From: Streptomyces umbrinus
GTDB taxonomy: Bacteria > Actinomycetota > Actinomycetes > Streptomycetales > Streptomycetaceae
DNA length: 64,000 nt
Assembly: GCF_030817415.1 (NCBI RefSeq)
Contig: NZ_JAUSZI010000002.1
Coordinates: forward strand, 806,001-870,000
Direction: 5' to 3'
The translations under genes were made by a program, and so were the position numbers. Below the pieces are notes generated by a model, which saw only the letters and a program-made list of their open reading frames with translations, searched no databases and was not told the DNA's origin. How positions within the stretch are numbered: position 1 is the first letter of the stretch; each line of letters begins with the position of its first letter. This document shows, in pieces, positions 1-64,000 of the stretch.

Positions 1-140
1 GCAACTCCGTGAACCGCGTCGACAGTCCCATAGCCGTCTTCATCCCCCTCAACTCGCTTCCACGAACGTCACTTGCTGTGGAGTGGGCGGAGTGGATATG
101 ACTGGCTCCGTCACGCACCCAGTCGTTAGCCTCGGCCCCC

Positions 141-563
141 ATGAACCAGCGGCAGCGGAAGAAGCTCTCCCGCCAACTCTTCGCAGCGATTCTGGCGGGT
201 GACACCGCCCGCGTGCAGGCGGCGCTGCGGGCCGGAGCCGACCCGGAGCAAGGAGACAGCGAGGGCACCACCCCTCTGTACGTGGCATCCGTGAACGGAG
301 AAGCACAGATCGCCCGCCTGCTCCTGACGGCCGGAGCCGCCCCTGACGCCGAGAGCAGCGGACTCGGCTCGGACGGCACGCCGTTGTGCGCGGCCGCATG
401 CTGGGGGCACACCGACACAGTGCGCGAACTATTGGCGCACGGCGCCGATCCGAACCTTCATGAAGACCACGGCTCAGGCCGCTCCCCGCTGCACTGGGCG
501 AACATCGGCCCCCACCTCGAGACGGCCGAACTCCTCAGGAGAGCGGGAGCGGCAGACACGTAG
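141..563 (+). CDS. Ankyrin-repeat protein
   Basis: This 140-residue protein is built almost entirely of ankyrin repeats, which act as protein-binding scaffolds. Four units can be read at roughly residues 10-37, 43-72, 78-107 and 111-138. Typical repeat landmarks are AALRAGADP, TPLYVASVNG, ARLLLTAGA and RELLAHGADPN. It has no signal peptide or membrane segment, so it is probably cytoplasmic. The ATG start gives a charged N-terminus followed directly by the first repeat. The family assignment is firm, but no partner can be inferred: the next gene is on the same strand and is unrelated. Confidence 0.85.
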   Translation: MNQRQRKKLSRQLFAAILAGDTARVQAALRAGADPEQGDSEGTTPLYVASVNGEAQIARLLLTAGAAPDAESSGLGSDGTPLCAAACWGHTDTVRELLAHGADPNLHEDHGSGRSPLHWANIGPHLETAELLRRAGAADT

Positions 564-627
564 CCCCGCCGCCGACGGACCGACTCGGCTCGGTGCACTT
601 GCCGCCCGGCCCCGTTACCGTCACGGG

Positions 628-1005
628 ATGGAAAGAATCTCCGAGCAGACCCTGGTCCCTGCCGACGCGGACAGCACCTGGCGGCTGATCACCGACCCGC
701 AGTACTTCCAGCAGTGGTACGCGTTCGGGGGCGCCGAGATCGAGCTGGTGGCCGGTGGCGCGATGGTCCTACGGTGGGACGAGCACGGCAGCTTTCGCGC
801 CACGGTGGTGGCTGTGGAACCCGGCCGCCGTTTCGCCTTCCGATGGCTGCCGGAGCCGGGCGACCTTGTCGAGATCACATTCTCGCCGGAAGGCACCGGC
901 ACGCTGGTACGGATCAGCGAGAGCGGCGCGCTGGAAGACGCCGCCACCAGCGCCATGGCCTGGCGGAACTCACTCTCACTGCTGGCGAAGCTCGCCCAGG
1001 CGTAG
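628..1005 (+). CDS. SRPBCC-family protein (polyketide cyclase/START-like fold)
   Basis: A 125-residue single-domain protein of the SRPBCC superfamily, whose members bind hydrophobic ligands in a helix-grip pocket. The opening ISEQTLVPADADSTWRLI matches the usual first strand and helix. RFAFRW and LVEITF are typical central strands, and the final segment AMAWRNSLSLLAKLAQA is the long C-terminal helix. The ATG at 628 is preferred over an upstream in-frame start because the fold begins here. The ligand or reaction cannot be deduced. Confidence 0.8.
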   Translation: MERISEQTLVPADADSTWRLITDPQYFQQWYAFGGAEIELVAGGAMVLRWDEHGSFRATVVAVEPGRRFAFRWLPEPGDLVEITFSPEGTGTLVRISESGALEDAATSAMAWRNSLSLLAKLAQA

Positions 1006-1225
1006 GACTCGATACGGAGTGGGCGACGGTCCCCACCGGCGTCCGCACCCGTCGGCGTCCTCGGGTCGCACGAGCAACGTGTGGAGCATGACCGCGTCAC
1101 GTGGAGATGACTTCCCTGGACATCGATCGGGCTCCTGTTGGGAAGGCTCCCGCTCAACTTGGCCATCACCTGGGCCACCAGCCGGTCAAGGATCCGCTTG
1201 TCCGGTGTGGCGCTTTCAGACCGCA

Positions 1226-2332
1226 CTACGCAGGTGGGGGCTCAGACACCGTCACGTGAGTGGCGGCGCGTGTCAGTTCCGGGCGGCTGAGGACGTCGGT
1301 GCTGTCGATGAACTGGTCCACAGCACCGACCGTCGGCAGGGAGCCAATCGTCGGGTCGGTGATGCGGGCGATCAGCGCCTCGGTGAAGCGTTCGGCGTGC
1401 AGCACCTGGAATGGTCTGCTGTGGTAGGGCCGCGTGGTGGGGTCGACGGGGTCGGTGACGCCGAGTTGGTTGTGCATGGCCGCGATGGCCTCGTAAGCGC
1501 GGGTCAGGTGGTGCTCGCGGATGTGCCAGTCGGTGGCGGCGTGGGCCGCGGTGAGGACCGGGGCGAGGGAGGACGCTTGAGGAAGGCGGGCGAAGGCGCT
1601 GCCGAGCCACTTGCTGTAGGGCGGATAGCGACGGTCCATGAGCAGGCAGAGCCGCATCACATCGCGCACCAGGCGGCCGGTGACGACGGCGGAGCCGAGT
1701 TCGTCGCCCACTTCACCGCAACGGCCGACGAAGGCTTCCTCCTGGGAGATGCGCTGCCACTGGCAGGCGAGTACGTAGAGCCAGAGATCGTGGGGGTACC
1801 AGTCGAGGGCTGCGCGCGCCGTCGCGAGCCGGCCGAGTCCGTCGTGGAAGACGGCACCGCCGGTGGCCTCGGCAAGCAGTTGAGTGGGCGTGGCCAGCCA
1901 GTCCGCGAGTGTGACGTCCTTGCGCGGGTCGAAGCCCAGTTGCGCGGTGAACCAGGCGCCCGGATCCGTGACTTCGACGCGGTGACGGACCGGCCCGTCG
2001 GTCGTCTGCATGACCCCGATGCCCGCTTCTCCGGCCACTGCGAAGTGCGTCGGATAGCCGCGGAAGGTCTTCGGCAGGCGTTCGGAGAGCAGTTCCGTGA
2101 TCGTCGCGCCATGACGGGTCACGTCCTGCGGGTGCAAGAAGAGCTGGAGGCGGGGGCCCCACTCGTGGTCGGCCGAGCGGGCGGTGTCGAATCCGAGGAC
2201 TTCCGAGCCGCTGCCCAGCCGGGCGGCGGAGTGCGCAGTTCCGGGGACGACTTCGTCCAGCAGGGGCCGTACAGCTTCGAAGTAGAAGTGGCGGGAGAGT
2301 TCCAGTCCGGGGATGAAGGACGGCTTGGTCAT
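1226..2332 (-). CDS. DUF4037 domain protein
   Basis: A 368-residue cytoplasmic protein resembling DUF4037 proteins, which carry a nucleotidyltransferase-like N-terminal part of unknown activity. The N-terminus MTKPSFIPGLELSRHFYFE is the usual family opening. GSGSEVLGFD followed by WGPRLQLFL resembles the nucleotidyltransferase signature. An in-frame start 90 bases upstream would only add a basic low-complexity tail, so the ATG at 2332 is chosen. It is transcribed divergently from the MFS exporter at 2635. Its substrate is unknown. Confidence 0.75.
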   Translation of the reverse strand: MTKPSFIPGLELSRHFYFEAVRPLLDEVVPGTAHSAARLGSGSEVLGFDTARSADHEWGPRLQLFLHPQDVTRHGATITELLSERLPKTFRGYPTHFAVAGEAGIGVMQTTDGPVRHRVEVTDPGAWFTAQLGFDPRKDVTLADWLATPTQLLAEATGGAVFHDGLGRLATARAALDWYPHDLWLYVLACQWQRISQEEAFVGRCGEVGDELGSAVVTGRLVRDVMRLCLLMDRRYPPYSKWLGSAFARLPQASSLAPVLTAAHAATDWHIREHHLTRAYEAIAAMHNQLGVTDPVDPTTRPYHSRPFQVLHAERFTEALIARITDPTIGSLPTVGAVDQFIDSTDVLSRPELTRAATHVTVSEPPPA

Positions 2333-2408
2333 GCCGTGGAGGGTGCCGGATCGGCGTGCGGTCGGTCGAAGGCTTTTCCCACGTCGAGCGGGCGCGGCCG
2401 ACTGCGCG

Positions 2409-2513
2409 TAACTGGCGGGCATTGCGGCCCAACCGTATGCGCAGTCGCAGGCAGTACATGCAGCCCGGCCGCCAGAAGACGACCGATCGGCCGTCGACCG
2501 CGCTGCGGCGCAT
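2409..2513 (-). pseudogene. Fragment of a glutaredoxin-like membrane-anchored protein
   Basis: About 35 codons on the minus strand read MRRSAVDGRSVVFWRPGC followed by MYCLRLRIRLGRNARQL. This is the CxxC redox motif (Cys-Met-Tyr-Cys) with the flanks found in a Streptomyces glutaredoxin-like protein that normally has N-terminal membrane segments. Those segments and the rest of the thioredoxin fold are missing; upstream sequence instead runs into the MFS promoter region and downstream sequence into the DUF4037 leader. It is therefore a decayed remnant. Confidence 0.55.
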
Positions 2514-2634
2514 GACGACTCGGGCCATCGAGCCGGAATGGGGCCGTTCCTGGGCGTCAGCCACTTTCCCGTATGGCGGCGCCTCGGGCACGCCGCGCGG
2601 GTGCCCGGCGGGTCGCGGGATTACCGTCGGCGGC

Positions 2635-3825
2635 ATGGACGGTGATCTCCGAGGGTGGCGCCAGTGTTTGCTGAGCGGGGCGGTGTTCGCCGTGTGCATG
2701 GCCGGCACCACGCTGCCGACCCCTCTCTACAGCCTCTACCAGGAGAAGTTCGGGTTCTCCGAGCTGACGGTGACCGTCGTGTACGCCGTGTACGCCTTCG
2801 GGGTCATCGCCATGCTGCTGCTGACGGGCAACGTCTCGGATGCCGTGGGCAGGCGGCCTGTGCTGCTCTGGGGCCTGGGGTTCGCGGCGGCCAGCGCCGT
2901 CTGCTTCCTGTGCGCCACCGGGCTGGGCTGGCTGTATGTGGGGCGGTTGTTCTCGGGACTGTCCGCCGGTCTCTTCACCGGGGCTGCCACGGTGTACGTG
3001 ATCGAGCTGGCACCGGACGGCGGTGCGTCCCGGGCCACGTTCGTGGCGACCGCCGCCAACATGGGCGGTCTGGGCTGCGGTCCGCTGCTCGCCGGAATCC
3101 TCGCTCAGTACGCCCCCTGGCCGCTGTACCTGCCGTTCGTCGTGCACCTCGCGCTGGTGACCGGCTCGGCCGCCGTCCTGCTGTGGCTGCCGGAGGCCGT
3201 CCGCGAGCGGCGGCCGCTGAGCACGGTACGGCCACAGCGGCCCGGTGTGCCCCCACAGGTGCGGAAGGTGTTCGGGCCTGCGGCGGTCGCCTCGTTCGTG
3301 GGGTTCGCGCTGTTCGGGGTGTTCACGTCGGTCAGCCCGGCGTTCCTCGCGGAGTCCCTGGACGTGGACAACCACGCCGTGAGCGGGCTTGTCGTCGCGC
3401 TCGCCTTCTTCTCCTCGACCGCAGGGCAACTGGTGGTCGGCCGGGTCGGGTTGGAACGATCGCTGCCGCTGGGCTGCGCCGGGCTCCTCGCCGGACTGGC
3501 GCTGCTCGCGGGCGCGCTGCACTGGGACCTGCTCTCGCTGGTGGTGCTGAGCGCGATCGTCGGTGGAGTCGGGCAGGGCCTGGCCTTTCGCGGGGCGCTG
3601 TCCGCGGTGGCCCAGGCGTCTCCCACGGACCGCCGCGCGTCGGTGATCTCGACGCTGTTCGTGGTGGCCTACGCGGGCATCTCGGTGCCGGTGATCGGTG
3701 TGGGAGTACTCACGGGTCCGATCGGCCTGGAGGGCGCCGGGCTGGTGTTCATCGCCTGTATGGCCGTCCTGGTCTCGACCGCGGGCGTCTACTTGCTCCG
3801 GCGTCCGGTGCGAACGAGCGCGTGA
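2635..3825 (+). CDS. MFS transporter (drug-efflux type, 12 TM)
   Basis: A 396-residue integral membrane protein of the major facilitator superfamily. Hydrophobic helices alternate through the whole length. The cytoplasmic loop after helix 2 carries GNVSDAVGRRPVLLWG, the MFS motif A (G-x-x-x-D-x-x-G-R-R). A second half of six helices starts near KVFGPAAVASFVGFALFG. This is the pattern of proton-driven exporters of small hydrophobic compounds. The ATG at 2635 is selected because MDGDLRGWRQCLLSGAVF leads directly into helix 1. The substrate is not predictable. Confidence 0.88.
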   Translation: MDGDLRGWRQCLLSGAVFAVCMAGTTLPTPLYSLYQEKFGFSELTVTVVYAVYAFGVIAMLLLTGNVSDAVGRRPVLLWGLGFAAASAVCFLCATGLGWLYVGRLFSGLSAGLFTGAATVYVIELAPDGGASRATFVATAANMGGLGCGPLLAGILAQYAPWPLYLPFVVHLALVTGSAAVLLWLPEAVRERRPLSTVRPQRPGVPPQVRKVFGPAAVASFVGFALFGVFTSVSPAFLAESLDVDNHAVSGLVVALAFFSSTAGQLVVGRVGLERSLPLGCAGLLAGLALLAGALHWDLLSLVVLSAIVGGVGQGLAFRGALSAVAQASPTDRRASVISTLFVVAYAGISVPVIGVGVLTGPIGLEGAGLVFIACMAVLVSTAGVYLLRRPVRTSA

Positions 3826-3860
3826 GGTGTGGGCTCCTCCCCGGGGTGCTGCGGCAAGCG

Positions 3861-4240
3861 TCAGTTCTCGGCGTGGGGGTGGGAGGCGAACTGGTCGAGC
3901 AGGCCCTCCAGAGCGTTGTCTCCGAACATCATCTCCAGGCCGGCGGCGGAGTCGGTGGCGGACGCCTCGCTACGAGGGAAGAGTTCCTGTTCGTAGGCGG
4001 TGAGGGCGGACTCGCTGTCGCCGGGGTGGTCGTCGATCGCCCGGCCGAGCCGGGCACCGTCGAGCATGGCCAGGTTGGCTCCCTCGCCCGCGAAGGGGGA
4101 CATCAGGTGCGCGGCGTCACCGAGGAGGGTGATGCCGACGTGGTGGTCCCAGCGGTGGCCGACGGGCAGGGCGTGGATCCGGCGAGGTACCGCGGGGCCG
4201 TCGGCGTCGGCGACCAGCGCGCGCAGGTCTTCGTGCCAAC
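3861..4240 (-). pseudogene. C-terminal remnant of an FAD-dependent monooxygenase
   Basis: The minus strand encodes only the last third of a flavin monooxygenase. It reads from about WHEDLRALVADADGPAV through the FAD/ribityl motif GDAAHLMSPFAGEGANLAM, and ends in FASHPHAEN before a TGA at 3861. The N-terminal dinucleotide-binding GxGxxG part and substrate domain are absent. Sequence upstream of about 4240 loses similarity and is then occupied by the divergent LRV gene at 4289. The family (PHBH/TetX-like aromatic hydroxylases) is clear; the piece cannot be active. Confidence 0.7.
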
Positions 4241-4288
4241 TCGTCGACGTCGAAATCCACGAGCCACTCCGGTCCCAGACCAGGCAGG

Positions 4289-5815
4289 ATGCCCTCCGTG
4301 AACCACGTCCTGTGCGGGCTCGCCGCCAATGCGGCCCTGCCGTCCGAGTTGGTCGACCGGCTGATCGCGGTCGCGGACACCGACATCGCCGCGGACCTCG
4401 CCGGTCGCGCGGACCTCAGCCATGCTCAGGCGATTGCATTGGTATCGCGCGTCGAGGAGAGCGCAGGGCGGCTTGCGTACGAGGGCCGGCTGACCGCCAC
4501 CGACATCGATCCCGCGGCGCAGCCACACGCTGCCCTCGCCCTGCTCCATGAAGGCGTCGGCAGACCGGAGTGGGCGCGCCTGCTCGCGGCAGATCCGGTC
4601 GCTGTGCACCGGGAGAAGCTGGCTGCCTGTCCCAGCCTCCCGTCCGATGTGGTGAAGTCACTTGCCGCGGACCCGGACGTACGCGTCGTCGCGGAGCTCG
4701 CGCTGTATGCCGCGCCGGACATGGCAGCCAGGCTTGCGCAGCATCCGCATGCCGAGGTCCGCCGCGCGGTCGCGGCAAACGAGGCAACACCGTCGGCCGT
4801 ACTGGCGGCGCTGATATCCGGCGAAGGGCTGGCGCCCGCGCGGCGGTGTCTGGTCTGCGACCGCGAAAAGACGCCGTTCGTGCATGATCCTGAATGCGCC
4901 CGGCTCGACTGCGATCTACTGCCGGGCGCCTCCTGCGACGGCTCCCACGAGTCCACCATGCATGACATGCAGCATGCGGCTCTGCGGAACCCTGCCACAC
5001 CAACCGAGGCCGTCATCGGCTTCGCCGGCCATCCGTCGACGCTGCTTCGCTGGGCACTGGCGGCCCGCCCGGACCTGCCTTCCGAGGTGTGCGGACGACT
5101 CGCCGTGGACGGCACTCCCGGCGTACGAGCCGACCTCGCCGAGAATCCCGCGATCGACGAAGCCCTGATCCGCGTACTGGCCGGCGACCAGGGCCACGAA
5201 GTACGGCGCAGGCTCGCACACAACCCGCACGTACCGCTCGATGTGCTCACCGACCTGGCCGACACTGCCAAGATCGGTGCCACCCTGCTGCCGCGGATCG
5301 CCGCCGCCGCACCCATGGAGGTCGAGGAACTGGCCAAGTCACCGAACCCTGCCGTACGGATGCTCCTGGCCCAACGACGTGATCTGCCGACCGAGATTCG
5401 TGACGCGTTGGCCACCGACCCTGACGCGAAAGTGGTCAAGTCCATCGCCGGGCACCCGGGGCTCTCCGAAGCGCGGTTGCGCACCATGGTCGACCGGCAC
5501 GGATCCCGGGTCCTTGCCAAGGTGGCGGCCAATCCGGACACGGCTCCGGCGCTACTGGAGGACCTGGCCCAGCACCAACCACCGGTGCAGAAGGCACTGC
5601 GCGAGGTCGCCCGGCATCGCAATGCGACCGCCCCGGCGCTGCTCGCCTGCTTGGCAGACAAAAGGGCGAGGCCCATCGCCGCCGGCCACCCGGCGCTCCC
5701 GCCGCCGGTGATCGTGGACCTCCTCACCGACACCGACTGGCGGGTGGTCGAAGCGGCTGCCGCCAACCCGTCGCTGCCGCCTGCGGTGATGTCGGACCTG
5801 GTGCCCCGACCGTAA
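4289..5815 (+). CDS. Leucine-rich-repeat-variant (LRV) protein with Cys-rich insertion
   Basis: A 508-residue soluble protein composed of tandem helical repeats of about 24 residues. Landmarks recur as LAADPDVRVV, LAQHPHAEVRRAVAAN, LAENPAIDEALI, LAHNPHVPLDVL and VAANPDTAPALL, the leucine-rich-repeat-variant type. Between repeats, near residues 187-225, a Cys-rich stretch (CLVCDREK, HDPECARLDC, GASCDGSH) looks like a small zinc- or metal-binding insertion. The start could be ATG 4289 or GTG 4295 (VNHVLCGLAANAALPSELV). Such proteins are common in Streptomyces and have no known role; a scaffolding function is inferred. Confidence 0.8.
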   Translation: MPSVNHVLCGLAANAALPSELVDRLIAVADTDIAADLAGRADLSHAQAIALVSRVEESAGRLAYEGRLTATDIDPAAQPHAALALLHEGVGRPEWARLLAADPVAVHREKLAACPSLPSDVVKSLAADPDVRVVAELALYAAPDMAARLAQHPHAEVRRAVAANEATPSAVLAALISGEGLAPARRCLVCDREKTPFVHDPECARLDCDLLPGASCDGSHESTMHDMQHAALRNPATPTEAVIGFAGHPSTLLRWALAARPDLPSEVCGRLAVDGTPGVRADLAENPAIDEALIRVLAGDQGHEVRRRLAHNPHVPLDVLTDLADTAKIGATLLPRIAAAAPMEVEELAKSPNPAVRMLLAQRRDLPTEIRDALATDPDAKVVKSIAGHPGLSEARLRTMVDRHGSRVLAKVAANPDTAPALLEDLAQHQPPVQKALREVARHRNATAPALLACLADKRARPIAAGHPALPPPVIVDLLTDTDWRVVEAAAANPSLPPAVMSDLVPRP

Positions 5816-5867
5816 CTGCCTTGCCCGCCAAGGGAATCGCTCAGCCCGCTGGCTCATGCGCCGATCT

Positions 5868-5883
5868 GCCGATTGAAATCGGC
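5868..5883. terminator. Weak bidirectional terminator hairpin
   Basis: A 6-bp perfect stem GCCGAT/ATCGGC with a TGAA tetraloop lies between the convergent LRV gene (stop 5815) and flavin monooxygenase gene (stop 5894). There is no U-tract, as is usual for Streptomyces terminators. Confidence 0.4.
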
Positions 5884-5893
5884 CTCGATGAAT

Positions 5894-7102
5894 TCAGTTG
5901 CCACGGTCCCCGATGTGTTCGGGCAATGTGAGGGCTGTGTGGGCCGGGCGCCCGGCTTTTGGTGGCAGAGCGGTGAGACCACGAAGCCTTTTGTTGCGCC
6001 TTTCAAGGGCCTCGGCCGTCGTGGGGAAGAGCGCCGCGTCGCGTTCACCCACCTGTGCCTGGTTCAGTTCGACGAATCCGCGGATGTCGCGTTCGTAGGC
6101 GGCGAAGGCCACGGTGTGGTCGCGTTGGGCGGCCAGCGAGCGGGCGAGCATGTAGGCGCCGACGAGGGCGAGGCTGGAGCCTTGCCCGGTCAGGAACGAG
6201 GGGGCGTAGGCGGCATCGCCGAGGAACGCGACCCGGCCGCTGGACCAGCACGGCATGTGGACTTGGCTCACGGTGTCGAAGAACGAATCGTTGGCGTGGC
6301 GCATGGCGGCGACCATGGCCGGGATTTCCCATCCGTCGTCGGCGAAGGTGGTGGCAACGAGATCACGTTGTGCCTCGGAGTCGCGGAGGACCTCGTGCGG
6401 TTGCTCGGGTTGAGCGAAGTTGAGGAATGCGTGCAGCTCGTTGCCGTCCTTGACCGCGTAGAGCGCCGCGGCCCTTCCGGGGGTGTTCCAGATGAGTGCT
6501 TCATGGGAGAGGCCCAGCGTGTTGGGCATGGTGAAGATGGCGAAGCAGTACCCGAGGTAGCGGTGGAATTGCTGCTCGGGGCCGAATACGAGCTCCCGGG
6601 TCCGCGAGTGCAGTCCGTCCGCGCCCAGAACCAGGTCGAAACTGCGTTGGACGCCGCTGCGGAAGATGACGTCGACACCGTGCTCGTGTTCCTTGAGCGC
6701 ATTGATGGAGTCGTCGAACACGAACTCCACCTCGTCACGGACGGCCCCGTACAGGACTTCCGCCAAGTCCCCGCGAGGCACCTCGACATCATGTCCCTCG
6801 ACGCCGCCGACCACCGCCTGCGGATGAACCACCGCCACCGCACTGCCGTCGGCATCGAGGAAGGTCAACCGGCGTGACTCGATATGCGCTTTCTGGAGCT
6901 GCGGCAGGATTCCCATCCGGCGAGCGACCTCAACCGCCGTGCCACGTACGTCGATCGGGTAGCCACCACCCCGCAGCCCGGTGGACCTCTCCACCACCGT
7001 CACCGTGAATCCGTACCGTTGCAGCCAGAACGCCACGGCCGGACCCGCGATGCTCGCGCCGGAGACCAGGACCGTACCTTTCGATGCAGTTCCTATGTTC
7101 AT
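5894..7102 (-). CDS. FAD-dependent aromatic monooxygenase (PHBH fold)
   Basis: A 402-residue single-component flavoprotein hydroxylase. The N-terminal Rossmann motif is VLVSGASIAGPAVAFWL (GxSxxG in place of GxGxxG). The mid-protein DG motif is VLGADGLHSRTRELVFG, and the second FAD motif is RVAFLGDAAYAPSFLTGQG. These are the three fingerprints of class A monooxygenases, which hydroxylate or epoxidise aromatic substrates using NAD(P)H. Its stop is 7102 bases from nothing else on the strand except the exporter 98 bases upstream, which is co-directional. It may tailor or inactivate an aromatic metabolite that the exporter moves out; this pairing is an inference. Confidence 0.85.
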   Translation of the reverse strand: MNIGTASKGTVLVSGASIAGPAVAFWLQRYGFTVTVVERSTGLRGGGYPIDVRGTAVEVARRMGILPQLQKAHIESRRLTFLDADGSAVAVVHPQAVVGGVEGHDVEVPRGDLAEVLYGAVRDEVEFVFDDSINALKEHEHGVDVIFRSGVQRSFDLVLGADGLHSRTRELVFGPEQQFHRYLGYCFAIFTMPNTLGLSHEALIWNTPGRAAALYAVKDGNELHAFLNFAQPEQPHEVLRDSEAQRDLVATTFADDGWEIPAMVAAMRHANDSFFDTVSQVHMPCWSSGRVAFLGDAAYAPSFLTGQGSSLALVGAYMLARSLAAQRDHTVAFAAYERDIRGFVELNQAQVGERDAALFPTTAEALERRNKRLRGLTALPPKAGRPAHTALTLPEHIGDRGN

Positions 7103-7200
7103 TCGTCAACTCCCAGTCCGTTATGAGGAATTCGAAGACCAACTCGGATTACGTGTACGCGAGGAGACTTTCGGCTTCTGCCGACCCCTTCAGAGGTCGA

Positions 7201-8664
7201 TCACACCGCTTCCCGCTCCAGGTCGGGCGCCGGCATGATGCGGCTGCGGCGTGTGCTTCGTACGAGCATGACGACCAGCACCGCGGCGATTGCGAACGCG
7301 CCGGAAGCGATCGCGATGTAGCTGAATACGCCGGTGGCCGAGTTCGTTGTCTCGCCTTCGACCACGACGGCGGTCGACTTGAGAACGGCCGCGCCCACGA
7401 AGTTCAGGACCACCGACCCGATCGACACCATGACCATGACCAGGCTGGACACGATGCCCTGCCGTTCGGCGGACGCCAGGCTGCCCGCCATGTTGAAGCC
7501 GGATGTGCCGAGCGCTCCGACCGTGACACCGAGCAGGAATGCGCAGCAGAGCGCGACGGCAAGCTGGGAGGCCCCGAGGAACATCCCGATGGTCACCACC
7601 GTTCCGAGCATGACTGTCCCGGCCAGCGTCGAGGCCGGTCCGATGCGTGCGCCAAGCCATCCGGCAACCGGACCTCCGAGCATGACTCCGAGTCCGGGCG
7701 CCGCGAGCAACTGTGCGACTGATCCCTGGTCGGCCAGTCCGTACCCGAGTTGCTGATCCGCCGAGACGTCACCGATGAGAGGAATGAGCTGAAGCATGCT
7801 CTGGTACGAACCGGCTCCGAGGAAGACGACGAGGAGCATGAGCACCAGTGGCCCATCGAGGTCCCTGACATCGATCAGGGGGTCGGGCTTCCGGCTCGAG
7901 ACCAGGAACCACCTGACCAGTGCCGCGACGCCGCCGACGAGGAGAGCCAGCGGGCCGGCGGCGAGCCAACCGAGGTCCGAGCCGAGGCTGACATAGCTGA
8001 GTACCCCGGCGAGACCTCCGCCGAGAAGGAGGGCACCGGCGACGTCGATCTTGCCTGGCGTCTTGACCAGGGATTCGGGAATCACCTTCCGCACGCAGAT
8101 CGCCATCGCGGCCCCGACGAGGGCCGACAGGAGGAACAGGATCTGGAAGCCGAACTCCGTGGCCAGTTTCTCGATGAGGAAACGCGACGCGATGTTGAGC
8201 ACCGCGGAGCTGGAGGTGACGATGCCCACGACGATCATCGCGATGCGGGGTGCGCAGACACCTCGAACGATCGCGACGGAGAGGAACACCGCGGCCAGAG
8301 ACGCTCCTTGAAGCATGCGCCCTGGCACGAACACCCAGAGGCTGGGGGCCACCGCGCACAAGAGGGCGCCCGCGCAGCTGAGGAGCAAGGCCACCACGAG
8401 CACCCTGCGCTTGCCGTAGATGTCGGCACTCTTTCCGAGCAGGGGTGCCCACATCACCCCAGCCAGCATCGCGGTGGCGTTGAGCCACGCCGCCTGGTCG
8501 GTACCGAAATGGTCGAGCATCTCCGGGAGGACGAGCAGTGGCGCGGTGATGGCCGAGTCGACCACGAAGTTCACGAGGGCCAGGACAACCACCAGCCCGA
8601 TGAGCCGCCCGTTCCATCTCGTGTGCAGTCCGGTGTCTGTACTTCCGGTCCTGCTCTGCTGCAT
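7201..8664 (-). CDS. MFS transporter, DHA2 family (14 TM)
   Basis: A 487-residue multidrug-type exporter. The length and about 14 hydrophobic segments fit the DHA2 subfamily. LLGKSADIYGKRRVLV is motif A after helix 2, and SLWVFVPGRMLQGAS matches the conserved helix-4 region. The start at 8664 is set by a strong ribosome-binding site (GAGGAG seven bases upstream), not the longer frame beginning at 8760. The promoter region contains an 80-bp block repeated upstream of the ABC exporter at 12247, so the two exporters are probably induced together. It reads toward the flavin monooxygenase at 7102. Confidence 0.88.
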   Translation of the reverse strand: MQQSRTGSTDTGLHTRWNGRLIGLVVVLALVNFVVDSAITAPLLVLPEMLDHFGTDQAAWLNATAMLAGVMWAPLLGKSADIYGKRRVLVVALLLSCAGALLCAVAPSLWVFVPGRMLQGASLAAVFLSVAIVRGVCAPRIAMIVVGIVTSSSAVLNIASRFLIEKLATEFGFQILFLLSALVGAAMAICVRKVIPESLVKTPGKIDVAGALLLGGGLAGVLSYVSLGSDLGWLAAGPLALLVGGVAALVRWFLVSSRKPDPLIDVRDLDGPLVLMLLVVFLGAGSYQSMLQLIPLIGDVSADQQLGYGLADQGSVAQLLAAPGLGVMLGGPVAGWLGARIGPASTLAGTVMLGTVVTIGMFLGASQLAVALCCAFLLGVTVGALGTSGFNMAGSLASAERQGIVSSLVMVMVSIGSVVLNFVGAAVLKSTAVVVEGETTNSATGVFSYIAIASGAFAIAAVLVVMLVRSTRRSRIMPAPDLEREAV

Positions 8665-8712
8665 TGAGGACTCCTCACTACGGGTTCGTGTCCGTCCACT
8701 TCTGCGACGGGT

Positions 8713-8793
8713 GAAGAGTGCGGGGACGGCTGCGCGCCGGGCGTCATACCGGGGAGCCAATGTGGAGGTGCTACCGCGGTAGGGGGTGGAGGC
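8713..8793 (-). promoter_or_regulatory. Shared promoter/operator block, copy A
   Basis: About 80 bp upstream of the MFS gene are nearly identical to the block at 12286-12366. Both contain the 12-bp perfect palindrome CTACCGCGGTAG (here 8771-8782). On the minus strand this is followed at fixed distance by TTGGCTCC and TATGACG. It is probably the operator and promoter of a common regulator, the neighbouring NarL-type response regulator being a candidate. Confidence 0.6.
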
Positions 8794-8914
8794 GGCAAGA
8801 CCGATGGCTCGGCCTTCCGCGGGGCGGACCTTGGCGTCTCCACACGGCGAGGGGCCTCCTCCAAGCTGCAGAAACGCAGCTCGGAGGAGGCCCCTTCTGC
8901 GGAACCGACAGATC

Positions 8915-11432
8915 TCAGGCCTCGCGGTCGCGCAGTGCCGCGCCGGCCGGGAGGGTTACGGCGAGGAGGCCGAGGGATACCGCGGTCGCGGCGAAAGTGG
9001 CGTACAGCAGTGGGGGTATGTGTGGGGACTCGCCCGTCAGGCCGCGCATCATGGGGGTCAGCGTGATCATGGCGATGGTCGTTCCCAGGGCCACGCCCGC
9101 CACCGATACCAGCAGGCTCTCCCAGTGGAGCATGCGCAGCACCTGGCGGCGGGTGGAACCGACGAGGCGGAGCGTGGCCAGTTCACGGCGGCGGTCCAGG
9201 ACCGTCATCACCAGGGTGTTGACGGCGGCGATGACGGCGAAGCCGCCCAGGACGGCGGCCATCGTGTAGTTGGCCCAGGCGCCGAGTTCGCGCTCCACAT
9301 TCTGCTCGACGGCGTAGCCCGAGGCGTCGGTGACCTCGCCGAGTGCGGCGAGCGGCTTGGCTTCGCCACCGCGTACCAGCAGGGTGCTGTCGAAGGCCGA
9401 CGTGACGTGGCCGGCCAGGGCCGCGCGCTCCATGGTGACCGCCGCCAGGCCCAGGCCGCGGCCGTAGACCGCGACGACCTCCGGGCGGGCCTCGGTGCCG
9501 TCGGGGAGGTAGAGCGGCAGCTTGTCGCCGACCTCGACCTTCGCCGAGGTGGCGAGGGTCTTGTCGATGGCAATACGGCCCGCACCCATGCGGTCCAGGC
9601 TGCCGCTGCGTACGTCCAGGTCCTCCACCTTGGCGAGCTGGGCGCCGGAGCCCGAGACGCCCTGGGTCGCCGCCCCCTGCAGTGACGTCTCGCCGCCGGA
9701 GTCGACGGGCACGAGCACCTGCGTGTCGAGGAGGCTCACGGCCGCGTCTACGCCGGGAGCGCGGGCGGCCCGGGCGGCGGCGTCGGCGGGCAGGCCCGCC
9801 GGGTCCGTGACGACGTGGTCCGCGGTGATGCCGTCGCGGAGCTGTTCCGAGGCGATTCGGCTCTCGCTCGTGTGCATGAAGACGAGCGTCGAGGCGAAGG
9901 CCATCGCCAGCACGATCGGGGTGATCGCGGAGGCCAACCGGCGGGCGTTGGTACGGGAGTTGGCGGCGGCCAGCGCCGCCGAGGCGCCGCCGCCGCGCAG
10001 CAGCAGGCCAAAGAGTGCCGCGCACAGCCGGGCCACCAGCGGGCCGAGCAGGGCGACGGCGAGCATGAAGAGCATGATGACGCCGAGGGAGGCATTGGCC
10101 GCATTGTCACCGGCGGCGGAGGCGGCGACTCCGGAGAAGACCGCGCCGCCGACGAGGGCGCCCAGCCCGAGGACGGTACGGATGACGCCCGGCCGCAGCC
10201 GCTCAACCGAGGCTTCGGTGAGCGCCTGCCCCGGCTTGATCTTCGCGGGCCTGCGCCCGGCCATCCAGCCGGAGCCGAGCGCCGCGAGCAGTCCGGTGCC
10301 GACGGCGGCGAGCAGCGGGATCCAGGAGACGTGCAGATCGACCGCCTGCGGGATGGCCCCGCGGTCCTTCAGCTGCCCGAACCACCAGCGCGCCAGCGCG
10401 ATCCCGGGCAGACACCCGACCAGCCCGGCGAGCGGCGCGACGAGCAGCGCCTCCGCGGCGACCGCGCGGCGGATCTGCCGCGGGGTGGCGCCGACGGCTC
10501 GTAGCAAGCGCGAACTCGCGAGTGCGCCGGCCGACGGACAGGGCGACCGTGCCGGCCGCGGTGAAGACGGCGACCAGGGTGGCGATCCCGCCGAACTGGC
10601 TGCCGAGTCCGAGGAGCGTCTCCTTGGCATACGCCAGGCCCCGCTCCTCGGCTTCGCCGCGACCGTCGCCGGTGTGCACCTGCGCGCCGGAGCCGGCGAG
10701 GGACTTCTCGACGGCGGCTGCGAGGGCGCCGGTGTCGGCGCCGCCCGCGGCCAGCAGGGCGATGGCGTCGGCCTTGCCGGGGTGCCCGGCCAGCGCGGGT
10801 GCCTCGGCGTCGGCGAACCAGGCCGTGGCGCTGCCATCGGCCGCCGCCCCCGCCACCGCTGTGTCACCCTCCCCGGCCTTGGCCAGCCCGGACATCCGGA
10901 AGTCCGTACGGCCGGCCGCCGTTTCGAGCGCGACGGTGTCACCGATGTCGGCCTTCGCGGTACGGGCCGCGGCAGCGTCGAGCACGACCTCGCCCGCGCG
11001 CGGCGCGGCGCCCGCGGACAGCGCGGTGCCGGTGAAGGCGTGCGAGCCCCAGCCGTGGCCGGCGAGCGCGCCGTCGCCCTGCCGCACCGGGAAGGTGAAG
11101 TCCGGCACCGCGGCCTCGGCACCCGGCGCCCGGGCGGCTTTCGCCGCGAGCCCCACGTCCACGCGGGCGGTGTCCGGCAGCGGGTACACGGTTTCCTCGG
11201 GGCCGTCGATGCTGTCGGCGACGACTCGCACGGACTGGTCGGCCGCCACGACGACCGGCGCCTTCGCGTACCGCTGTGCCGGCACCGAGGCGCGGGCGCC
11301 CGTCTCCAGCAGGATGCCGCAGGCCGCGACGATCAGCGCCGACATCATCAGCGCGACGAACGTGCCCGCGAACGACGCGGGTTTGAAGCGTACGGCCGCG
11401 CGAGCGAGGCCGTTCGGGGCGAAGATCCTCAT
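8915..11432 (-). pseudogene. MacB/FtsX-type ABC transporter permease, frameshifted
   Basis: The gene encodes a roughly 838-residue permease with two FtsX modules, the partner of the ATPase it overlaps by ATGA at 11429-11432. The N-terminal half (MRIFAPNGLARAAVRFKP, first TM and large extracytoplasmic loop) and the C-terminal half (from LLRAVGATPRQIRRAV to the last TM segments) are in different frames. The switch occurs in the REFALLRAVG motif. Removing one A from the AA at 10506-10507 restores GCG CTG CTA CGA GCC and the expected protein. This is either a genuine inactivating insertion or a sequencing error; everything else in the gene looks intact. Confidence 0.75.
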
Positions 11433-12247
11433 GCCGCGGCCCCTGCCATCGCGCTCGTACGGCGGGCAAGCATCGTCATCCGCGCCGCGATCTGCTCCGC
11501 CGAACCGCGCTCCAGGCCGTCGACGAAGGTGCCGTCGTCGAGGAACAGCACGCTGTCGGCCCAGGCAGCCGCGGTCGGGTCGTGGGTGACCATGACGACG
11601 GTGGCGCCGAGGGTGTCCACCGCTCGCCGGAGCAGGCCGAGGACCTCGGCGGCCGTACCGGTGTCGAGGGCGCCGGTGGGCTCGTCGGCGAAGATCACGT
11701 CGGGGCTCGTGACCAGGGCGCGGGCGACGGCCACACGCTGCTGCTGGCCGCCGGAGAGCTCGCCGGGCCTGCGCCGCGCCTTGTCGGCGAGTCCGACCTG
11801 CGCGAGCACGGCGGCCGCCCGGCGGCGGTCCTGACGCTGACCGGCGAGGCGCAGGGGCAGCAGGACGTTCTGCTCCACGGTCAGCGACGGCAGCAGGTTG
11901 AACGCCTGGAACACGAAACCGAGGCGGCTGCGGCGGAGCTCGGTGAGCTTGTTCTCGCTCATGCCGGTGATCTCCGTACCGCCGAGGCGCACGGATCCCG
12001 CCGAGGGCCGGTCGAGCCCGGCGGCGCACTGCAGGAAGGTGGACTTGCCGGACCCGGACGGGCCCATGACCGCGGTGAACGTGCCGCGCGGGAGGGCGAG
12101 GTCGACGCCGGCGAGGGCGTGCACCGAGCCCGCGCCGCGGCCGTACTGCCGCCGGACACCGCGGAGTTCGACGGCGAGACCGGGTGTGGCGGCCGGAGCC
12201 TCCGGTCGGTCGTCCGTCTGCTGCCGCTTGCCGCTGCGTAGCTTCAT
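11429..12247 (-). CDS. ABC transporter ATP-binding protein (LolD/MacB-type)
   Basis: A 272-residue ATPase energising the adjacent FtsX-type permease, typical of exporters for antimicrobial peptides or lipoproteins. Walker A is GPSGSGKSTFLQ, the Q-loop is VFQAFNLLPSLT, the signature is LSGGQQQRVAVARAL, Walker B is VIFADEPTGALD and the H-loop is MVTHDP. The start at 12247 follows a GAGAGGGCGG ribosome-binding site, so the longer frame to 12319 is rejected. Its promoter carries copy B of the shared operator block. A two-component system follows upstream on the same strand, a common arrangement for such exporters. Confidence 0.92.
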   Translation of the reverse strand: MKLRSGKRQQTDDRPEAPAATPGLAVELRGVRRQYGRGAGSVHALAGVDLALPRGTFTAVMGPSGSGKSTFLQCAAGLDRPSAGSVRLGGTEITGMSENKLTELRRSRLGFVFQAFNLLPSLTVEQNVLLPLRLAGQRQDRRRAAAVLAQVGLADKARRRPGELSGGQQQRVAVARALVTSPDVIFADEPTGALDTGTAAEVLGLLRRAVDTLGATVVMVTHDPTAAAWADSVLFLDDGTFVDGLERGSAEQIAARMTMLARRTSAMAGAAA

Positions 12248-12285
12248 GTTCCGCCCTCTCGCGATGTTCTCGTGCCGACGAGGAG

Positions 12286-12366
12286 GAGAGTGCGGGAACG
12301 GCTGCGCGCCGGGCGTCATACCCGGGAGCCAATGTGGAGGTGCTACCGCGGTAGGGGGTGGAGGAG
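12286..12366 (-). promoter_or_regulatory. Shared promoter/operator block, copy B
   Basis: This is the second copy of the block at 8713-8793, with only a few mismatches over about 80 bp. Its palindrome CTACCGCGGTAG lies at 12343-12354. It precedes the ABC ATPase start by about 40-100 bp, the right place for a promoter and operator. Confidence 0.6.
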
Positions 12367-12632
12367 GGCCAGGGCCCGCCGGGGGCTACCGCCCGAGGCC
12401 CGAGCCCCGGCCTGTCTGCCGTGGGCGGGTGACGGTCCGCCTGCGCCGTCCGGGGTCATGGAGCGAGCCGCCCCCGACTCAGACCCCGACCCGCCCGACA
12501 CGCCTCAGGGACACCGGCACCAGCAAGTCGGGAGCGCCCACGCGCACCGTGCCACCCCCGGAGCCACAGGCCCCTCCGCTCCGATGGCGACGCGCTCGGC
12601 GTCCCGGGGCCTCAGTCCCAGTCGGGCCCGTC

Positions 12633-13307
12633 CTACTCCCCCGGGGCCACCAGCCCCGATTCGTACGCGAAGACCACCGCCTGGGCGCGGTCGCGCAGGT
12701 CGAGCTTGGTGAGGACGCGGCTCACGTGCGTCTTCACCGTCTGCTCGGCCAGCACCAGCGTCTCCGCGATCTCCGAGTTGGACTGGCCTCGGGCCACCAG
12801 GGTGAGGACCTCGGTTTCACGTTCCGTCAGTGCCTTGAGCCGCAGCGCGGGCTTGCCTCGGCCCGCGGGACGTTGCCGGGCGAAGTCCGCGATGAGGCGG
12901 CGCGTCACGGAGGGGGCGAGCAGCGCGTCGCCCGAGGCCACGACGCGTACCGCCGCGATGAGGTCGGCCGGCGGCGCGTCCTTCAGCAGGAAGCCGCTCG
13001 CGCCCGCCCGCAGCGCCTCGTAGACGTAGTCGTCGACGTCGAACGTGGTGAGCATCAGCACGCGTGGCCGGTGCGTCACGCCCGGCGGGGGTGCGAGGAG
13101 GCGGCGCGCGGCCTCCAGGCCGTCCATCTCGGGCATACGGACGTCCATCAGTACGACGTCGGGATGGGTGCTCCGGCTCAGCTCGACGCCCTGCGCACCG
13201 TTGGGGGCCTCGCCCACCACGTCGATGTCGCTCTGGGCGGCCAGCAGCGCGGCGAAGCCGGCCCGCACCATGGCCTGGTCGTCGACGATGATGACGCGCG
13301 TGGTCAC
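12633..13307 (-). CDS. NarL/LuxR-family response regulator
   Basis: A 224-residue response regulator. The receiver domain (residues 4-125) has the acidic pair DD at 9-10, phospho-acceptor Asp55 in VVLMDVRMP, and the conserved Lys in FLLKDAPP. The C-terminal LuxR HTH (about 155-215) reads LTERETEVLTLVARG and VKTHVSRVLTKL. The GTG start overlaps the TGA of the sensor kinase (GTGA), so the two are translationally coupled. It probably controls the nearby exporters through the repeated CTACCGCGGTAG-containing promoters; that link is an inference from position. Confidence 0.92.
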   Translation of the reverse strand: MTTRVIIVDDQAMVRAGFAALLAAQSDIDVVGEAPNGAQGVELSRSTHPDVVLMDVRMPEMDGLEAARRLLAPPPGVTHRPRVLMLTTFDVDDYVYEALRAGASGFLLKDAPPADLIAAVRVVASGDALLAPSVTRRLIADFARQRPAGRGKPALRLKALTERETEVLTLVARGQSNSEIAETLVLAEQTVKTHVSRVLTKLDLRDRAQAVVFAYESGLVAPGE

Positions 13308-14560
13308 GTGAAGTCCTTTTCGGTCAGGGGAAGTTGGGCGGCCACCCGGAAGCCGCCGCCCGGCAGCGGCCCCGCGTCGAGGGTGCCGCCGACGAGCCGC
13401 ACCCGCTCGCGCATACCGACGAGGCCGTGCCCGGTGCCGCCCTCCTCGAGCGGCGCGGCGGGCGGCTCGGGCGACGGCCCGTTGACCACGAGAACGGTGA
13501 GCCGCGCACTGTCCTCCGAACCTGACTCGGACTCGGACTCGGACACGGACTCCGACAACGACACCTGTGTCGGAGCGCCCGGCGCGTGCCGCACGACGTT
13601 CGCGAGGGCCTCCTGGACGATGCGGTACGCGGAGAGGCCCACCGCCTCGGGCACGTCGGCGTCGCAAGGGGTGAACTCCACCGGCACGCCAGCCCTTGCC
13701 GTCGCCTCCACCAGCTGCCCGATCCGCGTCAGGCCCGGCTGGGGCGCGAGTTCGCCGTTCGCCTCCTCGTTCCGCAGCACGCCGAGGAGCCGTCGCATCT
13801 CGCCGAGCGACTCGCGCGAGGTCGCCGCGATGGACGTGAACTCCTCCTGCACGTCCGGCGGGAGCCGTTCCAGGCGGTACGCCGCGGTGTCCGCCTGCAC
13901 CGTGATGACGGACATGTGGTGCGCCACCACGTCGTGCAGCTCACGCGCGATACGGGCGCGCTCCTCCAGCAGCGTCCGCCGGTCTCGCTCGGCCTCGCTG
14001 ATCGTCTCCTGCTCGGCCAGCCTGCGCTGCGCGTCGTACCGCTCGCGGAGCGCACCGCCGAGCACGAGTACGACGCCGCTGAGAATGGTGAGCAGTACGT
14101 TCATGGCGCTCGCGCCGTTGGGCGCGAAGAACCCCAGGCCGACGTTCGCGGCCGCCGTGGCCAGCCACACCAGCAGCAGCGTTCGGCGCGGCTCGCGGAG
14201 GCCGAGGGCGAGGCAGAGACCGACGTATCCGACGATCTCCATGGGCGGGAACGGCCACAGGAGCTGCTCTTTGAAGTCGACGGTGAGCAGGGCGAGCGCT
14301 CCGGCCACGTCCGCGGCGAAGATCACGTACCAGGCCTGCAGCGGGCGGACGACGGCGAGCAGCAGTGGTGCCGCCTGCGCGACGGCCAGCGCGCTCGCGA
14401 TGCCGCCGTTCAGGCCGTAGTCGGCGGTGAGCACCTGGATGGTGGTGGGCAGCAGGGCGACGCTCAGCACGAACGCCACGGCCCACGGCAGCAGCCGTAC
14501 CCACCGACGCGAAGCCCCCGCGAGCAGCGCGCGCGGGGGTTCCTCCTCCACTGAGGTCAT
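13304..14560 (-). CDS. Sensor histidine kinase (HisKA_3/NarX-DesK class)
   Basis: A 418-residue membrane kinase. Five or more hydrophobic helices lie in residues 20-165, with very short loops and no large extracytoplasmic domain, suggesting it senses the membrane. The dimerisation box ARIARELHDVVAHHMSV holds the phospho-acceptor His near residue 209. The ATPase domain includes AYRIVQEALANVVRHAPG (N box) and GTGHGLVGMRERVRLVGG (G box). Between the N and G boxes is a low-complexity Ser/Glu run encoded by a ctcgga-type hexamer repeat. It is coupled to the response regulator and is only 73 bases downstream of a desaturase gene. Confidence 0.9.
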   Translation of the reverse strand: MTSVEEEPPRALLAGASRRWVRLLPWAVAFVLSVALLPTTIQVLTADYGLNGGIASALAVAQAAPLLLAVVRPLQAWYVIFAADVAGALALLTVDFKEQLLWPFPPMEIVGYVGLCLALGLREPRRTLLLVWLATAAANVGLGFFAPNGASAMNVLLTILSGVVLVLGGALRERYDAQRRLAEQETISEAERDRRTLLEERARIARELHDVVAHHMSVITVQADTAAYRLERLPPDVQEEFTSIAATSRESLGEMRRLLGVLRNEEANGELAPQPGLTRIGQLVEATARAGVPVEFTPCDADVPEAVGLSAYRIVQEALANVVRHAPGAPTQVSLSESVSESESESGSEDSARLTVLVVNGPSPEPPAAPLEEGGTGHGLVGMRERVRLVGGTLDAGPLPGGGFRVAAQLPLTEKDFT

Positions 14561-14633
14561 GGGCCCCAGCCTATGTGAGGCGGGACGACGTCAGGAGACG
14601 CGCAACTGCCGGGCCGACTTGGCGGAACCGCGG

Positions 14634-15728
14634 TCACCGAGACCGCCGAACCCGTGAATGGCTCCTGTCGGAGCGCAGCGGTTCTCCCACTTCGTGCATG
14701 TGCCGCAGGGCCTGGCGGTAGGAGTCGATGAGGCCGGTCTCCGCGTAGGGGATTCCGAGGTCGCGGCAGTGGGCCTTCACCATGGACTGGGCGAGCCTCA
14801 GGTGGGGGCGGGGCATGCTCGGGAACAGGTGGTGCTCGATCTGGTAGTTGAGGCCGCCGAGGAACCAGTCGGTGAGGACGCTGCCCCTGATGTTGCGGGA
14901 CGTGAGGACCTGGCGTCGCAGGTGTCCCCACTTCTCGCCGTCGGGGTCGGGCATGTCCATCCCCTTGTGGTTGGGCGCGAAGGCCATGCCCAGGTGCAGC
15001 CCGAACAGGGCTTGATGGAGCGCCGTGAAGACGAGTGCGTGCGCGAGCGGCATGGTCGTCAGGAGCAGGGTGACGTACCCGGCGATGTGGGCGACGAGGA
15101 GCGCGCCCTCCACCAGGCGCTCGCGGCCGCTCTGGCGGCGCAGGTCCTGGAAGCCGTGGAGCTTCAGGGCGAGGCCTTCGAGGAGGGTGAGGGGGAAGAA
15201 AAGCCATGCCTGGTGGCGGGTGAGCCAGCCGCGGAGACCCGTGCGGCTGGCGGCCTGCTCGCTGGTGAAGACGAGGACGTCGGCGGCGACGTCTGGGTCC
15301 TTGCCGATGTGATTGGGGTTGGCGTGATGGCGGTTGTGCTTGTCGTTCCACCACGCGTAGCTCATACCGAGCAGCAGGTTGCCGTGGACGAGGCCGATGC
15401 GGCGGTTCGTGACGCGGTTGCCGCTGATCTGGGCATGGCCCGCGTCGTGGCCGATGAACGCCGTGCGGGCGCACAGAACGGCGAGGACGGGAGCGAGAGC
15501 GAGTACCCACCACGAATCGCCGATGAGTGCCATGCCGGTGACGGTGGCGGCCAGACAGAGCACGTTGGTCGCTATGGTGCGCGCGTACCAGCCGGTGCGC
15601 CGGTCGAGTAGCTCCTGTTCCTTGACGTCGTGCAGCAGGGGCGTGAACTCGCTGCCCGTGTCCGGTGGGGACTGCCTCGCGGCGGTCTTCTCGGGGTGCG
15701 GCAGAGCGGTTTCGCCGGCCAAGGACAT
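14634..15728 (-). CDS. Membrane fatty acid desaturase (front-end/acyl-lipid type)
   Basis: A 364-residue integral membrane di-iron desaturase that introduces a double bond into membrane acyl chains. Its three histidine boxes are HDAGHAQ, NDKHNRHHANPN and QIEHHLFPSMPRPHL; the Gln at the start of the third box is typical of front-end and linoleoyl-CoA-like desaturases. Hydrophobic pairs separate boxes 1-2 and 2-3. The ATG at 15728 (MSLAGETALPHPEKTAARQ) is chosen over a long non-homologous extension. It lies upstream of the two-component system on the same strand, reminiscent of DesK/DesR-des of Bacillus, although it lacks the shared operator block. Confidence 0.9.
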   Translation of the reverse strand: MSLAGETALPHPEKTAARQSPPDTGSEFTPLLHDVKEQELLDRRTGWYARTIATNVLCLAATVTGMALIGDSWWVLALAPVLAVLCARTAFIGHDAGHAQISGNRVTNRRIGLVHGNLLLGMSYAWWNDKHNRHHANPNHIGKDPDVAADVLVFTSEQAASRTGLRGWLTRHQAWLFFPLTLLEGLALKLHGFQDLRRQSGRERLVEGALLVAHIAGYVTLLLTTMPLAHALVFTALHQALFGLHLGMAFAPNHKGMDMPDPDGEKWGHLRRQVLTSRNIRGSVLTDWFLGGLNYQIEHHLFPSMPRPHLRLAQSMVKAHCRDLGIPYAETGLIDSYRQALRHMHEVGEPLRSDRSHSRVRRSR

Positions 15729-15898
15729 GGTTGTACTCCTGTGTTCGGTGGATGGTGTCGATGCGGCACGCGGCTCGTCGGCCCGGCCTGAAATGACGTA
15801 CGGATCCCGGGTGTTGGCGGGCCATGGAGCCATCACCCGGCCGATCGGGGGCCTGCACGCTGAAGGGGGTGTGCGAGTGTCCGTGCGGTGGCCCCGGA

Positions 15899-15970
15899 TC
15901 GCGGTGCCATGTCGGTCCGTGGTCGCGGTGATACAGCGGTGCGTAGTCGCGGTGACACGGCGGTCCGTAT
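15899..15970. repeat. Three tandem 24-bp repeats
   Basis: Three imperfect 24-bp units, each beginning tcgcggtg, run head to tail between the acyltransferase stop and the desaturase start. They lie about 170-240 bp upstream of the desaturase start, so they could be an array of binding sites or just a slipped repeat. Confidence 0.6.
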
Positions 15971-15979
15971 GGGCATTGC

Positions 15980-17191
15980 TCACGCCGCCAGCACGAAGTA
16001 GGCGAAGCCCGCCGCCAGCACGCCCGCCACCGCGCGGCGGGTCCTGCTCGTGCGGTCCCATGGGGTCTCAAAGGGCTGGGCGAACTTCGCGATCGCCACG
16101 AGCAGCCCCGCGAAGAGCGGCAGCCAGGCCATCCGCGCCAGGATCCATCCGGCCGAGTCCGGCGCGGTGGTCAGGCCGGGGATCTCGCCGACGTACGAGG
16201 CGGGGACCGCGGCGGCGAGCATCGCCGTCTGGTGCCAGCACAGGATCGTCATCGCCGACAGGTTGATCATCACCACCGGGGCCCACAGGGCGGGCCGCCG
16301 GAGCAGCCGGGCCAGCCGGTCGCGCAGCAGGATCGCCGCGCCGGACTGGGCGGCCGCGAGCGCCAGGACCAGCAGTGACGGCGGATGGGAGTTGGTACGG
16401 GACGTGCCGGGCACGCCCACCATCGACGCCGGGTAGTGGAAGGCGAGCAGCAGGGTGGCGAACAGGGCCGCGCCGCCCGCGAACAGCAGCCACGCCTCGC
16501 GGCGGCCCAGCCGCTTGTCCGCCCAGGACACGCCCAGTTGGTAGGCGAACATCCAGCCCGGGAGCAGGTTGAGCAGACTCACCCAGGACGGCATCGCGTC
16601 CGAGTACGGCCCGTAGCGGAGGAAGTCGACGACCGCGACCGAGCCGAGGAGCGGGGCCGCGGCCCGGAAGCCGAGGCGCTGCGAGGCGCGGACGCAGTAC
16701 GGCGTGAGGGCTGTGATCACGGCGTAGACGCCGACGAACCACAGGGGCTGGACGACCAGTGTCGACGCGGTGTGCAGGGTGGCGGTCGGGACGCCGAGGC
16801 CGTAATGGAGGGTGGGAAGTAGCAGCGCCCACACGGCGGTGACGCCGAGGACCGGGCGGCCCAGGCGGGTGAGCCGGCCGGTGATCCACTCGCGGGCCGA
16901 CCCCTTGCGGCGCCGGTAGGAGAGGTACGAGGAGTAGCCGCCGACCAGGAAGAAGATGCCCAGCATCTGGAGGATCCAGCTGGCCGGGGCCAGCACGCCG
17001 AACGTGGCCAGCGGGCTGGCGTTGCGCAGGCCGCCGCCGGTGTCGAGGGTGAAGCCACCGAGCAGCCAGTGGCCGGTCGGGACGGCCAGGAGCGCCAGCG
17101 CGCGCAAACCGTCGACAGCGCGGTCGCGGTGGGCGGGGGTCCGGTCGTCGATCTTGGCGGTGAGCTTCGCGAGCTTCGTGGAGGTCTTCAT
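15980..17191 (-). CDS. Acyltransferase-3 family membrane protein
   Basis: A roughly 403-residue protein with about ten membrane segments, of the acyltransferase-3 family that O-acylates sugars, lipids or antibiotics. The N-terminal catalytic region holds RAVDGLRALALLAVPTGHW, with the conserved Arg-x-x-x-G-x-R and an exposed His. A cytoplasmic basic loop (SYRRRKGSAREWITGRL) follows helix 3, and FFLVGGYSSYLSYRRR matches the family. The ATG at 17191 overlaps the stop of the upstream hydrolase (TGATG); a GTG one codon earlier is also possible. The pair is therefore one operon. Confidence 0.85.
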   Translation of the reverse strand: MKTSTKLAKLTAKIDDRTPAHRDRAVDGLRALALLAVPTGHWLLGGFTLDTGGGLRNASPLATFGVLAPASWILQMLGIFFLVGGYSSYLSYRRRKGSAREWITGRLTRLGRPVLGVTAVWALLLPTLHYGLGVPTATLHTASTLVVQPLWFVGVYAVITALTPYCVRASQRLGFRAAAPLLGSVAVVDFLRYGPYSDAMPSWVSLLNLLPGWMFAYQLGVSWADKRLGRREAWLLFAGGAALFATLLLAFHYPASMVGVPGTSRTNSHPPSLLVLALAAAQSGAAILLRDRLARLLRRPALWAPVVMINLSAMTILCWHQTAMLAAAVPASYVGEIPGLTTAPDSAGWILARMAWLPLFAGLLVAIAKFAQPFETPWDRTSRTRRAVAGVLAAGFAYFVLAA

Positions 17192-18165
17192 CACAGGTCT
17201 CCGCCGGCGATCGCCGCGAACGCGGTCAGGGTGGAGGTACCGGGAGTGAAGTACTCGTCGTGTGCCGGGACGTCGTCGGCGGGCAGGACGGTCGCACCGA
17301 AGTCGGGCGAGGTGGGGTCCGCGCCGTGACCCAGCCCCAGGACCTCGACGTTGGGGACGCGGTCGATCCAGTCGTCCGGGGACTTCGCCGCCCAGATGTG
17401 GGCATCGGTGCCCAGCGCGGTGACGTCGTCGGCGCGCATGCCGGGCGAGCCCATGACGACGATGTCGTTCGCGTCGGTGTCGTGTGCGGCGAGGCCGCAG
17501 GCCACCGAGCCGTAGCTGTGGCAGAAGAGGGAGGGGGCGGGGAGGCCGGCCGCGTCCAGACCCTCGGTGAAACGGGTGAGGCGCTCGGCACCGGTCTCGG
17601 CGAGCCGGCCCGTCGCCAGGTCGGGGCCGATGCCCGAGGGGGTGGTGTAGCCGGCCCAGGCGATGACGGCCGTGTCGTCACCCGCCTCCTCCTGGAGATC
17701 GGCGGCCCACTGTGCCGTACGGTCGAACGTCGAGATGCCGATGTCCGAGCCGGGGACGATCACCGAGACGTGGGTGGCGTTCTCCAGGTTGCCCGCGACC
17801 CGCACGATCAGGCCGCGGCCGCGCGGGTCGTATGCCAGGACCTGGTCGCCTGCGGGGGCGTTGGCCTCGTAACGGAGGCTTACGGGGACGCCGTCGAGGT
17901 TGCCCACCACGGTGGGGTGGTCCTCGACGAATCGCCGCTGCTGAGTGTCGGTCAGGTCGGCGAAGAAGACCGCCACTTCGGCCGGGGTGGCCGTGGTGGG
18001 GTCCGGTAGTTCCTTGCCCAGAGAGTCGTCCGCCAGCCAGGCGGCGGTGCCGGGGAGCGGACCACTCAGCGCGCTCTCGGTGCTCTCCGAGGCCCAGCCT
18101 GCCGTGCTGCCGACCAGCAGTGCGGTCAGTACGGCCGTGGTCAGGGCCTGCTTGAAGCGGCGCAT
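17191..18165 (-). CDS. Secreted alpha/beta hydrolase, DUF1023 family
   Basis: A 324-residue predicted secreted hydrolase. The signal peptide is MRRFKQALTTAVLTALLVG, ending near residue 25. The DUF1023 core follows, with the nucleophile elbow CHSYGS (GxSxG-like: Ser near residue 216) after LPAPSLF. The final HDEYFTPGT holds a candidate catalytic His. DUF1023 proteins are actinobacterial esterase-like enzymes of uncertain substrate. It is the first gene of a two-gene operon with the acyltransferase. Its promoter carries the third, diverged copy of the shared operator motif. Confidence 0.85.
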   Translation of the reverse strand: MRRFKQALTTAVLTALLVGSTAGWASESTESALSGPLPGTAAWLADDSLGKELPDPTTATPAEVAVFFADLTDTQQRRFVEDHPTVVGNLDGVPVSLRYEANAPAGDQVLAYDPRGRGLIVRVAGNLENATHVSVIVPGSDIGISTFDRTAQWAADLQEEAGDDTAVIAWAGYTTPSGIGPDLATGRLAETGAERLTRFTEGLDAAGLPAPSLFCHSYGSVACGLAAHDTDANDIVVMGSPGMRADDVTALGTDAHIWAAKSPDDWIDRVPNVEVLGLGHGADPTSPDFGATVLPADDVPAHDEYFTPGTSTLTAFAAIAGGDL

Positions 18166-18232
18166 CCGTGCGTCTCCCTCTGTCTCGTCCGTGGTGACGG
18201 GGAGGAAGGTAGGAAGACGGTTGGGCGTGGTG

Positions 18233-18280
18233 CGTCACGCTGGGGAGCCAAGTCGGGAGTGATACCCCGGTAGGGGGTGG
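18233..18280 (-). promoter_or_regulatory. Shared promoter/operator block, diverged copy C
   Basis: The minus strand reads CCACCCCCTACCGGGGTATC, then TTGGCTCCC, then GTGACG, in the same order and spacing as copies A and B. The half-sites are conserved but the palindrome is imperfect. It lies about 70-115 bp upstream of the DUF1023 gene. Confidence 0.5.
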
Positions 18281-18361
18281 CTCAGGTGCTGGCCCCCGGG
18301 CTGGGCGGGGGTTTCCCCGCAGGAGTGGAGGCGGGAGTGCCGGGACGAGCTTTTCCGCCGG

Positions 18362-19339
18362 CTAGGCCGGCCTGGTCGAGCGGGCGTACTCGGTGGGGGT
18401 CTGGCCGTAGCGCTTCTTGAAGGCCCGGATGAAGTGGCTGCTGTCGGCGAACTGCCAGTGGGCGGCGAGTTCCGAGACGCTCGGTCGGCCGGGTCCGGCG
18501 GTGAGAGCGAGGCGGGCTTGCTCCAGGCGCCGGTGGCGTATGTAGGTGGTCACCGACTCCCCCACCGCGGCGAACGCCCGCTGCAAGGTCCGTACAGAGA
18601 CACGTAGTTCACGCGCCAGCATGGTCGGAGACAGCTCTGGATGGGCGAGATGACTGTCCGCAAGGTCCTTCGCGGCCTGCGCCAGCGAAGGAGCCAGTAA
18701 GGGTTCAGTGTCGTCCAACCGGCTCTGCGCCACCGCCTTGGCCAGTTCGATCAGGGTGCTGTGGGCGGCGTGCACACCGGCCGGACTCAGGTCGGCGATG
18801 GTCTCGTGGACCATGTTCGCGTGCGCCACCAGCAGCCGCACCTCGGGCGATTCGACCGGTCCGGTGATTGTGCGGTTCCCGAGCAACGGTCCGAGCATCG
18901 CAGTGGGCAGGAAGGCGATCTTCGCCGTGGTGTGCGGTGCTGTCTCGAAGGCCGACGGATGTCCGAAGTGCCGCAGGAGGAACTGCCCGGCGGACACGGT
19001 GTGCTCGTCACGCTCGCGCGGGCCGTCCAACGCCCAAGCGCCCTGCCGCACCACGTACATCCGCACCAGATCCTCATCTCCGCGTGGAGTGCCCGCGGTC
19101 CGGGTGGCCGAGGCACCGTGGAGATCGGCGATCGTCACGTCGCTCAGCCTGGCGGCGCGACCCTTGACCCGGAAGTCACCGATCGTGGCGGGGCTGAAGG
19201 CCGGCAGCCTGAAGCCACCGCCGAGTTGCGTCTCCCAGCCGCGCCGGAAGGCGTCGAGCCCTCGCGATGCGGCGCCCGGGACCGTGGAGTCCAGATGGAA
19301 CGCCCCGTGCGACACATCGGCCCTAGCTCCAGTACTCAT
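18362..19339 (-). CDS. AraC-family transcriptional regulator (TTA codon)
   Basis: A 325-residue regulator with an N-terminal AraC-binding-like domain (residues 1-190) and a C-terminal AraC HTH (about 225-322). The HTH reads LARELRVSVRTLQRAFAAVG, then VSELAAHWQFADSSHFIRAF and KKRYGQTPTEYAR. The start at 19339 follows a GGAAGG site. Codon 214, at 18698-18700, is TTA (Leu in the run EPLLAPSLAQ), so translation probably depends on bldA tRNA. A damaged copy of this gene lies at 26260-26470. It may regulate the biosynthetic genes to its right; this is inferred. Confidence 0.9.
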   Translation of the reverse strand: MSTGARADVSHGAFHLDSTVPGAASRGLDAFRRGWETQLGGGFRLPAFSPATIGDFRVKGRAARLSDVTIADLHGASATRTAGTPRGDEDLVRMYVVRQGAWALDGPRERDEHTVSAGQFLLRHFGHPSAFETAPHTTAKIAFLPTAMLGPLLGNRTITGPVESPEVRLLVAHANMVHETIADLSPAGVHAAHSTLIELAKAVAQSRLDDTEPLLAPSLAQAAKDLADSHLAHPELSPTMLARELRVSVRTLQRAFAAVGESVTTYIRHRRLEQARLALTAGPGRPSVSELAAHWQFADSSHFIRAFKKRYGQTPTEYARSTRPA

Positions 19340-19374
19340 CGCCTTCCGATCCCTCTCGCATGCGTTGCTCCAAC

Positions 19375-19445
19375 GACCGCCCGCGGCACGGATGTTCCGT
19401 CCGGATGCCGATGTTGTTCGAGTGCATGGCGTGTCGACCTTCCTG
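19375..19445. repeat. AraC upstream region duplicated at 26395-26465
   Basis: The leader of the AraC gene contains gcggcacggatgttccgt followed by ccggatgccgatgttgttcg. A close copy lies immediately upstream of the second AraC gene. Direct GGATG half-sites 13 bp apart could be regulator contacts. Confidence 0.5.
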
Positions 19446-19700
19446 GACTTCGGTGGGAGGAGCAAAACCCCGGCGGTTTTGGGCGTGGCGCATACGAGGA
19501 CGCCGGAACGCCCTTCCCGTGGCCTGCCCGTCATTCCCGGCAGGTCGGCAGCCGTCCACTTGCTCACGGGGGGCCTCTCGTCTCAGTCGGCGCCATGTCC
19601 GTTGCTGGGCAACCGAGTTGTCGCGGAACGCGGGGGCCCGTGCCGCACCGTTTCCGTGACAACCAGTGGACGACAGCCGGCAGCGCGGATGAAGGACCCG

Positions 19701-19731
19701 CTCAACCACTGAATGACAGTCAGTGGTTGAG
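19701..19731. promoter_or_regulatory. Perfect 12-bp inverted repeat (operator or element end)
   Basis: CTCAACCACTGA and TCAGTGGTTGAG are exact reverse complements separated by seven bases (atgacag). The site lies between the AraC gene and the MmyB-type regulator remnant. No intact gene starts close by, so it may be the operator of the decayed regulator. Confidence 0.55.
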
Positions 19732-19769
19732 GTGGCTCAACGGACTGCGCGTCGCCGGGCGACATGCTC

Positions 19770-20058
19770 GCGGTGCCCGGCGGGAGGCGCTGCAGCCGGA
19801 GGACGTGGGGCTGCGCTGCGGAACATGTCTGCGCGCCCGCGAGCTGCGAAAGGGAGAAGTGGCAGAACTGTGCGACCTGTCGGCCGACTACTTCGTCCGC
19901 CTGGAGCTCGGCAGCGGCCGCAGCCGTCCCAACAGACGGCGGCGGCCATCCCCCGCGGGCCGCGCCTCGCTCCGGACGAACGCGATCACTTGTTCCTGTT
20001 GTGCGGGCACTGCACACCGCAGCGGCTCGGCTACGGCTACGGCTACGGCTACGGCTAC
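19770..20058 (+). pseudogene. Remnant of a MmyB-type XRE regulator
   Basis: Two frames carry pieces of a helix-turn-helix regulator. One reads ELRKGEVAELCDLSADYFVRLELGSGRS (recognition helices), and after a frameshift the other reads LAPDERDHLFLLCGHCTP. In intact relatives, such as the gene at 61358-62251 in this window, these lie in one frame. Five exact copies of GGCTAC at 20029-20058 follow directly and end the similarity. The gene is broken and truncated. Confidence 0.65.
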
Positions 20059-20125
20059 GCAGCGAGCCCGGTCGCGGACCCGCCCGTCTCGTGAGCCCAC
20101 TACGACAAGCCGGCCCCGCTCTCGA

Positions 20126-21373
20126 CTACCCCTTGCGGCGAGTCGCGATCAACGGCAGGTGCTTGATCCCCGCGATGAAATTCGAGTGCAGGTGTACCGG
20201 TTCACTCGCCGGCTCGAAGTGCTCGAACTGGGCGAAGAGTTCCTGGAAGAACTCCTCCAACGTGATCCTGACCAGGGCGTGGCCGAGGCAGAAGTGCGGA
20301 CCGACGCCGAAGGCCAGGTGCCGCCGAGCGTTGCGGCGTATGTCGAAGGTGTACGGGTCCGGGAACACGCTCGCGTCCCGGTTCGCCGAGCCGATCCACG
20401 CGGCGACCGCCTCCCCCGCGCGGACCGTGACCTTGCCGAGTTGGACGTCGTGCGTGGCGTAGCGGATGAAGTGGCTGGTCGGTGAGGACCAGCGCAGCGC
20501 TTCCTCGATCCCGCTGTCCAGCAGCTCCGGATGCTCGGCCCAGGCGGCGTACGTGTCGGTGGCGGTCAACTCGGCCAGGGCCGCGTTCGGTACGTGCGGT
20601 GTCGTGGCGTCCGCGCCGAGCAGCAGGCTGTAGCAGTTCGAGACGATTTCGCCCGCGGTCAGCGGTCCTCCGCCGTCTTCGAACTCCATCGTGGACAGTA
20701 CGTCGATCAGGTCGCCGGTGCCGCCGCCCTGGCGCTTCGCCACGGCGTCCTGCAAGCAGGCGAACAACTCCCGGTGCGCCCGGTGCAGTGTGGCCTGCGC
20801 GCCCTCAGGCCGGACGAACTCGGGATCGTCCGGCGCGACGGCCTGGGTGGCGAGGAACGTCAGGTGGGACCAGTCGTCGCGATCGAGGCCCATGAGTGTC
20901 CCGATCACCGCCATCGGCAACTGGTCGGTCAGCGCGCCGAAGTCGAACGGCTCACCGTCGACGATCTCGGCGAAGAGACGACGGACCTCGTCGCGGATCA
21001 CACCGCGATGCCCCTCCACCGCACGGCCGTTGAGCGCACGCTGGATCGGTGCGCGCATGCGTGTGTGCCGTGGCGGATCGGTCGCGGGAAGTTGCTTCCC
21101 GCCGGCCGGATCCTTCCTCCCCAACAGGTTCAGCAGCGTGCCGTGTTCGGAGGTGAATGCGGTGTGGTCCCGCAACACCTTCGCCACATCGTCGTAGGCC
21201 GTGGCCGACCAGAATCCCAGGTCCGGACGTAACTGCTGCCAGTGCACGGGGTCGTGGGTGCGCATGGCGAGCCAGATCGCATGCGGGTCGCCCTCCGCGT
21301 GCACGACGGGATCGACCAGATCCACCTTCTCCAGGTCGATCGCTTCGTCTCCGGTCGGGTGTGTCAGTCGCAT
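20126..21373 (-). CDS. Cytochrome P450 (probable aminoacyl-carrier-protein hydroxylase)
   Basis: A 415-residue soluble bacterial P450. The I-helix is LLLGADATTPHVPNAAL, where the usual acidic residue of (A/G)Gx(D/E)T is Ala. The ExxR is EEALRW and the haem-binding loop is FGVGPHFCLGH. The start overlaps the stop of the NRPS didomain by 10 bases, so the two are co-translated. In NovH/NovI- and NikP1/NikQ-type pairs, an adenylation-thiolation protein loads an amino acid that the partner P450 hydroxylates at the beta carbon. That role is the best guess here. Direct recognition of the substrate is not possible from sequence. Confidence 0.85.
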   Translation of the reverse strand: MRLTHPTGDEAIDLEKVDLVDPVVHAEGDPHAIWLAMRTHDPVHWQQLRPDLGFWSATAYDDVAKVLRDHTAFTSEHGTLLNLLGRKDPAGGKQLPATDPPRHTRMRAPIQRALNGRAVEGHRGVIRDEVRRLFAEIVDGEPFDFGALTDQLPMAVIGTLMGLDRDDWSHLTFLATQAVAPDDPEFVRPEGAQATLHRAHRELFACLQDAVAKRQGGGTGDLIDVLSTMEFEDGGGPLTAGEIVSNCYSLLLGADATTPHVPNAALAELTATDTYAAWAEHPELLDSGIEEALRWSSPTSHFIRYATHDVQLGKVTVRAGEAVAAWIGSANRDASVFPDPYTFDIRRNARRHLAFGVGPHFCLGHALVRITLEEFFQELFAQFEHFEPASEPVHLHSNFIAGIKHLPLIATRRKG

Positions 21374-23190
21374 GCCCGGTCTCCCTCGTGGTCCTCGTCG
21401 GATGATTCGGCGGACGATCGGGGGTGCGCGGCGACCGTCTCGGCCAGTCCGGCCACCGTGGGGTTCTCGAAGAACAGGCGGGCCGCCGGTACGTCGACCG
21501 CCAGTTCGCCGCGGAGTCGGGCGAGGACGTCGGCGGCGATGAGCGAGTTGCCGCCGATGGCGAAGAGGTCGTCGTGGATGCCGACCTGTTCGACCGCCAG
21601 AGCATCGGCGAAGACAGCGGCCAGCTTCGTCTCGACCGGCGTCCTCGGTGACTCGTAGGCGGTGTCGACGGCGCGTGGCACGAGCTTCGGCGCCGGTAGC
21701 GCCGTACGGTCGGTCTTGCCCGCCCGGTTCAACGGGAACTCGGGGACCATCGTGATCGCGGCGGGGACCATGTACCGCGGCAACCGGTGGCGGAGCGCTC
21801 GGCGCAGTTCGGTGGCCAAGTCGGCCAGGTTCTCGTCCGGGAGTTCCGGGAGTTCCGCGACGACATAGGCGACGAGGACCTTCTCGCCCGGTGTGACGTC
21901 TTCCCGGGCGATCACGACGGCCTCCGACACACCGGGCTGGTCGGTCAGCGCGGCCACGATCTCGCCGGGCTCGATCCGGTGCCCGGCGATCTTCACCTGG
22001 TCGTCGACGCGGCCGCGGAACTCCATCACGCCGCTCCAGCCGCGACGGACCACATCCCCGACCCGGTACATCCGTTCGCCCGGCACGAACGGATCGGGCA
22101 GGAAGCGCCGCTCGGTCAACTCCGGACGGTGCAGGTAACCGCGCGCGAGCCCGGCTCCGCCGGTGTACAGCTCACCCCACTCCCCTTCGGGAACCGGCCG
22201 CAGGCCCTCGTCCAGGATGTACACGCGTGTACCGGCGATCGGCGTACCGATCGGAACTGTCCCGCTGACCTGGCGGGTGACCGTATGGGATGTCGTGAAG
22301 CAGGTGTTCTCCGTCGGGCCGTAACCATTGACCATCCGGACCTTCGGGTGGGCACGCCGTACGCGGTTGACGTGGGCCGGTGAGAGCACGTCGCCGCCTG
22401 CGACGAGTTGGCGAAGACCGCCGAGGCTGTCCACGTGGCGGTCCACCATGCGGTGGAACAGTCCGGCGGTTAGCCAGAGCGTCGTGATCCTCTCCCGCCG
22501 GAGGCACTCCGCCAGTTCGGGCAGCGACAACGGGCCGGGTGGATGGATGACCAGGCAGCCACCGTTCAGCAGGGCTCCCCAGATCTCGAACTCGGACGGG
22601 TCGAACGTCAGCGCGCACAGCTGGAGAAAGGTCTGGTCGGAGCCGAACTCGATCCACTCGGCGTGGTGCACGAGCCGGACCACGCCGCGGTGCGGCACGG
22701 CCACTGCCTTCGGATGACCGGTCGAACCCGAGGTGTAGCGCACGTAGGCCAGCCCGTCGGCCGACCCGCTGGGCGGAAGTGGCGCGGCACCAGGGACCTC
22801 GGGGCCGTCCACATCGAGCACGGTCACGCCGAGATGGGGCAGTTGCCCGAGAAGGGGCCGGTGGGTGAGCAGGACACGGGCGTCCGCGTGGTCGAGCATG
22901 AACCGCAGCCGCAGGGCGGGCTCGTCCGGATGCAGCGGGAGGTACGCGGCTCCTGCCTTCAGCACACCGAGCAGAGCGACGATCATCTGGAAGGAGCGCT
23001 CGACGCATACACCGACGATGTCCTCCGGCCCGACGCCGACGTCTCGCAGCCGGTGTGCCAGGTGTTCGGCCCGCAGATCCAACTGCCGATAGGTCATCTC
23101 CTCACCGCGGAAGCGCAGCGCCGTCGCCGTGGGTGCGGACCGCACGCGATCGGCGAACAGCTCGGTGATCGTGACGTCCTTCATCGGCAT
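21364..23190 (-). CDS. NRPS adenylation-thiolation didomain
   Basis: A roughly 608-residue stand-alone module that activates an amino acid as AMP ester and tethers it to its own carrier domain. The adenylation domain (about 1-500) has YTSGSTGHPKAVAVPH (A3), NGYGPTENT (A5), GELYTGG (A6), YRVGD (A7), FRGRVDDQVKIAGHRIEPGE (A8) and NRAGKTDR (A10). The thiolation domain near residue 560 has FAIGGNSL with the phosphopantetheine Ser. A hand-read specificity code is D-P-F-W-V-G-G-C-F-K, closest in style to aliphatic codes (D-A-F-W-x-G-G-T-F-K). No condensation or thioesterase domain is present. ATG 23190 or 23184 are both plausible starts. Confidence 0.88.
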   Translation of the reverse strand: MPMKDVTITELFADRVRSAPTATALRFRGEEMTYRQLDLRAEHLAHRLRDVGVGPEDIVGVCVERSFQMIVALLGVLKAGAAYLPLHPDEPALRLRFMLDHADARVLLTHRPLLGQLPHLGVTVLDVDGPEVPGAAPLPPSGSADGLAYVRYTSGSTGHPKAVAVPHRGVVRLVHHAEWIEFGSDQTFLQLCALTFDPSEFEIWGALLNGGCLVIHPPGPLSLPELAECLRRERITTLWLTAGLFHRMVDRHVDSLGGLRQLVAGGDVLSPAHVNRVRRAHPKVRMVNGYGPTENTCFTTSHTVTRQVSGTVPIGTPIAGTRVYILDEGLRPVPEGEWGELYTGGAGLARGYLHRPELTERRFLPDPFVPGERMYRVGDVVRRGWSGVMEFRGRVDDQVKIAGHRIEPGEIVAALTDQPGVSEAVVIAREDVTPGEKVLVAYVVAELPELPDENLADLATELRRALRHRLPRYMVPAAITMVPEFPLNRAGKTDRTALPAPKLVPRAVDTAYESPRTPVETKLAAVFADALAVEQVGIHDDLFAIGGNSLIAADVLARLRGELAVDVPAARLFFENPTVAGLAETVAAHPRSSAESSDEDHEGDRACD

Positions 23191-23314
23191 CCCCGCTTCA
23201 TCGATGTCCCTGCCTCCACGGACGAAGTCGGCGCGGCCGGTCGGATGAGGTTGTCGCACAGCCGACTCAACCAACGACCGGACGAAGGGCACATACTCCG
23301 GTGGTGCGGATCCA

Positions 23315-23326
23315 TACGCATGCGTA
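23315..23326. promoter_or_regulatory. Palindromic operator candidate between NRPS and LysR genes
   Basis: TACGCATGCGTA is a perfect 12-bp palindrome inside a longer CATACGCATGCGTACGCATG run. It lies in the divergent promoter region of the NRPS-P450 operon and the LysR gene, where a LysR regulator would bind. Confidence 0.5.
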
Positions 23327-23396
23327 CGCATGTCTCGGAGGAACGACCGTGCAGCCGCCAACTCATGCCGACCAGCGCATACTTGGTCGCCCTAAC

Positions 23397-24307
23397 ATGC
23401 CCCCCCGCATGCAACTGGACCTGAATCTCATGGCGGTGCTGGATGCCCTCCTGGAGGAGGGCAGTGCCACAGGGGCTGCAGTACGGCTACGACTGTCCGC
23501 TCCGGCCACGAGCCGCAGCCTCGGCCGGATCCGCCGGATCCGCCGACTCACCGGGCACCAGATCCTGGTCCGCACAGGCCGGATCATGACACCGACGCCT
23601 TACGCCCTGAAAATTCGTGACGAGGTGCACTACCTCGTCGAACAGTCGCGCGCGATCCTCGAACCGAAGCGCGCGCTGAATCTCGGCACCCTGCAGAGAG
23701 CTTTCACCGTCCGGGGAAACGACGCCCTCACAACGGCGATCGCTCCCCATCTCCTCGCAGCGATCCAACAAGCTGGACGTGGCCTGTCCGTGCGGCTGCT
23801 GGCGGAGACCGACATCGACACCAACGATTTGCGGCACGGCACGGTCGATCTGGAGATCAGCTCGACCATGCCGGTCCTGCCGGAGATCAACCATGAAACG
23901 CTCGGTGACGACCGGCTCGTGGTCGCGTTCCGCCCCGACCATCCCTGCGCAGGGACCCGATCGACGTTGCCCTGAATAGCCTCGGCTTGCGGCGCAGAGT
24001 TGTTGCATCCGCCCCCACCAGCACTGCGGCACTGCGGCACTGCGGCACTGCACATCTTCAGCCAGAGCGAGTTGCTCGTCGTGGTGTCCGAGCGGATGTG
24101 CCGGCCGACGCTTGCGGACTCCGCATCAGCACGCCACCGTTTGACCTCGCACCCGTGCCGGTGACCCTGGCCTGGCACCAGCGTTACGACAACGACCAGG
24201 CCCACGCGTGGCTCCGCGCTCAGGTACGCGACTCTTTCGCCGCCTTCCTCGGGCACCGGTTCACGACAGGCGTCGACGCGGCCGAAGCGGGGCCGGCCGA
24301 CGTCTGA
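23397..24307 (+). pseudogene. LysR-family regulator, frameshifted
   Basis: The N-terminal half is intact: a winged HTH (MQLDLNLMAVLDALLEEGS, AVRLRLSAPATSRSLGRIRR, ILVRTGRIMTPTPYAL) followed by part of the effector domain to FRPDHPCAG. A stop follows at 23975. The rest continues in other frames, e.g. DPIDVALNSLGLRRRVVASA, then APVPVTLAWHQRYDNDQAHAW ending at 24307. Four 8-bp units (gcactgcg) at 24021-24052 have expanded inside the coding region, and 8 is not a multiple of three. A 9-bp in-frame duplication (GCCGGATCC) also disturbs the HTH region. The regulator is presumably dead or truncated. Confidence 0.75.
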
Positions 24308-24386
24308 ACAGCGGCGTGGCGTGACCCGGTGGCGCGCACCGGGGGTCAAATGCATACGGGTAAATCTCTCATTGACTATATTGCAT

Positions 24387-24415
24387 TTGAAGCAAGCGAC
24401 GGCTGCTCGTAGTGT
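24387..24415 (+). promoter_or_regulatory. Vegetative-type promoter of the flavin monooxygenase
   Basis: A -35 element TTGAAG and a -10 element TAGTGT are separated by exactly 17 bp, fitting Streptomyces HrdB-type promoters. It lies in an unusually AT-rich stretch. A GCATACG motif just upstream recurs at other cluster promoters. Transcription would start about 35-40 bases before the TTG start codon at 24459. Confidence 0.5.
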
Positions 24416-24458
24416 CGAGACGTGTCTCCGGGCCATACCGCACTAAGGAGTAAAGAAG

Positions 24459-25568
24459 TTGTCCAGGAAATCCACGATAGTCGTCGGTGGCGGCCTTGTA
24501 GGGCTGACAGCAGCAGTCTCCCTCAAGCTCATCGGCCACGAAGTCATCGTGCTGGAAAAGGCACCGCAGATTCGGGCCGTCGGCGCCGGAATCGGCCTGT
24601 GGGCCAACGCGTTGCGAGAGTTCGACCACCTCGGCATCGGCCCGGAAATCCGCGACATGGGCATCGAGCACAACATGTGGTTCTTCAACCCTGCCGGCGA
24701 TCCGGTCCGCGCTCCTGGTTACACCGACAGGGATCACCAGTTCCTGCTCGTACCGCGCCCCGAGTTGAACAACCTCTTGGCCGACACCATCGGTCGCGAC
24801 CGAATCCGCCTCGACGCCCACGTGACCGGATATACCGAGACCGGATCGGACGTCGTCGTGCACCTCGCCAACGGCGAGACACTTCGCACGGATCTACTGA
24901 TCGGCTCGGACGGCGTCCACTCAAATGTGCGCAAGCAGCTGGTGCCGGGAAGCGACGCCGTACCACACTCCGGCCACTACTCCTGGCGTGCGATCGTGCC
25001 GACGGGCAATCAAAACTCAGAGCCCACCGTACTCACCGTCGGCCACCGCCGAACCCGCGGCGGGTACGCGAGGATCGCTCGTGATCGGGCCATGTGGATG
25101 GTCAACCAGTTCGATGCCGGGCCGCTCACCGGAAGCAAGCGCGAACGGGCACTGGAGCGCGCACGGAATCTGACTGAGGCGGGATGGAACGACGACCTCC
25201 TGTCCATGATCGCCGAAACGCCGGAGGAATCCATCCTGGAGAACCAGGTCACGCTGGTCCCGGAACTGCCCCATTGGACCAGCGCGCGCGTCGCTCTGAT
25301 TGGCGACGCCGCGCACGGACTGTCCCCCCACATCGCTTCCGGCGGCACTCTCGGCATCGAGGACGTCGGCGTCCTGCGCAGCATCCTGACAGCCGAGGCC
25401 GACCTGGAAAAGGCCCTCACCACCTACGAGCACACCCGCAGCGCCCGCTTCGACACGGTACGCGAGCACTCCACCGCCGTCGAACATGCCGGCGACGCAG
25501 TCGAATTCGCGCAACGCTACGCCACGTTCAGCCACTGGATGCTCACCACGGCACCTGCTACCCCATAA
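24459..25568 (+). CDS. FAD-dependent monooxygenase (PhzS/salicylate hydroxylase-like)
   Basis: A 369-residue class A flavoprotein hydroxylase. It shows STIVVGGGLVGLTAAVSLKL (GxGxxG), the DG motif LIGSDGVHSNVRKQLV, and RVALIGDAAHGLSPHIASGG. The start is TTG, set by a strong AAGGAG seven bases upstream. Single-component enzymes of this fold hydroxylate aromatic rings, and PhzS of Pseudomonas modifies phenazine carboxylates this way, so a role in tailoring the phenazine made by the operon at 27560-32997 is plausible. The DedA gene follows 66 bases downstream on the same strand. Confidence 0.85.
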   Translation: MSRKSTIVVGGGLVGLTAAVSLKLIGHEVIVLEKAPQIRAVGAGIGLWANALREFDHLGIGPEIRDMGIEHNMWFFNPAGDPVRAPGYTDRDHQFLLVPRPELNNLLADTIGRDRIRLDAHVTGYTETGSDVVVHLANGETLRTDLLIGSDGVHSNVRKQLVPGSDAVPHSGHYSWRAIVPTGNQNSEPTVLTVGHRRTRGGYARIARDRAMWMVNQFDAGPLTGSKRERALERARNLTEAGWNDDLLSMIAETPEESILENQVTLVPELPHWTSARVALIGDAAHGLSPHIASGGTLGIEDVGVLRSILTAEADLEKALTTYEHTRSARFDTVREHSTAVEHAGDAVEFAQRYATFSHWMLTTAPATP

Positions 25569-25634
25569 CCGCCTCCAAGAATTGGGGAATCATTCGTGGA
25601 GTTCCGCATCCGTACGACAGGAGGCGCGTAGCAC

Positions 25635-26255
25635 ATGCCGGACTGGATAAACCTCGCGGAGTCTTTGATAGCGTCACCCACACTCTACGCCGTACTCATT
25701 GCGGTATCCCTACTCGACTCTTTCCTCCCGTTGATCCCGAGTGAACCCGTCGTGATCATCGCAGGCATCGCCGGCGCAACCGGGCAGACGAATATCATGC
25801 TTGTCATTGCCTCTACGACGGCCGGTGCCTTTCTCGGCGACCTCGTTCCCTACTCCATCGGCCGGTTGATGGGGGAACGCGCACTAAAGCGCCTGCCAGT
25901 TGGCACCAAACGCCGGAAGGCGTATGACCGGTTCGAGCGCGAGCTGGAATTACGCGGCGGTTTTGTGCTCGTCTCCACGCGATTCATTCCGGTCGGACGC
26001 TATCTCGCCACGGGAACGGCGGGGGTGGTGAGATACCCGCTGCGCAGGTTCATGTTGTACGTTGCGATTTCCACCTCCACGTGGAGTGCTTATACCGCAC
26101 TGTCGGGATACCTCGGTGGCGTCTTCTTCCAGGAGAACACGCTCCTTTCCATCGCAGTCGGCGTCGGGTTCGCGCTCGCGGTAACCGGCGCGGTGGAGTT
26201 CTCACGGTATGTTCGACGCCGCAACAATCCTGCACACCCCGTACAGAGGCACTGA
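25635..26255 (+). CDS. DedA/VTT-family membrane protein (TTA codon)
   Basis: A 206-residue membrane protein of the DedA (SNARE-associated, VTT) family, proposed lipid scramblases or proton-dependent transporters that also affect resistance to membrane-active compounds. PLIPSEPVVIIAGIAG and the FVLVSTRFIPVGRYLATGTAG region with the conserved R-x-x-P-x-x-R are diagnostic. Four or five hydrophobic segments are visible. An AGGAGG site precedes the ATG. Leu codon 106, at 25950-25952, is TTA, suggesting bldA control. Location beside the monooxygenase suggests a role in self-protection, which is an inference. Confidence 0.85.
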   Translation: MPDWINLAESLIASPTLYAVLIAVSLLDSFLPLIPSEPVVIIAGIAGATGQTNIMLVIASTTAGAFLGDLVPYSIGRLMGERALKRLPVGTKRRKAYDRFERELELRGGFVLVSTRFIPVGRYLATGTAGVVRYPLRRFMLYVAISTSTWSAYTALSGYLGGVFFQENTLLSIAVGVGFALAVTGAVEFSRYVRRRNNPAHPVQRH

Positions 26256-26259
26256 GTTG

Positions 26260-26470
26260 ACGCGCCGGCATCGGCGGAGACAGCTCAGGATCTGGCGAGA
26301 TGGCTGTCGGAAAGGTCCCTCGTGGCCTGAGCCGGCGCCGGCGCCGGGTCCGGGTCCGGGTCCGGGTCCACATCGTCGAACCGGCTCTCCGCGCGGCAAC
26401 ACCGGCTTGTGGCGCGGATGTTCTGTTCGGATGCCGCTGTGGTTCAAGTGCCGGGCGTACCGATCAACCT
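26260..26470 (-). pseudogene. Fossil of an AraC gene duplicated from 18362-19339
   Basis: The stretch 26264-26340 aligns with positions about 18620-18690 inside the AraC gene. The segment tcgaaccggctctccgc corresponds to 18715-18735, and 26395-26465 matches the leader at 19375-19445. Order and orientation are the same, but most of the coding region is deleted and no frame is open. An array of cgggtc hexamers (about 26345-26370) fills one junction. It is a decayed duplicate. Confidence 0.6.
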
Positions 26471-26560
26471 AGGCTCCGGCGGTAGGGCAAACCCGAGCAG
26501 TTCCGGGCCCTGTTGCATACGAAAGACGAGAGACTCGTGAACCAAGAGAGTTCGACCCGC

Positions 26561-27535
26561 ATGGTTGCCATCACTCGTGCCCGTGCCGGCTCAGGCATGG
26601 ACATCCTGAGCGAAGCGATCGGCAGCGTGCGGATCGGGCGGGCCGAGGCCTGCCGGGTCAGGGAGTCGGGCTCTTGGGGCATGCGATTCCCCGCCTTCGC
26701 GGGCAGCGGGTTCCACATCCTCCTGCGGGGCAGTGGCTGGCTGATCCCGGCAACCGGCCGGCCGCGTGCACTCAAGGCGGGCGATGTCGTTCTCACCCCG
26801 TTCGGTGCCGAACTCGGATTCAGTCACGCGCCAGGCCTGCTCAAGGACTTGCCCCCGGCGGCAGAGGTCGTGCGCGAGGATCCGCACAGTCCCGACCCGA
26901 GCAGTCCCGATCCGAGCAGTCCCGATCCGGCCGACGTCGAGTTCCTCTGCGGCGCGTACTGGCTCGACCACGGTCAAGTACATCCGTACTTGAGAGCGTT
27001 GCCCGAGGTCCTCGTGGTTTCACCGGGCCATGACCGCGCCTTGCAACTGCGGTTGCTGGCCGATCTGCTGGCCGTGGACGTGTCCGAGACACAACCGGGC
27101 AGTGGGGCGACCCGCCCCGCGCTCCTGGACCTGCTGCTGACCCACGCTCTGCGCCAATGGCTGGAGCAGAACCGCGACGCCGACCGGCCGGAGATCGGCG
27201 ATCCCGCCATCGCCGTCGCCTTGCGCGAGATCCATTCGAGCCTGCACAAGCCGTGGACGGTGCAGCAGCTCGGCCAGAGTGTAGGGATGTCGCGGACTGC
27301 GTTCACCAAACGATTCACCGCGATGGTGGGAACGCCACCCATGACGTACCTGACCGGTCGGCGCCTGAGCCACGGGGCCCGTCTGCTCCGGGAGACCAAG
27401 GCGCCACTGGCGAACATCGCCCGTCAGGTCGGCTACTCGACGGAATTCGCGTTCGGAGCCGCTTTCCGCCGTGAGTACGGCATTTCACCAGGCCGTTTCC
27501 GTGACCTGGAGTCCCGCCGGGCCTGTGGAGCCTGA
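26561..27535 (+). CDS. AraC-family regulator with N-terminal cupin
   Basis: A regulator of about 324 residues with a cupin_6-type ligand domain and a C-terminal AraC HTH. The cupin part starts MDILSEAIGSVRIGRAEACR and contains HILLRGSGWLIPATG and LKAGDVVLTPFG. The HTH includes WTVQQLGQSVGMSRTAFTKRF and APLANIARQVGYSTEFAFGAAF. An inserted SPDPSSPDPSSPDP comes from three 15-bp repeats in frame. TTG 26513 and GTG 26537 are possible longer starts, but homology supports a start near 26561. It is convergent with the phenazine operon and could be its regulator. Confidence 0.85.
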   Translation: MVAITRARAGSGMDILSEAIGSVRIGRAEACRVRESGSWGMRFPAFAGSGFHILLRGSGWLIPATGRPRALKAGDVVLTPFGAELGFSHAPGLLKDLPPAAEVVREDPHSPDPSSPDPSSPDPADVEFLCGAYWLDHGQVHPYLRALPEVLVVSPGHDRALQLRLLADLLAVDVSETQPGSGATRPALLDLLLTHALRQWLEQNRDADRPEIGDPAIAVALREIHSSLHKPWTVQQLGQSVGMSRTAFTKRFTAMVGTPPMTYLTGRRLSHGARLLRETKAPLANIARQVGYSTEFAFGAAFRREYGISPGRFRDLESRRACGA

Positions 27536-27561
27536 CCCGGGCGATGGGGCCGGCCAGGCTC
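27528..27561. terminator. Convergent terminator between AraC and phzF
   Basis: GAGCCTG and CAGGCTC form a 7-bp stem, extended by imperfect GC pairs, spanning the stop codons of the two convergent genes. It would end transcription from both sides. Confidence 0.5.
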
Positions 27562-28396
27562 AGGCGAGGAGGGTTCCGTGGGCGGTGATGACCGTTGATC
27601 CTTCGACCTCGACCGTGTCCAGTTGACGGCTGTTGCCCTCTGCCCTGGCGAACATCTGGGACGGGCGGCCCATCTCCACACCTTGGACGATCTCGATCCG
27701 CTTCCCGAACGGGACGAGTCCGTAGCGCGCGAGATGCACCGCGAGCGGGCCGGCGGCCGATCCCGTCCCCGCGTCCTCGCTCACGCCGTAGGCCGGGGAG
27801 AACATCCGCATCCGCCAGTGCTCTCCCGAACCCGTGAAACAGATGGCGGCCATGTCCGGGTGTCTCGCCAGCGCCCGCAGATCGGGCTGGACCCGGGCGA
27901 GGGCCGCCACACTCTCGACTCCGACGTAGACGTGCCGGGGCCCGTTGCGGTAGGCGTCCACCGGAAGGGTCGAGGATTCGAGGCCGAGCGCGTCGAGGAG
28001 TTCGCCCTGCCGCCCGTATGGCTCCCGGACCGGGATCGGCTGGCGCATGGCGGCCGTGACCGTCCGCTCGCGTCGATGGCTGAATTCGATCGGGATGGTG
28101 CCGCCCGCGGTTTCGAGCCGTAACCGGTCCACCGCCGTTGACACGCCCAGCACCGCGGCTGTGCCCAGTACCGGGTGCCCGGCGAACGGCAGTTCGTTGA
28201 CCGGGGTGAAGATGCGGACCCTCCGGTCGCCGTCGGCCCGGGCGGGGAGGACGAACGTCGTCTCCGAGAGGTTCATCTCGCGGGCGATCAGCTGCATCCT
28301 CTCGGCGGGGATGCCGACCGCGTCCGGGAAGACGGCCAGGGGGTTGCCCTGCAGGGCGACCGTGGTGAACACGTCGACGATCACGTACTGGTGCAT
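27560..28396 (-). CDS. phzF: PhzF-like trans-2,3-dihydro-3-hydroxyanthranilate isomerase
   Basis: A 278-residue enzyme of the PhzF/diaminopimelate-epimerase fold. PhzF isomerises trans-2,3-dihydro-3-hydroxyanthranilate (DHHA) to the reactive aminoketone that dimerises toward phenazine. The catalytic Glu45 is present at exactly residue 45 (NLSETTFV). FTPVNELPFAGHP and the EDAGTGSAAGPLAVHL loop carry the conserved His and Asp. The family also includes non-phenazine members, but the surrounding phzB, phzD and phzE homologues fix the role. Codon 92, at 28121-28123, is TTA. It lies 7 bases after the flavoprotein gene and ends the operon. Confidence 0.9.
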   Translation of the reverse strand: MHQYVIVDVFTTVALQGNPLAVFPDAVGIPAERMQLIAREMNLSETTFVLPARADGDRRVRIFTPVNELPFAGHPVLGTAAVLGVSTAVDRLRLETAGGTIPIEFSHRRERTVTAAMRQPIPVREPYGRQGELLDALGLESSTLPVDAYRNGPRHVYVGVESVAALARVQPDLRALARHPDMAAICFTGSGEHWRMRMFSPAYGVSEDAGTGSAAGPLAVHLARYGLVPFGKRIEIVQGVEMGRPSQMFARAEGNSRQLDTVEVEGSTVITAHGTLLA

Positions 28397-28403
28397 GGTG
28401 GGT

Positions 28404-29933
28404 TCAGTCTCCTGCCGCTGCTCTGCCTGCCAGGGCGCCGAACACGAGGGCCTGGCCGATCGTCGCGCCGGTGCCCGGGTAGGCGGACCCGAACGGGCCG
28501 GCGGCGACGTTGCCCGCGGCGTACAGCCCCGGTACGGCCGTTCCGTCGTCTCGCAGTACACGCCCGTCGGGATCGGTGTGCGGGCCGCCGCTGGTTCCGC
28601 CGAGTCCGGGGCGTACCGGCACGGCGTAGAAGGGTGGTGAGTACAGGGGACCCAACGTCGGGTGGACGGCGCCGGGATCGCCCATGACGCCGTCGTAGGG
28701 GTTCGTTCCTCGGTCGTGGTCCGGATCCTCGCCGGCGGCCGCCGCCCAGTTGAATCGGCTGATCGTCTTGGCGAGCGCGTCGCCCGGGACATCGATGAGA
28801 CGCGCCAACTCCAGCAGTGTGCAGGCGCGTTGCAGCCAGTCCGGGTCGGGGTCACCGGGGCGGACCGGGCCGATCGGATAGCGGCGGCGGTGGGCGGCGT
28901 CGACGATCAGCCAGGACGGTTCGGTCGGGTGCAGCGATCGGCCGACCTCGTGGTAGCTCCGGGCCTCGTTGGTGAACCGGTGACCGTCGCAGTCGACCAG
29001 CACCGCACCGGGGCGCGCACGCTCGGCGAGGAGGATCCGGTGCACGGGTTGGCCGTCGATCGCGTCGCCGGGTATCCGGATCGTCGGGCACCACCAGGCC
29101 TGCGACGTGTTGTGCAGCGCGGCCCCGGCGGCGATGGCCATGCGCAGCCCGTCACCGCGGGCGCCCGGTGCTCCGGTGAGGCCGGCAACCGGGCCGCCGA
29201 GGAATCGCCGGACGAACGCCTCGTCGCGTTCGAAGCCACCCGTCGCGAGTACGACCCGTCCGTCGAGCGGAGTGCCGTCGACCGCCACGCCGGTGCCGAG
29301 GAACCTCGTCGCTCTGGCGTGTGTGCGGATGGTGACGCCCGCGTCGATGGCGGCCGTGAGCAGTGCGGCCACCAGTGCCTGCCCCGCGGTGTGTATTCCG
29401 GCCTGTCTGCGCTGCCCGATGAGGTCGGGTGCGGCTTTGCCGGTGAGGAGTTCGGTGAGGGTCGCCCGCGACCGCCAGGGCAGGGCGGCGCGCATGAGGG
29501 CGGCGACCTGCGGTGTGGTGCGGAACGGCCGTGGTTCGAGCGACCGTCCGGCGCCGTACCCGCCCGGCAGCGTGCCGTGGCAGTCCGGTATGGGAAGGGT
29601 GGCCCAGCGCAGCGGTGTCCTCATCTCGAGCCATTCGGCCACGCGCGGTGCCTCGTCGACGAACCGGTCGGACATGGCGGTGTCCGCGGGCACGTACCCG
29701 TATTCGTCGGAGCGGCTGAGCGAACTCAGATACGTACGGGCGCGTTGCCGGGTGTCGTCGGCGGCAAGCGGCAGGTGGTTGCCGGGCAGCCAGGCCGCCC
29801 CGCTGGACAGGGCGGTGGTGCCGCCGATCGTCGAGGTCGCTTCGACAACTGTGACCTCGGCGCCCGATTCCCGTGCCGACAGGGCCGCGGCCAGCCCCGC
29901 CGCGCCCGAACCGACGACGACCACCGAGGTCAT
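28404..29933 (-). CDS. FAD-dependent oxidoreductase, KstD/fumarate-reductase type
   Basis: A 509-residue flavoprotein. The N-terminal FAD site is VVVVGSGAAGLAAALSARES. IGGTTALSSGAAWLPGNH is the conserved loop of 3-ketosteroid dehydrogenases and fumarate reductases. The C-terminal GGTSGGPHTDPDGRVL and PGLYAAGNVAAGPFGSAYPG complete the FAD pocket. These enzymes remove or add hydrogens across C-C bonds next to carbonyls. Its start overlaps the phzB stop (ATGA), so it is an integral member of the phenazine operon. It occupies the place of the missing PhzG oxidase and could oxidise a reduced phenazine precursor; that substrate is inferred. Confidence 0.85.
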   Translation of the reverse strand: MTSVVVVGSGAAGLAAALSARESGAEVTVVEATSTIGGTTALSSGAAWLPGNHLPLAADDTRQRARTYLSSLSRSDEYGYVPADTAMSDRFVDEAPRVAEWLEMRTPLRWATLPIPDCHGTLPGGYGAGRSLEPRPFRTTPQVAALMRAALPWRSRATLTELLTGKAAPDLIGQRRQAGIHTAGQALVAALLTAAIDAGVTIRTHARATRFLGTGVAVDGTPLDGRVVLATGGFERDEAFVRRFLGGPVAGLTGAPGARGDGLRMAIAAGAALHNTSQAWWCPTIRIPGDAIDGQPVHRILLAERARPGAVLVDCDGHRFTNEARSYHEVGRSLHPTEPSWLIVDAAHRRRYPIGPVRPGDPDPDWLQRACTLLELARLIDVPGDALAKTISRFNWAAAAGEDPDHDRGTNPYDGVMGDPGAVHPTLGPLYSPPFYAVPVRPGLGGTSGGPHTDPDGRVLRDDGTAVPGLYAAGNVAAGPFGSAYPGTGATIGQALVFGALAGRAAAGD

Positions 29934-30439
29934 GCCACCTCCCCGTCGGTGGGGATCCCGCCCCTCTTGACGACGGGTACCTCGATGCCCAGAGCCCGCA
30001 TCTGCTCGCAGGGATTCATGAACTCCCGTATCTCCGCGATCTTTCCGTTGTCGAGGCGGAACGAGTGGATGAAGTGGTTGCGGTAGTGGCCCGGCGGATA
30101 GTGGGGGAAGATGATCTGCCCTTCTCCGTCGCACTCGACCCATATGCGGTTGGGGTCCTGGGTCTCGTGGATCTCGACGTTGGTCCAGCGCCAGTCGGGG
30201 AAACACTCGAGCGACCACGCGGCCATCAGGTACAGGTTCTCCCGTCCCGTGACAGCGGCCGGTTGTCCGGTGTCGGTGGTCCAGAGGCCGCCCCGCGCGT
30301 CCTCGGTGAACAGGTGGTGGCGTCGGAGCCTCGCCGGTCCTTCCGTCATGTCCAGGTATCGCTCCACCGTGGCCCGGTTGGTGCGGCGGAGTTCGGAGTC
30401 GTTGTCGACCCACTCCTGGGGCCTCGTGTGTTGGGTCAT
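29930..30439 (-). CDS. phzB: PhzB-like phenazine-forming condensation protein
   Basis: A 169-residue SnoaL/NTF2-fold protein closely matching the PhzA/B family, which helps two aminoketone molecules condense into the tricyclic phenazine skeleton. Diagnostic runs are RRTNRATVERYLDM, GGLWTTDTG, WSLECFPDWRWTN, IWVECDGEG, NHFIHSF and REFMNP with the catalytic Glu. At the position of the usual active-site His73 (as in LAEHAVWSL) this protein has Met72 (LYLMAAWSL), while the nearby Ser is kept. The ATG at 30439 follows GAGGAGATCG. Only one phzA/B copy exists, as is usual outside Pseudomonas. Confidence 0.92.
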   Translation of the reverse strand: MTQHTRPQEWVDNDSELRRTNRATVERYLDMTEGPARLRRHHLFTEDARGGLWTTDTGQPAAVTGRENLYLMAAWSLECFPDWRWTNVEIHETQDPNRIWVECDGEGQIIFPHYPPGHYRNHFIHSFRLDNGKIAEIREFMNPCEQMRALGIEVPVVKRGGIPTDGEVA

Positions 30440-30472
30440 GGTCGATCTCCTCGGTCGCGGGTTGGGCATGTG

Positions 30473-32377
30473 TCAGGCCAGCGCCTCGTCGATGCGCGCG
30501 GCGAAGAGGGCGGGGCCGTTGCGGGTCAGCACCGACTCGGCGTGGAACTGCAGGGAGGCGAAGCCAGGTCCGCGAAGTGCGTGCACCTCGCCGGTGCCTG
30601 CGTCCCGACCGACCTCCACCAGGCCGACCCCTGGCACGTCGAGCTTGTCGGTGTCACTGTGCGCGGCGAACGTGTTGTAGAAGCCCACCGTCTCGTTCTC
30701 GCCGAACAGCTCGATCTCGCGTTGCGTGCCCTGGTGCGGCACAGCACCGCGGCGCACGTCCAACCCGAGTACCAGGCTGAGCAGTTGGTGGCTCAGGCAC
30801 ACGGCGAGGAACGGCTTCCGCCCGGCCAGCAGCCTCTCGATCGCCTCGCGCAGGTGGGAGTTCCTGGGATCGTCGGCGACTCGGGGATCGCCCGGCCCGG
30901 GGCCCAGGACCACAAGATCGTCCGCTTCCCATGAGTAGGGTTCGTCCCAGCGCCGGACGGTCACCACCAGGCCCAGTGAGCGGAGTTGCGCGGCGATCAT
31001 CGCGGTGAACATGTCCTCGGCGTCCACCACCAGGACCCGGCGCGAGGAGGACACGGGCGTCGGCGGTGGGTGTTCGGTGGCGGCGAGCCAGAACCCGGCG
31101 AGGCCGCGTCGGCGGCGTTGGAGCAGGTCCCGTACGTACGGATGCTCGCCGAGCGGGCGACGGCGGCCGGGTCCGGGGCGGGCCGCGGCCCCCGGATCGG
31201 TGGACATGGCTCGGAGCAGGGTCGCCGCCTTGGCGCGGGTCTCCGCCACCTCGGCCGCCGGATCCGAGTGCCGTACGAGCGTGGCGCCGACCCCTGTCCG
31301 TACCTGACCCGTCGGATCGAGATCCGCCGTACGGATCATGATGGCCGAGTCGAGGCGGTGGCCGCCTGTGGGGTCGCGGCCGATCAGCGCTGCGACCCCG
31401 CCGTAGTAACCGCGCCCGGCCGGCTCGTACCGAGTGATCACCCGGCATGCGCTGGCCAGCGGGCTGCCGGTCACCGTGGGCGCGAACATCGTCTCCGACA
31501 GGATGTCCAGCGGATGCCGGCGGGACCGGCCCGTGATGAGGTACTCGGTGTGCGCGAGCCGTGCCATCTCCTTGAGCCGCGGCCCCAGGACCCGGGCACC
31601 GCCGCTGTCACAGACGCGGGCCATCATCTTCAGTTCCTCGTCGAGCACCATGTGCAGCTCGTCGGATTCCTTGTGGCTGTCCAGGAACGCCATCAGTCCG
31701 GCCAGGGTGGGGCCGTCCTCGGGATAGCGGTACGTGCCGCTGATGGGGTTCATCACCGCGTCACCGTCGTGCAGGCTGACGTGGCGTTCCGGCGTGGCGC
31801 CGACGAACGTGCGTGTGCCGGTGTGGATGAGGAAGGTCCAGTACGCGCCCGACTCCTGTTCGCACAGCCGGCGGAAGACGGTGCGTGCCACGTCGAGGTC
31901 GTAGTCGGCGATACGCCCGGCGAAGCGTCGTCCGAGCACGAAGTTGGAGCCCGCGCCCTTCCCGATCTCGTCGCTGACGATCCGTTCGACGGTACGGGCA
32001 TAGGTGTCGTCGTCGGTGTCGAAGTGCCCGTCGACGAGCCGGACCGGGACCTCGGGTATGCGTCGGAGCAGATCGTGCAGCGGCACCACCGCCTGCTCGG
32101 TGATCAGCATCGCGATCAGCGGCGCACCGTCGTCTACACAGTCGAGGCCACGTTCGCGGAGCTGCCGGTAGGGGATGACCGTCAGGACCTCATGCCCCTG
32201 GCCGTCTTCGGTGCCCTCTTCGGCCACCGGGACATCGGCGAGCCTGTCCGGCATGCACAACTCGCCTGTCAGTACGTCGAGTTGATGTCGCCCGGTCCGT
32301 TCCGGGCGGTGCAGCAGGGCGAACGGGGGCGGCTCCGCTGCCAGCACCCGGCGGAGCAGACCTGACGTACCGTTCAC
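30473..32377 (-). CDS. phzE: PhzE-like 2-amino-2-desoxyisochorismate synthase
   Basis: A 634-residue fusion of a chorismate-utilising domain (about 1-430) and a class I glutamine amidotransferase (about 445-634), the length and layout of PhzE. It converts chorismate and glutamine to 2-amino-2-desoxyisochorismate. The synthase part has FVGATPERHVSLHDG, NPISGTYRYP, DELHMVLDEELKMMARVC and FAPTVTGSPLASACRVI. The amidotransferase has the nucleophile Cys in FLAVCLSHQLLSL and the His-x-Glu in LQFHAESV. The GTG start overlaps the phzD stop (GTGA). Anthranilate synthase is the alternative, but the adjacent phzD argues against it. Confidence 0.93.
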   Translation of the reverse strand: MNGTSGLLRRVLAAEPPPFALLHRPERTGRHQLDVLTGELCMPDRLADVPVAEEGTEDGQGHEVLTVIPYRQLRERGLDCVDDGAPLIAMLITEQAVVPLHDLLRRIPEVPVRLVDGHFDTDDDTYARTVERIVSDEIGKGAGSNFVLGRRFAGRIADYDLDVARTVFRRLCEQESGAYWTFLIHTGTRTFVGATPERHVSLHDGDAVMNPISGTYRYPEDGPTLAGLMAFLDSHKESDELHMVLDEELKMMARVCDSGGARVLGPRLKEMARLAHTEYLITGRSRRHPLDILSETMFAPTVTGSPLASACRVITRYEPAGRGYYGGVAALIGRDPTGGHRLDSAIMIRTADLDPTGQVRTGVGATLVRHSDPAAEVAETRAKAATLLRAMSTDPGAAARPGPGRRRPLGEHPYVRDLLQRRRRGLAGFWLAATEHPPPTPVSSSRRVLVVDAEDMFTAMIAAQLRSLGLVVTVRRWDEPYSWEADDLVVLGPGPGDPRVADDPRNSHLREAIERLLAGRKPFLAVCLSHQLLSLVLGLDVRRGAVPHQGTQREIELFGENETVGFYNTFAAHSDTDKLDVPGVGLVEVGRDAGTGEVHALRGPGFASLQFHAESVLTRNGPALFAARIDEALA

Positions 32378-32997
32378 GGCAGGACGTCCTCCGCGGTGAC
32401 CACGACAGCGCACTTCCGCGCGGCGTACTCCAGGGCGAATCGATGGTCCTGCGCCGAGAAGTCGGCGACAGCGTCGGCCACGACGAATGGCTGAACGTCG
32501 TTGCTGAACGCGTCGACCGCGCTGGCCAGGACCCCTATATGGGCGTACACCCCGCAGATGACGAGCTGATCGGCATTGTGCCGGCGCAGCCATGCCAGTA
32601 ACTCGGTACGGAAGAACGCGCTGTACCGCCACTTCGTGAACACCCCGTCCAGCGGCCCGGGTTGCAGTGGTTCAGGCACGTCACGGTCGGCCGGCTCGGC
32701 TGACATTCCCGCACCCCAGAAGTCGGCGAGCAGGCCGCGCTGCGACGGGTCCATGCCACCGGGCTGCATGGTGTACGCCACCGGCATGCCAAGTGCCCGG
32801 CACCGGTCCAGTACCGAGACCGTGTTCCGTACGAGCTGACTGGTCATGGTGTCGGGAAAGGGGCGCAGGAAGTACCGCTGCATGTCATGTATCAACAACG
32901 CGCCGCGCCGCGGGTCGACCGTCCAGTCGGCCACGTTCTTCGGCAGGTCCGCCGGTATCGGCAACGGGTACGACTCGATGTCCGCGATGCCAGTCAT
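32374..32997 (-). CDS. phzD: PhzD-like isochorismatase (DHHA-forming)
   Basis: A 207-residue isochorismatase that hydrolyses 2-amino-2-desoxyisochorismate to DHHA and pyruvate. Catalytic Asp38 is in LLIHDMQRYFLRPF, the conserved Lys is in FTKWRYSAFFRT, and ICGVYAHIGVLASAVDAF matches PhzD closely, with Gly in place of the cysteine-hydrolase nucleophile region. AAGGA lies seven bases before the ATG. The Leu at 32599-32601 is a TTA codon, so the first gene of the operon should need bldA. The promoter must lie in 33001-33371. Confidence 0.92.
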   Translation of the reverse strand: MTGIADIESYPLPIPADLPKNVADWTVDPRRGALLIHDMQRYFLRPFPDTMTSQLVRNTVSVLDRCRALGMPVAYTMQPGGMDPSQRGLLADFWGAGMSAEPADRDVPEPLQPGPLDGVFTKWRYSAFFRTELLAWLRRHNADQLVICGVYAHIGVLASAVDAFSNDVQPFVVADAVADFSAQDHRFALEYAARKCAVVVTAEDVLP

Positions 32998-33000
32998 GCT

Positions 33001-33371
33001 GAATTCCTTTTCGGCTTACGGCGGTTCGGCCGGGGTGGCTCGTGAAGTTGCACGATCCGTGGTGCCCCGGCGTCGACTACGACGGCCTACGCAACCACCG
33101 CCTCTTGCCCCACAGCCATACGCGCAAGGCCGCGATCCATACGCGTCTGAGCCTGATGTACTGCGCCCAAGGCAGTGAGCAGAGTTGGCTACTGAATGAT
33201 CAGAAGTTGGCTGAACAGCCAGCTGGGTTCACGCGTACAGTGCGGCAGCAAGGCTGAAGATCATCTGACCGGCCCGGACGTCTGGAACCTGCCCAGTCCT
33301 GGCTTTGGGACACACGGCATCCGCGTCCATTCCCACGAACACGTTCAGAAATTGCTCTGGAGACACACCTG
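33001..33371. promoter_or_regulatory. Noncoding leader and control region of the phenazine operon
   Basis: No convincing gene is present in these 370 bases. Two exact copies of CCATACGCG lie at 33116-33124 and 33137-33145, 21 bp apart (two helical turns), about 120-150 bp upstream of phzD. The same CATACG core occurs in the NRPS/LysR divergent region and a related GCATACG before the monooxygenase and AraC genes. This looks like a regulator binding site. No clear -10/-35 pair could be fixed. Confidence 0.45.
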
Positions 33372-33923
33372 ATGAAGCTAGCCAAGCGGCTTGTCCTCAC
33401 CACCACGGCTCTCGCCACTGTCACCGCCGCCACGCTCGTAGGCGCGACGGTCGGCCCGGCGGCGGCTTCGCAGCCCGCCCGCACCGGCGTCGAGGTACCC
33501 GACGCGCTGAAGGTCCCGGACGGCAACCGGCTCACCGGCGTCTTCTCCGCCGAAGGCGTCCAGACCTACACCTGCACCGACGGCGCCTGGAAGCTGCTGG
33601 AGCCCGCTGCCACCCTGTGGGCCAAGAAGGACCACTCGCGCCGCACGGTCGCCCTCCACTCCCGCGGCCCCGTCTGGGTGTCCACGGTGGACGGCAGCGC
33701 CGTCAACGCCGCCGCCGTTGCCACCTCCCCCAAGGCCGGCACCATCCCCGAACTCCTCCTGAAGTCCACCGCCACTCGCGGCACCGGGGTCTTCGCCGAC
33801 GTCTCCTACATCCAGCGCCTCAACACGCGCGGCGGCGTCGCTCCCACCACCGCCTGCACCGGCACGGACCAGACGAGCGTCCCGTACTCCGCCACCTACA
33901 CCTTCTACAAGCCCGCCAAGTAA
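33372..33923 (+). CDS. Secreted DUF3455 protein
   Basis: A 183-residue predicted exported protein. A signal peptide covers about the first 32 residues (MKLAKRLVLTTTALATV, cleavage near AAASQP). The mature part has VPDGNRLTGVFSAEGVQTYTC and WVSTVDGSAV, the features of DUF3455. Two cysteines in the mature part (TYTCTDG and TACTGTD) could form a disulfide. The family is widespread in actinomycetes and fungi without a known function. It is followed by a strong terminator, so it is probably monocistronic. Confidence 0.88.
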   Translation: MKLAKRLVLTTTALATVTAATLVGATVGPAAASQPARTGVEVPDALKVPDGNRLTGVFSAEGVQTYTCTDGAWKLLEPAATLWAKKDHSRRTVALHSRGPVWVSTVDGSAVNAAAVATSPKAGTIPELLLKSTATRGTGVFADVSYIQRLNTRGGVAPTTACTGTDQTSVPYSATYTFYKPAK

Positions 33924-33931
33924 TGCGGTAG

Positions 33932-33984
33932 GCAGCAACGGCAGTGGCCCCTGGGCGATTTCGAGGGGCCACTGCTGTTGCTGC
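33932..33984 (+). terminator. Strong intrinsic terminator of the DUF3455 gene
   Basis: A 20-bp stem, GCAGCAACGGCAGTGGCCCC paired with its complement at 33965-33984, has only one G-T wobble and a 13-base loop. It begins nine bases after the stop codon. Confidence 0.85.
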
Positions 33985-34106
33985 CCCCGGCAGCAGAACG
34001 TACGACGTGGACAGAAGCCATGCACCGGACCGACCTCCGGCCGCTACGCTCGGTCCGGTTCGAACAAACGACGACCGGTGGGTGTCCAGGCCGCCGGGAA
34101 GGAAAC

Positions 34107-35675
34107 GTGAGAGAGCGCGTGATATCCGGAGATGGCGATCACCAGGCGGGGATACGTTCGGAACGCGGTTCGGGGCGGCTGATCGCCGGTCGATATCTGC
34201 TGCACGACGTCCTCGGCAGAGGCGGCATGGGCACGGTCTGGCGGGCTCATGACCAGTTGCTGGACCGCCCGGTCGCCGTCAAGGAACTCCACATCCTCAC
34301 CCACGGCGACGAGGAGCAGCGGGTCCGGGTGCGTCGTGCGGTCCGTGAGGCGCGCGCGGTCGCGCGGGTGCCGCACCCGCATGTGGTGGGCGTCCATGAC
34401 CTGGTCGAGTCCGAGGACCGGCTGTGGATCGTCATGGAACTCGTCCAAGGGCCCTCGCTGGCCCACCACATCGCCGAGACCGGACCACTCACCCCGCAGC
34501 GCACCGCCTCCCTCGGACTGCAACTGCTCGACGCGCTGGAGGCCGTGCACGCGGCCGGCACCCTGCACCGCGACGTCAAACCGGCCAACGTCCTGCTCCG
34601 CCGCGACGGCAGCGCCGTCCTCACCGACTTCGGCATCGCGGTCCTGGACGACGGCGAGTTCCTCACCACCACCGGCGAGCTGATCGGCTCGCTGGAGTTC
34701 ATGGCCCCTGAGCGGGTGATGGGGTCGGAGGTCGGCCCGGCCTCCGACCTGTGGTCCCTGGGCGCGACCCTGGCCACGGCGTGCGGCGGGCTGTCCCCGT
34801 TCCGCAGACCGGCACGGCCCGCCACACTCCACGCGGTGGCCTACCAGGAACCCGCCCTGAGCGAGCGGCTCGGCCCGCTGCTCCCGGTCATCGAGGCACT
34901 CCTGCGCAAGTCCCCCGACGCACGCCCCACTGCGGCCAGTACGCGCGACGCGCTGCACCGCGTCGCGGCGGGACACATGGACGCCGGACCGCTGCTGCCG
35001 TCACCGACCGCCCACGCATCCTGGCCCGCGCCCCTGCTGGCCGACGCGGACACCATGACCAGCGGCCGACAGGGCCTGGTCCCGGCCGGACAGACCGCAC
35101 CGACGGCAACGCACACCACCTCGCTCAGGCCCACGCCCCAGCCCTCGTCCCGCCACCGGGGCGCGAAGCGGCTGTTGTGGGCGATGGTCGGAACTGCGGT
35201 GCTGGCGGCGGGCGTTGGCGGTGGCCTGTTCCTCACCGGAGTGCTGCCGCTCAAGAAGGACCCCGTCACGACGACCACCCGCCAGGCCGTGAAGTCCACG
35301 ACCGGCTGGCAGAAGGTGACCGGAGTGACCGTCCAACCAGGAGACAAGGTCACCGTGCGCTTCGTCTCGGGCCAATGGACCGTCGACCACGTCAGCCTCC
35401 CCATGACCGGCCCGGTCGGATACAACGCGGCCATCGACCAGTCACTGGACGGCGCGAAGGACTGCAAGATCAAGCCCGCGGCACCGTTCGGCGCCCTCCT
35501 GGCACGCCTCGCCGGCGAAAAGGCCCTTCCCATACGCTCCGTCGGACGGAAGCTGACCTTCAAGGCGGCCAACAACGGCACCCTGCAACTGGCCATCAAC
35601 GACGAGGCCGACCGATGCGTCCAGGACAACAGAGGCACCGTGACCGTACAGGTCAGCGTCACGCACCAACCTTGA
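34107..35675 (+). CDS. Membrane Ser/Thr protein kinase with LecA-like extracellular domain
   Basis: A 522-residue receptor-type kinase. The kinase domain (about 28-290) has GRGGMGTVW, catalytic Lys59 (VAVKEL), HRDVKPANVLL and DFGIAV, so it should be active. A Pro/Thr-rich linker leads to a single membrane helix near 354-376 (LLWAMVGTAVLAAGVGGGLF). The extracellular part (about 397-520) resembles the galactose-binding lectin LecA/PA-IL: VQPGDKVTVRF, PFGALLARLAGEKALPI, NNGTLQLAIND and GTVTVQVSV. The GTG at 34107 follows GGAAGGAA. It may sense a sugar or cell-wall glycan; this is an inference from the domain. Confidence 0.85.
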   Translation: MRERVISGDGDHQAGIRSERGSGRLIAGRYLLHDVLGRGGMGTVWRAHDQLLDRPVAVKELHILTHGDEEQRVRVRRAVREARAVARVPHPHVVGVHDLVESEDRLWIVMELVQGPSLAHHIAETGPLTPQRTASLGLQLLDALEAVHAAGTLHRDVKPANVLLRRDGSAVLTDFGIAVLDDGEFLTTTGELIGSLEFMAPERVMGSEVGPASDLWSLGATLATACGGLSPFRRPARPATLHAVAYQEPALSERLGPLLPVIEALLRKSPDARPTAASTRDALHRVAAGHMDAGPLLPSPTAHASWPAPLLADADTMTSGRQGLVPAGQTAPTATHTTSLRPTPQPSSRHRGAKRLLWAMVGTAVLAAGVGGGLFLTGVLPLKKDPVTTTTRQAVKSTTGWQKVTGVTVQPGDKVTVRFVSGQWTVDHVSLPMTGPVGYNAAIDQSLDGAKDCKIKPAAPFGALLARLAGEKALPIRSVGRKLTFKAANNGTLQLAINDEADRCVQDNRGTVTVQVSVTHQP

Positions 35676-35772
35676 TGGGTGGCAACTGGGCCCCGGTCGC
35701 ATTCGTCGCGTCCTGGGGCCTGTCACTCCAACTCCTCACCGGCCGACTCTCCCCCCACCACCTGACCGGCGT

Positions 35773-36426
35773 TCAGGGCTCGATGAGGCCGACGCGGATG
35801 GCGTAGCGGGTGAGTTCCAGGCGGTCGCGCAGGCCCAGCTTCTGGAGGAGGTTGGTGCGGTGGCGTTCGACGGTTTTGGCGCTGATGACGAGGAGGAGGG
35901 CGATCTCCTTGGAGGTGTGGCCCTCGGCGACGAGTTTGAGGATTTCCTCTTCGCGTTCGGTGATGGGGCGGGCGGGCAGTTGTTCGCCGGTGCGGGCGCG
36001 GTCTAGGTAGGTGCGAATGAGAGTGGTCTCGGCGCCGGGGTAGATGAAGGGTTCGTCGCGCAGGGCGGCGCGGCAGGCTTCGACGAGGTCTCGGTCGGCG
36101 ACGGATTTGAGTACGTAGCCGGAGGCGCCGGATTTGAGGGCCTCGAAGAAGTACTGCTCGTTGTCGTACATCGTCAGCATCAGGGTGCGCAGGCCGGGGC
36201 GGAGGCGGGCCAGTTCGCGGGCGGCCTGCAGGCCGGTCCGGCGGGGCATGGCGATGTCGAGTATGGCCAGGTCGATGTCGTTGCCGCGGGCCTGGGCGAT
36301 GGCTTCGGCGCCGTCGGAAGCCTCGGCCACGACAGTCAGGTCCGGCTCGGCGTCGAGGATGAGGCGGACGCCGTGGCGGACCAGGGCGTGGTCGTCGGCG
36401 GGCAGGATGCGGGCCGGTGTGGTCAT
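35773..36426 (-). CDS. NarL/LuxR-family response regulator (orphaned)
   Basis: A 217-residue response regulator with a receiver domain (PADDHALVRHGVRLIL, phospho-acceptor in DLAILDIAMPRR, Lys in GYVLKSVADRDL) and a LuxR HTH (ITEREEEILKLVAEG, AKTVERHRTNLLQKLGL). The ATG at 36426 overlaps the stop of a sensor-kinase stub; a GTG one codon earlier is possible. Because the kinase is deleted except for its last codons, the regulator must use another phospho-donor or be inactive. Confidence 0.9.
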   Translation of the reverse strand: MTTPARILPADDHALVRHGVRLILDAEPDLTVVAEASDGAEAIAQARGNDIDLAILDIAMPRRTGLQAARELARLRPGLRTLMLTMYDNEQYFFEALKSGASGYVLKSVADRDLVEACRAALRDEPFIYPGAETTLIRTYLDRARTGEQLPARPITEREEEILKLVAEGHTSKEIALLLVISAKTVERHRTNLLQKLGLRDRLELTRYAIRVGLIEP

Positions 36427-36500
36427 CACGCTGTCTCCTGGGTGCGGTCGGCGGCTGCGTGGCCGTTGACGTTCAGGCGTATCTCGGTGCCGTCGTGGGG
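36426..36500 (-). pseudogene. 3' stub of a deleted sensor histidine kinase
   Basis: The minus strand reads GPHDGTEIRLNVNGHAAADR before a TGA that overlaps the response-regulator start. GTEIRL-type endings are the last strand of NarX-class kinases. Upstream of about 36500 no kinase sequence remains, so about 1 kb or more of the gene has been lost. Confidence 0.55.
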
Positions 36501-36621
36501 CCCTGGCCGATCTGGAACTACCGGCCGGTCACACCGGTCCACCCCCACCATCACCGAGACACCCCAGAACCGGGACCTGGTCCCAAGTCCCGACGCACCT
36601 GCCGAGAAGTAACCACCGGGG

Positions 36622-36710
36622 GTTCGCGGAAAGCCAGGGGCGCAGCCCCGCCTTCAGGGGCGCGGGGAACTGCGCGACCAGCCCCCACCCACCCGCACCC
36701 GACAACACAC
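36622..36710. repeat. Dispersed Streptomyces intergenic repeat
   Basis: The segment ggggcgcagccccgcctt followed by aggggcgcggggaactgcgc and gaccagccccc matches a short sequence seen in many intergenic regions of Streptomyces genomes. It can form GC-rich hairpins. Its role is unclear; it is recognised from general knowledge of the genus, not from a search. Confidence 0.6.
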
Positions 36711-36747
36711 GCCGAACCCCCACCCTGCGTCGGTAAGCTCACCGATC

Positions 36748-37083
36748 ATGACCGTTGCGCGTTCCGTTGCCCTGTTCGTCGTGGCCGCCCTGTTCGAGAT
36801 CGGCGGGGCCTGGCTGGTCTGGCAGGGCATCCGCGAACACAAGGGCTGGATCTGGATCGGCGCCGGTGTCATCGCCCTCGGTCTCTACGGCGTGGTGGCC
36901 ACCTTCCAGTCCGACGACAACTTCGGACGCATCCTCGCCGCGTACGGCGGGATCTTCGTCGCCGGGTCGATCGCCTGGGGCATGGTCGCCGACGGCTACC
37001 GGCCCGACCGGTACGACGTCATCGGCGCGTTGGTGTGCCTCGCCGGGATGGCTGTGATCATGTACGCGCCTCGCAGCAACTGA
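36748..37083 (+). CDS. YnfA family (UPF0060) membrane protein
   Basis: A 111-residue protein with four membrane helices. [30 protein letters not shown] is the first half and [28 protein letters not shown] the second, each with family landmarks. The final helix is [15 protein letters not shown]. YnfA proteins resemble small multidrug resistance proteins but have no settled substrate. Confidence 0.9.
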
Positions 37084-37177
37084 GCGCCGTCGCCTCGCAG
37101 TCGCTGGGTTTGACGGACGGCCGTGTCCCAAGTGCCACGGCGGAGTAAGAGGAACACATCCCCGGGCCCAGGCCGAC

Positions 37178-37459
37178 TCATGACCGGGGCAGCCGGAGGC
37201 GGCGTCGGCGGGACGTGTCGAACAGGTTCACCGCGCAGGCCGCCGCGACCAGCCCGGCCGCGAGCAGCAGCCCGTGCGGGAGAACAGCGCCGACGACCAC
37301 CGCACTGAGCGCGAGTGTCATCGCCAGCCACGCCCTGCCTCGGCGGTATTCGCGCGGGCGGCGGGGACGTCCCCGGCCGAAGCCATGGGCGAAGCGGGGG
37401 TCGTCGAGCCGCAGCCGGGCCTCGAGGCCGGCGATCCAGTCGTCGTCGGATTGCGGCAT
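37178..37459 (-). CDS. DUF3040 membrane protein
   Basis: A 93-residue protein with a soluble N-terminus (DDDWIAGLEARLRLDDPRFA, the DUF3040 signature), a basic stretch and two adjacent membrane helices (AWLAMTLALSAVVVGAVL and GLLLAAGLVAAACAVNLF). The ATG at 37459 follows GGAGCGG. Function unknown. Confidence 0.82.
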   Translation of the reverse strand: MPQSDDDWIAGLEARLRLDDPRFAHGFGRGRPRRPREYRRGRAWLAMTLALSAVVVGAVLPHGLLLAAGLVAAACAVNLFDTSRRRRLRLPRS

Positions 37460-37783
37460 GTTCCGCTCCTTCCACAGCAGTTGGGGCGAGCGAGGGCTAA
37501 GTCCAGCGGCCACACGCACAGGAACGCGTCGCCACAATGAACAGCACCATCAGCCGGTACGGTCGTCAGCCGGCCCTCTTCGACACCGTCAGCCATGTCA
37601 TGACACTCGCGTCCAGCCCCGCCCTCGGAAGGGCAATTCGCCCGGGCCACGCTCGCGGGCGGTGCTCCTTCACCTCACTCTCACCCAGCCCGCCACGCCC
37701 GCGCATCGGGGACGGCACCCATCCTCGTCCCCTGGCAGCGGGGTATCCACGCGCACCGGAGGCGCCGCACCTACCATGACGGC
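37460..37783. other. Intergenic region, no gene recognised
   Basis: This stretch of 324 bases separates the divergent DUF3040 and VOC genes. Open frames in it have no recognisable product and no convincing start. It should contain promoters for both flanking genes, but no clear elements were identified. Confidence 0.5.
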
Positions 37784-38125
37784 ATGCCCCTCGACCTCTT
37801 CGCAGGCATCCCCGTCAACGACTACGCAACTGCACTGCCCTGGTACGAGCGACTCCTCGGCACCCCGCCGACGTTCTTCCCGCACGACACGGAAGCCGTA
37901 TGGGAACTGGCGGAACACCGGTACGTGTACATCGTGCAGCGGCCCGGTCAGGCGGGAAACGCCGTGCACACCGTCCTCGTCGACGACCTCGACACCCGTG
38001 TCGCGGGGATCGCCGACCGGGGTCTGGAGCCCACGAGCCGCGAGACCTACTCGGAGGGCATGCGCAAGGTCACCTACCACGACCCGGACGGCAACGAGTT
38101 CGGGTTCGGCGGCGCCGCACACTGA
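37784..38125 (+). CDS. VOC-family (glyoxalase/bleomycin-resistance fold) protein
   Basis: A 113-residue single VOC domain. IPVNDYATALPWYERLLGTPP is the usual first beta-alpha unit, HTVLVDDLDTRVAGI the third and YHDPDGNEFGFGG the last, with the metal-ligand Glu in NEFGF. Such proteins act as metal-dependent isomerases, dioxygenases or drug-binding proteins. The substrate cannot be assigned. Confidence 0.85.
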   Translation: MPLDLFAGIPVNDYATALPWYERLLGTPPTFFPHDTEAVWELAEHRYVYIVQRPGQAGNAVHTVLVDDLDTRVAGIADRGLEPTSRETYSEGMRKVTYHDPDGNEFGFGGAAH

Positions 38126-38152
38126 CGCCGCCGTGCGATGAGCCGCTCTCTG

Positions 38153-38839
38153 TCAGGTGATCAGCATGCCGCCGTCGACGTTCAGATCGTGAGCGTTCAT
38201 GCCTGCGTTGCGCAGGAGGAAGTCGGTGGCGTCGGCGATCTCGGCCATGGTGACAAGACGTCCGGTGGGTGTGCGGCGGAGGTGCGGGTGGTCGGTGACG
38301 TCACGCCACTTGGGACTGTCTCCGATCACGCCGGGGTGCAGGGCATTGACCCGGTGCGGGGCGATCTCGGCGGCGAGGGTCTTGACCAGGCCGGTCAGGC
38401 CGGCGTTGAACGTGGTCACCATCGTCGAGCCCGGGTAAGGGCGTTCCCTCGCCAGACCGCCGAAGAGGACGACTGAAGCGGCCGGGTTGAAGCGGTCGCG
38501 CAGCGCACGGACCGTTTCGGCGTACCCGACCAGTTTGATGGTCACGACGCGGACGGCGTCGGTGAGATCGAAGTCGGCCAGGGAGTTCGGAACGGGATCC
38601 ATGGCCGTGATGACCAACTGGTCGACTTCGGTGATGCCGCCGAGGGCGTGCGCGATCGTGTCGGGTTGGGACAGGTCGAGCGCCATGCCCCGGACCCTGC
38701 TTCCTATTTCCTCCGCCGTCGCCTCGGCCCGTGCCTTGTCCCGGCTGGTGACGACGACGCAGTCACCACGGTCGGCGAATCGCTGGGCGATGACGCGGCC
38801 GAGCCCGCCGCTGCCGCCGATGACGATGGACGTACTCAT
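38153..38839 (-). CDS. Short-chain dehydrogenase-like protein lacking Tyr-Lys
   Basis: A 228-residue Rossmann protein of the SDR family. The cofactor motif is SIVIGGSGGLGRVIAQRFAD, TSRDKARAE suggests NADP preference, and NALHPGVIGDSP and DLNVDGGMLIT are typical C-terminal motifs. Aligning on GLVKTLAAEIAPHRVNA puts Val and Asn where the catalytic Tyr and Lys of YxxxK should be. It may be a divergent reductase or a non-catalytic binder. It is divergent from the TetR gene and likely its target. Confidence 0.82.
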   Translation of the reverse strand: MSTSIVIGGSGGLGRVIAQRFADRGDCVVVTSRDKARAEATAEEIGSRVRGMALDLSQPDTIAHALGGITEVDQLVITAMDPVPNSLADFDLTDAVRVVTIKLVGYAETVRALRDRFNPAASVVLFGGLARERPYPGSTMVTTFNAGLTGLVKTLAAEIAPHRVNALHPGVIGDSPKWRDVTDHPHLRRTPTGRLVTMAEIADATDFLLRNAGMNAHDLNVDGGMLIT

Positions 38840-38945
38840 ATGGAAGTCCCCTTCACGTTCTGGACGGGCTTGAGAGCGACGTGCGCCTGTTGGCACAGCC
38901 CGACTCCACTAATGACCGTTTGGACAGTACCGCATCGAACGGCCA

Positions 38946-38975
38946 TTGCGAGGCTGTTCTGTACGCGCGTACAGT
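38946..38975 (+). promoter_or_regulatory. Promoter and TetR operator
   Basis: TTGCGA and TACAGT are spaced by 18 bp. A perfect 16-bp palindrome CTGTACGCGCGTACAG (38959-38974) overlaps the -10 element. The predicted transcription start falls at or next to the GTG start of the TetR gene at 38982, so the message is probably leaderless and autorepressed. Confidence 0.6.
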
Positions 38976-38981
38976 AAAGGG

Positions 38982-39587
38982 GTGCCAACAACCTCACGCC
39001 CCGACAAGGCTCCGGCGCGGGCATCGGCCACCGGCCGTCGACGCGATCCGGAGGCGAGCCGCGCAGCCATCCTGGAGGCCGCCCGCGAGGCCTTCACCGA
39101 ACGAGGCTACGCACGGGCGACGATTCGCGACATCGCCCGCCGGGCGGGTGTCACGCACGGCCTGGTCATGCTGCACTTCACCTCGAAGGAGCGTCTTTTC
39201 CTGGCGGCGGTACCCGGCACTCGCGACCTGACCGACCTCGTCGCCGGCGACCGCGAAACGCTGCCCGAGCGGATCGCCGCCGGCTTCGTCGAGCGGATGG
39301 AGAGCAACCCCTCCGGCGACCCGTTCGTCGCGCTCCTGCGCAGTGCCGCCACCAACGAGGCCGCCGCGGCAAATCTCTACACCGCCATGCAGGCCCACAG
39401 CGAGTCGGCCTACCGCGAGGCCCTCACCGGCGACGACATGGACGTCCGCATCGGGATGCTCGCCGCACAGCTGATCGGCGTGACGTTCACCCGCTACATC
39501 GTCAAGGTGGGCAGGCTCGCAGAAATGTCCGCCGACGAACTGCGCGTTCACCTGAGCCGCGTCCTGCACCAAATCCTGTTCGCCTGA
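38982..39587 (+). CDS. TetR-family transcriptional regulator
   Basis: A 201-residue repressor. The N-terminal HTH reads SRAAILEAAREAFTERGYARATIRDIARRAGVTHGLVMLHFTSKE in consecutive segments, the standard TetR_N domain. The C-terminal half is a helical ligand-binding domain. The GTG start follows the -10 element at leaderless distance and has no usable ribosome-binding site. The 16-bp palindrome in its promoter is the likely operator, also controlling the divergent SDR gene. Confidence 0.9.
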   Translation: MPTTSRPDKAPARASATGRRRDPEASRAAILEAAREAFTERGYARATIRDIARRAGVTHGLVMLHFTSKERLFLAAVPGTRDLTDLVAGDRETLPERIAAGFVERMESNPSGDPFVALLRSAATNEAAAANLYTAMQAHSESAYREALTGDDMDVRIGMLAAQLIGVTFTRYIVKVGRLAEMSADELRVHLSRVLHQILFA

Positions 39588-39732
39588 GGCCAGTTGGCCA
39601 AACACGGCCCGACCTCGGAGCCTCGGCCCGCCGCACCGCCGGAAAGCGCAATCACACCTGATTGAACACTCACCCGCATTGCCTTCGTACTCATGGCCAA
39701 GGTGCAAACCACGGGCGCAGTGAAGGATCAGC

Positions 39733-41391
39733 ATGGCAGAAGCGCAGACCTCCACAAATGAGTTGATCGCCGGGAGGTATCGACCGCTCCAGATCGTGCA
39801 CCGAGAGGAATTCCGGGTCGGCTGGCACGGCCAGGACATGGCGTCCGGCCGATTGGTGTTCCTGGCGGAAGCACGGCTGCCCGCGGTCCTCCGCGAGGAG
39901 ACGTCCCGCCAGACCACGGCCCGGGTGCTGCGGGAGACCGCGGATCTGGAGGCCGCCGCCCCCGGCCAGGTGGCCACCGTTCTGGATGTCACCGAGCAGG
40001 ACGGCCGCCTGTGGACCGTCATGGAACCGATCGAAGGCCGGTCCCTGAGCGAACTCCTCGACCGGCGTGGGGCGTTCAACCAGCCCCGGGCGGTCCGCAT
40101 CGGCCTGCAGATCCTCGATGTACTCGCGGCCGCGCACCGCCTGGGCGTCACGCACGGCGACCTCGGTCCCGACCAGGTCTTCGTCAAGGCGGACGGCGGG
40201 GTCGTGGTCACGGGGTTCGGACTGACCGGAGCGACCCGGTCCTTGAGGGCGACCGCACCCTCGTACGCCTCTCCGGAACAAATTCGTGGTGAGGCGATCG
40301 ATCCCTCGACGGATCTGTGGGCCCTGGGGGCACTGCTGCACACCATGATCGAGGGTCGGCCGCCCGCTCCGAACCAGGGGCGCGGCGAAGGCAGTTCGAC
40401 CTTCGCGCAGGTGTATGTGGGAGAGGGGGCCCGGGGAGAGGGTGAAAGATCCTCGGGGGACGACGTCCACACCGGCCGGCTGCGCCAGACCATTCACGGG
40501 CTGCTGCGCGAGAACCCGAACGAACGGCTCACCGAACCGGTACTCCGCCAGGCGCTGAGCCGCATGGTGAGCGAGGACTCGGCCCAGCAGTCGCACATGT
40601 TCCGGCTGCGCGGAGCGTACGGGAACTCGCCGGGAACGGAACGGACTTGGCACAGGAAGCGGCCCATCGTCCTCGCCATTGTCGGTTCCGCGCTGGCCGT
40701 CGTGGCCATCCCGGTCGTGCTCGCCCTGAACAGCAGACCGGCCTCGGACGCACCCGACGCCTCCGGCCCCGTACCCACCGCATCCGGTCCCGCGGCCGCG
40801 CCGCCTCCCGCGGCTTCCACCCCTGCTCGTCCCTCCGCGGACCCGACCGGCGGCGCTTCGGCCGGCGCATCGGACCCGGGCGCGCCCGCCGCCCCCTCCC
40901 CCACGGCTTCCGCCGAGAAGACGGCACCGCCCGCCACCAAGCGCTACGACGCGCCGGAAGGGTTCTCGGTCCAACTGCCCTCGGACTGGCGGCGTATCAA
41001 GGACACCGGTCGGCCGGACAACGCCTTCAGTGTCACGTTCGGCGCCACGGGCGACCCCCGCGCACTGAGGATCACCTTCGGCAGGGTCCCCTCGTCCGAC
41101 CCCGTCGCCGTCTGGCGCAACTTCGAGCCCCAACTGCGGCGCCTCAACCCGGGCTTCGACCGCATCGGCGACATCCGGGGTGTGGACGGTTCCGGTGGAC
41201 GGGCAGCCGATCTGGAATGGTTCGCCGACGGCGACCCCGACCGCACGCGCACGCTCGCCCGCGCCCTCCTCGTCGACACCGACCTCGGCTACTCCATCAG
41301 GTGGACGACCCCGGCCGACGACTGGAACACTCCCGCCAACCAGCAGGCCCTCAACACCTTTTTGACATCCTTCCGCCCGGCAGCGCGATGA
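39733..41391 (+). CDS. Membrane pseudokinase (Ser/Thr kinase-like)
   Basis: A 552-residue protein with the fold of Ser/Thr kinases but degraded catalytic motifs. The HRDLKPxN loop is HGDLGPDQ, the DFG is GFG, the glycine loop is absent, and the beta-3 Lys is replaced (LVFLAEARLP). ATP transfer is therefore unlikely. ASPEQIRGEAIDPSTDLWALGALL keeps the structural APE and F-helix region. A membrane helix lies near 309-333, then a long Pro/Ala/Ser linker and an extracellular domain (about 400-552, FSVQLPSDWRRIKD). It may be a scaffold for the neighbouring active kinases; this is an inference. Confidence 0.85.
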   Translation: MAEAQTSTNELIAGRYRPLQIVHREEFRVGWHGQDMASGRLVFLAEARLPAVLREETSRQTTARVLRETADLEAAAPGQVATVLDVTEQDGRLWTVMEPIEGRSLSELLDRRGAFNQPRAVRIGLQILDVLAAAHRLGVTHGDLGPDQVFVKADGGVVVTGFGLTGATRSLRATAPSYASPEQIRGEAIDPSTDLWALGALLHTMIEGRPPAPNQGRGEGSSTFAQVYVGEGARGEGERSSGDDVHTGRLRQTIHGLLRENPNERLTEPVLRQALSRMVSEDSAQQSHMFRLRGAYGNSPGTERTWHRKRPIVLAIVGSALAVVAIPVVLALNSRPASDAPDASGPVPTASGPAAAPPPAASTPARPSADPTGGASAGASDPGAPAAPSPTASAEKTAPPATKRYDAPEGFSVQLPSDWRRIKDTGRPDNAFSVTFGATGDPRALRITFGRVPSSDPVAVWRNFEPQLRRLNPGFDRIGDIRGVDGSGGRAADLEWFADGDPDRTRTLARALLVDTDLGYSIRWTTPADDWNTPANQQALNTFLTSFRPAAR

Positions 41392-41395
41392 ACGA

Positions 41396-41419
41396 CCCCA
41401 CCCTGTTCGTCCGGTGGGG
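41396..41419 (+). terminator. Short terminator hairpin
   Basis: CCCCACC and GGTGGGG form a 7-bp perfect stem with a 10-base loop five bases after the pseudokinase stop. Confidence 0.45.
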
Positions 41420-41589
41420 CAGTCACCTCTGACGCATCCGCTTCCGATGCCGGCCTCGGAGCGGCCGGTCAGTCGGCCTTGTCCGCCGCCGGAGCCGTCC
41501 ATTGAGCGTTTCGGGTTCGCGGGAACCTCTGGAGCCGTACAGGCGTCGCATGGATCATCGGCGCACGGGGCGTACAGGCAGGGGGGCCG

Positions 41590-43785
41590 ATGGGCCGGTT
41601 CGAGTTCGGGGAGTACCGGACGCTCACGCTGCTCGGGGCGGGTGGCATGGGCCGTGCGTATCTGGCCCGTTCGGGGTCGGGGCGGCTTGTCGTGGTCAAG
41701 GTGATGCATGCGCACCTCGCCGCCGAGCCGCTGTTCCGGGAGCGGCTGCGGCGTGAGGTGCAGGCGGCGCGCGCCATGACCGGCCCGTTCACGGCGGCCG
41801 TGCTCGACGCGGAGCCGCAGGCCCCGCTGCCGTGGCTGGCCGTCGAGTACTGCGCGGGCCCCACTCTGTCGGAGGCCGTGGCCGGGTACGGGCCACTGGC
41901 AGCCGGCGACCTCGCCTCGCTCGGTGCCGCCCTTGCCGAGGCACTCACCGCGATCCACACCGCGGGCCTGGTGCACCGCGACCTGAAGCCGGCGAACGTC
42001 CTGATCACCGGCCATGGTCCGCGCGTCATCGACTTCGGTATCGCGAAGGCACTCGGCGACGGGCGTTCCTCGGGCGCCTCGGACGAGGCCCTGACGGGGA
42101 GCGGGGACATGCTCGGCTCTGTCGGCTTCATGGCTCCGGAGCAGATCACGTACGCCACCGAACCCGCCGCCTCCTGTGACGTGTTCGCGCTCGGGGCGCT
42201 GCTCGCGCTGGCGGCGACGGGCCGCAATCCGCACGGCGGGGGTACGGCACCACAGATCGTGTACCGGACGCTGCACGAGGACCCCGACCTCGTCGGCGTA
42301 CCGGACGGGGAGTGGACCGCCTTCTTGACTCGCTGTCTGTCAAAGGGGCCGGTCGGGCGCCCCACCGCGGCGGAGGTCCTGGACTGGTGCGCCGCCCGCG
42401 CGACCGAACGGCCGTGGTGGGAGCGGCCGGAGGTGACCGCACTGATCGAGGGCCACGAGGAGGCCGTCGCGCGCCGGATCGCCGTGTCGGCCGAGGCCGA
42501 CGGGGAGGGCGCCACCCGCATCGACCCGCCGCCGACCCCGCCGACCCCCGCGGGTCCGTCGCGCAGACGCGTGTTCGCGTGGGCGGGCGCCGCCGTCACG
42601 ACCGCCGCGGCGGCGACGGCGACGACGATCGCCCTCCTGGGGGACGAGCCCGGCGCGCGGCGGCAGCCGGTCACCCCGTCCTGGCGCTCCGGCACCCCGC
42701 TGTGGACCCGCGAGGTGGGCGCCCTCGAATACGGCGGCACGCTGACCCGTACGGCCAACGCCCTCTATGTACGCTTCGACGGCACGGCCCGCCGACTCGA
42801 CCCGCAAACCGGCGCCGTGGCCTGGGAGTTCGAGGACGCGTCCGCCGTCCTGCCCTACGGTGACACGGTGTACGTCACCCACCGCCGGGCGGATGTCTCC
42901 TCCCCCGGAATCGTGGCGATCGACGCGGCGGGCGGCACGGAGCGGTGGCGCACGGGCGCCCTGGAGTCAAACCCGTACCGGCCCTACGGCTTCGACTCGC
43001 CCGACGGCGGCGAGACGCTGCTCGCCGTCACGCAGCGCACGACATGCCTGGTCACGTTCGCCAAGTACGACACGTTGTGGGCACGGCGCTCGAACCGGGG
43101 GCGGCGCTGGCGGGCGTACGGCTTCGACCTGCCGACGGGCGCCCCGCTGTGGTTCAGGGCCGGTACGGCGGCGCAGGTGACCGCGCTGGACGCGGCGGGC
43201 GGCCGGTTCGCCCTGGCCTCGGCGACCGAGACATTCGGTCCCCTGTACGTGCTCGATGAGCGCACCGGCGAGGAGGAGTCCAGCATCCCCGAGGGCTCGG
43301 CCACGCCCGAGGTGCATCCGGGAGCCCGGGGAACCCACTACTACACGACGCAGAAGTCCGTGCGCCGGGTGAACCTGGCCACGGGGAAGGCGCGGTGGAC
43401 ACGGCACCTGGCGGACGCGGAAGTGGTGGCACCGCTGGTCGGCGACGAACTCCTCGTAGCCGCCACGGCCGATGGCCTGGGCGCACTGGACACGGCCGAC
43501 GGCGACCGGCGCTGGTGGCGCGACGACGTCCGCGCACTCACCACCACCGACGGCCGCCCTCTGGCGGACGGCACCGTGGTCTACGCGACGGGCCCCCGCC
43601 CGGGCGTCTCCGGCACGCTCGCGGGCACGTCCACGTGGGGTATCCACGCCCTGACGGCCGCCACGGGCAGACTGCGCTGGGCCGTCCCGGTGGACGGCCT
43701 GACCACGGCGTCGTACGGGGCGGCGGGCGACGGCCTGATCCATGTGTGCACCGGTACAACGCTGCAGACGTTCCGCGGCCCGTGA
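41590..43785 (+). CDS. Ser/Thr protein kinase with C-terminal PQQ-type beta-propeller
   Basis: A 731-residue kinase. The N-terminal domain (about 5-270) has GAGGMGRAYLAR, Lys in VVVKVMHAH, HRDLKPANVLI and DFGIAKAL, so it appears active. A juxtamembrane region precedes a hydrophobic stretch near 328-350 (VFAWAGAAVTTAAAATATT). The C-terminal 350 residues are repeated beta-propeller blades of the PQQ type, e.g. ARRLDPQTGAVAWEFED and GLGALDTADGDRRWW. The propeller would be outside the cell and could bind a ligand. It is followed 94 bases later by a paralogue. Confidence 0.88.
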   Translation: MGRFEFGEYRTLTLLGAGGMGRAYLARSGSGRLVVVKVMHAHLAAEPLFRERLRREVQAARAMTGPFTAAVLDAEPQAPLPWLAVEYCAGPTLSEAVAGYGPLAAGDLASLGAALAEALTAIHTAGLVHRDLKPANVLITGHGPRVIDFGIAKALGDGRSSGASDEALTGSGDMLGSVGFMAPEQITYATEPAASCDVFALGALLALAATGRNPHGGGTAPQIVYRTLHEDPDLVGVPDGEWTAFLTRCLSKGPVGRPTAAEVLDWCAARATERPWWERPEVTALIEGHEEAVARRIAVSAEADGEGATRIDPPPTPPTPAGPSRRRVFAWAGAAVTTAAAATATTIALLGDEPGARRQPVTPSWRSGTPLWTREVGALEYGGTLTRTANALYVRFDGTARRLDPQTGAVAWEFEDASAVLPYGDTVYVTHRRADVSSPGIVAIDAAGGTERWRTGALESNPYRPYGFDSPDGGETLLAVTQRTTCLVTFAKYDTLWARRSNRGRRWRAYGFDLPTGAPLWFRAGTAAQVTALDAAGGRFALASATETFGPLYVLDERTGEEESSIPEGSATPEVHPGARGTHYYTTQKSVRRVNLATGKARWTRHLADAEVVAPLVGDELLVAATADGLGALDTADGDRRWWRDDVRALTTTDGRPLADGTVVYATGPRPGVSGTLAGTSTWGIHALTAATGRLRWAVPVDGLTTASYGAAGDGLIHVCTGTTLQTFRGP

Positions 43786-43879
43786 GCCACGCCGGTCCGC
43801 GCGAGCGGGCACAACGCCAACAGCACCCGCCCACCGACGACCACCGACGGCGAGGGAAAGGCCCTCAGGAGGCCCGCGC

Positions 43880-46091
43880 ATGACCACCGCCCTTCACCCC
43901 GAGGACCCCAGGCAGTTGGGCCGGCACCACCTGATCGGCCGGCTCGGCGCCGGAGGCATGGGCCAGGTCTACCTCGCCCGCTCTCCGGGCGGCCGTCTCA
44001 TCGCCATCAAGACGATCCATGAGCACCTGGCCGCGGACCCGCACTACAGGGAACGGTTCCGCCGCGAGGCCTCCGCCGCCCGCAGGGTCACCGGCGCCTA
44101 CACGGCCCCCGTGCTGGACGCCGACCCCGACGCCCGGCTCCCCTGGCTGGCCACCGCCTTTCTGCCCGGAGTCACCCTGCGCCGCGCCGTCGCGGCGACC
44201 GGCCCCCTGCCCGCACCGGCCGTACGTGCCCTCGCTGCCGCCCTCGCCGAGGCGTTGCGCGACATCCACGCGGCCGGTCTCGTCCACCGTGACCTGAAGC
44301 CGTCGAACATCCTGCTCACCTTGGACGGCCCCCGCGTCATCGACTTCGGGATCGCCCGCGCCCAGGACGACCGGGCCCTGACGGAGACCGGTGGAATGAT
44401 CGGCACCCCCGGGTACATGTCCCCGGAACAGATTCTCGACGGCCCGGCGGTGACCGCGGCGACGGACATCTTCGCGCTGGGCGCGGTGCTCGCGTTCGCG
44501 GCGACGGGCCGGGATCCGTTCGGTGCGGCCTCGGCACCCGCGCTGCTCTACCGGATCGTCCACGAGGAGCCCGAACTCGACGACGTACCCGTGGAGTTGG
44601 GCCTGAAGGACCTGATCGACGCCTGCCTCGACAAGTCCCCCGGCAACCGCCCCGATGCCGCCGCGACACTCCTCCGCACTGTCACACCCGCCCCGTCGGC
44701 CTGGTGGCGCGACGAGCCGCTGCGTTCCCTGGTGGCCGACGCCGTACCCCGGCCCGGAGCCGATGCCGGCTCCCACCGTCTCGTTGCCGAGCCCAACCCG
44801 TTCCCCCTCCCGGTGGGGCGAGTTGTCCCGCCGGGCCGCTCTCACAGCCGGCAGCGCCGCCTTCGTCGGCCTGTTCGGCTACGCGGTGGCGCAGGGCGGT
44901 GGCGCCGACGACCCTGACGAGGATCCGGACGCCTGGAAGGTGGCCGGGGGAACGGCCGCCCCCGGCGCCATCCGCTGGCGTCTGAGCGCCGGCGCCGGCC
45001 GGGTGGACGCCCTGCTCACCACACCGGCCGGGCTCGTCCTGCACGGACTCGAAGGAACACTCACCGGTACTGGTTCGACCCAATTGCGTACCGCCTCGAC
45101 GGGCCGTCGGCGCTGGGCTGCGGAGACCTCTGGCGAGGTCCCGGACGACTGGGGCGTCACCGACGACGGGCTGCTCCTCGCGGGTGACATCGGCCTCGCC
45201 CCGACCGCCACCAGCACCGGAAAGACCCTTCCCAAGGTGGCGACGCCGGAGCCCACTCAGCAGTGGTACGCGCCCGCCGGCACCGTTATGGTCATCCGCG
45301 ACACGGACGTGCTGCGCGCCGTCTCGCTCACCACCGGCACCGAGCTGTGGCGCCGCAAGCAGTCCACCGAGTGGCGCCGACCCGCCGTCGTCGGCGACGC
45401 CCTCCTGCTCACCGACGAGTTCGCCCGTCCGACCTGCGTGGACGCGAGGGAAGGCGAAGAGCTGTGGACCTACCGGGAGTTGGGCGAGGGCGACACGGTG
45501 ACGGCCGTGGGCGCACTGCCCCCTGACCGGTTCGCGCTGCTCACCGAGAAGGGCATGCTGCACATCGTCGAAGCCCGCAGCGGAGACCGGACAGCCGCCC
45601 GCGCTCCGAAAGCCGAGATCGCACGCGGTGCCACGGCTCTCGCCCGCACCGGCACCGCCGGCCTCCTCCTGACCGGCTTCGGCCTCGACGACGCTCGCCT
45701 GATCTGGAGCATGCCCGCGCTCGGCCTCGATGCCTGTTGGACCCGGCGCCCCGGCGGCGTCCATGTCCCCGTCGTCGCGGGCGGACTGTTGCTGCACTGG
45801 AAAGACGGCCGTACTCTCACCGCTCTCGATCCGCGCACGGGCCGATCCCGCGGCCGGGCAAAGCAGTTCGAGGACACCGGCACCGCCCAGTGCCCGCCTG
45901 CCGTCGCACCGGACGGCGCCACGGTGTACGCGGCAGCGGGCCGCGCCTGCGCGGCACTGCGGACGACCGCGAAGGGCCTGACCGAAACACACACCCGCAC
46001 AGCTCCCGCTCCCGTCACCGCCCTCACGGCCGACACCCGCGGCTGGTATGCCTGCGCAGGCCGCAAGACCGTGATAGCGGTCAACGGCTGA
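43880..46091 (+). pseudogene. Ser/Thr kinase-propeller paralogue, frameshifted in the linker
   Basis: The N-terminal kinase domain is complete and intact by motif (GAGGMGQVYLAR, Lys in IAIKTIHEHL, HRDLKPSNILL, DFGIARAQD). The membrane helix and propeller (SRRAALTAGSAAFVGLFGYA, then PQQ-type blades ending at 46091) are in another frame. The shift falls near 44800-44815 in a C-rich run, just after the kinase domain. A one-base error there would restore a roughly 735-residue protein like its upstream neighbour. If real, the cell makes a soluble kinase ending at 44917. The ATG at 43880 follows CAGGAGG. Confidence 0.8.
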
Positions 46092-46197
46092 CCCTCAGCC
46101 AACCGGCCATGTACGCCGACGTGCTCGCCCCCGACACCAGCGGCACCACCGTTGGCCAGGACGCACGACCACCACACCTGCCCACCCCACTGCAATA

Positions 46198-46225
46198 TTG
46201 ATAACGGGATCCATTTTCATATAGC
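46198..46225 (+). promoter_or_regulatory. Zur-type operator overlapping a promoter
   Basis: The -35 TTGATA and -10 TATAGC are spaced by 16 bp. An imperfect inverted repeat fills the spacer: TGATAACGG and CCATTTTCA (46199-46219) match in 7 of 9 positions when one is reversed. The position, AT-rich ends and downstream zinc-starvation genes fit a Zur box. Confidence 0.55.
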
Positions 46226-46258
46226 CTCGACCCTGCTCACCCAACGAGGAGGACCGAC

Positions 46259-46429
46259 ATGGCCGTTCCCAAGCGGAAAATGTCCCGCAGCAACACCCGT
46301 CACCGCCGCGCCCAGTGGAAGGCGGCCACCCCGCAACTCGTGCCGGTCACGGTCGACGGGGTCGCCCGGCTCGTGCCCCAGCGGCTGGTCAAGGCGTACG
46401 AGCGCGGGCTGCTGCGCCCCGAGGGCTGA
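46259..46429 (+). CDS. rpmF: 50S ribosomal protein L32, zinc-independent paralogue
   Basis: A 56-residue basic protein beginning [20 protein letters not shown], the conserved start of L32. Zinc-binding L32 has four cysteines in two CxxC pairs, but this one has none, the hallmark of the copy made under zinc starvation to release zinc from ribosomes. A GAGGAGG site precedes the ATG. The GTPase gene starts six bases after its stop, and a Zur-like operator precedes the pair. Confidence 0.92.
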
Positions 46430-46435
46430 CCGGTC

Positions 46436-47608
46436 ATGAGGTTCGACCGACTGCCCGTAACCGTCCTTTCCGGATTCCTCGGCGCGGGCAAGACCACCCT
46501 GCTCAACCACGTCCTGGGAAACCGCGAAGGCCTGCGCGTCGCGGTCATCGTCAACGACATGAGCGAGATCAACATCGACGCCACCCTGGTGCGCGGCGGT
46601 GAAGCCGCCCTGTCACGGACCGAGGAACGACTGGTCGAGATGACCAACGGCTGCATCTGCTGCACCCTGCGCGACGACCTGCTGGAGGAGATCGACCGGC
46701 TGGCCCGCGAGGACCGCTTCGACTACCTGCTCATCGAGTCGAGCGGCATCTCGGAACCGATGCCGGTCGCCGCCACGTTCGCCTTCGCCCGTGACGACGG
46801 CGCCACCCTCGGCGACCTCGCTCGCCTCGACACCATGGTCACCGTCGTCGACGCGGCGAACTTCCTGCCCGAACTGACCAACGGTGACGAACTCGTCGAA
46901 CGGGGCCTGGACCAGTACGAGGACGACGAACGCACGGTCAGCGACCTGCTGATGGACCAGATCGAGTTCGCCGACGTCATCGTGCTCAACAAGCTCGATC
47001 TCGTCGACGAGGACGCCGCGGCCCGGCTCCGGGCAACGCTCAGCCGCCTCAACCCCGTTGCCCGGATCGTCCCCGCCGCCCATGGCCGGGTCGAGCTCGG
47101 CGCGGTGCTCGGCACCGGACTGTTCGACCTCGAGCGCGCCCAGCAGGCACCGGGCTGGGTCATGGAGCTCAACGGCGACCATGTCCCAGAGACCGAGGAG
47201 TACGGCATCTCCTCGACCGTCTTCCGCTCCGAAGCGCCGTTCCACCCGGGCCGGTTGTGGTCCTTCGTCACCGGAGAACTCGACGGTGGCACCTTCGGGC
47301 AGATCCTGCGCTCCAAAGGCTTCTTCACCCTCGCGAGCCGCCCGCATGTGACGGGCCTGTGGTCCCAGGCCGGCTCCGTCGCCCGCTTCGAACCCTCCGC
47401 CGCCCGCGACACCGACGGACCGAGCGGCCAGGAACTCGTCTTCATCGGCACGCACCTGCACGCCGAAGCTCTCCACGCCGCACTGACCGACTGCCTCATG
47501 ACCGACCGCGAGAGCCTGCCGCCCGTCGACCCGTTCCCCGCCTGGGACACCTACGGCATCGACGACACCTGCGAGCACGAGCACCCCGAACTCGTAGTCG
47601 GGGCCTGA
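46436..47608 (+). CDS. COG0523 (CobW/ZNG1-type) GTPase, putative zinc chaperone
   Basis: A 390-residue G3E GTPase. Walker A is [13 protein letters not shown] (about 13-25), the metal-binding CxCC motif is [16 protein letters not shown] (about 71-86), ESSGISEP follows and the guanine motif is LNKLDLVD. The C-terminal CobW domain ends in a His/Glu tail (CEHEHPE). Such proteins deliver zinc to client metalloenzymes when zinc is scarce. Coupling to cysteine-free L32 behind a Zur-like operator strongly supports zinc. It is well separated from the cobalamin CobW context. Confidence 0.9.
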
Positions 47609-47620
47609 GAACTCCGGGTC

Positions 47621-47701
47621 GGGCGGTGGACGCAGCCACGGCACTGCGCGACCGGCTCGACCCCGACCGACGCTTCACCAACGCCCATCTCCGCAGGGTG
47701 G
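47621..47701 (+). pseudogene. 3' fragment of an FAD-linked sugar/alditol oxidase
   Basis: A short frame reads AVDAATALRDRLDPDRRFTN then AHLRRV, resembling the C-terminus of D-arabinono-1,4-lactone/alditol oxidases (RLDPxxRFxNxxL). Nothing upstream in this frame belongs to that family because the GTPase gene occupies it. It is a small remnant. Confidence 0.4.
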
Positions 47702-47949
47702 ACAGGGCCACCAAGGCGTTGGGGCGTGGCCGGACTGGTGGGCGACGTGGGTGAGACCCAGGAAGCGCGGTGGCGGGCGCAGGCACCCGCAGACGCGGCA
47801 CCGAAGCCGACATCGTCCAGGACGCGCTTTCCGCGTTCGAGAGCGGAGATGTACGTCTTGTCATAGCCCAGGAGGCCGCCGAGCTCGGACTGGTTCAGGC
47901 GGTGCGCGCGGCGGTGGAAGCGCAGGATGCTCGCCAAGTCGCTTGCCAT
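47700..47949 (-). pseudogene. XRE-family regulator remnant
   Basis: From an ATG at 47949 the minus strand encodes MASDLASILRFHRRAHRLNQ and SELGGLLGYDKTYISALERG, a clear XRE helix-turn-helix. After KRVLDD the similarity moves to another frame (CLRPPPRFLGLTHVAH, resembling LGLPPHLLGLTD) and then fades. The gene is frameshifted and truncated. Confidence 0.55.
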
Positions 47950-48019
47950 GAGGACAAGTTCCGCATGCGGGGTGCCCAGTCCCGCGGCTCGTGGTGTGTC
48001 GCCGGCCGGGCCACGAGGC

Positions 48020-48150
48020 ATCGGTCCAGGCGCCCACCGGGCAGTTCCCACTCATCGCGCTCGTTCTTCAGCAGCACGCGGTCCTGTGCATCGAGAGCAA
48101 CGCCCTTCACCGGTTGGCAGAGCGACTGTTCTGCCACGTCTACGGTCGCA
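48020..48150 (-). pseudogene. NUDIX hydrolase N-terminal fragment
   Basis: The minus strand contains QPVKGVALDAQDRVLLKNER and DEWELPGGRLD, the strand and start of a NUDIX box (GGxxE). The box breaks off directly after GGRLD, and the REUxEE part is missing. The fragment lies just upstream of the XRE remnant on the same strand; the two may once have been one operon. Confidence 0.5.
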
Positions 48151-48483
48151 CGAAGACAGGGTCGCAGTTCATTCCGGGCCGGCCCTACTCCTGCGTCGCC
48201 GCGCTGGAGCCGGGCGGCGCCACGTCCTGGACCGGCCAACAGCTCCTCGCCCGGGCCGCCGTCGAAGGTACCCATGTCAGGCGTGCCCGGACATCTGGCG
48301 CTGGTTGCCGCGCGCAGGGGCCAGTCGGCATCGCGTACCGCCTGGAAGAGGATCTGCTTCATCTGACAAGCAGGGCCTCAAGGATGGGATCCATTCTGCG
48401 CAACCTCCCGACAGGGTTGCTCAGTTCATTCCATTTTGATGGAATTTCTGCATGCAGCGGCAGTGCCGCATTGGCCACGGCCA

Positions 48484-48837
48484 ATGAATCAGATTGTCGG
48501 CTCGGCGTTTCTCGCCGACGGCCGCATCTGCGACAACGGTCCCGGCATACCGCCCGAGGGGCGCATGGACCTCACCGAGATCGACGGCCGCCGCTGGGGA
48601 CACCGTCTCCCGCCGGGCGATCCTCACCCGCTACGGCGACCCCGCCGCCGATGTTCACGACATCGCCGGACGGGCCAGAGCGGGAGAGGAGCGGGCCCAG
48701 CGGGTGCTGGACGACGTCTTCAGGAGACTGGGCGTCGTGCTGGGCCCGCGTCTGGTGGACTTCGGCGCGATCGCTCTGGTCGTCGGCGGCTCCATGATCC
48801 ACTGCCGGTGCGAACGGTCGCCGACCCCCGGACGGGC
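48484..48837 (+). pseudogene. ROK-family kinase/regulator C-terminal remnant
   Basis: One frame reads VGSAFLADGRICDNGPGIPP and EGRMDLTEIDGR. After a shift near 48590 another reads DTVSRRAILTRYGDPAADVH, IAGRARAGEERAQRVLDDVF and VDFGAIALVVGGSM. Both match the sugar-binding and C-terminal parts of ROK proteins. The N-terminal ATP-binding half is absent, so the gene is truncated and frameshifted. Confidence 0.6.
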
Positions 48838-49122
48838 CCACCGACCGTACGGGATGTGGGTATGTCGCCCAACTCACCAACGACACTGCGGACTTGGATG
48901 TGGACCACGACAGTGGCTTCGTGGGAGGTGACTGAGGCGGGGCGCGACACGCCGTCGGTGACCAATCGAAGTAGTTGCGCAATCAACTTCTGTACTCTCG
49001 GTGCCGCATGACGGCCGTGGACGACCGTCCCGCGCTGCCAACTCCCTTACAGGGAACCGGTATGCGCTGGTCGCCCGAGGGGACGGCCGACGGTTGCCAC
49101 GACTACTCAGCAAGGAACAGCC

Positions 49123-50025
49123 ATGAAGATCGGTTTCGCGCTCCCGCAGTTCCACAAGCAGGCCTTAGGCATAGCCCGGACCGCGGAGTTCGCGCGCGAG
49201 GCGGAGTACGCGGGGGCCGCGAGCCTCTGGGTGGGCGACCGCAACCTGGCCGCCGTCAACCCCAAGGTCGGCTACGGCGGGCAGGGAGACTCGATTCCGG
49301 CCGAACTCAACACGGCCGCCGACCCGTTCGTACTCCTGGCCATCGCCGCGAGCGCCACCGAACGCGTACTGCTCGGAACGCATGTACTCATAGCCCCGCT
49401 GTATCCGCCCGTCCAGCTGGCCAGGTCGCTCACCAGCATCGACGTGATCAGCGACGGCCGCCTGCTGCCCGGCTTCGGAATCGGCTGGTCACCGGAGGAG
49501 TACGAGGCGGCGGGCTCGGACTTCACCCGTCGCGGCGCCCGGATGAACGAACTGCTCGACGCCCTCGACGCCATCTGGACCACCGACCCGGCCCAGTACA
49601 GCGGTGAGCTGATTTCGGTGCCCCTGCATCACTCCCCCCTCAAGCCCGCCCGGCGCCCTCGTCCGCCCTTCTACCTCGGTGCCATGTCCGAGCGCGCCCT
49701 GCGGCGGGTCGCCGAGCGCGGTGACGGCTGGCTGCCGCTGATCGTGGTGCCCAGTTACGTGGACGTCGACGGGCTGGTGAACCAGCGGGCGGCCATCGAC
49801 CTGTGGGCCCGGGAGGCCGGCCGGGACCCGTCCGCGATCGATGCCGTCCTGCGGGTCAACATCGATGCGGGCACCTCGACCCAGCAGGTCGCCGACACCA
49901 TCAAGACTGTCCACGAGCGCACCGGCATCGACCACTTCATGGTCGACTCCATGTACGCCGTCCACAGCGTCGACGAGTCCCTGGCCGTCGCCACCGAACT
50001 GATCGCCCTGGTCGAGAAGGGCTGA
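49123..50025 (+). CDS. LLM-class F420-dependent oxidoreductase (TTA codon)
   Basis: A 300-residue TIM-barrel enzyme of the luciferase-like monooxygenase group that uses F420 or FMN. MKIGFALPQF, ATERVLLGTHVLIAPLYPP, RSLTSIDVISDGRLLPGFGIGW and RRVAERGDGWLP are the standard family landmarks. Codon 15 (49165-49167) is TTA, so expression may depend on bldA. AAGGAACAGCC precedes the ATG. Substrate unknown. Confidence 0.88.
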   Translation: MKIGFALPQFHKQALGIARTAEFAREAEYAGAASLWVGDRNLAAVNPKVGYGGQGDSIPAELNTAADPFVLLAIAASATERVLLGTHVLIAPLYPPVQLARSLTSIDVISDGRLLPGFGIGWSPEEYEAAGSDFTRRGARMNELLDALDAIWTTDPAQYSGELISVPLHHSPLKPARRPRPPFYLGAMSERALRRVAERGDGWLPLIVVPSYVDVDGLVNQRAAIDLWAREAGRDPSAIDAVLRVNIDAGTSTQQVADTIKTVHERTGIDHFMVDSMYAVHSVDESLAVATELIALVEKG

Positions 50026-50236
50026 CGTCGCTGCACCTCCCCCCTGTCGCAGCAGACGGTCGGCCACATGGCGCCGACGTCAAGGTTCACCCGATCGCTG
50101 AAGCCCAGCGTGGAACAGCGCGTCTTGTCCTTGTGCGCAGTGTGCTTCTCGATTCCTGACCGGTCCGGCGCGGTTGCGCTACGCTCTCGGCGCTCCGCCC
50201 GGCCCGGGCGGGCAGGACACGACGACAGGGGGCGCG

Positions 50237-50707
50237 ATGCGAGCCGGTACGGGGCTCCGGTCGCTGATACCGCTGCTGGTCTGCGGGGTCATGGCCGCGG
50301 CCGCGGGCTGTGGAGGTTCCACCGACGAACAGGGCGGCGAGTCCCTGGAGTTGGAGGCGAAGTGGCACGACAGGATCAGCGAGGCGGTGAGCGCGAAGCC
50401 CGACGGCTGCACGGCAGGCGTGGGCAGTGCCTGCGAGACCCATGCGGCGGCCGTGCACGCGATCACCGAGCGGTTGCACAAGGAGGTGGAGGCTCGTCCC
50501 GACAAGGACCGCTACCAGGCGACACTGGACGGCACCACCGCCATCAACGAGCAATACGACCAGTACTTCACCCAGTTGTGCGCCACCGTGCCCGAAACCA
50601 CAGTCGATGCCGCCACCACCCAGAAGTTCAATACCTGCTCCGCGCTCTACACCTCCATCATCACGGGCGCGGGCGATCTCCAGAACAATCTGCGCCCGTC
50701 CGAGTAG
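50237..50707 (+). CDS. Putative lipoprotein
   Basis: A 156-residue exported protein. The signal sequence is RSLIPLLVCGVMAAAAGCGG with lipobox AAAGC, so the mature protein would be lipid-anchored. Four further cysteines lie in the mature part (DGCTAG, SACETH, QLCATV, NTCSAL), possibly two disulfides. The ATG at 50237 follows AGGGGGC and places the signal at the N-terminus, unlike the longer frame from 50174. No family was recognised. Confidence 0.75.
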   Translation: MRAGTGLRSLIPLLVCGVMAAAAGCGGSTDEQGGESLELEAKWHDRISEAVSAKPDGCTAGVGSACETHAAAVHAITERLHKEVEARPDKDRYQATLDGTTAINEQYDQYFTQLCATVPETTVDAATTQKFNTCSALYTSIITGAGDLQNNLRPSE

Positions 50708-50795
50708 TCCGGGCCCAGGGCGGGCCGAGCCCAGGGCGGCAGCGGGATTGCCACCTGCCTTCGACGTGACCGGGCCAGGCCGTAGCCGCCCTGAA

Positions 50796-51263
50796 TCAGT
50801 CGGTCCCTTCGAGGTACGACGCCAGGTTGGCCAGCGAGGAGGCGATCCCGGTTTCGTGGTCCGCCTGGTCGATGCCGGGTGGCACATCCGTGGCGGTGAC
50901 GGTCACCTCGGTTCCGTCACCGACGGCAGCGAGATGCCAGGTCATCGTCATGGTTCCCGCGAACGACGGGTCGTCGGCTTCGAACACCGCCCGCTGCACC
51001 ACCCGTTCCGGTGGCACCAGTTCGGCGAACCCCACGTCGACGACATCCGTCGCGTCCGAGGTCTTTCCGGGACTGTCGGTAGGATCGAGGTAGGTGAGGA
51101 CCATCCGGAACCCGCCACCAGGCCGGGGATCCCACCACTCGACCCGCCCGCGCATGCCGTCCGGCGGCAACCAGGCTTCCAGCGACTCCCGGTCCATGAG
51201 GGCGTAGTAGACAGTCGCCGGTGGTGCGGCGATCATCCGGCTGGCGCGGTCCGTCCTGTCCAT
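50796..51263 (-). CDS. SRPBCC/AHSA1-like protein
   Basis: A 155-residue protein of the AHSA1-like SRPBCC group. SRMIAAPPATVYYALMDRESL is the first strand and helix, WLPPDGMRGRVEWWDPRPGG the next strands, MTWHLAAVGDGTEVTVTATDVP the late strands, and GIASSLANLASYLE the C-terminal helix. It probably binds a hydrophobic ligand. It is divergent from the P450 gene at 51455. Confidence 0.85.
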   Translation of the reverse strand: MDRTDRASRMIAAPPATVYYALMDRESLEAWLPPDGMRGRVEWWDPRPGGGFRMVLTYLDPTDSPGKTSDATDVVDVGFAELVPPERVVQRAVFEADDPSFAGTMTMTWHLAAVGDGTEVTVTATDVPPGIDQADHETGIASSLANLASYLEGTD

Positions 51264-51454
51264 GGCCCGAGTCTAGGGCGAAGGCGGTTCCCTGCGCGGC
51301 GCAGGACGAGGGTGTCCGGGCCGTGCCGGATACCGTTCGGGCGACGGAGGCCGCGCCAAGTGGACTGTCACCCGACGTGTCCGCTCCCGTACAGTCCGCC
51401 TTGGTGCTGGTGCTCCGTCACGGCCGAGCCCGGCAGTTGACCACGAGAGGAAAC

Positions 51455-52786
51455 ATGGACACTGAAGCCAGTCTCGGCTCCCCTTCGTACGCCCCCGGAA
51501 CGGGGCGGCCGGTCCCCGAAGCCGAGCCTGAGCTCGTGAAGCAATGGCATTCGGGCGGAGGCGAACTGGTCGAGCTGCTGTCCCAGGTGCGCGAACGGCA
51601 CGGCGGCGTCGCCGCGTTCCGCCTCGGGCCGGCCCCCACTGTTCTGGTCACCGCCCCGCAAGCGGTCCAACACGTACTGGCCCGGCACCCGGAGCGGTAC
51701 GTCAAGCGCTCCCACCGTGCCCGTTTGCTGATCGGCGACGGTGTCCTGGCCGCCACCGGTGCGGCGTGGAAGCAGCAACGCCGTTTGCTGCAGTCCCAGT
51801 TCACCGGTACCGGGATGCGCCGCTACGAACAGCGGATCAGCGATGCTGCCCGGACCACCGCCGGACGCTGGGACGGGTACGCCCGTACCGGGCAGCCCTT
51901 CGATGTCGGGCAGGAGATGCGCCGCTTCGCCCTCGACTCCATCTGGCGCTCCCTCACCGGGTACGCCCTCGATGACGAGACCGAGCGCGAACTGGCCGCC
52001 GTGGAAAGCGTGGGGGCCGCTCTTCCGACTCTGCCCGCCGACATCGGCGACGCCCGGGAAGCCGTCTCCGCCGATCTCGCCCGGATCGACGCCGTCGCGC
52101 GGCACGCCATCGAGGCCGCCCGCGGCGGAGCGGCAGGACCCGACGGCCCGGGCCTGCTGCACGTCCTGCTCGAGGCCGCGGCCGAGCATCCCGAGTACAC
52201 CGACCGGCTGATCCGCGACGAACTGGTCACGCTGCTGGCGGCCGGGCACGAGACCACCGCCACCACCCTGAACTGGCTCTACCTGCTCCTCGACCGGAAC
52301 CCCGGCGCCCGCGAACAAGCACTGGCCGCCGGCGGCGAAGGGTCCCCGGAACGCCGCCAGGCCGTCCAGGCCCTGATCCACGAAACGCTCCGGCTCTACC
52401 CGTCGGCCTGGATCCTGCCCCGCCACGCCAGCGAGGACGACACCCTCGCCGGGTACGCCGTCGAGGCGGGCACCGACCTCCTGGTCTGCCCGTACCTCAC
52501 GCACCGCGATCCCCAACTCTGGCCGGACCCGGAGCACTTCGACCCCCAGCGCTTCATCACGCCGGGCGTCCGCCCCACCCACCCGGGCGCCTACTTCCCC
52601 TTCGGCATCGGCCCCCGCGCCTGCCTCGGCCTGCAATTCGCACTCCGCGAATCAACAGTCCTACTCGAACACCTGCTACCGGCTCACGTCCCAGCCTTCT
52701 CCTCCACCCCCACAAAGGCGGTACACGGCATCACCGTCCGCCCGGACGGGCCAACTCCGGCGACCTTGGCTCCGCCGGTCACCTGA
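51455..52786 (+). CDS. Cytochrome P450
   Basis: A 443-residue P450. The I-helix is LLAAGHETTATTLNWLYLLL, with the canonical acid-threonine pair. ExxR is HETLRLYPSAW, the PERF-like region is DPQRF, and the haem loop is FGIGPRACLGLQFALRE. The ETLRLYP and HxDPQLWPDP features resemble CYP102/CYP4-like fatty-acid or alkane hydroxylases more than macrolide P450s. The ATG at 51455 follows GAGAGG. The physiological substrate is unknown and no redox partner gene is nearby. Confidence 0.9.
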   Translation: MDTEASLGSPSYAPGTGRPVPEAEPELVKQWHSGGGELVELLSQVRERHGGVAAFRLGPAPTVLVTAPQAVQHVLARHPERYVKRSHRARLLIGDGVLAATGAAWKQQRRLLQSQFTGTGMRRYEQRISDAARTTAGRWDGYARTGQPFDVGQEMRRFALDSIWRSLTGYALDDETERELAAVESVGAALPTLPADIGDAREAVSADLARIDAVARHAIEAARGGAAGPDGPGLLHVLLEAAAEHPEYTDRLIRDELVTLLAAGHETTATTLNWLYLLLDRNPGAREQALAAGGEGSPERRQAVQALIHETLRLYPSAWILPRHASEDDTLAGYAVEAGTDLLVCPYLTHRDPQLWPDPEHFDPQRFITPGVRPTHPGAYFPFGIGPRACLGLQFALRESTVLLEHLLPAHVPAFSSTPTKAVHGITVRPDGPTPATLAPPVT

Positions 52787-52858
52787 AGCGGGCCATTCCC
52801 AAGTGGAGAACCGGCTGGGGGCGAAGACTTCGACGGGGCGGGGGAAGCGCGCGAATCC

Positions 52859-52888
52859 CCCTCCGAAGCCTCGCCCGGCTTCGGAGGG
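52859..52888. terminator. Bidirectional terminator after the P450
   Basis: A 12-bp perfect stem CCCTCCGAAGCC with its complement and a 6-base loop lies between the convergent P450 and hypothetical genes. The downstream arm is followed by a short A-rich run. Confidence 0.75.
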
Positions 52889-52920
52889 AGAAAACGGCGG
52901 CCCGTTCCCGTGCGCCACGC

Positions 52921-53448
52921 TCACCAGAGTCCGCTGGGCTCCCTTCCGGCCGCCCGGAGCAGGATGTCCCGTGTGGAACCCATCCCGTACTTGTCGACCT
53001 CGCTGGAGAGTTCGGCCACGTCCAGCAGGAGCGGCCGGATGTCGACACCGGCATCCCGGGCCTGCCCGCACAGACCGTTCAGGCCGACCATCATGTCCCG
53101 TGTGTCGCGGCCCTGATCCTCGACCGACATCTCCATGAGTCGCTGCCGGAAGCCTTGGGGCGTGGGCTCGGAGGGCAGCGTCGTCGCCCCGCCGAAGTGG
53201 TGACACCGCTCCAGGAGCGCGCGCAGGGCGGCCCGGACCTCCTCGTCGCCCTCCTCGTAGAGGGAAAGCACGTCCCGCAGCGCCGCCTCGGCCTCCGGCC
53301 GAATCCCCGCCTCGTCCAGCGGACGCGGACCCTCCTCCATCTTCCGCATCCAGTCGGGGTCGGTGAGATCCACCGGCCTCGTCGCGATGGGTTCGATGCA
53401 CGCGTCGATCACCGCGACCCACTCCTCGAGCTCCGCCAGTTCCCCCAT
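52921..53448 (-). CDS. Hypothetical protein, acidic helical
   Basis: A 175-residue soluble protein with no recognised domain. It is acidic and largely helical (MGELAELEEWVAVIDACIEP, EAALRDVLSLYEEGDEEVRA, RRDILLRAA-type end). It has no signal or membrane segment. The ATG at 53448 has AGGGCACG upstream; a start at 53472 is possible. Coding bias supports a real gene, but no function is proposed. Confidence 0.65.
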   Translation of the reverse strand: MGELAELEEWVAVIDACIEPIATRPVDLTDPDWMRKMEEGPRPLDEAGIRPEAEAALRDVLSLYEEGDEEVRAALRALLERCHHFGGATTLPSEPTPQGFRQRLMEMSVEDQGRDTRDMMVGLNGLCGQARDAGVDIRPLLLDVAELSSEVDKYGMGSTRDILLRAAGREPSGLW

Positions 53449-53787
53449 CGTGCCCTGCCCCCGTCCGACCATCGGTGGCAGCATGCCACGGCCCAAGGCC
53501 TGCAGACGCACCCTCGGCAACGACGATGCGGGCGGGGCAGCAGACGCCGCCCGGCGCGAGCCAGACATCCGGCCCACTGACCCCGCGGCTGACAATCCGT
53601 CACCTCGCCGGCTGTGTTTCGTCGGTTCTTGGAAGTTGCCGGAGGGCGGCAGAGTTCTGCCGGTCATTGGTGCTGGAAGCGCCCGTTCGCCCGTGCTCGC
53701 CCACTGCGTACGGTGGCGTGACCGGCCCTGGGCGATCTGTTCCGGGGCGCGATCGTGGTGAACGGTCCGAGGCGAGCAGGGGTGAGG
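53449..53787. other. Intergenic region, no gene recognised
   Basis: About 340 bases lie between divergent genes. It should hold both promoters, but no clear promoter, repeat or RNA structure was identified. Confidence 0.5.
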
Positions 53788-54039
53788 ATGGTCTATCCGG
53801 TCCTGGCCGCTACAGCGGTCGTGTCCATCGTGACGGCCGCCGTGACCGTGCTGGTGGGCCGTCAGAGGCGCCGGATGGATTCCGGTCCGGAAGCGCGGCA
53901 AATCGAAGCGGCGGCCACGAGCGGCGTGCGGGATGCGCGCCGCCAGGCTCACGCCCATCAGCATTTCAACGTTGCCGGCGGCATCAGTTCTCTGCGGATC
54001 GCGACTCCACTCGTCGGGACTCGTGGTAGGGACCCGTAG
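53788..54039 (+). CDS. Small single-pass membrane protein
   Basis: An 83-residue hypothetical protein with one N-terminal membrane helix (MVYPVLAATAVVSIVTAAVTV), a basic stop-transfer sequence (GRQRRRMD), and a soluble tail. A GTG at 53782 is an alternative start. No family recognised; it may be a genuine small protein or chance. Confidence 0.45.
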   Translation: MVYPVLAATAVVSIVTAAVTVLVGRQRRRMDSGPEARQIEAAATSGVRDARRQAHAHQHFNVAGGISSLRIATPLVGTRGRDP

Positions 54040-54151
54040 GGACAGGGGGACGACCTCAGCTACCCCCTCGCTCCACCGATGACCGGATCGGTCCGCACCC
54101 GGACCCGATGTGGCCTGGCCCGGACTCTCCCGCGCGGCCCAGGCTTGGGGC

Positions 54152-54751
54152 ATGACCCGAGCGCTGATCGTCATTGATGTCCAGGAGTCCTTCCGGGCCC
54201 GTCCGCTGTGGGAGACCACCTCTGACCTGAAGATCGCCGACCAGGTGAACCGTCTGGTCCGGCTCTCCCGTCAGGCCGGGGACCTGGTCGTATGGGTGCT
54301 GCACTCCGAGCCGGGCAGCGGGGATGTCTTCGACCCGGCCCTCGGCCATGTCCGGCTCATGGAGGAGCTGGAGCGGGCGGACGGGGAACCACTGATCCAC
54401 AAGACCTCGCACAACGCCTTCACCACCACCAACCTGCAGCAACTGCTCACCGAGCGTGGCGTCAGCGAACTCACGGTCTGCGGCATCCGTACCGAGCAGT
54501 GCGTGGAGACCACCACCCGCGTCGCCGGCGACTTCGGCTACCAGGTCACGTTCGTCACCGACGCGACCGCGACCAATCCCATCCCCCACCGCGACGCCCC
54601 CGCCGAGCAGAGCGTCGCCGAGCTGCTGGCCGACCCGCGCACGCTGCCCGCCGAAGAGGTCATCAGGCGGACCGAGTACGCCCTGGCCGGACGCTTCGCC
54701 ACCATCGCGACCGTCGACCAGCTGGAGGCCGAGGCGGAGCGTAGGGCATGA
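54152..54751 (+). CDS. Isochorismatase-like cysteine hydrolase
   Basis: A 199-residue cysteine hydrolase. RALIVIDVQESFRARPL carries the catalytic Asp, HKTSHNAF the Lys region, and VCGIRTEQCVETTTRVAGDF the nucleophilic Cys with the family cis-peptide motif. Unlike PhzD at 32374-32997, which has GVYAHIG here, the Cys shows it acts on amides or similar (nicotinamidase/N-carbamoyl type). The regulator gene starts 10 bases downstream, so the two form an operon. Substrate unknown. Confidence 0.87.
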   Translation: MTRALIVIDVQESFRARPLWETTSDLKIADQVNRLVRLSRQAGDLVVWVLHSEPGSGDVFDPALGHVRLMEELERADGEPLIHKTSHNAFTTTNLQQLLTERGVSELTVCGIRTEQCVETTTRVAGDFGYQVTFVTDATATNPIPHRDAPAEQSVAELLADPRTLPAEEVIRRTEYALAGRFATIATVDQLEAEAERRA

Positions 54752-54761
54752 TGACCGAATC

Positions 54762-55670
54762 GTGAGCCACATCGTCTTCTTCCTGGTGCCCGGAGTCCAT
54801 CTGCTGGACCTGGCAGGACCCGCGCAGGTCTTCTCGACGGCCGCCGACTTCGGGCACCCCTACGCGCTTTCCTACGTCGCCGAGCGGGCGCAGATCTCCA
54901 CCGCGCAGGGGCTGCCGCTGGTGGCGGGGCTGGACTGGCCCGAGCTCGGGCCCGAGGACCTGATCGTGGTGCCCGGCTGGCGGGCGGCGACCCTGGCCGA
55001 CAGTCCGGCCATCGGTGCCGCCTCCCTCCAGGTCCTGCGGGACCACCACGCCAGAGGCGGGACGGTGGCCAGCGTGTGTGCCGGAGCCGAGGCTCTCGGC
55101 CAGGCCCGCCTGCTGGACGGCCGCCGCTGCACCACCCACCACGACGTGCAGGACGAGCTGGCCGTGCGCCACCCCGCGGCAGTGGTCGTCCGCGACGTCC
55201 TGTTCACCGCCGACGACCGGGTGATCACCTCGGCCGGTATCGCCAGCGGTATCGACCTGGCTCTGCACCTGGTCGCCACCCGGCAGGGCCCGGCCGTCGC
55301 CGCGCAGGTGGCCCGCGACATGGTCGTCTACGCCCGCCGCAACGGCCATGAGCCGCAGTCCAGCGCGATGCTCAGGAACCGCTCCCACCTCCACGACACC
55401 GTGCACCGGGCCCAGGACCTCATCGACGCCCGCTTCGACCAGCCGCTCCCGCTCCCCGCCCTGGCTTCGGCCGTCGGCGTGAGCGAACGGACCCTGACCC
55501 GCCTCTTCAGCCGCGCCACGGGACTCACCCCACTGCGCTACCAGCAGGCCCTGCGCCTCGAACGTGCCCAGCACCTCATCAGCCACGGCGCGACAACCGA
55601 CGCCGCCGCCCGCTCAGTCGGCTTCGAGGACCCCCGCATGCTGCGCCGCCTCCGCGCCCGCGCCGCCTGA
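54762..55670 (+). CDS. GlxA-type AraC regulator (DJ-1/PfpI-HTH)
   Basis: A 302-residue regulator with an N-terminal DJ-1/PfpI domain (about 1-180) and a C-terminal AraC HTH (about 210-300). VVPGWRAAT and SVCAGAEALGQARLLDGRR hold the GAT-like Cys region; HHDVQDELAVRHP and SAGIASGIDLALHLV are family motifs. The HTH reads LASAVGVSERTLTRLFSRATG. The start is GTG 54762, ten bases after the hydrolase stop. The HTH seems slightly short at its end (LRRLRARAA). It probably controls the hydrolase with which it shares an operon. Confidence 0.87.
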   Translation: MSHIVFFLVPGVHLLDLAGPAQVFSTAADFGHPYALSYVAERAQISTAQGLPLVAGLDWPELGPEDLIVVPGWRAATLADSPAIGAASLQVLRDHHARGGTVASVCAGAEALGQARLLDGRRCTTHHDVQDELAVRHPAAVVVRDVLFTADDRVITSAGIASGIDLALHLVATRQGPAVAAQVARDMVVYARRNGHEPQSSAMLRNRSHLHDTVHRAQDLIDARFDQPLPLPALASAVGVSERTLTRLFSRATGLTPLRYQQALRLERAQHLISHGATTDAAARSVGFEDPRMLRRLRARAA

Positions 55671-55773
55671 CAACAACCCCGGTTCCGGGGATTCCTCATG
55701 CCCTTCGGTCACACTCCCCCTCCGCGCTTCGTCAGAAAGGCAACAGCGCAGAGGATTCCGAGGAGACCGGATC

Positions 55774-55908
55774 ATGGACGCACGCAGGAAGTTCGCAGTC
55801 GCCGGAGCGACCGGACGGGTGGGACAGCACGTCGTCGAGCTGCTCACGGCGCAGGGCCACGAGGTCGTGGCGATGTCCCGTTCAGGCGGCGTGGACGTAG
55901 TCACCGGA
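55774..55908 (+). pseudogene. Truncated NAD(P)-binding (NmrA/SDR-like) gene
   Basis: An ATG with AGGAGA upstream opens MDARRKFAVAGATGRVGQHV and VELLTAQGHEVVAMSRSGGV, the N-terminal Rossmann unit (GATGxxG) of an NmrA/NAD(P)H-binding protein. Similarity ends at about residue 45 (VDVVTG), and the frame then runs into the antisense of a lectin gene. Only the first beta-alpha-beta unit remains. Confidence 0.65.
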
Positions 55909-56179
55909 ATGGGCTTAAGCCGTTGCCCTGGGACTCCAGCGTCCAGAGCTGGTTGCCGTTGCCGTTGCACTCGTACTGCTCGATGCCTTGGTTGTTGGAA
56001 CTGCTGTTCTCCGGTACGTCCAGGCATTTGACGCTGCGACTGTTGATCACGAGGGTGTACACCGCCTGGGTCTGTGCGGGAGCGGCGTTGGCGCCGGCAC
56101 CCGAGAGCGCGACCAGGCTCAGGCCGAATGCCGCGGCGAGGGCGACACGGCCGACTGACTTCTTTCCCGTACGGATCAT
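55901..56179 (-). pseudogene. Truncated secreted ricin-type (beta-trefoil) lectin
   Basis: The minus strand encodes a signal peptide (MIRTGKKSVGRVALAAAFGL) and the first part of a ricin-type lectin domain: VINSRSVKCLDVPENSSSNN, then QGIEQYECNGNGNQLW with the QxW motif. The domain stops after one repeat at the junction near 55905; a full trefoil needs three. It is the mirror image of the truncated gene on the other strand, so both lost their 3' ends at one breakpoint. Confidence 0.65.
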
Positions 56180-56262
56180 GTTCACGGCCACTGGATCATC
56201 CTCCAGTTGTGAGAAGTGGCTCTGGATCGGACCGACAGAGCAGGAGTGGAGGCCGCTCCGCC

Positions 56263-57174
56263 TCACGCCTCACAGAAGCTCTTAGGATCTCCGGCGTCGG
56301 CGGTGCACGTGTCCGTGTTGGCGCCCCCGTCGAGGGAGTCGTTGCCGAAAATGTTGTCCACGCCGTTGAGGGTGTCGTTCCCGGGGCCGCCGATGAGGGT
56401 GTCGGAGCCGACGCCGCCGATGCTCTGGACGAGGTCGCCTTGGAGCGTGTCGTTGCCAGCCCCGCCGACCAGCCGGTCGTTGCCCCCGGAGCCGAGCATG
56501 GTGTCGTTCAAGGCGCTCCCGGTGATCGTGTCGCCGAACTGGCTGCCGTAGATGGCCTCCACGTCGGTGAGGACGTTGTCGCCCTCCACGCCGACGCCGT
56601 CGTCGGCGGAGTTGTCGAAGTCGACGACCACGCCCGAGGTGCTCTCCAGGTAGCTGACGATGTCGAACCCGCCTCCGCCGCGGAGCGTGTCTGCGCCGGG
56701 CCCACCGACGAGGAGGTCGCTCACGGGGCCGCCGTTCACCGTGTCGTTGCCCGCCCCGCCGTTGAGGACGTTGGTGTTGCCCTGGGTGGAGCCGCCGTTG
56801 ATGGTGTCGCCGCCCGATTCCCCGTTCAGTTCCCCGCGGACTGCGGCGGTCTTGGTGATGGTGTCGTTGCCGTCCCCGGCGTTGACCACGACCGAGGCGC
56901 GGATGAGATCGATCGAACAGGCCACCGACCCGTCGACCTGGACCGCACAACCGGTGCCGGCCGTCAGGGTGTCGGCGGTGTCCTGGATGAAGACGACACT
57001 CCCCGACAGGCTGACCATGATGTTGTTCGCGCGGCCCGCTGCCGCGTTCACGACCACGTTGTCGCCGCTCCTGAAAACTCCGGTGGCCGCGTTCGCCGAC
57101 CCTCCGGTCAGGGATACCGCGGAACCTGCCATCGCGGCGACCACCATGATCCGTAACAACGCGTTTCTGCCCAT
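56263..57174 (-). CDS. Secreted calcium-binding RTX-like repeat protein
   Basis: A 303-residue exported protein. The signal peptide is MGRNALLRIMVVAAMAGSAV, with cleavage near ANAA. Nonapeptide GGxGxDxL-type repeats cover most of the mature part: LNGGAGNDTVNGG, LVGGPGADTLRGG, LGSGGNDRLVGG, AGNDTLQGD and IGGPGNDTLNG. Such repeats bind calcium and fold as a parallel beta-roll. There is no catalytic domain, and a Cys pair lies near the C-terminus. GGAGGGGC precedes the ATG at 57174. Confidence 0.87.
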   Translation of the reverse strand: MGRNALLRIMVVAAMAGSAVSLTGGSANAATGVFRSGDNVVVNAAAGRANNIMVSLSGSVVFIQDTADTLTAGTGCAVQVDGSVACSIDLIRASVVVNAGDGNDTITKTAAVRGELNGESGGDTINGGSTQGNTNVLNGGAGNDTVNGGPVSDLLVGGPGADTLRGGGGFDIVSYLESTSGVVVDFDNSADDGVGVEGDNVLTDVEAIYGSQFGDTITGSALNDTMLGSGGNDRLVGGAGNDTLQGDLVQSIGGVGSDTLIGGPGNDTLNGVDNIFGNDSLDGGANTDTCTADAGDPKSFCEA

Positions 57175-57322
57175 CGACTGCCCCTCCGTTGAGTTTTCCG
57201 CAACCGCCGTTCGGTCGCGGGCCGGCACTCTCCTGAGCCCATGACCGGCGCTTCCATGAATGAGAATGCAGGTGCCGCGGTGGGATGGCGTGAGTAGTCG
57301 GTACTCAACCGCCGGTCGCGGT

Positions 57323-60079
57323 CTACGACCGGCCGTGCTGGTGATCCGGACGTGGGACGGGTGACGGTGTCCTCAGGGTCTTGGCCAGTTCGCGCCGGGT
57401 GGTGACGCCGAGTTTGGCGTAGGCGCGGTGGAGGTGGTTGTCGACGGTGCGCACCGAGAGAGCGAGGGCGTCGGCGATGTCCTTGCTGGCGTTGCCGAGC
57501 GCCGCGAGCAGGGCTATCTCGCGTTCGCGGTCGGTGAGTGGAGCGGTGGACTCGGCGGTGGTCAGCAGTGGTGTGCGGGCGCCTTCGCAGCGGGCCGGTG
57601 CCGCTGCGGCCCGGTGGGCAGCAGCCGAGGCGCGGCGGGCCTGGTGTGCCCGGCGCCAGGCGGCCGCTGCGGCGGTGGCCGCCTCTGCGGCGAGCAAGTC
57701 CGCGCCGACGGCCTGGCAGGCGTCGGCGGCCTGGAGGAGTTGGTCGGGGTCGTCGGCTGCGAGCGCGGCGGCCAGTTGGGCCCGGGCGGGGGCGAGTGCC
57801 CCGTCGCATCTCTCTGCGAGTGCGGTCAGCCGGTCCGTGACCTCCTTCGCTCCGCCGAGACGGGCCACATCGGTCAGCAGCAGTGCCTCGCCGGTCAGGT
57901 GGCCGGTCGAGCGGGCGGCAAGGGCGGCGGCCGTGAGTACGGCCCGTGCCCGGCCCAGGTGTCCGCGAGCGGCCAACAGCCATGCTTCGCCCAGGCGTTC
58001 CTCCCCTGCCGACACCAGGCCCGGTGCCAGCGGCGGCAGGGTGCGGTGTTCGGCCAGCGACGCTTCGGCCGCGTCCAGGTCTCCCAGTACGGCCGCACAT
58101 GCGGCGAGGCCGGCGAGCACCGGGCGCAGGGCCATGGTGTGGTCGAAGGAACGGGCCAGGGCGGCGGCCTCGGCCCACCAGCGGCGGGCGGTCGCCGGCC
58201 TGCCGGCCGGCCACTCCGTACGTCCGAGGAAGACCGCCAGCCAGACCCGTACGACAGAATCGGCGACGACCAGTTCGGCGTAGGTGCGCTCGCCCTCGCG
58301 GCGGGCTTCGTCCGGGAGGCCGGCTTCGGTGAGGGCGAGGACGAGGACGAGCGGGATGCGCTGGACGGCGGGATGGGAGACGAGGGCGTGTTCGTCGACC
58401 TTCCGGTGGCCGGCGTGGGCGCGCTCCGCCCAGGTCACGGCCTCGCCGGTGCGGCCCACCAGTGCCAGCGCGAAGGGCTTCATCCAGGCACCTCGAAGCC
58501 AGACGTCGACGTCGGGTGCGTCACCGACGTCGGTCTCCACGTCGTCCAGCAGGGCCAGCCCCTGGGCCGGCAGGCCGGCGACTATTCGCATGAAGCCCTC
58601 ATTGATCCGCAGCTTGCGGCGGCCCTCGGCGCTGGTGATCCGGTCCAGGGCGGCGTCGTTGACCGCGAGTGCCGCGGAGAGGCGGGCGTTGCTCCACAGC
58701 AGGTTCAGCGTCCGGACCAGAGCGACCGCCAGTTTGTCCGGCTCACCGATCGCCACGGCGTCGGCCTCGGCGATGGCCGCCTCGGCCTGGTCCCAGCGGC
58801 CCATCTCGAAGAAGGCATGGCCGAGTATCAGGCCGGTGGCCGTGGTGAGGTGCTTTACGGGAAGGGCCTCCAGGAGAGCGACGATCTGGGGGTAGTCGTG
58901 CGCGTGGCGAGCCAGTAGGGCGGCCTGCGTGAGAAGGGTGGGGTCGGCGGTGCCGGTGGCGGCCAGCCGCCAGGTGGCGATGCGCAGCAGGTCGCCGCGG
59001 CGGCGTGCGCCGCGGGCCTCGACGCGTGCGGCCTGGTCCAGCAACAGGGCCCGGCGGCGCAGGACCGGGAGACCGGCTCGCAGTACCTCACCGTACAGCG
59101 GGTGGGCCAGGGACACGGCGGTGCGCCGCCGGTCCTGCATGATGCGGATCAGTCCGGCCTGTTCCAAGGCCGCCATCACCTGCGGCGGGGCCAGGTCCTC
59201 GGCATCGGCCAGGGTCAACGGCTCGCACAGCGCCAGCAGTTCCAGTACGGGGCGTCCTGCGGAATCCGCGGTGGCCAGCCGGCTGCCGATCACTTCGGTC
59301 AGCCGCGCGGTGGCCGGCAGTCGGCCTTCGGCCAGGTGCCAGATCTCCCCGTCCTCGGTCAGGTCCCCGGCGGTCAGTGCGCCCAGGACCAGTTCACGCA
59401 GGTACAGCACGTTGCCGCCGCTGGCAGCAGACAACTCGTGCAGACTGCGCCGGGCGACCGCGCCGCCGAGCGCGGCCTGGAGCAGCGCCTCGATCTGCTC
59501 CGGGCTCAGTACGGTCAGGTCGACCCGGCGCACCGCGTCTCCGCCCCGCAGCGCCGTGACGGCCTTCCCGTACGGCTCACCGCTGCGGACGGTGCCGATC
59601 AGCAGGAGCACGCCGGTGTCCATCAGTTGCCGCAGCAGCACCGCCGAGGCCGAGTCCAGCAGATGCATGTCGTCGACCAGCAGCACCCATCTTCGCCGCC
59701 CCGGCCCGGCGGCCAGCCGCTCGGCGACCGCGGCGAACCCGGCCACCGGGTCCGACAGATCCACCCCCGCGGGCAACAGATGGGCGATCGCCCCCAGCGG
59801 CACCGCACCCGCCGCGGCACTCGCCGTGGCCCGGCCCACCCGGAATCCCACCGCCGAAGCCCGGCCCAGGCACTCCTCGGCCAGCCGGGACTTGCCCACC
59901 CCGGCCGACCCGCCCACCACGAACCCCCGGCACTCCCGGTCCGCCAGTGCCGCGGCGAAGGAGTCCAACTCCTCCTCGCGGCCCACCAACGGCCAACGCC
60001 CCACCCGATCCCGCACCACGGCCCCCCCGGCAGGGCACGGCATGCGATCACCCTCGACGGGCCCCCGGCCGTACTCCAC
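57323..60079 (-). CDS. LAL-family LuxR regulator with AAA/NB-ARC ATPase
   Basis: A 918-residue large ATP-binding LuxR regulator. The ATPase domain near the N-terminus has Walker A GGSAGVGKSRL (about 56-66) and Walker B WVLLVDDMHLLD (about 131-142), followed by winged-helix and TPR-like helical repeats to about 840. The C-terminal LuxR HTH (about 845-910) reads LTDREREIALLAALGNASKD, then LSVRTVDNHLHRAYAKLGV. LAL regulators often activate antibiotic clusters on sensing a ligand. GTG 60079 or ATG 60043 may be the true start. Its target is unknown. Confidence 0.92.
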   Translation of the reverse strand: MEYGRGPVEGDRMPCPAGGAVVRDRVGRWPLVGREEELDSFAAALADRECRGFVVGGSAGVGKSRLAEECLGRASAVGFRVGRATASAAAGAVPLGAIAHLLPAGVDLSDPVAGFAAVAERLAAGPGRRRWVLLVDDMHLLDSASAVLLRQLMDTGVLLLIGTVRSGEPYGKAVTALRGGDAVRRVDLTVLSPEQIEALLQAALGGAVARRSLHELSAASGGNVLYLRELVLGALTAGDLTEDGEIWHLAEGRLPATARLTEVIGSRLATADSAGRPVLELLALCEPLTLADAEDLAPPQVMAALEQAGLIRIMQDRRRTAVSLAHPLYGEVLRAGLPVLRRRALLLDQAARVEARGARRRGDLLRIATWRLAATGTADPTLLTQAALLARHAHDYPQIVALLEALPVKHLTTATGLILGHAFFEMGRWDQAEAAIAEADAVAIGEPDKLAVALVRTLNLLWSNARLSAALAVNDAALDRITSAEGRRKLRINEGFMRIVAGLPAQGLALLDDVETDVGDAPDVDVWLRGAWMKPFALALVGRTGEAVTWAERAHAGHRKVDEHALVSHPAVQRIPLVLVLALTEAGLPDEARREGERTYAELVVADSVVRVWLAVFLGRTEWPAGRPATARRWWAEAAALARSFDHTMALRPVLAGLAACAAVLGDLDAAEASLAEHRTLPPLAPGLVSAGEERLGEAWLLAARGHLGRARAVLTAAALAARSTGHLTGEALLLTDVARLGGAKEVTDRLTALAERCDGALAPARAQLAAALAADDPDQLLQAADACQAVGADLLAAEAATAAAAAWRRAHQARRASAAAHRAAAAPARCEGARTPLLTTAESTAPLTDREREIALLAALGNASKDIADALALSVRTVDNHLHRAYAKLGVTTRRELAKTLRTPSPVPRPDHQHGRS

Positions 60080-60222
60080 GCACTCAGCACGTGCACGATT
60101 CGCTTGACGCCAAGTGAGTCTGGGAACGCCCTGCGGAGGGGGCCAACCGGCTCTCCGACGCTTCTCCGAGTCGGTCTACGTGGTTGACGTGGTTGTCTTC
60201 TCCACGAGGGGAGCCATGCCCC

Positions 60223-60624
60223 CTACCCCCACTCGGTATAGCCGTTCACATGCTCGAAGCAGCTGATCGTCTTGGGCCCCGCTATTCCGTCCACGCCTCC
60301 CGCGCACCAGGAGTACTGCTGGGAGCCCTGGATTCGCGTGGTCCAGTCCCTGGTGCGGGGACCGAAGATGCCGTCGACAGTGAGCACCTGGCCATAGCGG
60401 CGGTTGATCTGCCTCTGCCACGACGTCACGCAGAAGTCGTTCATGCCGTACGAGAGGTTGTACTCAGGCACCAGGTAGTGCCCACTCCCGGGGATGAGTG
60501 GATTGTCGTAGCTCGTGATGTAGCACGCGCCGGGAGAGGCTTCGGCCGGAGCGGCGACGAGTAGCGAGGCGGCGGCCAGTGCGGCCGTCATGCATGATGC
60601 GGCAATTCGCCGGGCGTGGATCAT
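60223..60624 (-). CDS. Secreted peptidoglycan-binding-like protein
   Basis: A 133-residue exported protein with signal peptide MIHARRIAASCMTAALAAAS, cleaved near AEASPG. The mature part contains a peptidoglycan-binding-domain-1-like unit: DFCVTSWQRQINRRYGQVLT, then VDGIFGPRTRDWTTRIQGSQ and GGVDGIAGPKTISCF. The VDGIxGPxT motif is diagnostic. Four cysteines suggest two disulfides. It has no catalytic domain and may bind cell wall. Confidence 0.82.
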   Translation of the reverse strand: MIHARRIAASCMTAALAAASLLVAAPAEASPGACYITSYDNPLIPGSGHYLVPEYNLSYGMNDFCVTSWQRQINRRYGQVLTVDGIFGPRTRDWTTRIQGSQQYSWCAGGVDGIAGPKTISCFEHVNGYTEWG

Positions 60625-60860
60625 AGGTGTGTGTCCTCCGTTGCTCGTCTGCCGCTGCTGCGGCGGCAGAGGTGCAGGGCAATTGATCAGAGCTCCCGGA
60701 AGAATCAACTCCCCTTGTTTCAGGGGGCTTTGCAACTCGGGTGAAGGAGAGTACTATGCACGCCCGTCGGCGTCGCCGCACTGGAGCGGCTCGACAGGAA
60801 CACCTCGGTCCGACGTGTGGTCACCCGCCCTCGGGCAGGTGACCACTGGTCAGCAGACAC

Positions 60861-61277
60861 CTACTCCGGCTGTGTCACCGTCAGCGCCCACCGAAGGGAC
60901 TCCGTGGAAGCGTCGACGGCCACGAAGAAGGAGCCCGGACGAACCACACCGGCCTCCATGGTCACCGAGCCCACTCCGGCAGCCCCTGACGGACAATCAA
61001 CCGAGAACGCGGCAACCTCCACCTGCTGCGACTCCATCGTCACCCGCACGCTGCCGCCACCCTCGCAGGCCACGGTGAGGACGGTCGGCAGCCCCTCCCA
61101 CGCGCCGCCCGACGCGACGCCTCCATCTCCCACGCGTTCCTCCACCCACACCAGGCCCTCCGGACCAGGGTGGGGCAACAAGACATCGGTCGACGCGGTG
61201 GCAGGGCCCGCCACCACACCCGTAAGCCCTGACGCCGCCAGCGCCGTCACGGCCAGAGCTTTCCTCGTCCGTCTCAC
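60861..61277 (-). CDS. Small secreted hypothetical protein
   Basis: A 138-residue exported protein. The signal peptide is VRRTRKALAVTALAASGLTG, with cleavage near ATAS. The GTG at 61277 is chosen because GAAGGAG lies six bases upstream; a start at 61301 lacks such a site. The mature part is rich in Gly, Val and Thr (TVACEGGGSVRVTMESQQVE), likely beta-sheet, with two Cys. It resembles subtilisin-inhibitor-like or matrix proteins only in size; no family is assigned. Confidence 0.7.
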   Translation of the reverse strand: MRRTRKALAVTALAASGLTGVVAGPATASTDVLLPHPGPEGLVWVEERVGDGGVASGGAWEGLPTVLTVACEGGGSVRVTMESQQVEVAAFSVDCPSGAAGVGSVTMEAGVVRPGSFFVAVDASTESLRWALTVTQPE

Positions 61278-61357
61278 GTTCGCTCCTTCTGGATTGGTCA
61301 TGGACACCACAGTCTGTCCCGGCGCCTGACCGCGCACATGAGTTCCCGTACTCAAGG

Positions 61358-62251
61358 TCACTGCGACGTGGTCGTCCTCCGCGGCGGTACGGACGGCGGG
61401 TCCGTCGGTGTCCACTGCAGAAGGAAGCGCAGTGCTTCCTGGGAGGCGGAGTCGGACGCGGTGTAGGCCACCAACAGCTGGTCGGGGTGGGTGTCGACGG
61501 AGAACTGCTGAACGTCGAGGGTCACGGTGCCCGCGACCGGGTGGTGGTAGGTCTTGGTGAGCTGCCTCGGCCCGCGCACCTGGTGGCCGGCCCACCAGGT
61601 GCGGAAGTCAGCGTCGTGGACACTGAGTTCACCGACCAGGGCGGTCAGGGTCCGGTCGTCGGGGCGGCAGCCCGCCTCCATCCGCAGGACGGCGACGCAC
61701 TCGCGTGCGGCGCGCGCCCAGTCCGCGTACAGGGCGCGGAAGGAGTCGTCGAGGAAGGTCAGCCGGATCAGGTTGCGCTCGGCCGGCGGCAGCGTGCCGA
61801 AGTCGGTCAGCAGGGCGGCCGCTCCCCGGTTCCAGGCCAGCACGTCCATACGCCGATGCAGCACCATCGCGGGAACGTCGTGCATGCCCTCCAGCAGGCT
61901 CCGCAGCCGTGGGGCGACCTCCGGCCTGCCCGAGGGCCGTGGCCGGGCGCTGGGGCTCAGATCGGCCAGGGTGAACAGGTAGGAGCGTTCGTCCGGGGCG
62001 AGCCGCAGCGCGTCGGCGAGCGCGTCCAGGACCGGGCGGGAGACGCGGCGCGTGCGGCCCTGTTCCAGCCTGACGACGTAGTCCACGCTCACATGCGCGA
62101 GCTGGGCCAGCTCCTCCCGGCGCAGCCCCGGAACGCGGCGCAGGCGTCCGTCGTCCGGCAGACCGAAGCTGTGCGGGTCGAGGGCCGCGCGGCGGGCGCG
62201 CAGAAAGCCGCCCAGCTCGTTGCCGTCGGAAGGATTGCCAGGGTCTTCCAT
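61358..62251 (-). CDS. XRE-family regulator, MmyB-like
   Basis: A 297-residue regulator with an N-terminal HTH (about 15-90) and a C-terminal MmyB-like ligand domain. The HTH reads RLRRVPGLRREELAQLAHVS and VDYVVRLEQGRTRRVSRPVL, followed by LAPDERSYLFTLADL. The ligand part starts at LEGMHDVPAMVLHRRMDVLA and includes WNRGAAALLTDF. The family often controls a divergently encoded oxidoreductase or hydrolase; here the divergent gene is the hydrolase at 62433. A decayed paralogue is at 19770-20058. Confidence 0.9.
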   Translation of the reverse strand: MEDPGNPSDGNELGGFLRARRAALDPHSFGLPDDGRLRRVPGLRREELAQLAHVSVDYVVRLEQGRTRRVSRPVLDALADALRLAPDERSYLFTLADLSPSARPRPSGRPEVAPRLRSLLEGMHDVPAMVLHRRMDVLAWNRGAAALLTDFGTLPPAERNLIRLTFLDDSFRALYADWARAARECVAVLRMEAGCRPDDRTLTALVGELSVHDADFRTWWAGHQVRGPRQLTKTYHHPVAGTVTLDVQQFSVDTHPDQLLVAYTASDSASQEALRFLLQWTPTDPPSVPPRRTTTSQ

Positions 62252-62432
62252 GACTCCAGTGTCCGCAGGATTGCTGCCGCGTGCCTGGTACTGGTCTGCA
62301 TAGGCAGCACCGTCCCTGGCACCTGCCGCCGGGCGGCATGACGGTGGTGGACGCGGTCGGCGGATTCCGGGCGGCTGCCGGAGCTCGCCACCGATGCGAG
62401 CCCGCCCCTCTGCGCGGCTGGAGATCACCATC

Positions 62433-63467
62433 ATGAGGACGGACATCATGAAGACAGACATCACGAGGACGGACGTCACCTTCCTCAGCGCCGGCCCGAA
62501 GCTCGCCGGCCACCTCTACGCCCCTGGAGACAGCCCCGGAGACAACCCCTCTGGCGAAGCCGCCGGAGCCCGCCCTGCCATCGTGGTGGGACATCCCGGC
62601 AGCGGTGTGAAGGAGCAGGCCGCCGGGCTGTACGCGCGGCGCCTCGCCGAGCTGGGCTTCGTCACTCTCGCGTACGACGCCGCCTTTCAGGGTGAGAGCG
62701 AGGGCACCCCGCGTGGCCTGGAGGACCCGGCCCACCGGGTCGAGGACATCAAGGCCGCGGTGTCGTACCTGGCGACACGCGACGAGGTCGACGCCGACCG
62801 GATCGGGGCCCTGGGCATCTGCGCCTCCGGCGGGTACGCGCTGTCGGCCGCCGCCACCGACCATCGCATCAAGGCCGTCGGCACCGTCAGTGGCGTCGAC
62901 ATCGCCCGCCAGTTCCGGCTGGGTGCCGACGGCACGCAGGACCCCGCCGTCATCCAGGGCATGCTCGACGCGGCCGCCGCCGCGCGTACCGCCGAGGCTC
63001 TCGGTGAGGGCGTCCAGAGCTTCCAGCTCTTCCCCGACACCGCTGAGCAGGCCCTCGCCCTGGGCGGCCGGCACGCCGCCGACGGCTTCGAGTACTACTG
63101 CACGGACCGCGCCCAGCACTCGCGCTCGGCGAAGTCCCTCACCTGGTCCAGCGTCGACCGCATGGTCTCCTTCGACGCCTTCGGCTTCGTCGACCTGATC
63201 GCGCCGCGCCCGCTGTTGATGATCGTCGGACGTGAGGCGGTGACCTCCTGGATGAGCGTCGAGGCGTTCCAGAAGGCCCGCGGCCCGAAGGAACTCCACT
63301 GGATCGAAGGCGCCCGCCACGTCGACCTGTACGACAAGGACGAGTACGTCACGCCCGCCATCACCGAGTTGGCCGGCTTCTTCCACACCCGGCCGGCCCG
63401 GACGTCCCAGAGCGGCGCCCACTCCGGGGACCGCGCACGGCCGACCGGGCCGGCAGGACCCGTGTGA
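62433..63467 (+). CDS. Alpha/beta hydrolase (YcjY/DUF1100-like)
   Basis: A 344-residue hydrolase. The oxyanion region is VVGHPGSGVKEQAAGLYARR, the nucleophile elbow is GALGICASGGYALSAAA, the acid loop is PLLMIVGREAVTSWMS, and the catalytic His is GARHVDLYDKDEYV. These fit the YcjY/dienelactone-hydrolase-like group acting on small esters. Starts at 62433, 62448 or 62394 are possible; 62433 has GGAG nine bases upstream. Divergent from the MmyB-like regulator, its likely controller. Confidence 0.88.
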   Translation: MRTDIMKTDITRTDVTFLSAGPKLAGHLYAPGDSPGDNPSGEAAGARPAIVVGHPGSGVKEQAAGLYARRLAELGFVTLAYDAAFQGESEGTPRGLEDPAHRVEDIKAAVSYLATRDEVDADRIGALGICASGGYALSAAATDHRIKAVGTVSGVDIARQFRLGADGTQDPAVIQGMLDAAAAARTAEALGEGVQSFQLFPDTAEQALALGGRHAADGFEYYCTDRAQHSRSAKSLTWSSVDRMVSFDAFGFVDLIAPRPLLMIVGREAVTSWMSVEAFQKARGPKELHWIEGARHVDLYDKDEYVTPAITELAGFFHTRPARTSQSGAHSGDRARPTGPAGPV

Positions 63468-63559
63468 CCGAATGTGCCCCCTTGCCCGGGCAGTTGGGCT
63501 CCATCACTGTCGTTGGGCACCGCCGTTCGCCTGATGACCGCTCACCGTCGGAGATCCCC

Positions 63560-64000
63560 ATGCTGCGGGTGCACTTCACGGCCGACGACATCGCACGTGT
63601 ACGTGTCGCCGCAGCCCCCGACCCCCTGTGGGAGATCGTCAACAGCTTCCAGGCGCTGATCAGGGAGGAGAACGCTCTGGCGTTCGGCGAGTGGCGGCGC
63701 ATCGTGCGGCCACGACTGGGTCCGGCGGACGGGCTGCTCGCCGCGCTGCTGCCGCCCCGCGGCTACTTCCCGGACTTCCTCACGCCCGACCTGGGCGGCT
63801 CCCTCGGGCTGGAGAGCGCGGTCGACACCGTGCTCGGCACGCCCCGGGCCGACCTGCGCGGCGATCTGGCCAGGCTCGTCGCCTCCCCGGCCCGGCCGAG
63901 ACCGCTGCCTGCCGAGGCCCGTGCTCTCGCCGAGGGCACTCTCGAAGCCGTGCAACGGCTGGGCGCCGCGCTGCACGGGTACCACCGGCGAGCGCTCGCC
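63560..64000 (+). CDS. ArsR/winged-helix regulator, 5' part (runs off the window)
   Basis: At least 147 residues, cut by the window edge. MLRVHFTADDIARVRVAAAPDPLWEIVNSF-type openings are typical of a Streptomyces group of long ArsR-like regulators, whose winged HTH lies C-terminally and is not included here. The visible part is helical, with no catalytic motif. The assignment rests on the N-terminus only. Confidence 0.65.
   Translation, partial: MLRVHFTADDIARVRVAAAPDPLWEIVNSFQALIREENALAFGEWRRIVRPRLGPADGLLAALLPPRGYFPDFLTPDLGGSLGLESAVDTVLGTPRADLRGDLARLVASPARPRPLPAEARALAEGTLEAVQRLGAALHGYHRRALA

Follow-up and report, generated by a model that had tools for sequence, protein, structure and literature searches.

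The window, a 64,000-nucleotide stretch of Streptomyces umbrinus DNA (contig NZ_JAUSZI010000002.1, positions 806,001 to 870,000), contains an intact minus-strand operon, phzD-phzE-phzB-flavoprotein-phzF, whose five genes share one direction and run from 32997 to 27560, with a plus-strand regulatory gene converging on phzF:

32374..32997, minus strand: phzD, isochorismatase-type (2-amino-2-deoxyisochorismate to DHHA), 207 aa; PF00857 140 bits, PDB 1nf9 (PhzD) 277 bits; dN/dS 0.23
30473..32377, minus strand: phzE, ADIC synthase of the anthranilate-synthase-like type with a GATase domain, 634 aa; its GTG start overlaps the stop of phzD; PF00425 and PF00117, 3r74 676 bits; dN/dS 0.19
29930..30439, minus strand: phzB, 169 aa (179 aa if started at ATG 30469); PF03284 245 bits, 3b4o 226 bits; dN/dS 0.16
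28404..29933, minus strand: FAD flavoprotein of the KSTD/cyclohexanone-dehydrogenase fold, 509 aa, ATGA overlap with phzB; FAD_binding_2
27560..28396, minus strand: phzF, DHHA isomerase, 278 aa, Glu45 kept; TIGR00654 166 bits (above cut-off), 1t6k (PhzF) 348 bits; dN/dS 0.18
26513..27535, plus strand: AraC-family protein, candidate regulator; domain matches Cupin_6 and HTH_18

The original prediction of five phz genes joined by overlaps or short gaps, with a flavoprotein gene inserted between phzB and phzF, was borne out at every junction. A GTGA overlap (32374-32377) joins phzD to phzE, phzE is followed by phzB after 3 nt if the ATG at 30469 is the start, or after 33 nt if it is the ATG at 30439, which has GAGGAG ahead of it, an ATGA overlap (29930-29933) joins phzB to the flavoprotein gene, and 7 nt separate the latter from phzF. 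The best solved-structure matches of PhzD, PhzE, PhzB and PhzF are their namesakes (1nf9, 3r74, 3b4o and 1t6k). The catalytic residues of PhzD, PhzE and PhzF, described earlier as intact, are all present: PhzD retains Asp38, the position at which 1nf9 and 1nf8 differ, and PhzE retains the cysteine of AVCLSHQ, which we take to be its catalytic residue. PhzF retains Glu45, a residue named as required in PMC5524880. Relative to S. phaeochromogenes, dN/dS is 0.16-0.23 for all five genes, indicating that the operon is under purifying selection. The AraC-family regulator is also found in S. phaeochromogenes and has no match in the corresponding Embleya locus. Neighboring genes were rejected as core parts: the A-PCP/P450 pair is unmatched in the Embleya locus, and the FAD_binding_3/VTT genes are unmatched both there and in the S. 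phaeochromogenes stretch.

PhzG had been predicted to be missing from the window, and a six-frame search with 15 clean queries indeed gave no PhzG/PNPOx match there. The absence extends to the whole 12.4-Mb genome, where three PNPOx-family genes are present and none is phzG; each scores at most 112 bits against 38 PhzG proteins, as compared with a median of 227 and a minimum of 162 bits among the PhzG proteins themselves. We therefore reject the possibility that PhzG is encoded elsewhere in this genome, and a phzG gene clustered with further phz genes, which would have told against the original prediction, was looked for and not found. Among 44 other genomes of the genus sample with a strong PhzB match (a count that leaves out 24 genomes above the family cut-off at ≤40 bits and 26 below the cut-off), PhzG was detected in 42: in the fetched stretch in 38, elsewhere in three, and as a fragment in one. 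Genome G030 has a His73-type phzB and a phzF, perhaps a remnant, with neither PhzG nor the flavoprotein found, and no PhzG was found in genome G050 (82% complete). Likewise, no PhzG is present in the flavoprotein loci for which DNA was read, three in number and two of them from close relatives; the draft genome of S. phaeochromogenes has two PNPOx genes, neither of them phzG, and PNP_phzG_C has no match in the 5.7 Mb of the Embleya plasmid, the replicon searched. The predicted absence of phzC also held in the window, where six-frame searches gave no class II DAHP synthase, but carries no weight: class II DAHP synthases are encoded elsewhere in the genome, and although one lies near the phz genes in 32 of 46 other phz stretches, the remaining 14, some of them short contigs, show none. 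The absence of phzC was accordingly rejected as meaningful.

Fold comparison places the flavoprotein in the FAD_binding_2 fold, like the solved 3-ketosteroid dehydrogenases (KSTDs), and not in the PNPOx family; its nearest folds desaturate cyclic ketones, including cyclohexanone. The KSTD residues Tyr318, Tyr487 and Gly491, mapped by hand from the alignment, correspond to Tyr327, Tyr485 and Gly489, and the three are invariant in all 119 flavoprotein rows. The fourth catalytic residue, Tyr119, is replaced by Cys118. The family models are likewise matched only in part, with 339.8 of 789 bits for PRK12844 and 317.8 of 788 for PRK07843, short of both KstD cut-offs, and with 328.6 bits (cut-off 1000) for NF053676, the second-scoring NCBIfam model, and 263.1 bits (cut-off 900) for NF053677. 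The earlier label "KstD-type" thus fits in fold and in every one of the four catalytic residues except Tyr119, but the KstD family scores do not bear it out; judged by its sequence, the flavoprotein is KstD-like and not a KstD. A fumarate reductase reading was rejected, being outscored by KSTDs and cyclohexanone dehydrogenase in both sequence and fold comparisons.

In a tree built after removal of flavoproteins shorter than 440 aa (two of 120), a single clade of 33 of the 125 rows (SH-aLRT 100) contains all 14 rows with evidence of phz linkage; the other 19 clade rows are without such evidence. The Tyr119 position is Cys in 27 clade rows, Asn in four, Trp in one and Thr in one, against Tyr in all 86 sister rows, and the Leu447 position is Gly in the clade; both changes coincide exactly with this clade. 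Its members are named in eleven actinomycete genera, with evidence of phz linkage in five: Streptomyces, Embleya, Saccharopolyspora, Lentzea and Actinoplanes. Micromonospora, Amycolatopsis and Kibdelosporangium are among the other genera.

A feature absent from the earlier description of the operon is the loss of an active site histidine from PhzB. Met72 occupies the position of His73 in B. cepacia PhzA/B, and the equivalent of Glu140 is kept. The protein belongs to a distinct clade of 19 among 121 PhzB rows (support 100/99), which contains all eight rows with evidence of flavoprotein linkage; the position is Met in 19/19 clade rows and His in all 102 others, and His73 is also kept in the 55 PhzB open reading frames of the sampled congener loci, a set that overlaps the 102. 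In the comparison of further site residues, for which the partial row P0174 was dropped to leave 18 clade rows, Arg38, Arg41, Ser77 and Glu140 are all kept, the Ile62 position is mostly Ala and the Ile64 position is Val in 17. With His73 lost, PhzB may have ceased to carry out the canonical condensation, in which case the substrate of the flavoprotein would change too.

The two altered proteins travel together. On the Embleya plasmid the flavoprotein gene directly follows the PhzB gene, as it adjoins phzB in both locus types read; phzE, phzD and phzF are present as well, and the surroundings comprise the five genes and a LuxR-type regulator, with no tailoring enzyme recognized. DNA was read in three flavoprotein loci, of which two are close relatives, and linkage of seven PhzB-flavoprotein and five PhzF-flavoprotein pairs was assigned from same-sized contigs with a matching source or name. 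None of the 46 stretches from other congeners with phz genes gave a match to the flavoprotein, and overlapping draws of 394 and 355 genomes from the class and 394 from the family, searched in full, gave a high score only in its own genome. The family search added six homologues (L091-L096; 42-45% identity), a search in another genus of the family, run without a positive control, gave 0 of 70, and a contig scan for flavoprotein loci yielded one locus. In the PhzE tree, which bears on whether the core genes descended together with this pair, a test of a single clade for the PhzE proteins of the three flavoprotein loci gave a p-AU of 0.33. The two clades and their linkage show that the flavoprotein and the His73Met PhzB are co-inherited. 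Among titles and opening lines of abstracts in the open-licence literature on phenazine genes, a limited sample, none describes a phenazine cluster that lacks PhzG and carries a flavoprotein of this kind.

We favor, with moderate confidence, the interpretation that an FAD enzyme of the KSTD/cyclohexanone-dehydrogenase fold replaces PhzG and is coupled to a re-tuned PhzB. The replacement, raised in the original prediction, gains support from gene content and phylogeny, namely the lack of PhzG in the genome, the separate PhzB clade, and the lack of PhzG at the two other flavoprotein loci read as well as in the S. phaeochromogenes genome and on the Embleya plasmid. Chemically, the enzyme may bring about the aromatization that PhzG does or set a different hydrogenation state; the sequence of reactions given here, with its substrate and product, is inferred. 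Intact families and residues suggest that amino-oxo-cyclohexene carboxylate (AOCHC; PMC5524880) would be made from chorismate by ordinary PhzE, PhzD and PhzF steps. The modified PhzB, with Met for His73 and with Glu140 and the binding arginines kept, would condense two AOCHC units, and the FAD flavoprotein, instead of the FMN oxidase PhzG, would oxidize the carbocyclic ring or rings. As in KSTD, Tyr327 may abstract the alpha proton of a ketone or imine that Tyr485 and Gly489 polarize, and FAD may accept the beta hydride, so that a dihydrophenazine or phenazine carboxylate would be reached independently of PhzG. Arg299 and Arg305 are candidates for holding the substrate carboxylate.

The flavoprotein might instead act before or during ring closure, desaturating AOCHC towards a dienone or 3-hydroxyanthranilate, so that PhzB condenses a differently oxidized pair and the product, a tricycle or a non-phenazine aminophenol, differs from that of the PhzG route. 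A mere swap of a late oxidase would not call for the altered PhzB active site (His73 to Met and the Ile62 and Ile64 positions) seen in the same clade, and the cyclohexanone dehydrogenase among the fold neighbors, the second-ranked 4-oxocyclohexanecarboxylate dehydrogenase model (albeit below cut-off) and the overlap of the two genes point in the same direction. However, retention of Arg38, Arg41, Ser77 and Glu140 suggests that PhzB probably still condenses AOCHC-like units, and no gene using 3-hydroxyanthranilate was recognized among the scanned neighbors, leaving early oxidation unlikely in our estimation. The bolder form of the idea, possible though rather doubtful, is that the His73Met PhzB and the KSTD-fold flavoprotein constitute a new two-enzyme ring-forming and oxidizing module, in which the aminocyclohexenone carboxylate is desaturated at or before ring closure, PhzB joins differently oxidized halves, and the pathway leaves the hexahydrophenazine-dicarboxylate route for a phenazine-like skeleton unreachable with PhzG.

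PhzG is dispensable in some pathways, where oxidation can proceed by itself, and spontaneous oxidation of the condensation product has been described for phenazine pathways. This background, together with genomes G030 and G050, weighs against the replacement reading. With this precedent, and with neither PhzG nor the flavoprotein found for the phzB-phzF pair of G030, the core could be oxidized spontaneously or by unspecific enzymes, and the flavoprotein could tailor a phenazine that is complete or almost so, for example by setting a reduced ring. The adjacency of its gene to phzB in both locus types, the lack of PhzG beside it in three loci and the lack of recognizable tailoring enzymes around the Embleya genes make this quite improbable. 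Decay of the cluster, with the flavoprotein as a bystander, would account for the joint loss of PhzG and the PhzB histidine, and the PhzA of pseudomonads, whose catalytic and binding residues have changed, is suspected to be inactive (PMC11998002). Such decay is hardly credible here in view of the dN/dS between two species, 0.16-0.23 for each of the five genes, and the fixation, across several genera, of Met in 19 PhzB rows and of the core catalytic residues in 33 flavoprotein rows.

Returning to replacement of PhzG coupled to a re-tuned PhzB, the altered pair has relatives in other actinomycetes and thus may represent a second way to finish a phenazine-type core. It offers a direct test of the role of PhzB His73 and of core oxidation, a means of searching for phenazine clusters that rules built on PhzG would rate incomplete, and small-ring, carboxylated substrates as a possible class for the KSTD fold. 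A 2020 survey states that all producer genomes hold the core set phzA/BCDEFG, its gene collection having tolerated one missing gene (PMC7591250); here, the flavoprotein clade goes with a PhzB lacking the active site histidine, and the loci read contain no PhzG.

The operon shares with the canonical phzA/B-C-D-E-F-G operons of Pseudomonas, Burkholderia and Streptomyces the PhzE, PhzD, PhzF and PhzB families and a compact arrangement, but differs in that no PhzG was found in the genome, an FAD flavoprotein gene lies within the core and PhzB has Met for His73. Compared with 3-ketosteroid delta1-dehydrogenase (4c3x, 7p18), the flavoprotein has Cys at the Tyr119 and Gly at the Leu447 position, falls below the NCBIfam KstD cut-offs and is encoded in a phenazine operon. 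The Alicycliphilus denitrificans cyclohexanone dehydrogenase (8am3, 8am6, 8am8), to our knowledge not part of a phz operon, matches it in fold and has ~30% identity over the aligned part; the fold match makes a desaturase of cyclohexanone-type ketones a candidate function. The 4-oxocyclohexanecarboxylate and 4-oxocyclohex-2-ene-1-carboxylate dehydrogenases (NF053676, NF053677) are likewise KstD-like flavoproteins, named as desaturases of cyclic keto acids, although the flavoprotein scores well under both cut-offs, as given above. With PhzG (1ty9, 4hms), an FMN enzyme of the PNPOx family, the FAD_binding_2 flavoprotein would share a presumed role, the oxidation of phenazine precursors.

The operon lies on the minus strand of the window and comprises five genes in the order phzD-phzE-phzB-flavoprotein-phzF:

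32997-32374, minus strand, phzD (best solved-structure match 1nf9)
32377-30473, minus strand, phzE (best solved-structure match 3r74)
30439 (or 30469)-29930, minus strand, phzB (best solved-structure match 3b4o)
29933-28404, minus strand, flavoprotein gene
28396-27560, minus strand, phzF (best solved-structure match 1t6k)

The five-gene order with ATGA/GTGA overlaps or short gaps, as described in the original prediction, is borne out by the coordinates and the junctions read: a GTGA overlap joins phzD and phzE, an ATGA overlap joins phzB and the flavoprotein gene, and the two remaining junctions are short gaps. The top solved-structure match of PhzD, PhzE, PhzB and PhzF is in every case the protein's own namesake. 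A copy of the locus in S. phaeochromogenes (L088) shares 92.7% DNA identity with window positions 26400-35675, and the dN/dS values between the two copies, 0.16 to 0.23 for all five genes, show that selection maintains the operon. The open-licence literature yielded no description of a cluster of this kind, which is not proof of absence.

Around the operon, genes for a FAD_binding_3 monooxygenase (24459-25568) and a VTT/DedA protein (25635-26255) are absent from the otherwise syntenic L088, and this difference (window 23400-26300) is an insertion or deletion adjoining the operon. At 20126-23361, the minus strand carries genes for an A-PCP NRPS didomain and for a P450 that overlap head to tail; they are kept beside the phz operon in S. 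phaeochromogenes, have no match in the Embleya locus, and probably constitute a separate aminoacyl-hydroxylation pair. Three genes upstream of the operon (33978-43785) encode Ser/Thr protein kinases, one of which also carries a PQQ-like repeat domain.

The lack of PhzG described for the window extends to the whole genome (12.4 Mb, estimated 100% complete, with one PhzA/B gene). The PNP_phzG_C domain occurs in three genes, all distant from the window, which score at most 112 bits against 38 PhzG proteins of other phz loci, below the minimum of 162 bits (median 227 bits) among PhzG-PhzG scores; over-long ends on 13 of the 41 sequences compared were taken to have a small effect. Searched against the PDB, one of the three matched pyridoxine phosphate oxidases best (113 bits), with PhzG at 96 bits. 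Two further PNPOx paralogues (L085 and L086, G000:C2), neither PdxH-like nor PhzG, form a related pair (about 195 bits) with counterparts elsewhere in the genus. Some phenazine pathways can do without PhzG, which would lessen the need for a substitute enzyme.

Among 392 genomes sampled from the genus, 45 have a strong PhzA/B match (>200 bits), 44 excluding the present genome, and 46 stretches of up to 20 kb, shorter at contig ends, were fetched around these congener genes (L038-L083). PhzG lies inside the fetched stretch in 38 of the 44. Among the remaining six, G299, G167 and G028 have a true PhzG elsewhere, G099 has a PhzG fragment closest to PhzG, no PhzG was found in the genome of G030, and none was found in G050, whose genome is 82% complete and whose contig is 3 kb. 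The G030 stretch (L063, G030:C10) shows phzB-phzF alone, with no phzD, phzE or PhzG seen there, and is perhaps a remnant cluster. The G028 stretch (L050, G028:C650) holds phzD-phzE with phzB, phzF on the opposite strand, an O-methyltransferase gene and, after phzE, a 112-aa ORF lacking a Pfam match; its PhzG is on another contig, and its PhzE is the closest to that of the window among the 46 stretches (828 bits). No phzC was seen in 14 of the 46 stretches. The genome has a second class II DAHP synthase gene distant from the phz operon, at about 2841600-2842660 of G000:C2 (L087), with a shorter ORF of 362 aa; the N-terminus encoded by a neighbouring ORF resembles a possible dinucleotide-binding motif.

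The flavoprotein is a standing partner of phz genes and not a stray insertion. None of the 46 congener stretches contains a match to it. The type is rare: in samples of 394 and 355 genomes of the class a high score was obtained only in its own genome. A search of 5.8 billion proteins returned 2183 relatives of the flavoprotein, and searches with PhzB and PhzF returned 393 and 8000; relatives were clustered at 90% identity and the best 120 of each listed, so that a pair missing from the lists is uninformative. Among the matches listed, at least seven flavoprotein-PhzB pairs and at least five further flavoprotein-PhzF pairs are on contigs of equal base count and of the same source or name, which likely denotes the same contig without showing adjacency.

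Pairs by contig base count
Flavoprotein-PhzB: S. axinellae, 572466; Embleya NBC_00888, 5731424; Saccharopolyspora ASAGF58, 8045912; Lentzea NEAU-D7, 114338; Actinoplanes NBRC 103695, 34894; other contigs, 7106 and 11277
Flavoprotein-PhzF: S. chartreusis, 11080497; other contigs, 140520, 47936, 5323 and 2579

The link rests on DNA read in three loci and on these twelve pairs, with Embleya in both sets. In the Embleya DNA the flavoprotein gene (product 59% identical to that of the window) directly follows the PhzB gene, and phzE, phzD and phzF are within 9 kb; a LuxR-type regulator gene is also present, while genes for nitrate reductase and transposase lie outside the phz locus. No PNP_phzG_C match was found on the 5.7-Mb Embleya plasmid, the replicon covered; the S. 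phaeochromogenes draft genome has two PNPOx genes, neither of them PhzG.

The PhzB and flavoprotein trees agree. In the PhzB tree (121 rows: the window and the 120 listed sequences), a clade of 19 rows (support 100/99) contains all eight rows with linkage evidence, namely the window and seven linked by contig base count, and none of the 102 rows outside it carries such evidence. In a quick flavoprotein tree (125 rows, made up of the window, six outgroups and 118 of the 120 listed sequences), a clade of 33 rows (SH-aLRT 100) contains all 14 linked rows; the other 19 carry no linkage evidence and may or may not belong to phz loci. Named members are from Streptomyces, Embleya, Kitasatospora, Micromonospora, Lentzea, Amycolatopsis, Kibdelosporangium, Saccharopolyspora, Pseudonocardia, Actinoplanes and Acrocarpospora.

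Judged from the alignments, both partners have altered active sites. Position 73 of PhzB (B. cepacia numbering, after PMC11998002) is Met in 19/19 clade rows and His in 102/102 other rows, as well as in 55/55 PhzB ORFs of the fetched stretches, a set that may overlap with the 102. The 18 full-length clade rows all share Arg38, Arg41, Asp57, Trp76, Ser77, Trp86, Glu140, Gln147, Arg160 and Pro164; 14 of them have Ala at the Ile62 position and 17 have Val at the Ile64 position. Pseudomonad PhzA is suspected to be inactive because of changed catalytic and binding residues, according to PMC11998002.

According to PMC5348764, Tyr487 and Gly491 of KSTD enolise the ketone, the C2 proton passes to Tyr119 and Tyr318, and the C1 hydride passes to FAD. 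Hand-mapping on a profile alignment to the KSTD structure 4c3x, with a model holding neither ligand nor flavin, places Tyr485, Gly489, Cys118 and Tyr327 of the flavoprotein at Tyr487, Gly491, Tyr119 and Tyr318, respectively. All 119 rows of the comparison share Tyr485, Gly489 and Tyr327. At position 118 the clade rows have Cys (27), Asn (4), Trp (1) or Thr (1) and the sisters Tyr (86/86), and the Leu447 position is Gly in 33/33 clade rows and Leu (83), Val (2) or Ile (1) in sisters. Four columns (118, 159, 445 and 488) have no residue common to clade and sisters, and three of them are the KSTD pocket positions Tyr119, Leu447 and Pro490 in a table of PMC5348764. Compared with KSTD, the flavoprotein keeps the equivalents of Tyr487, Gly491 and Tyr318 but has Cys118 at the position of Tyr119.
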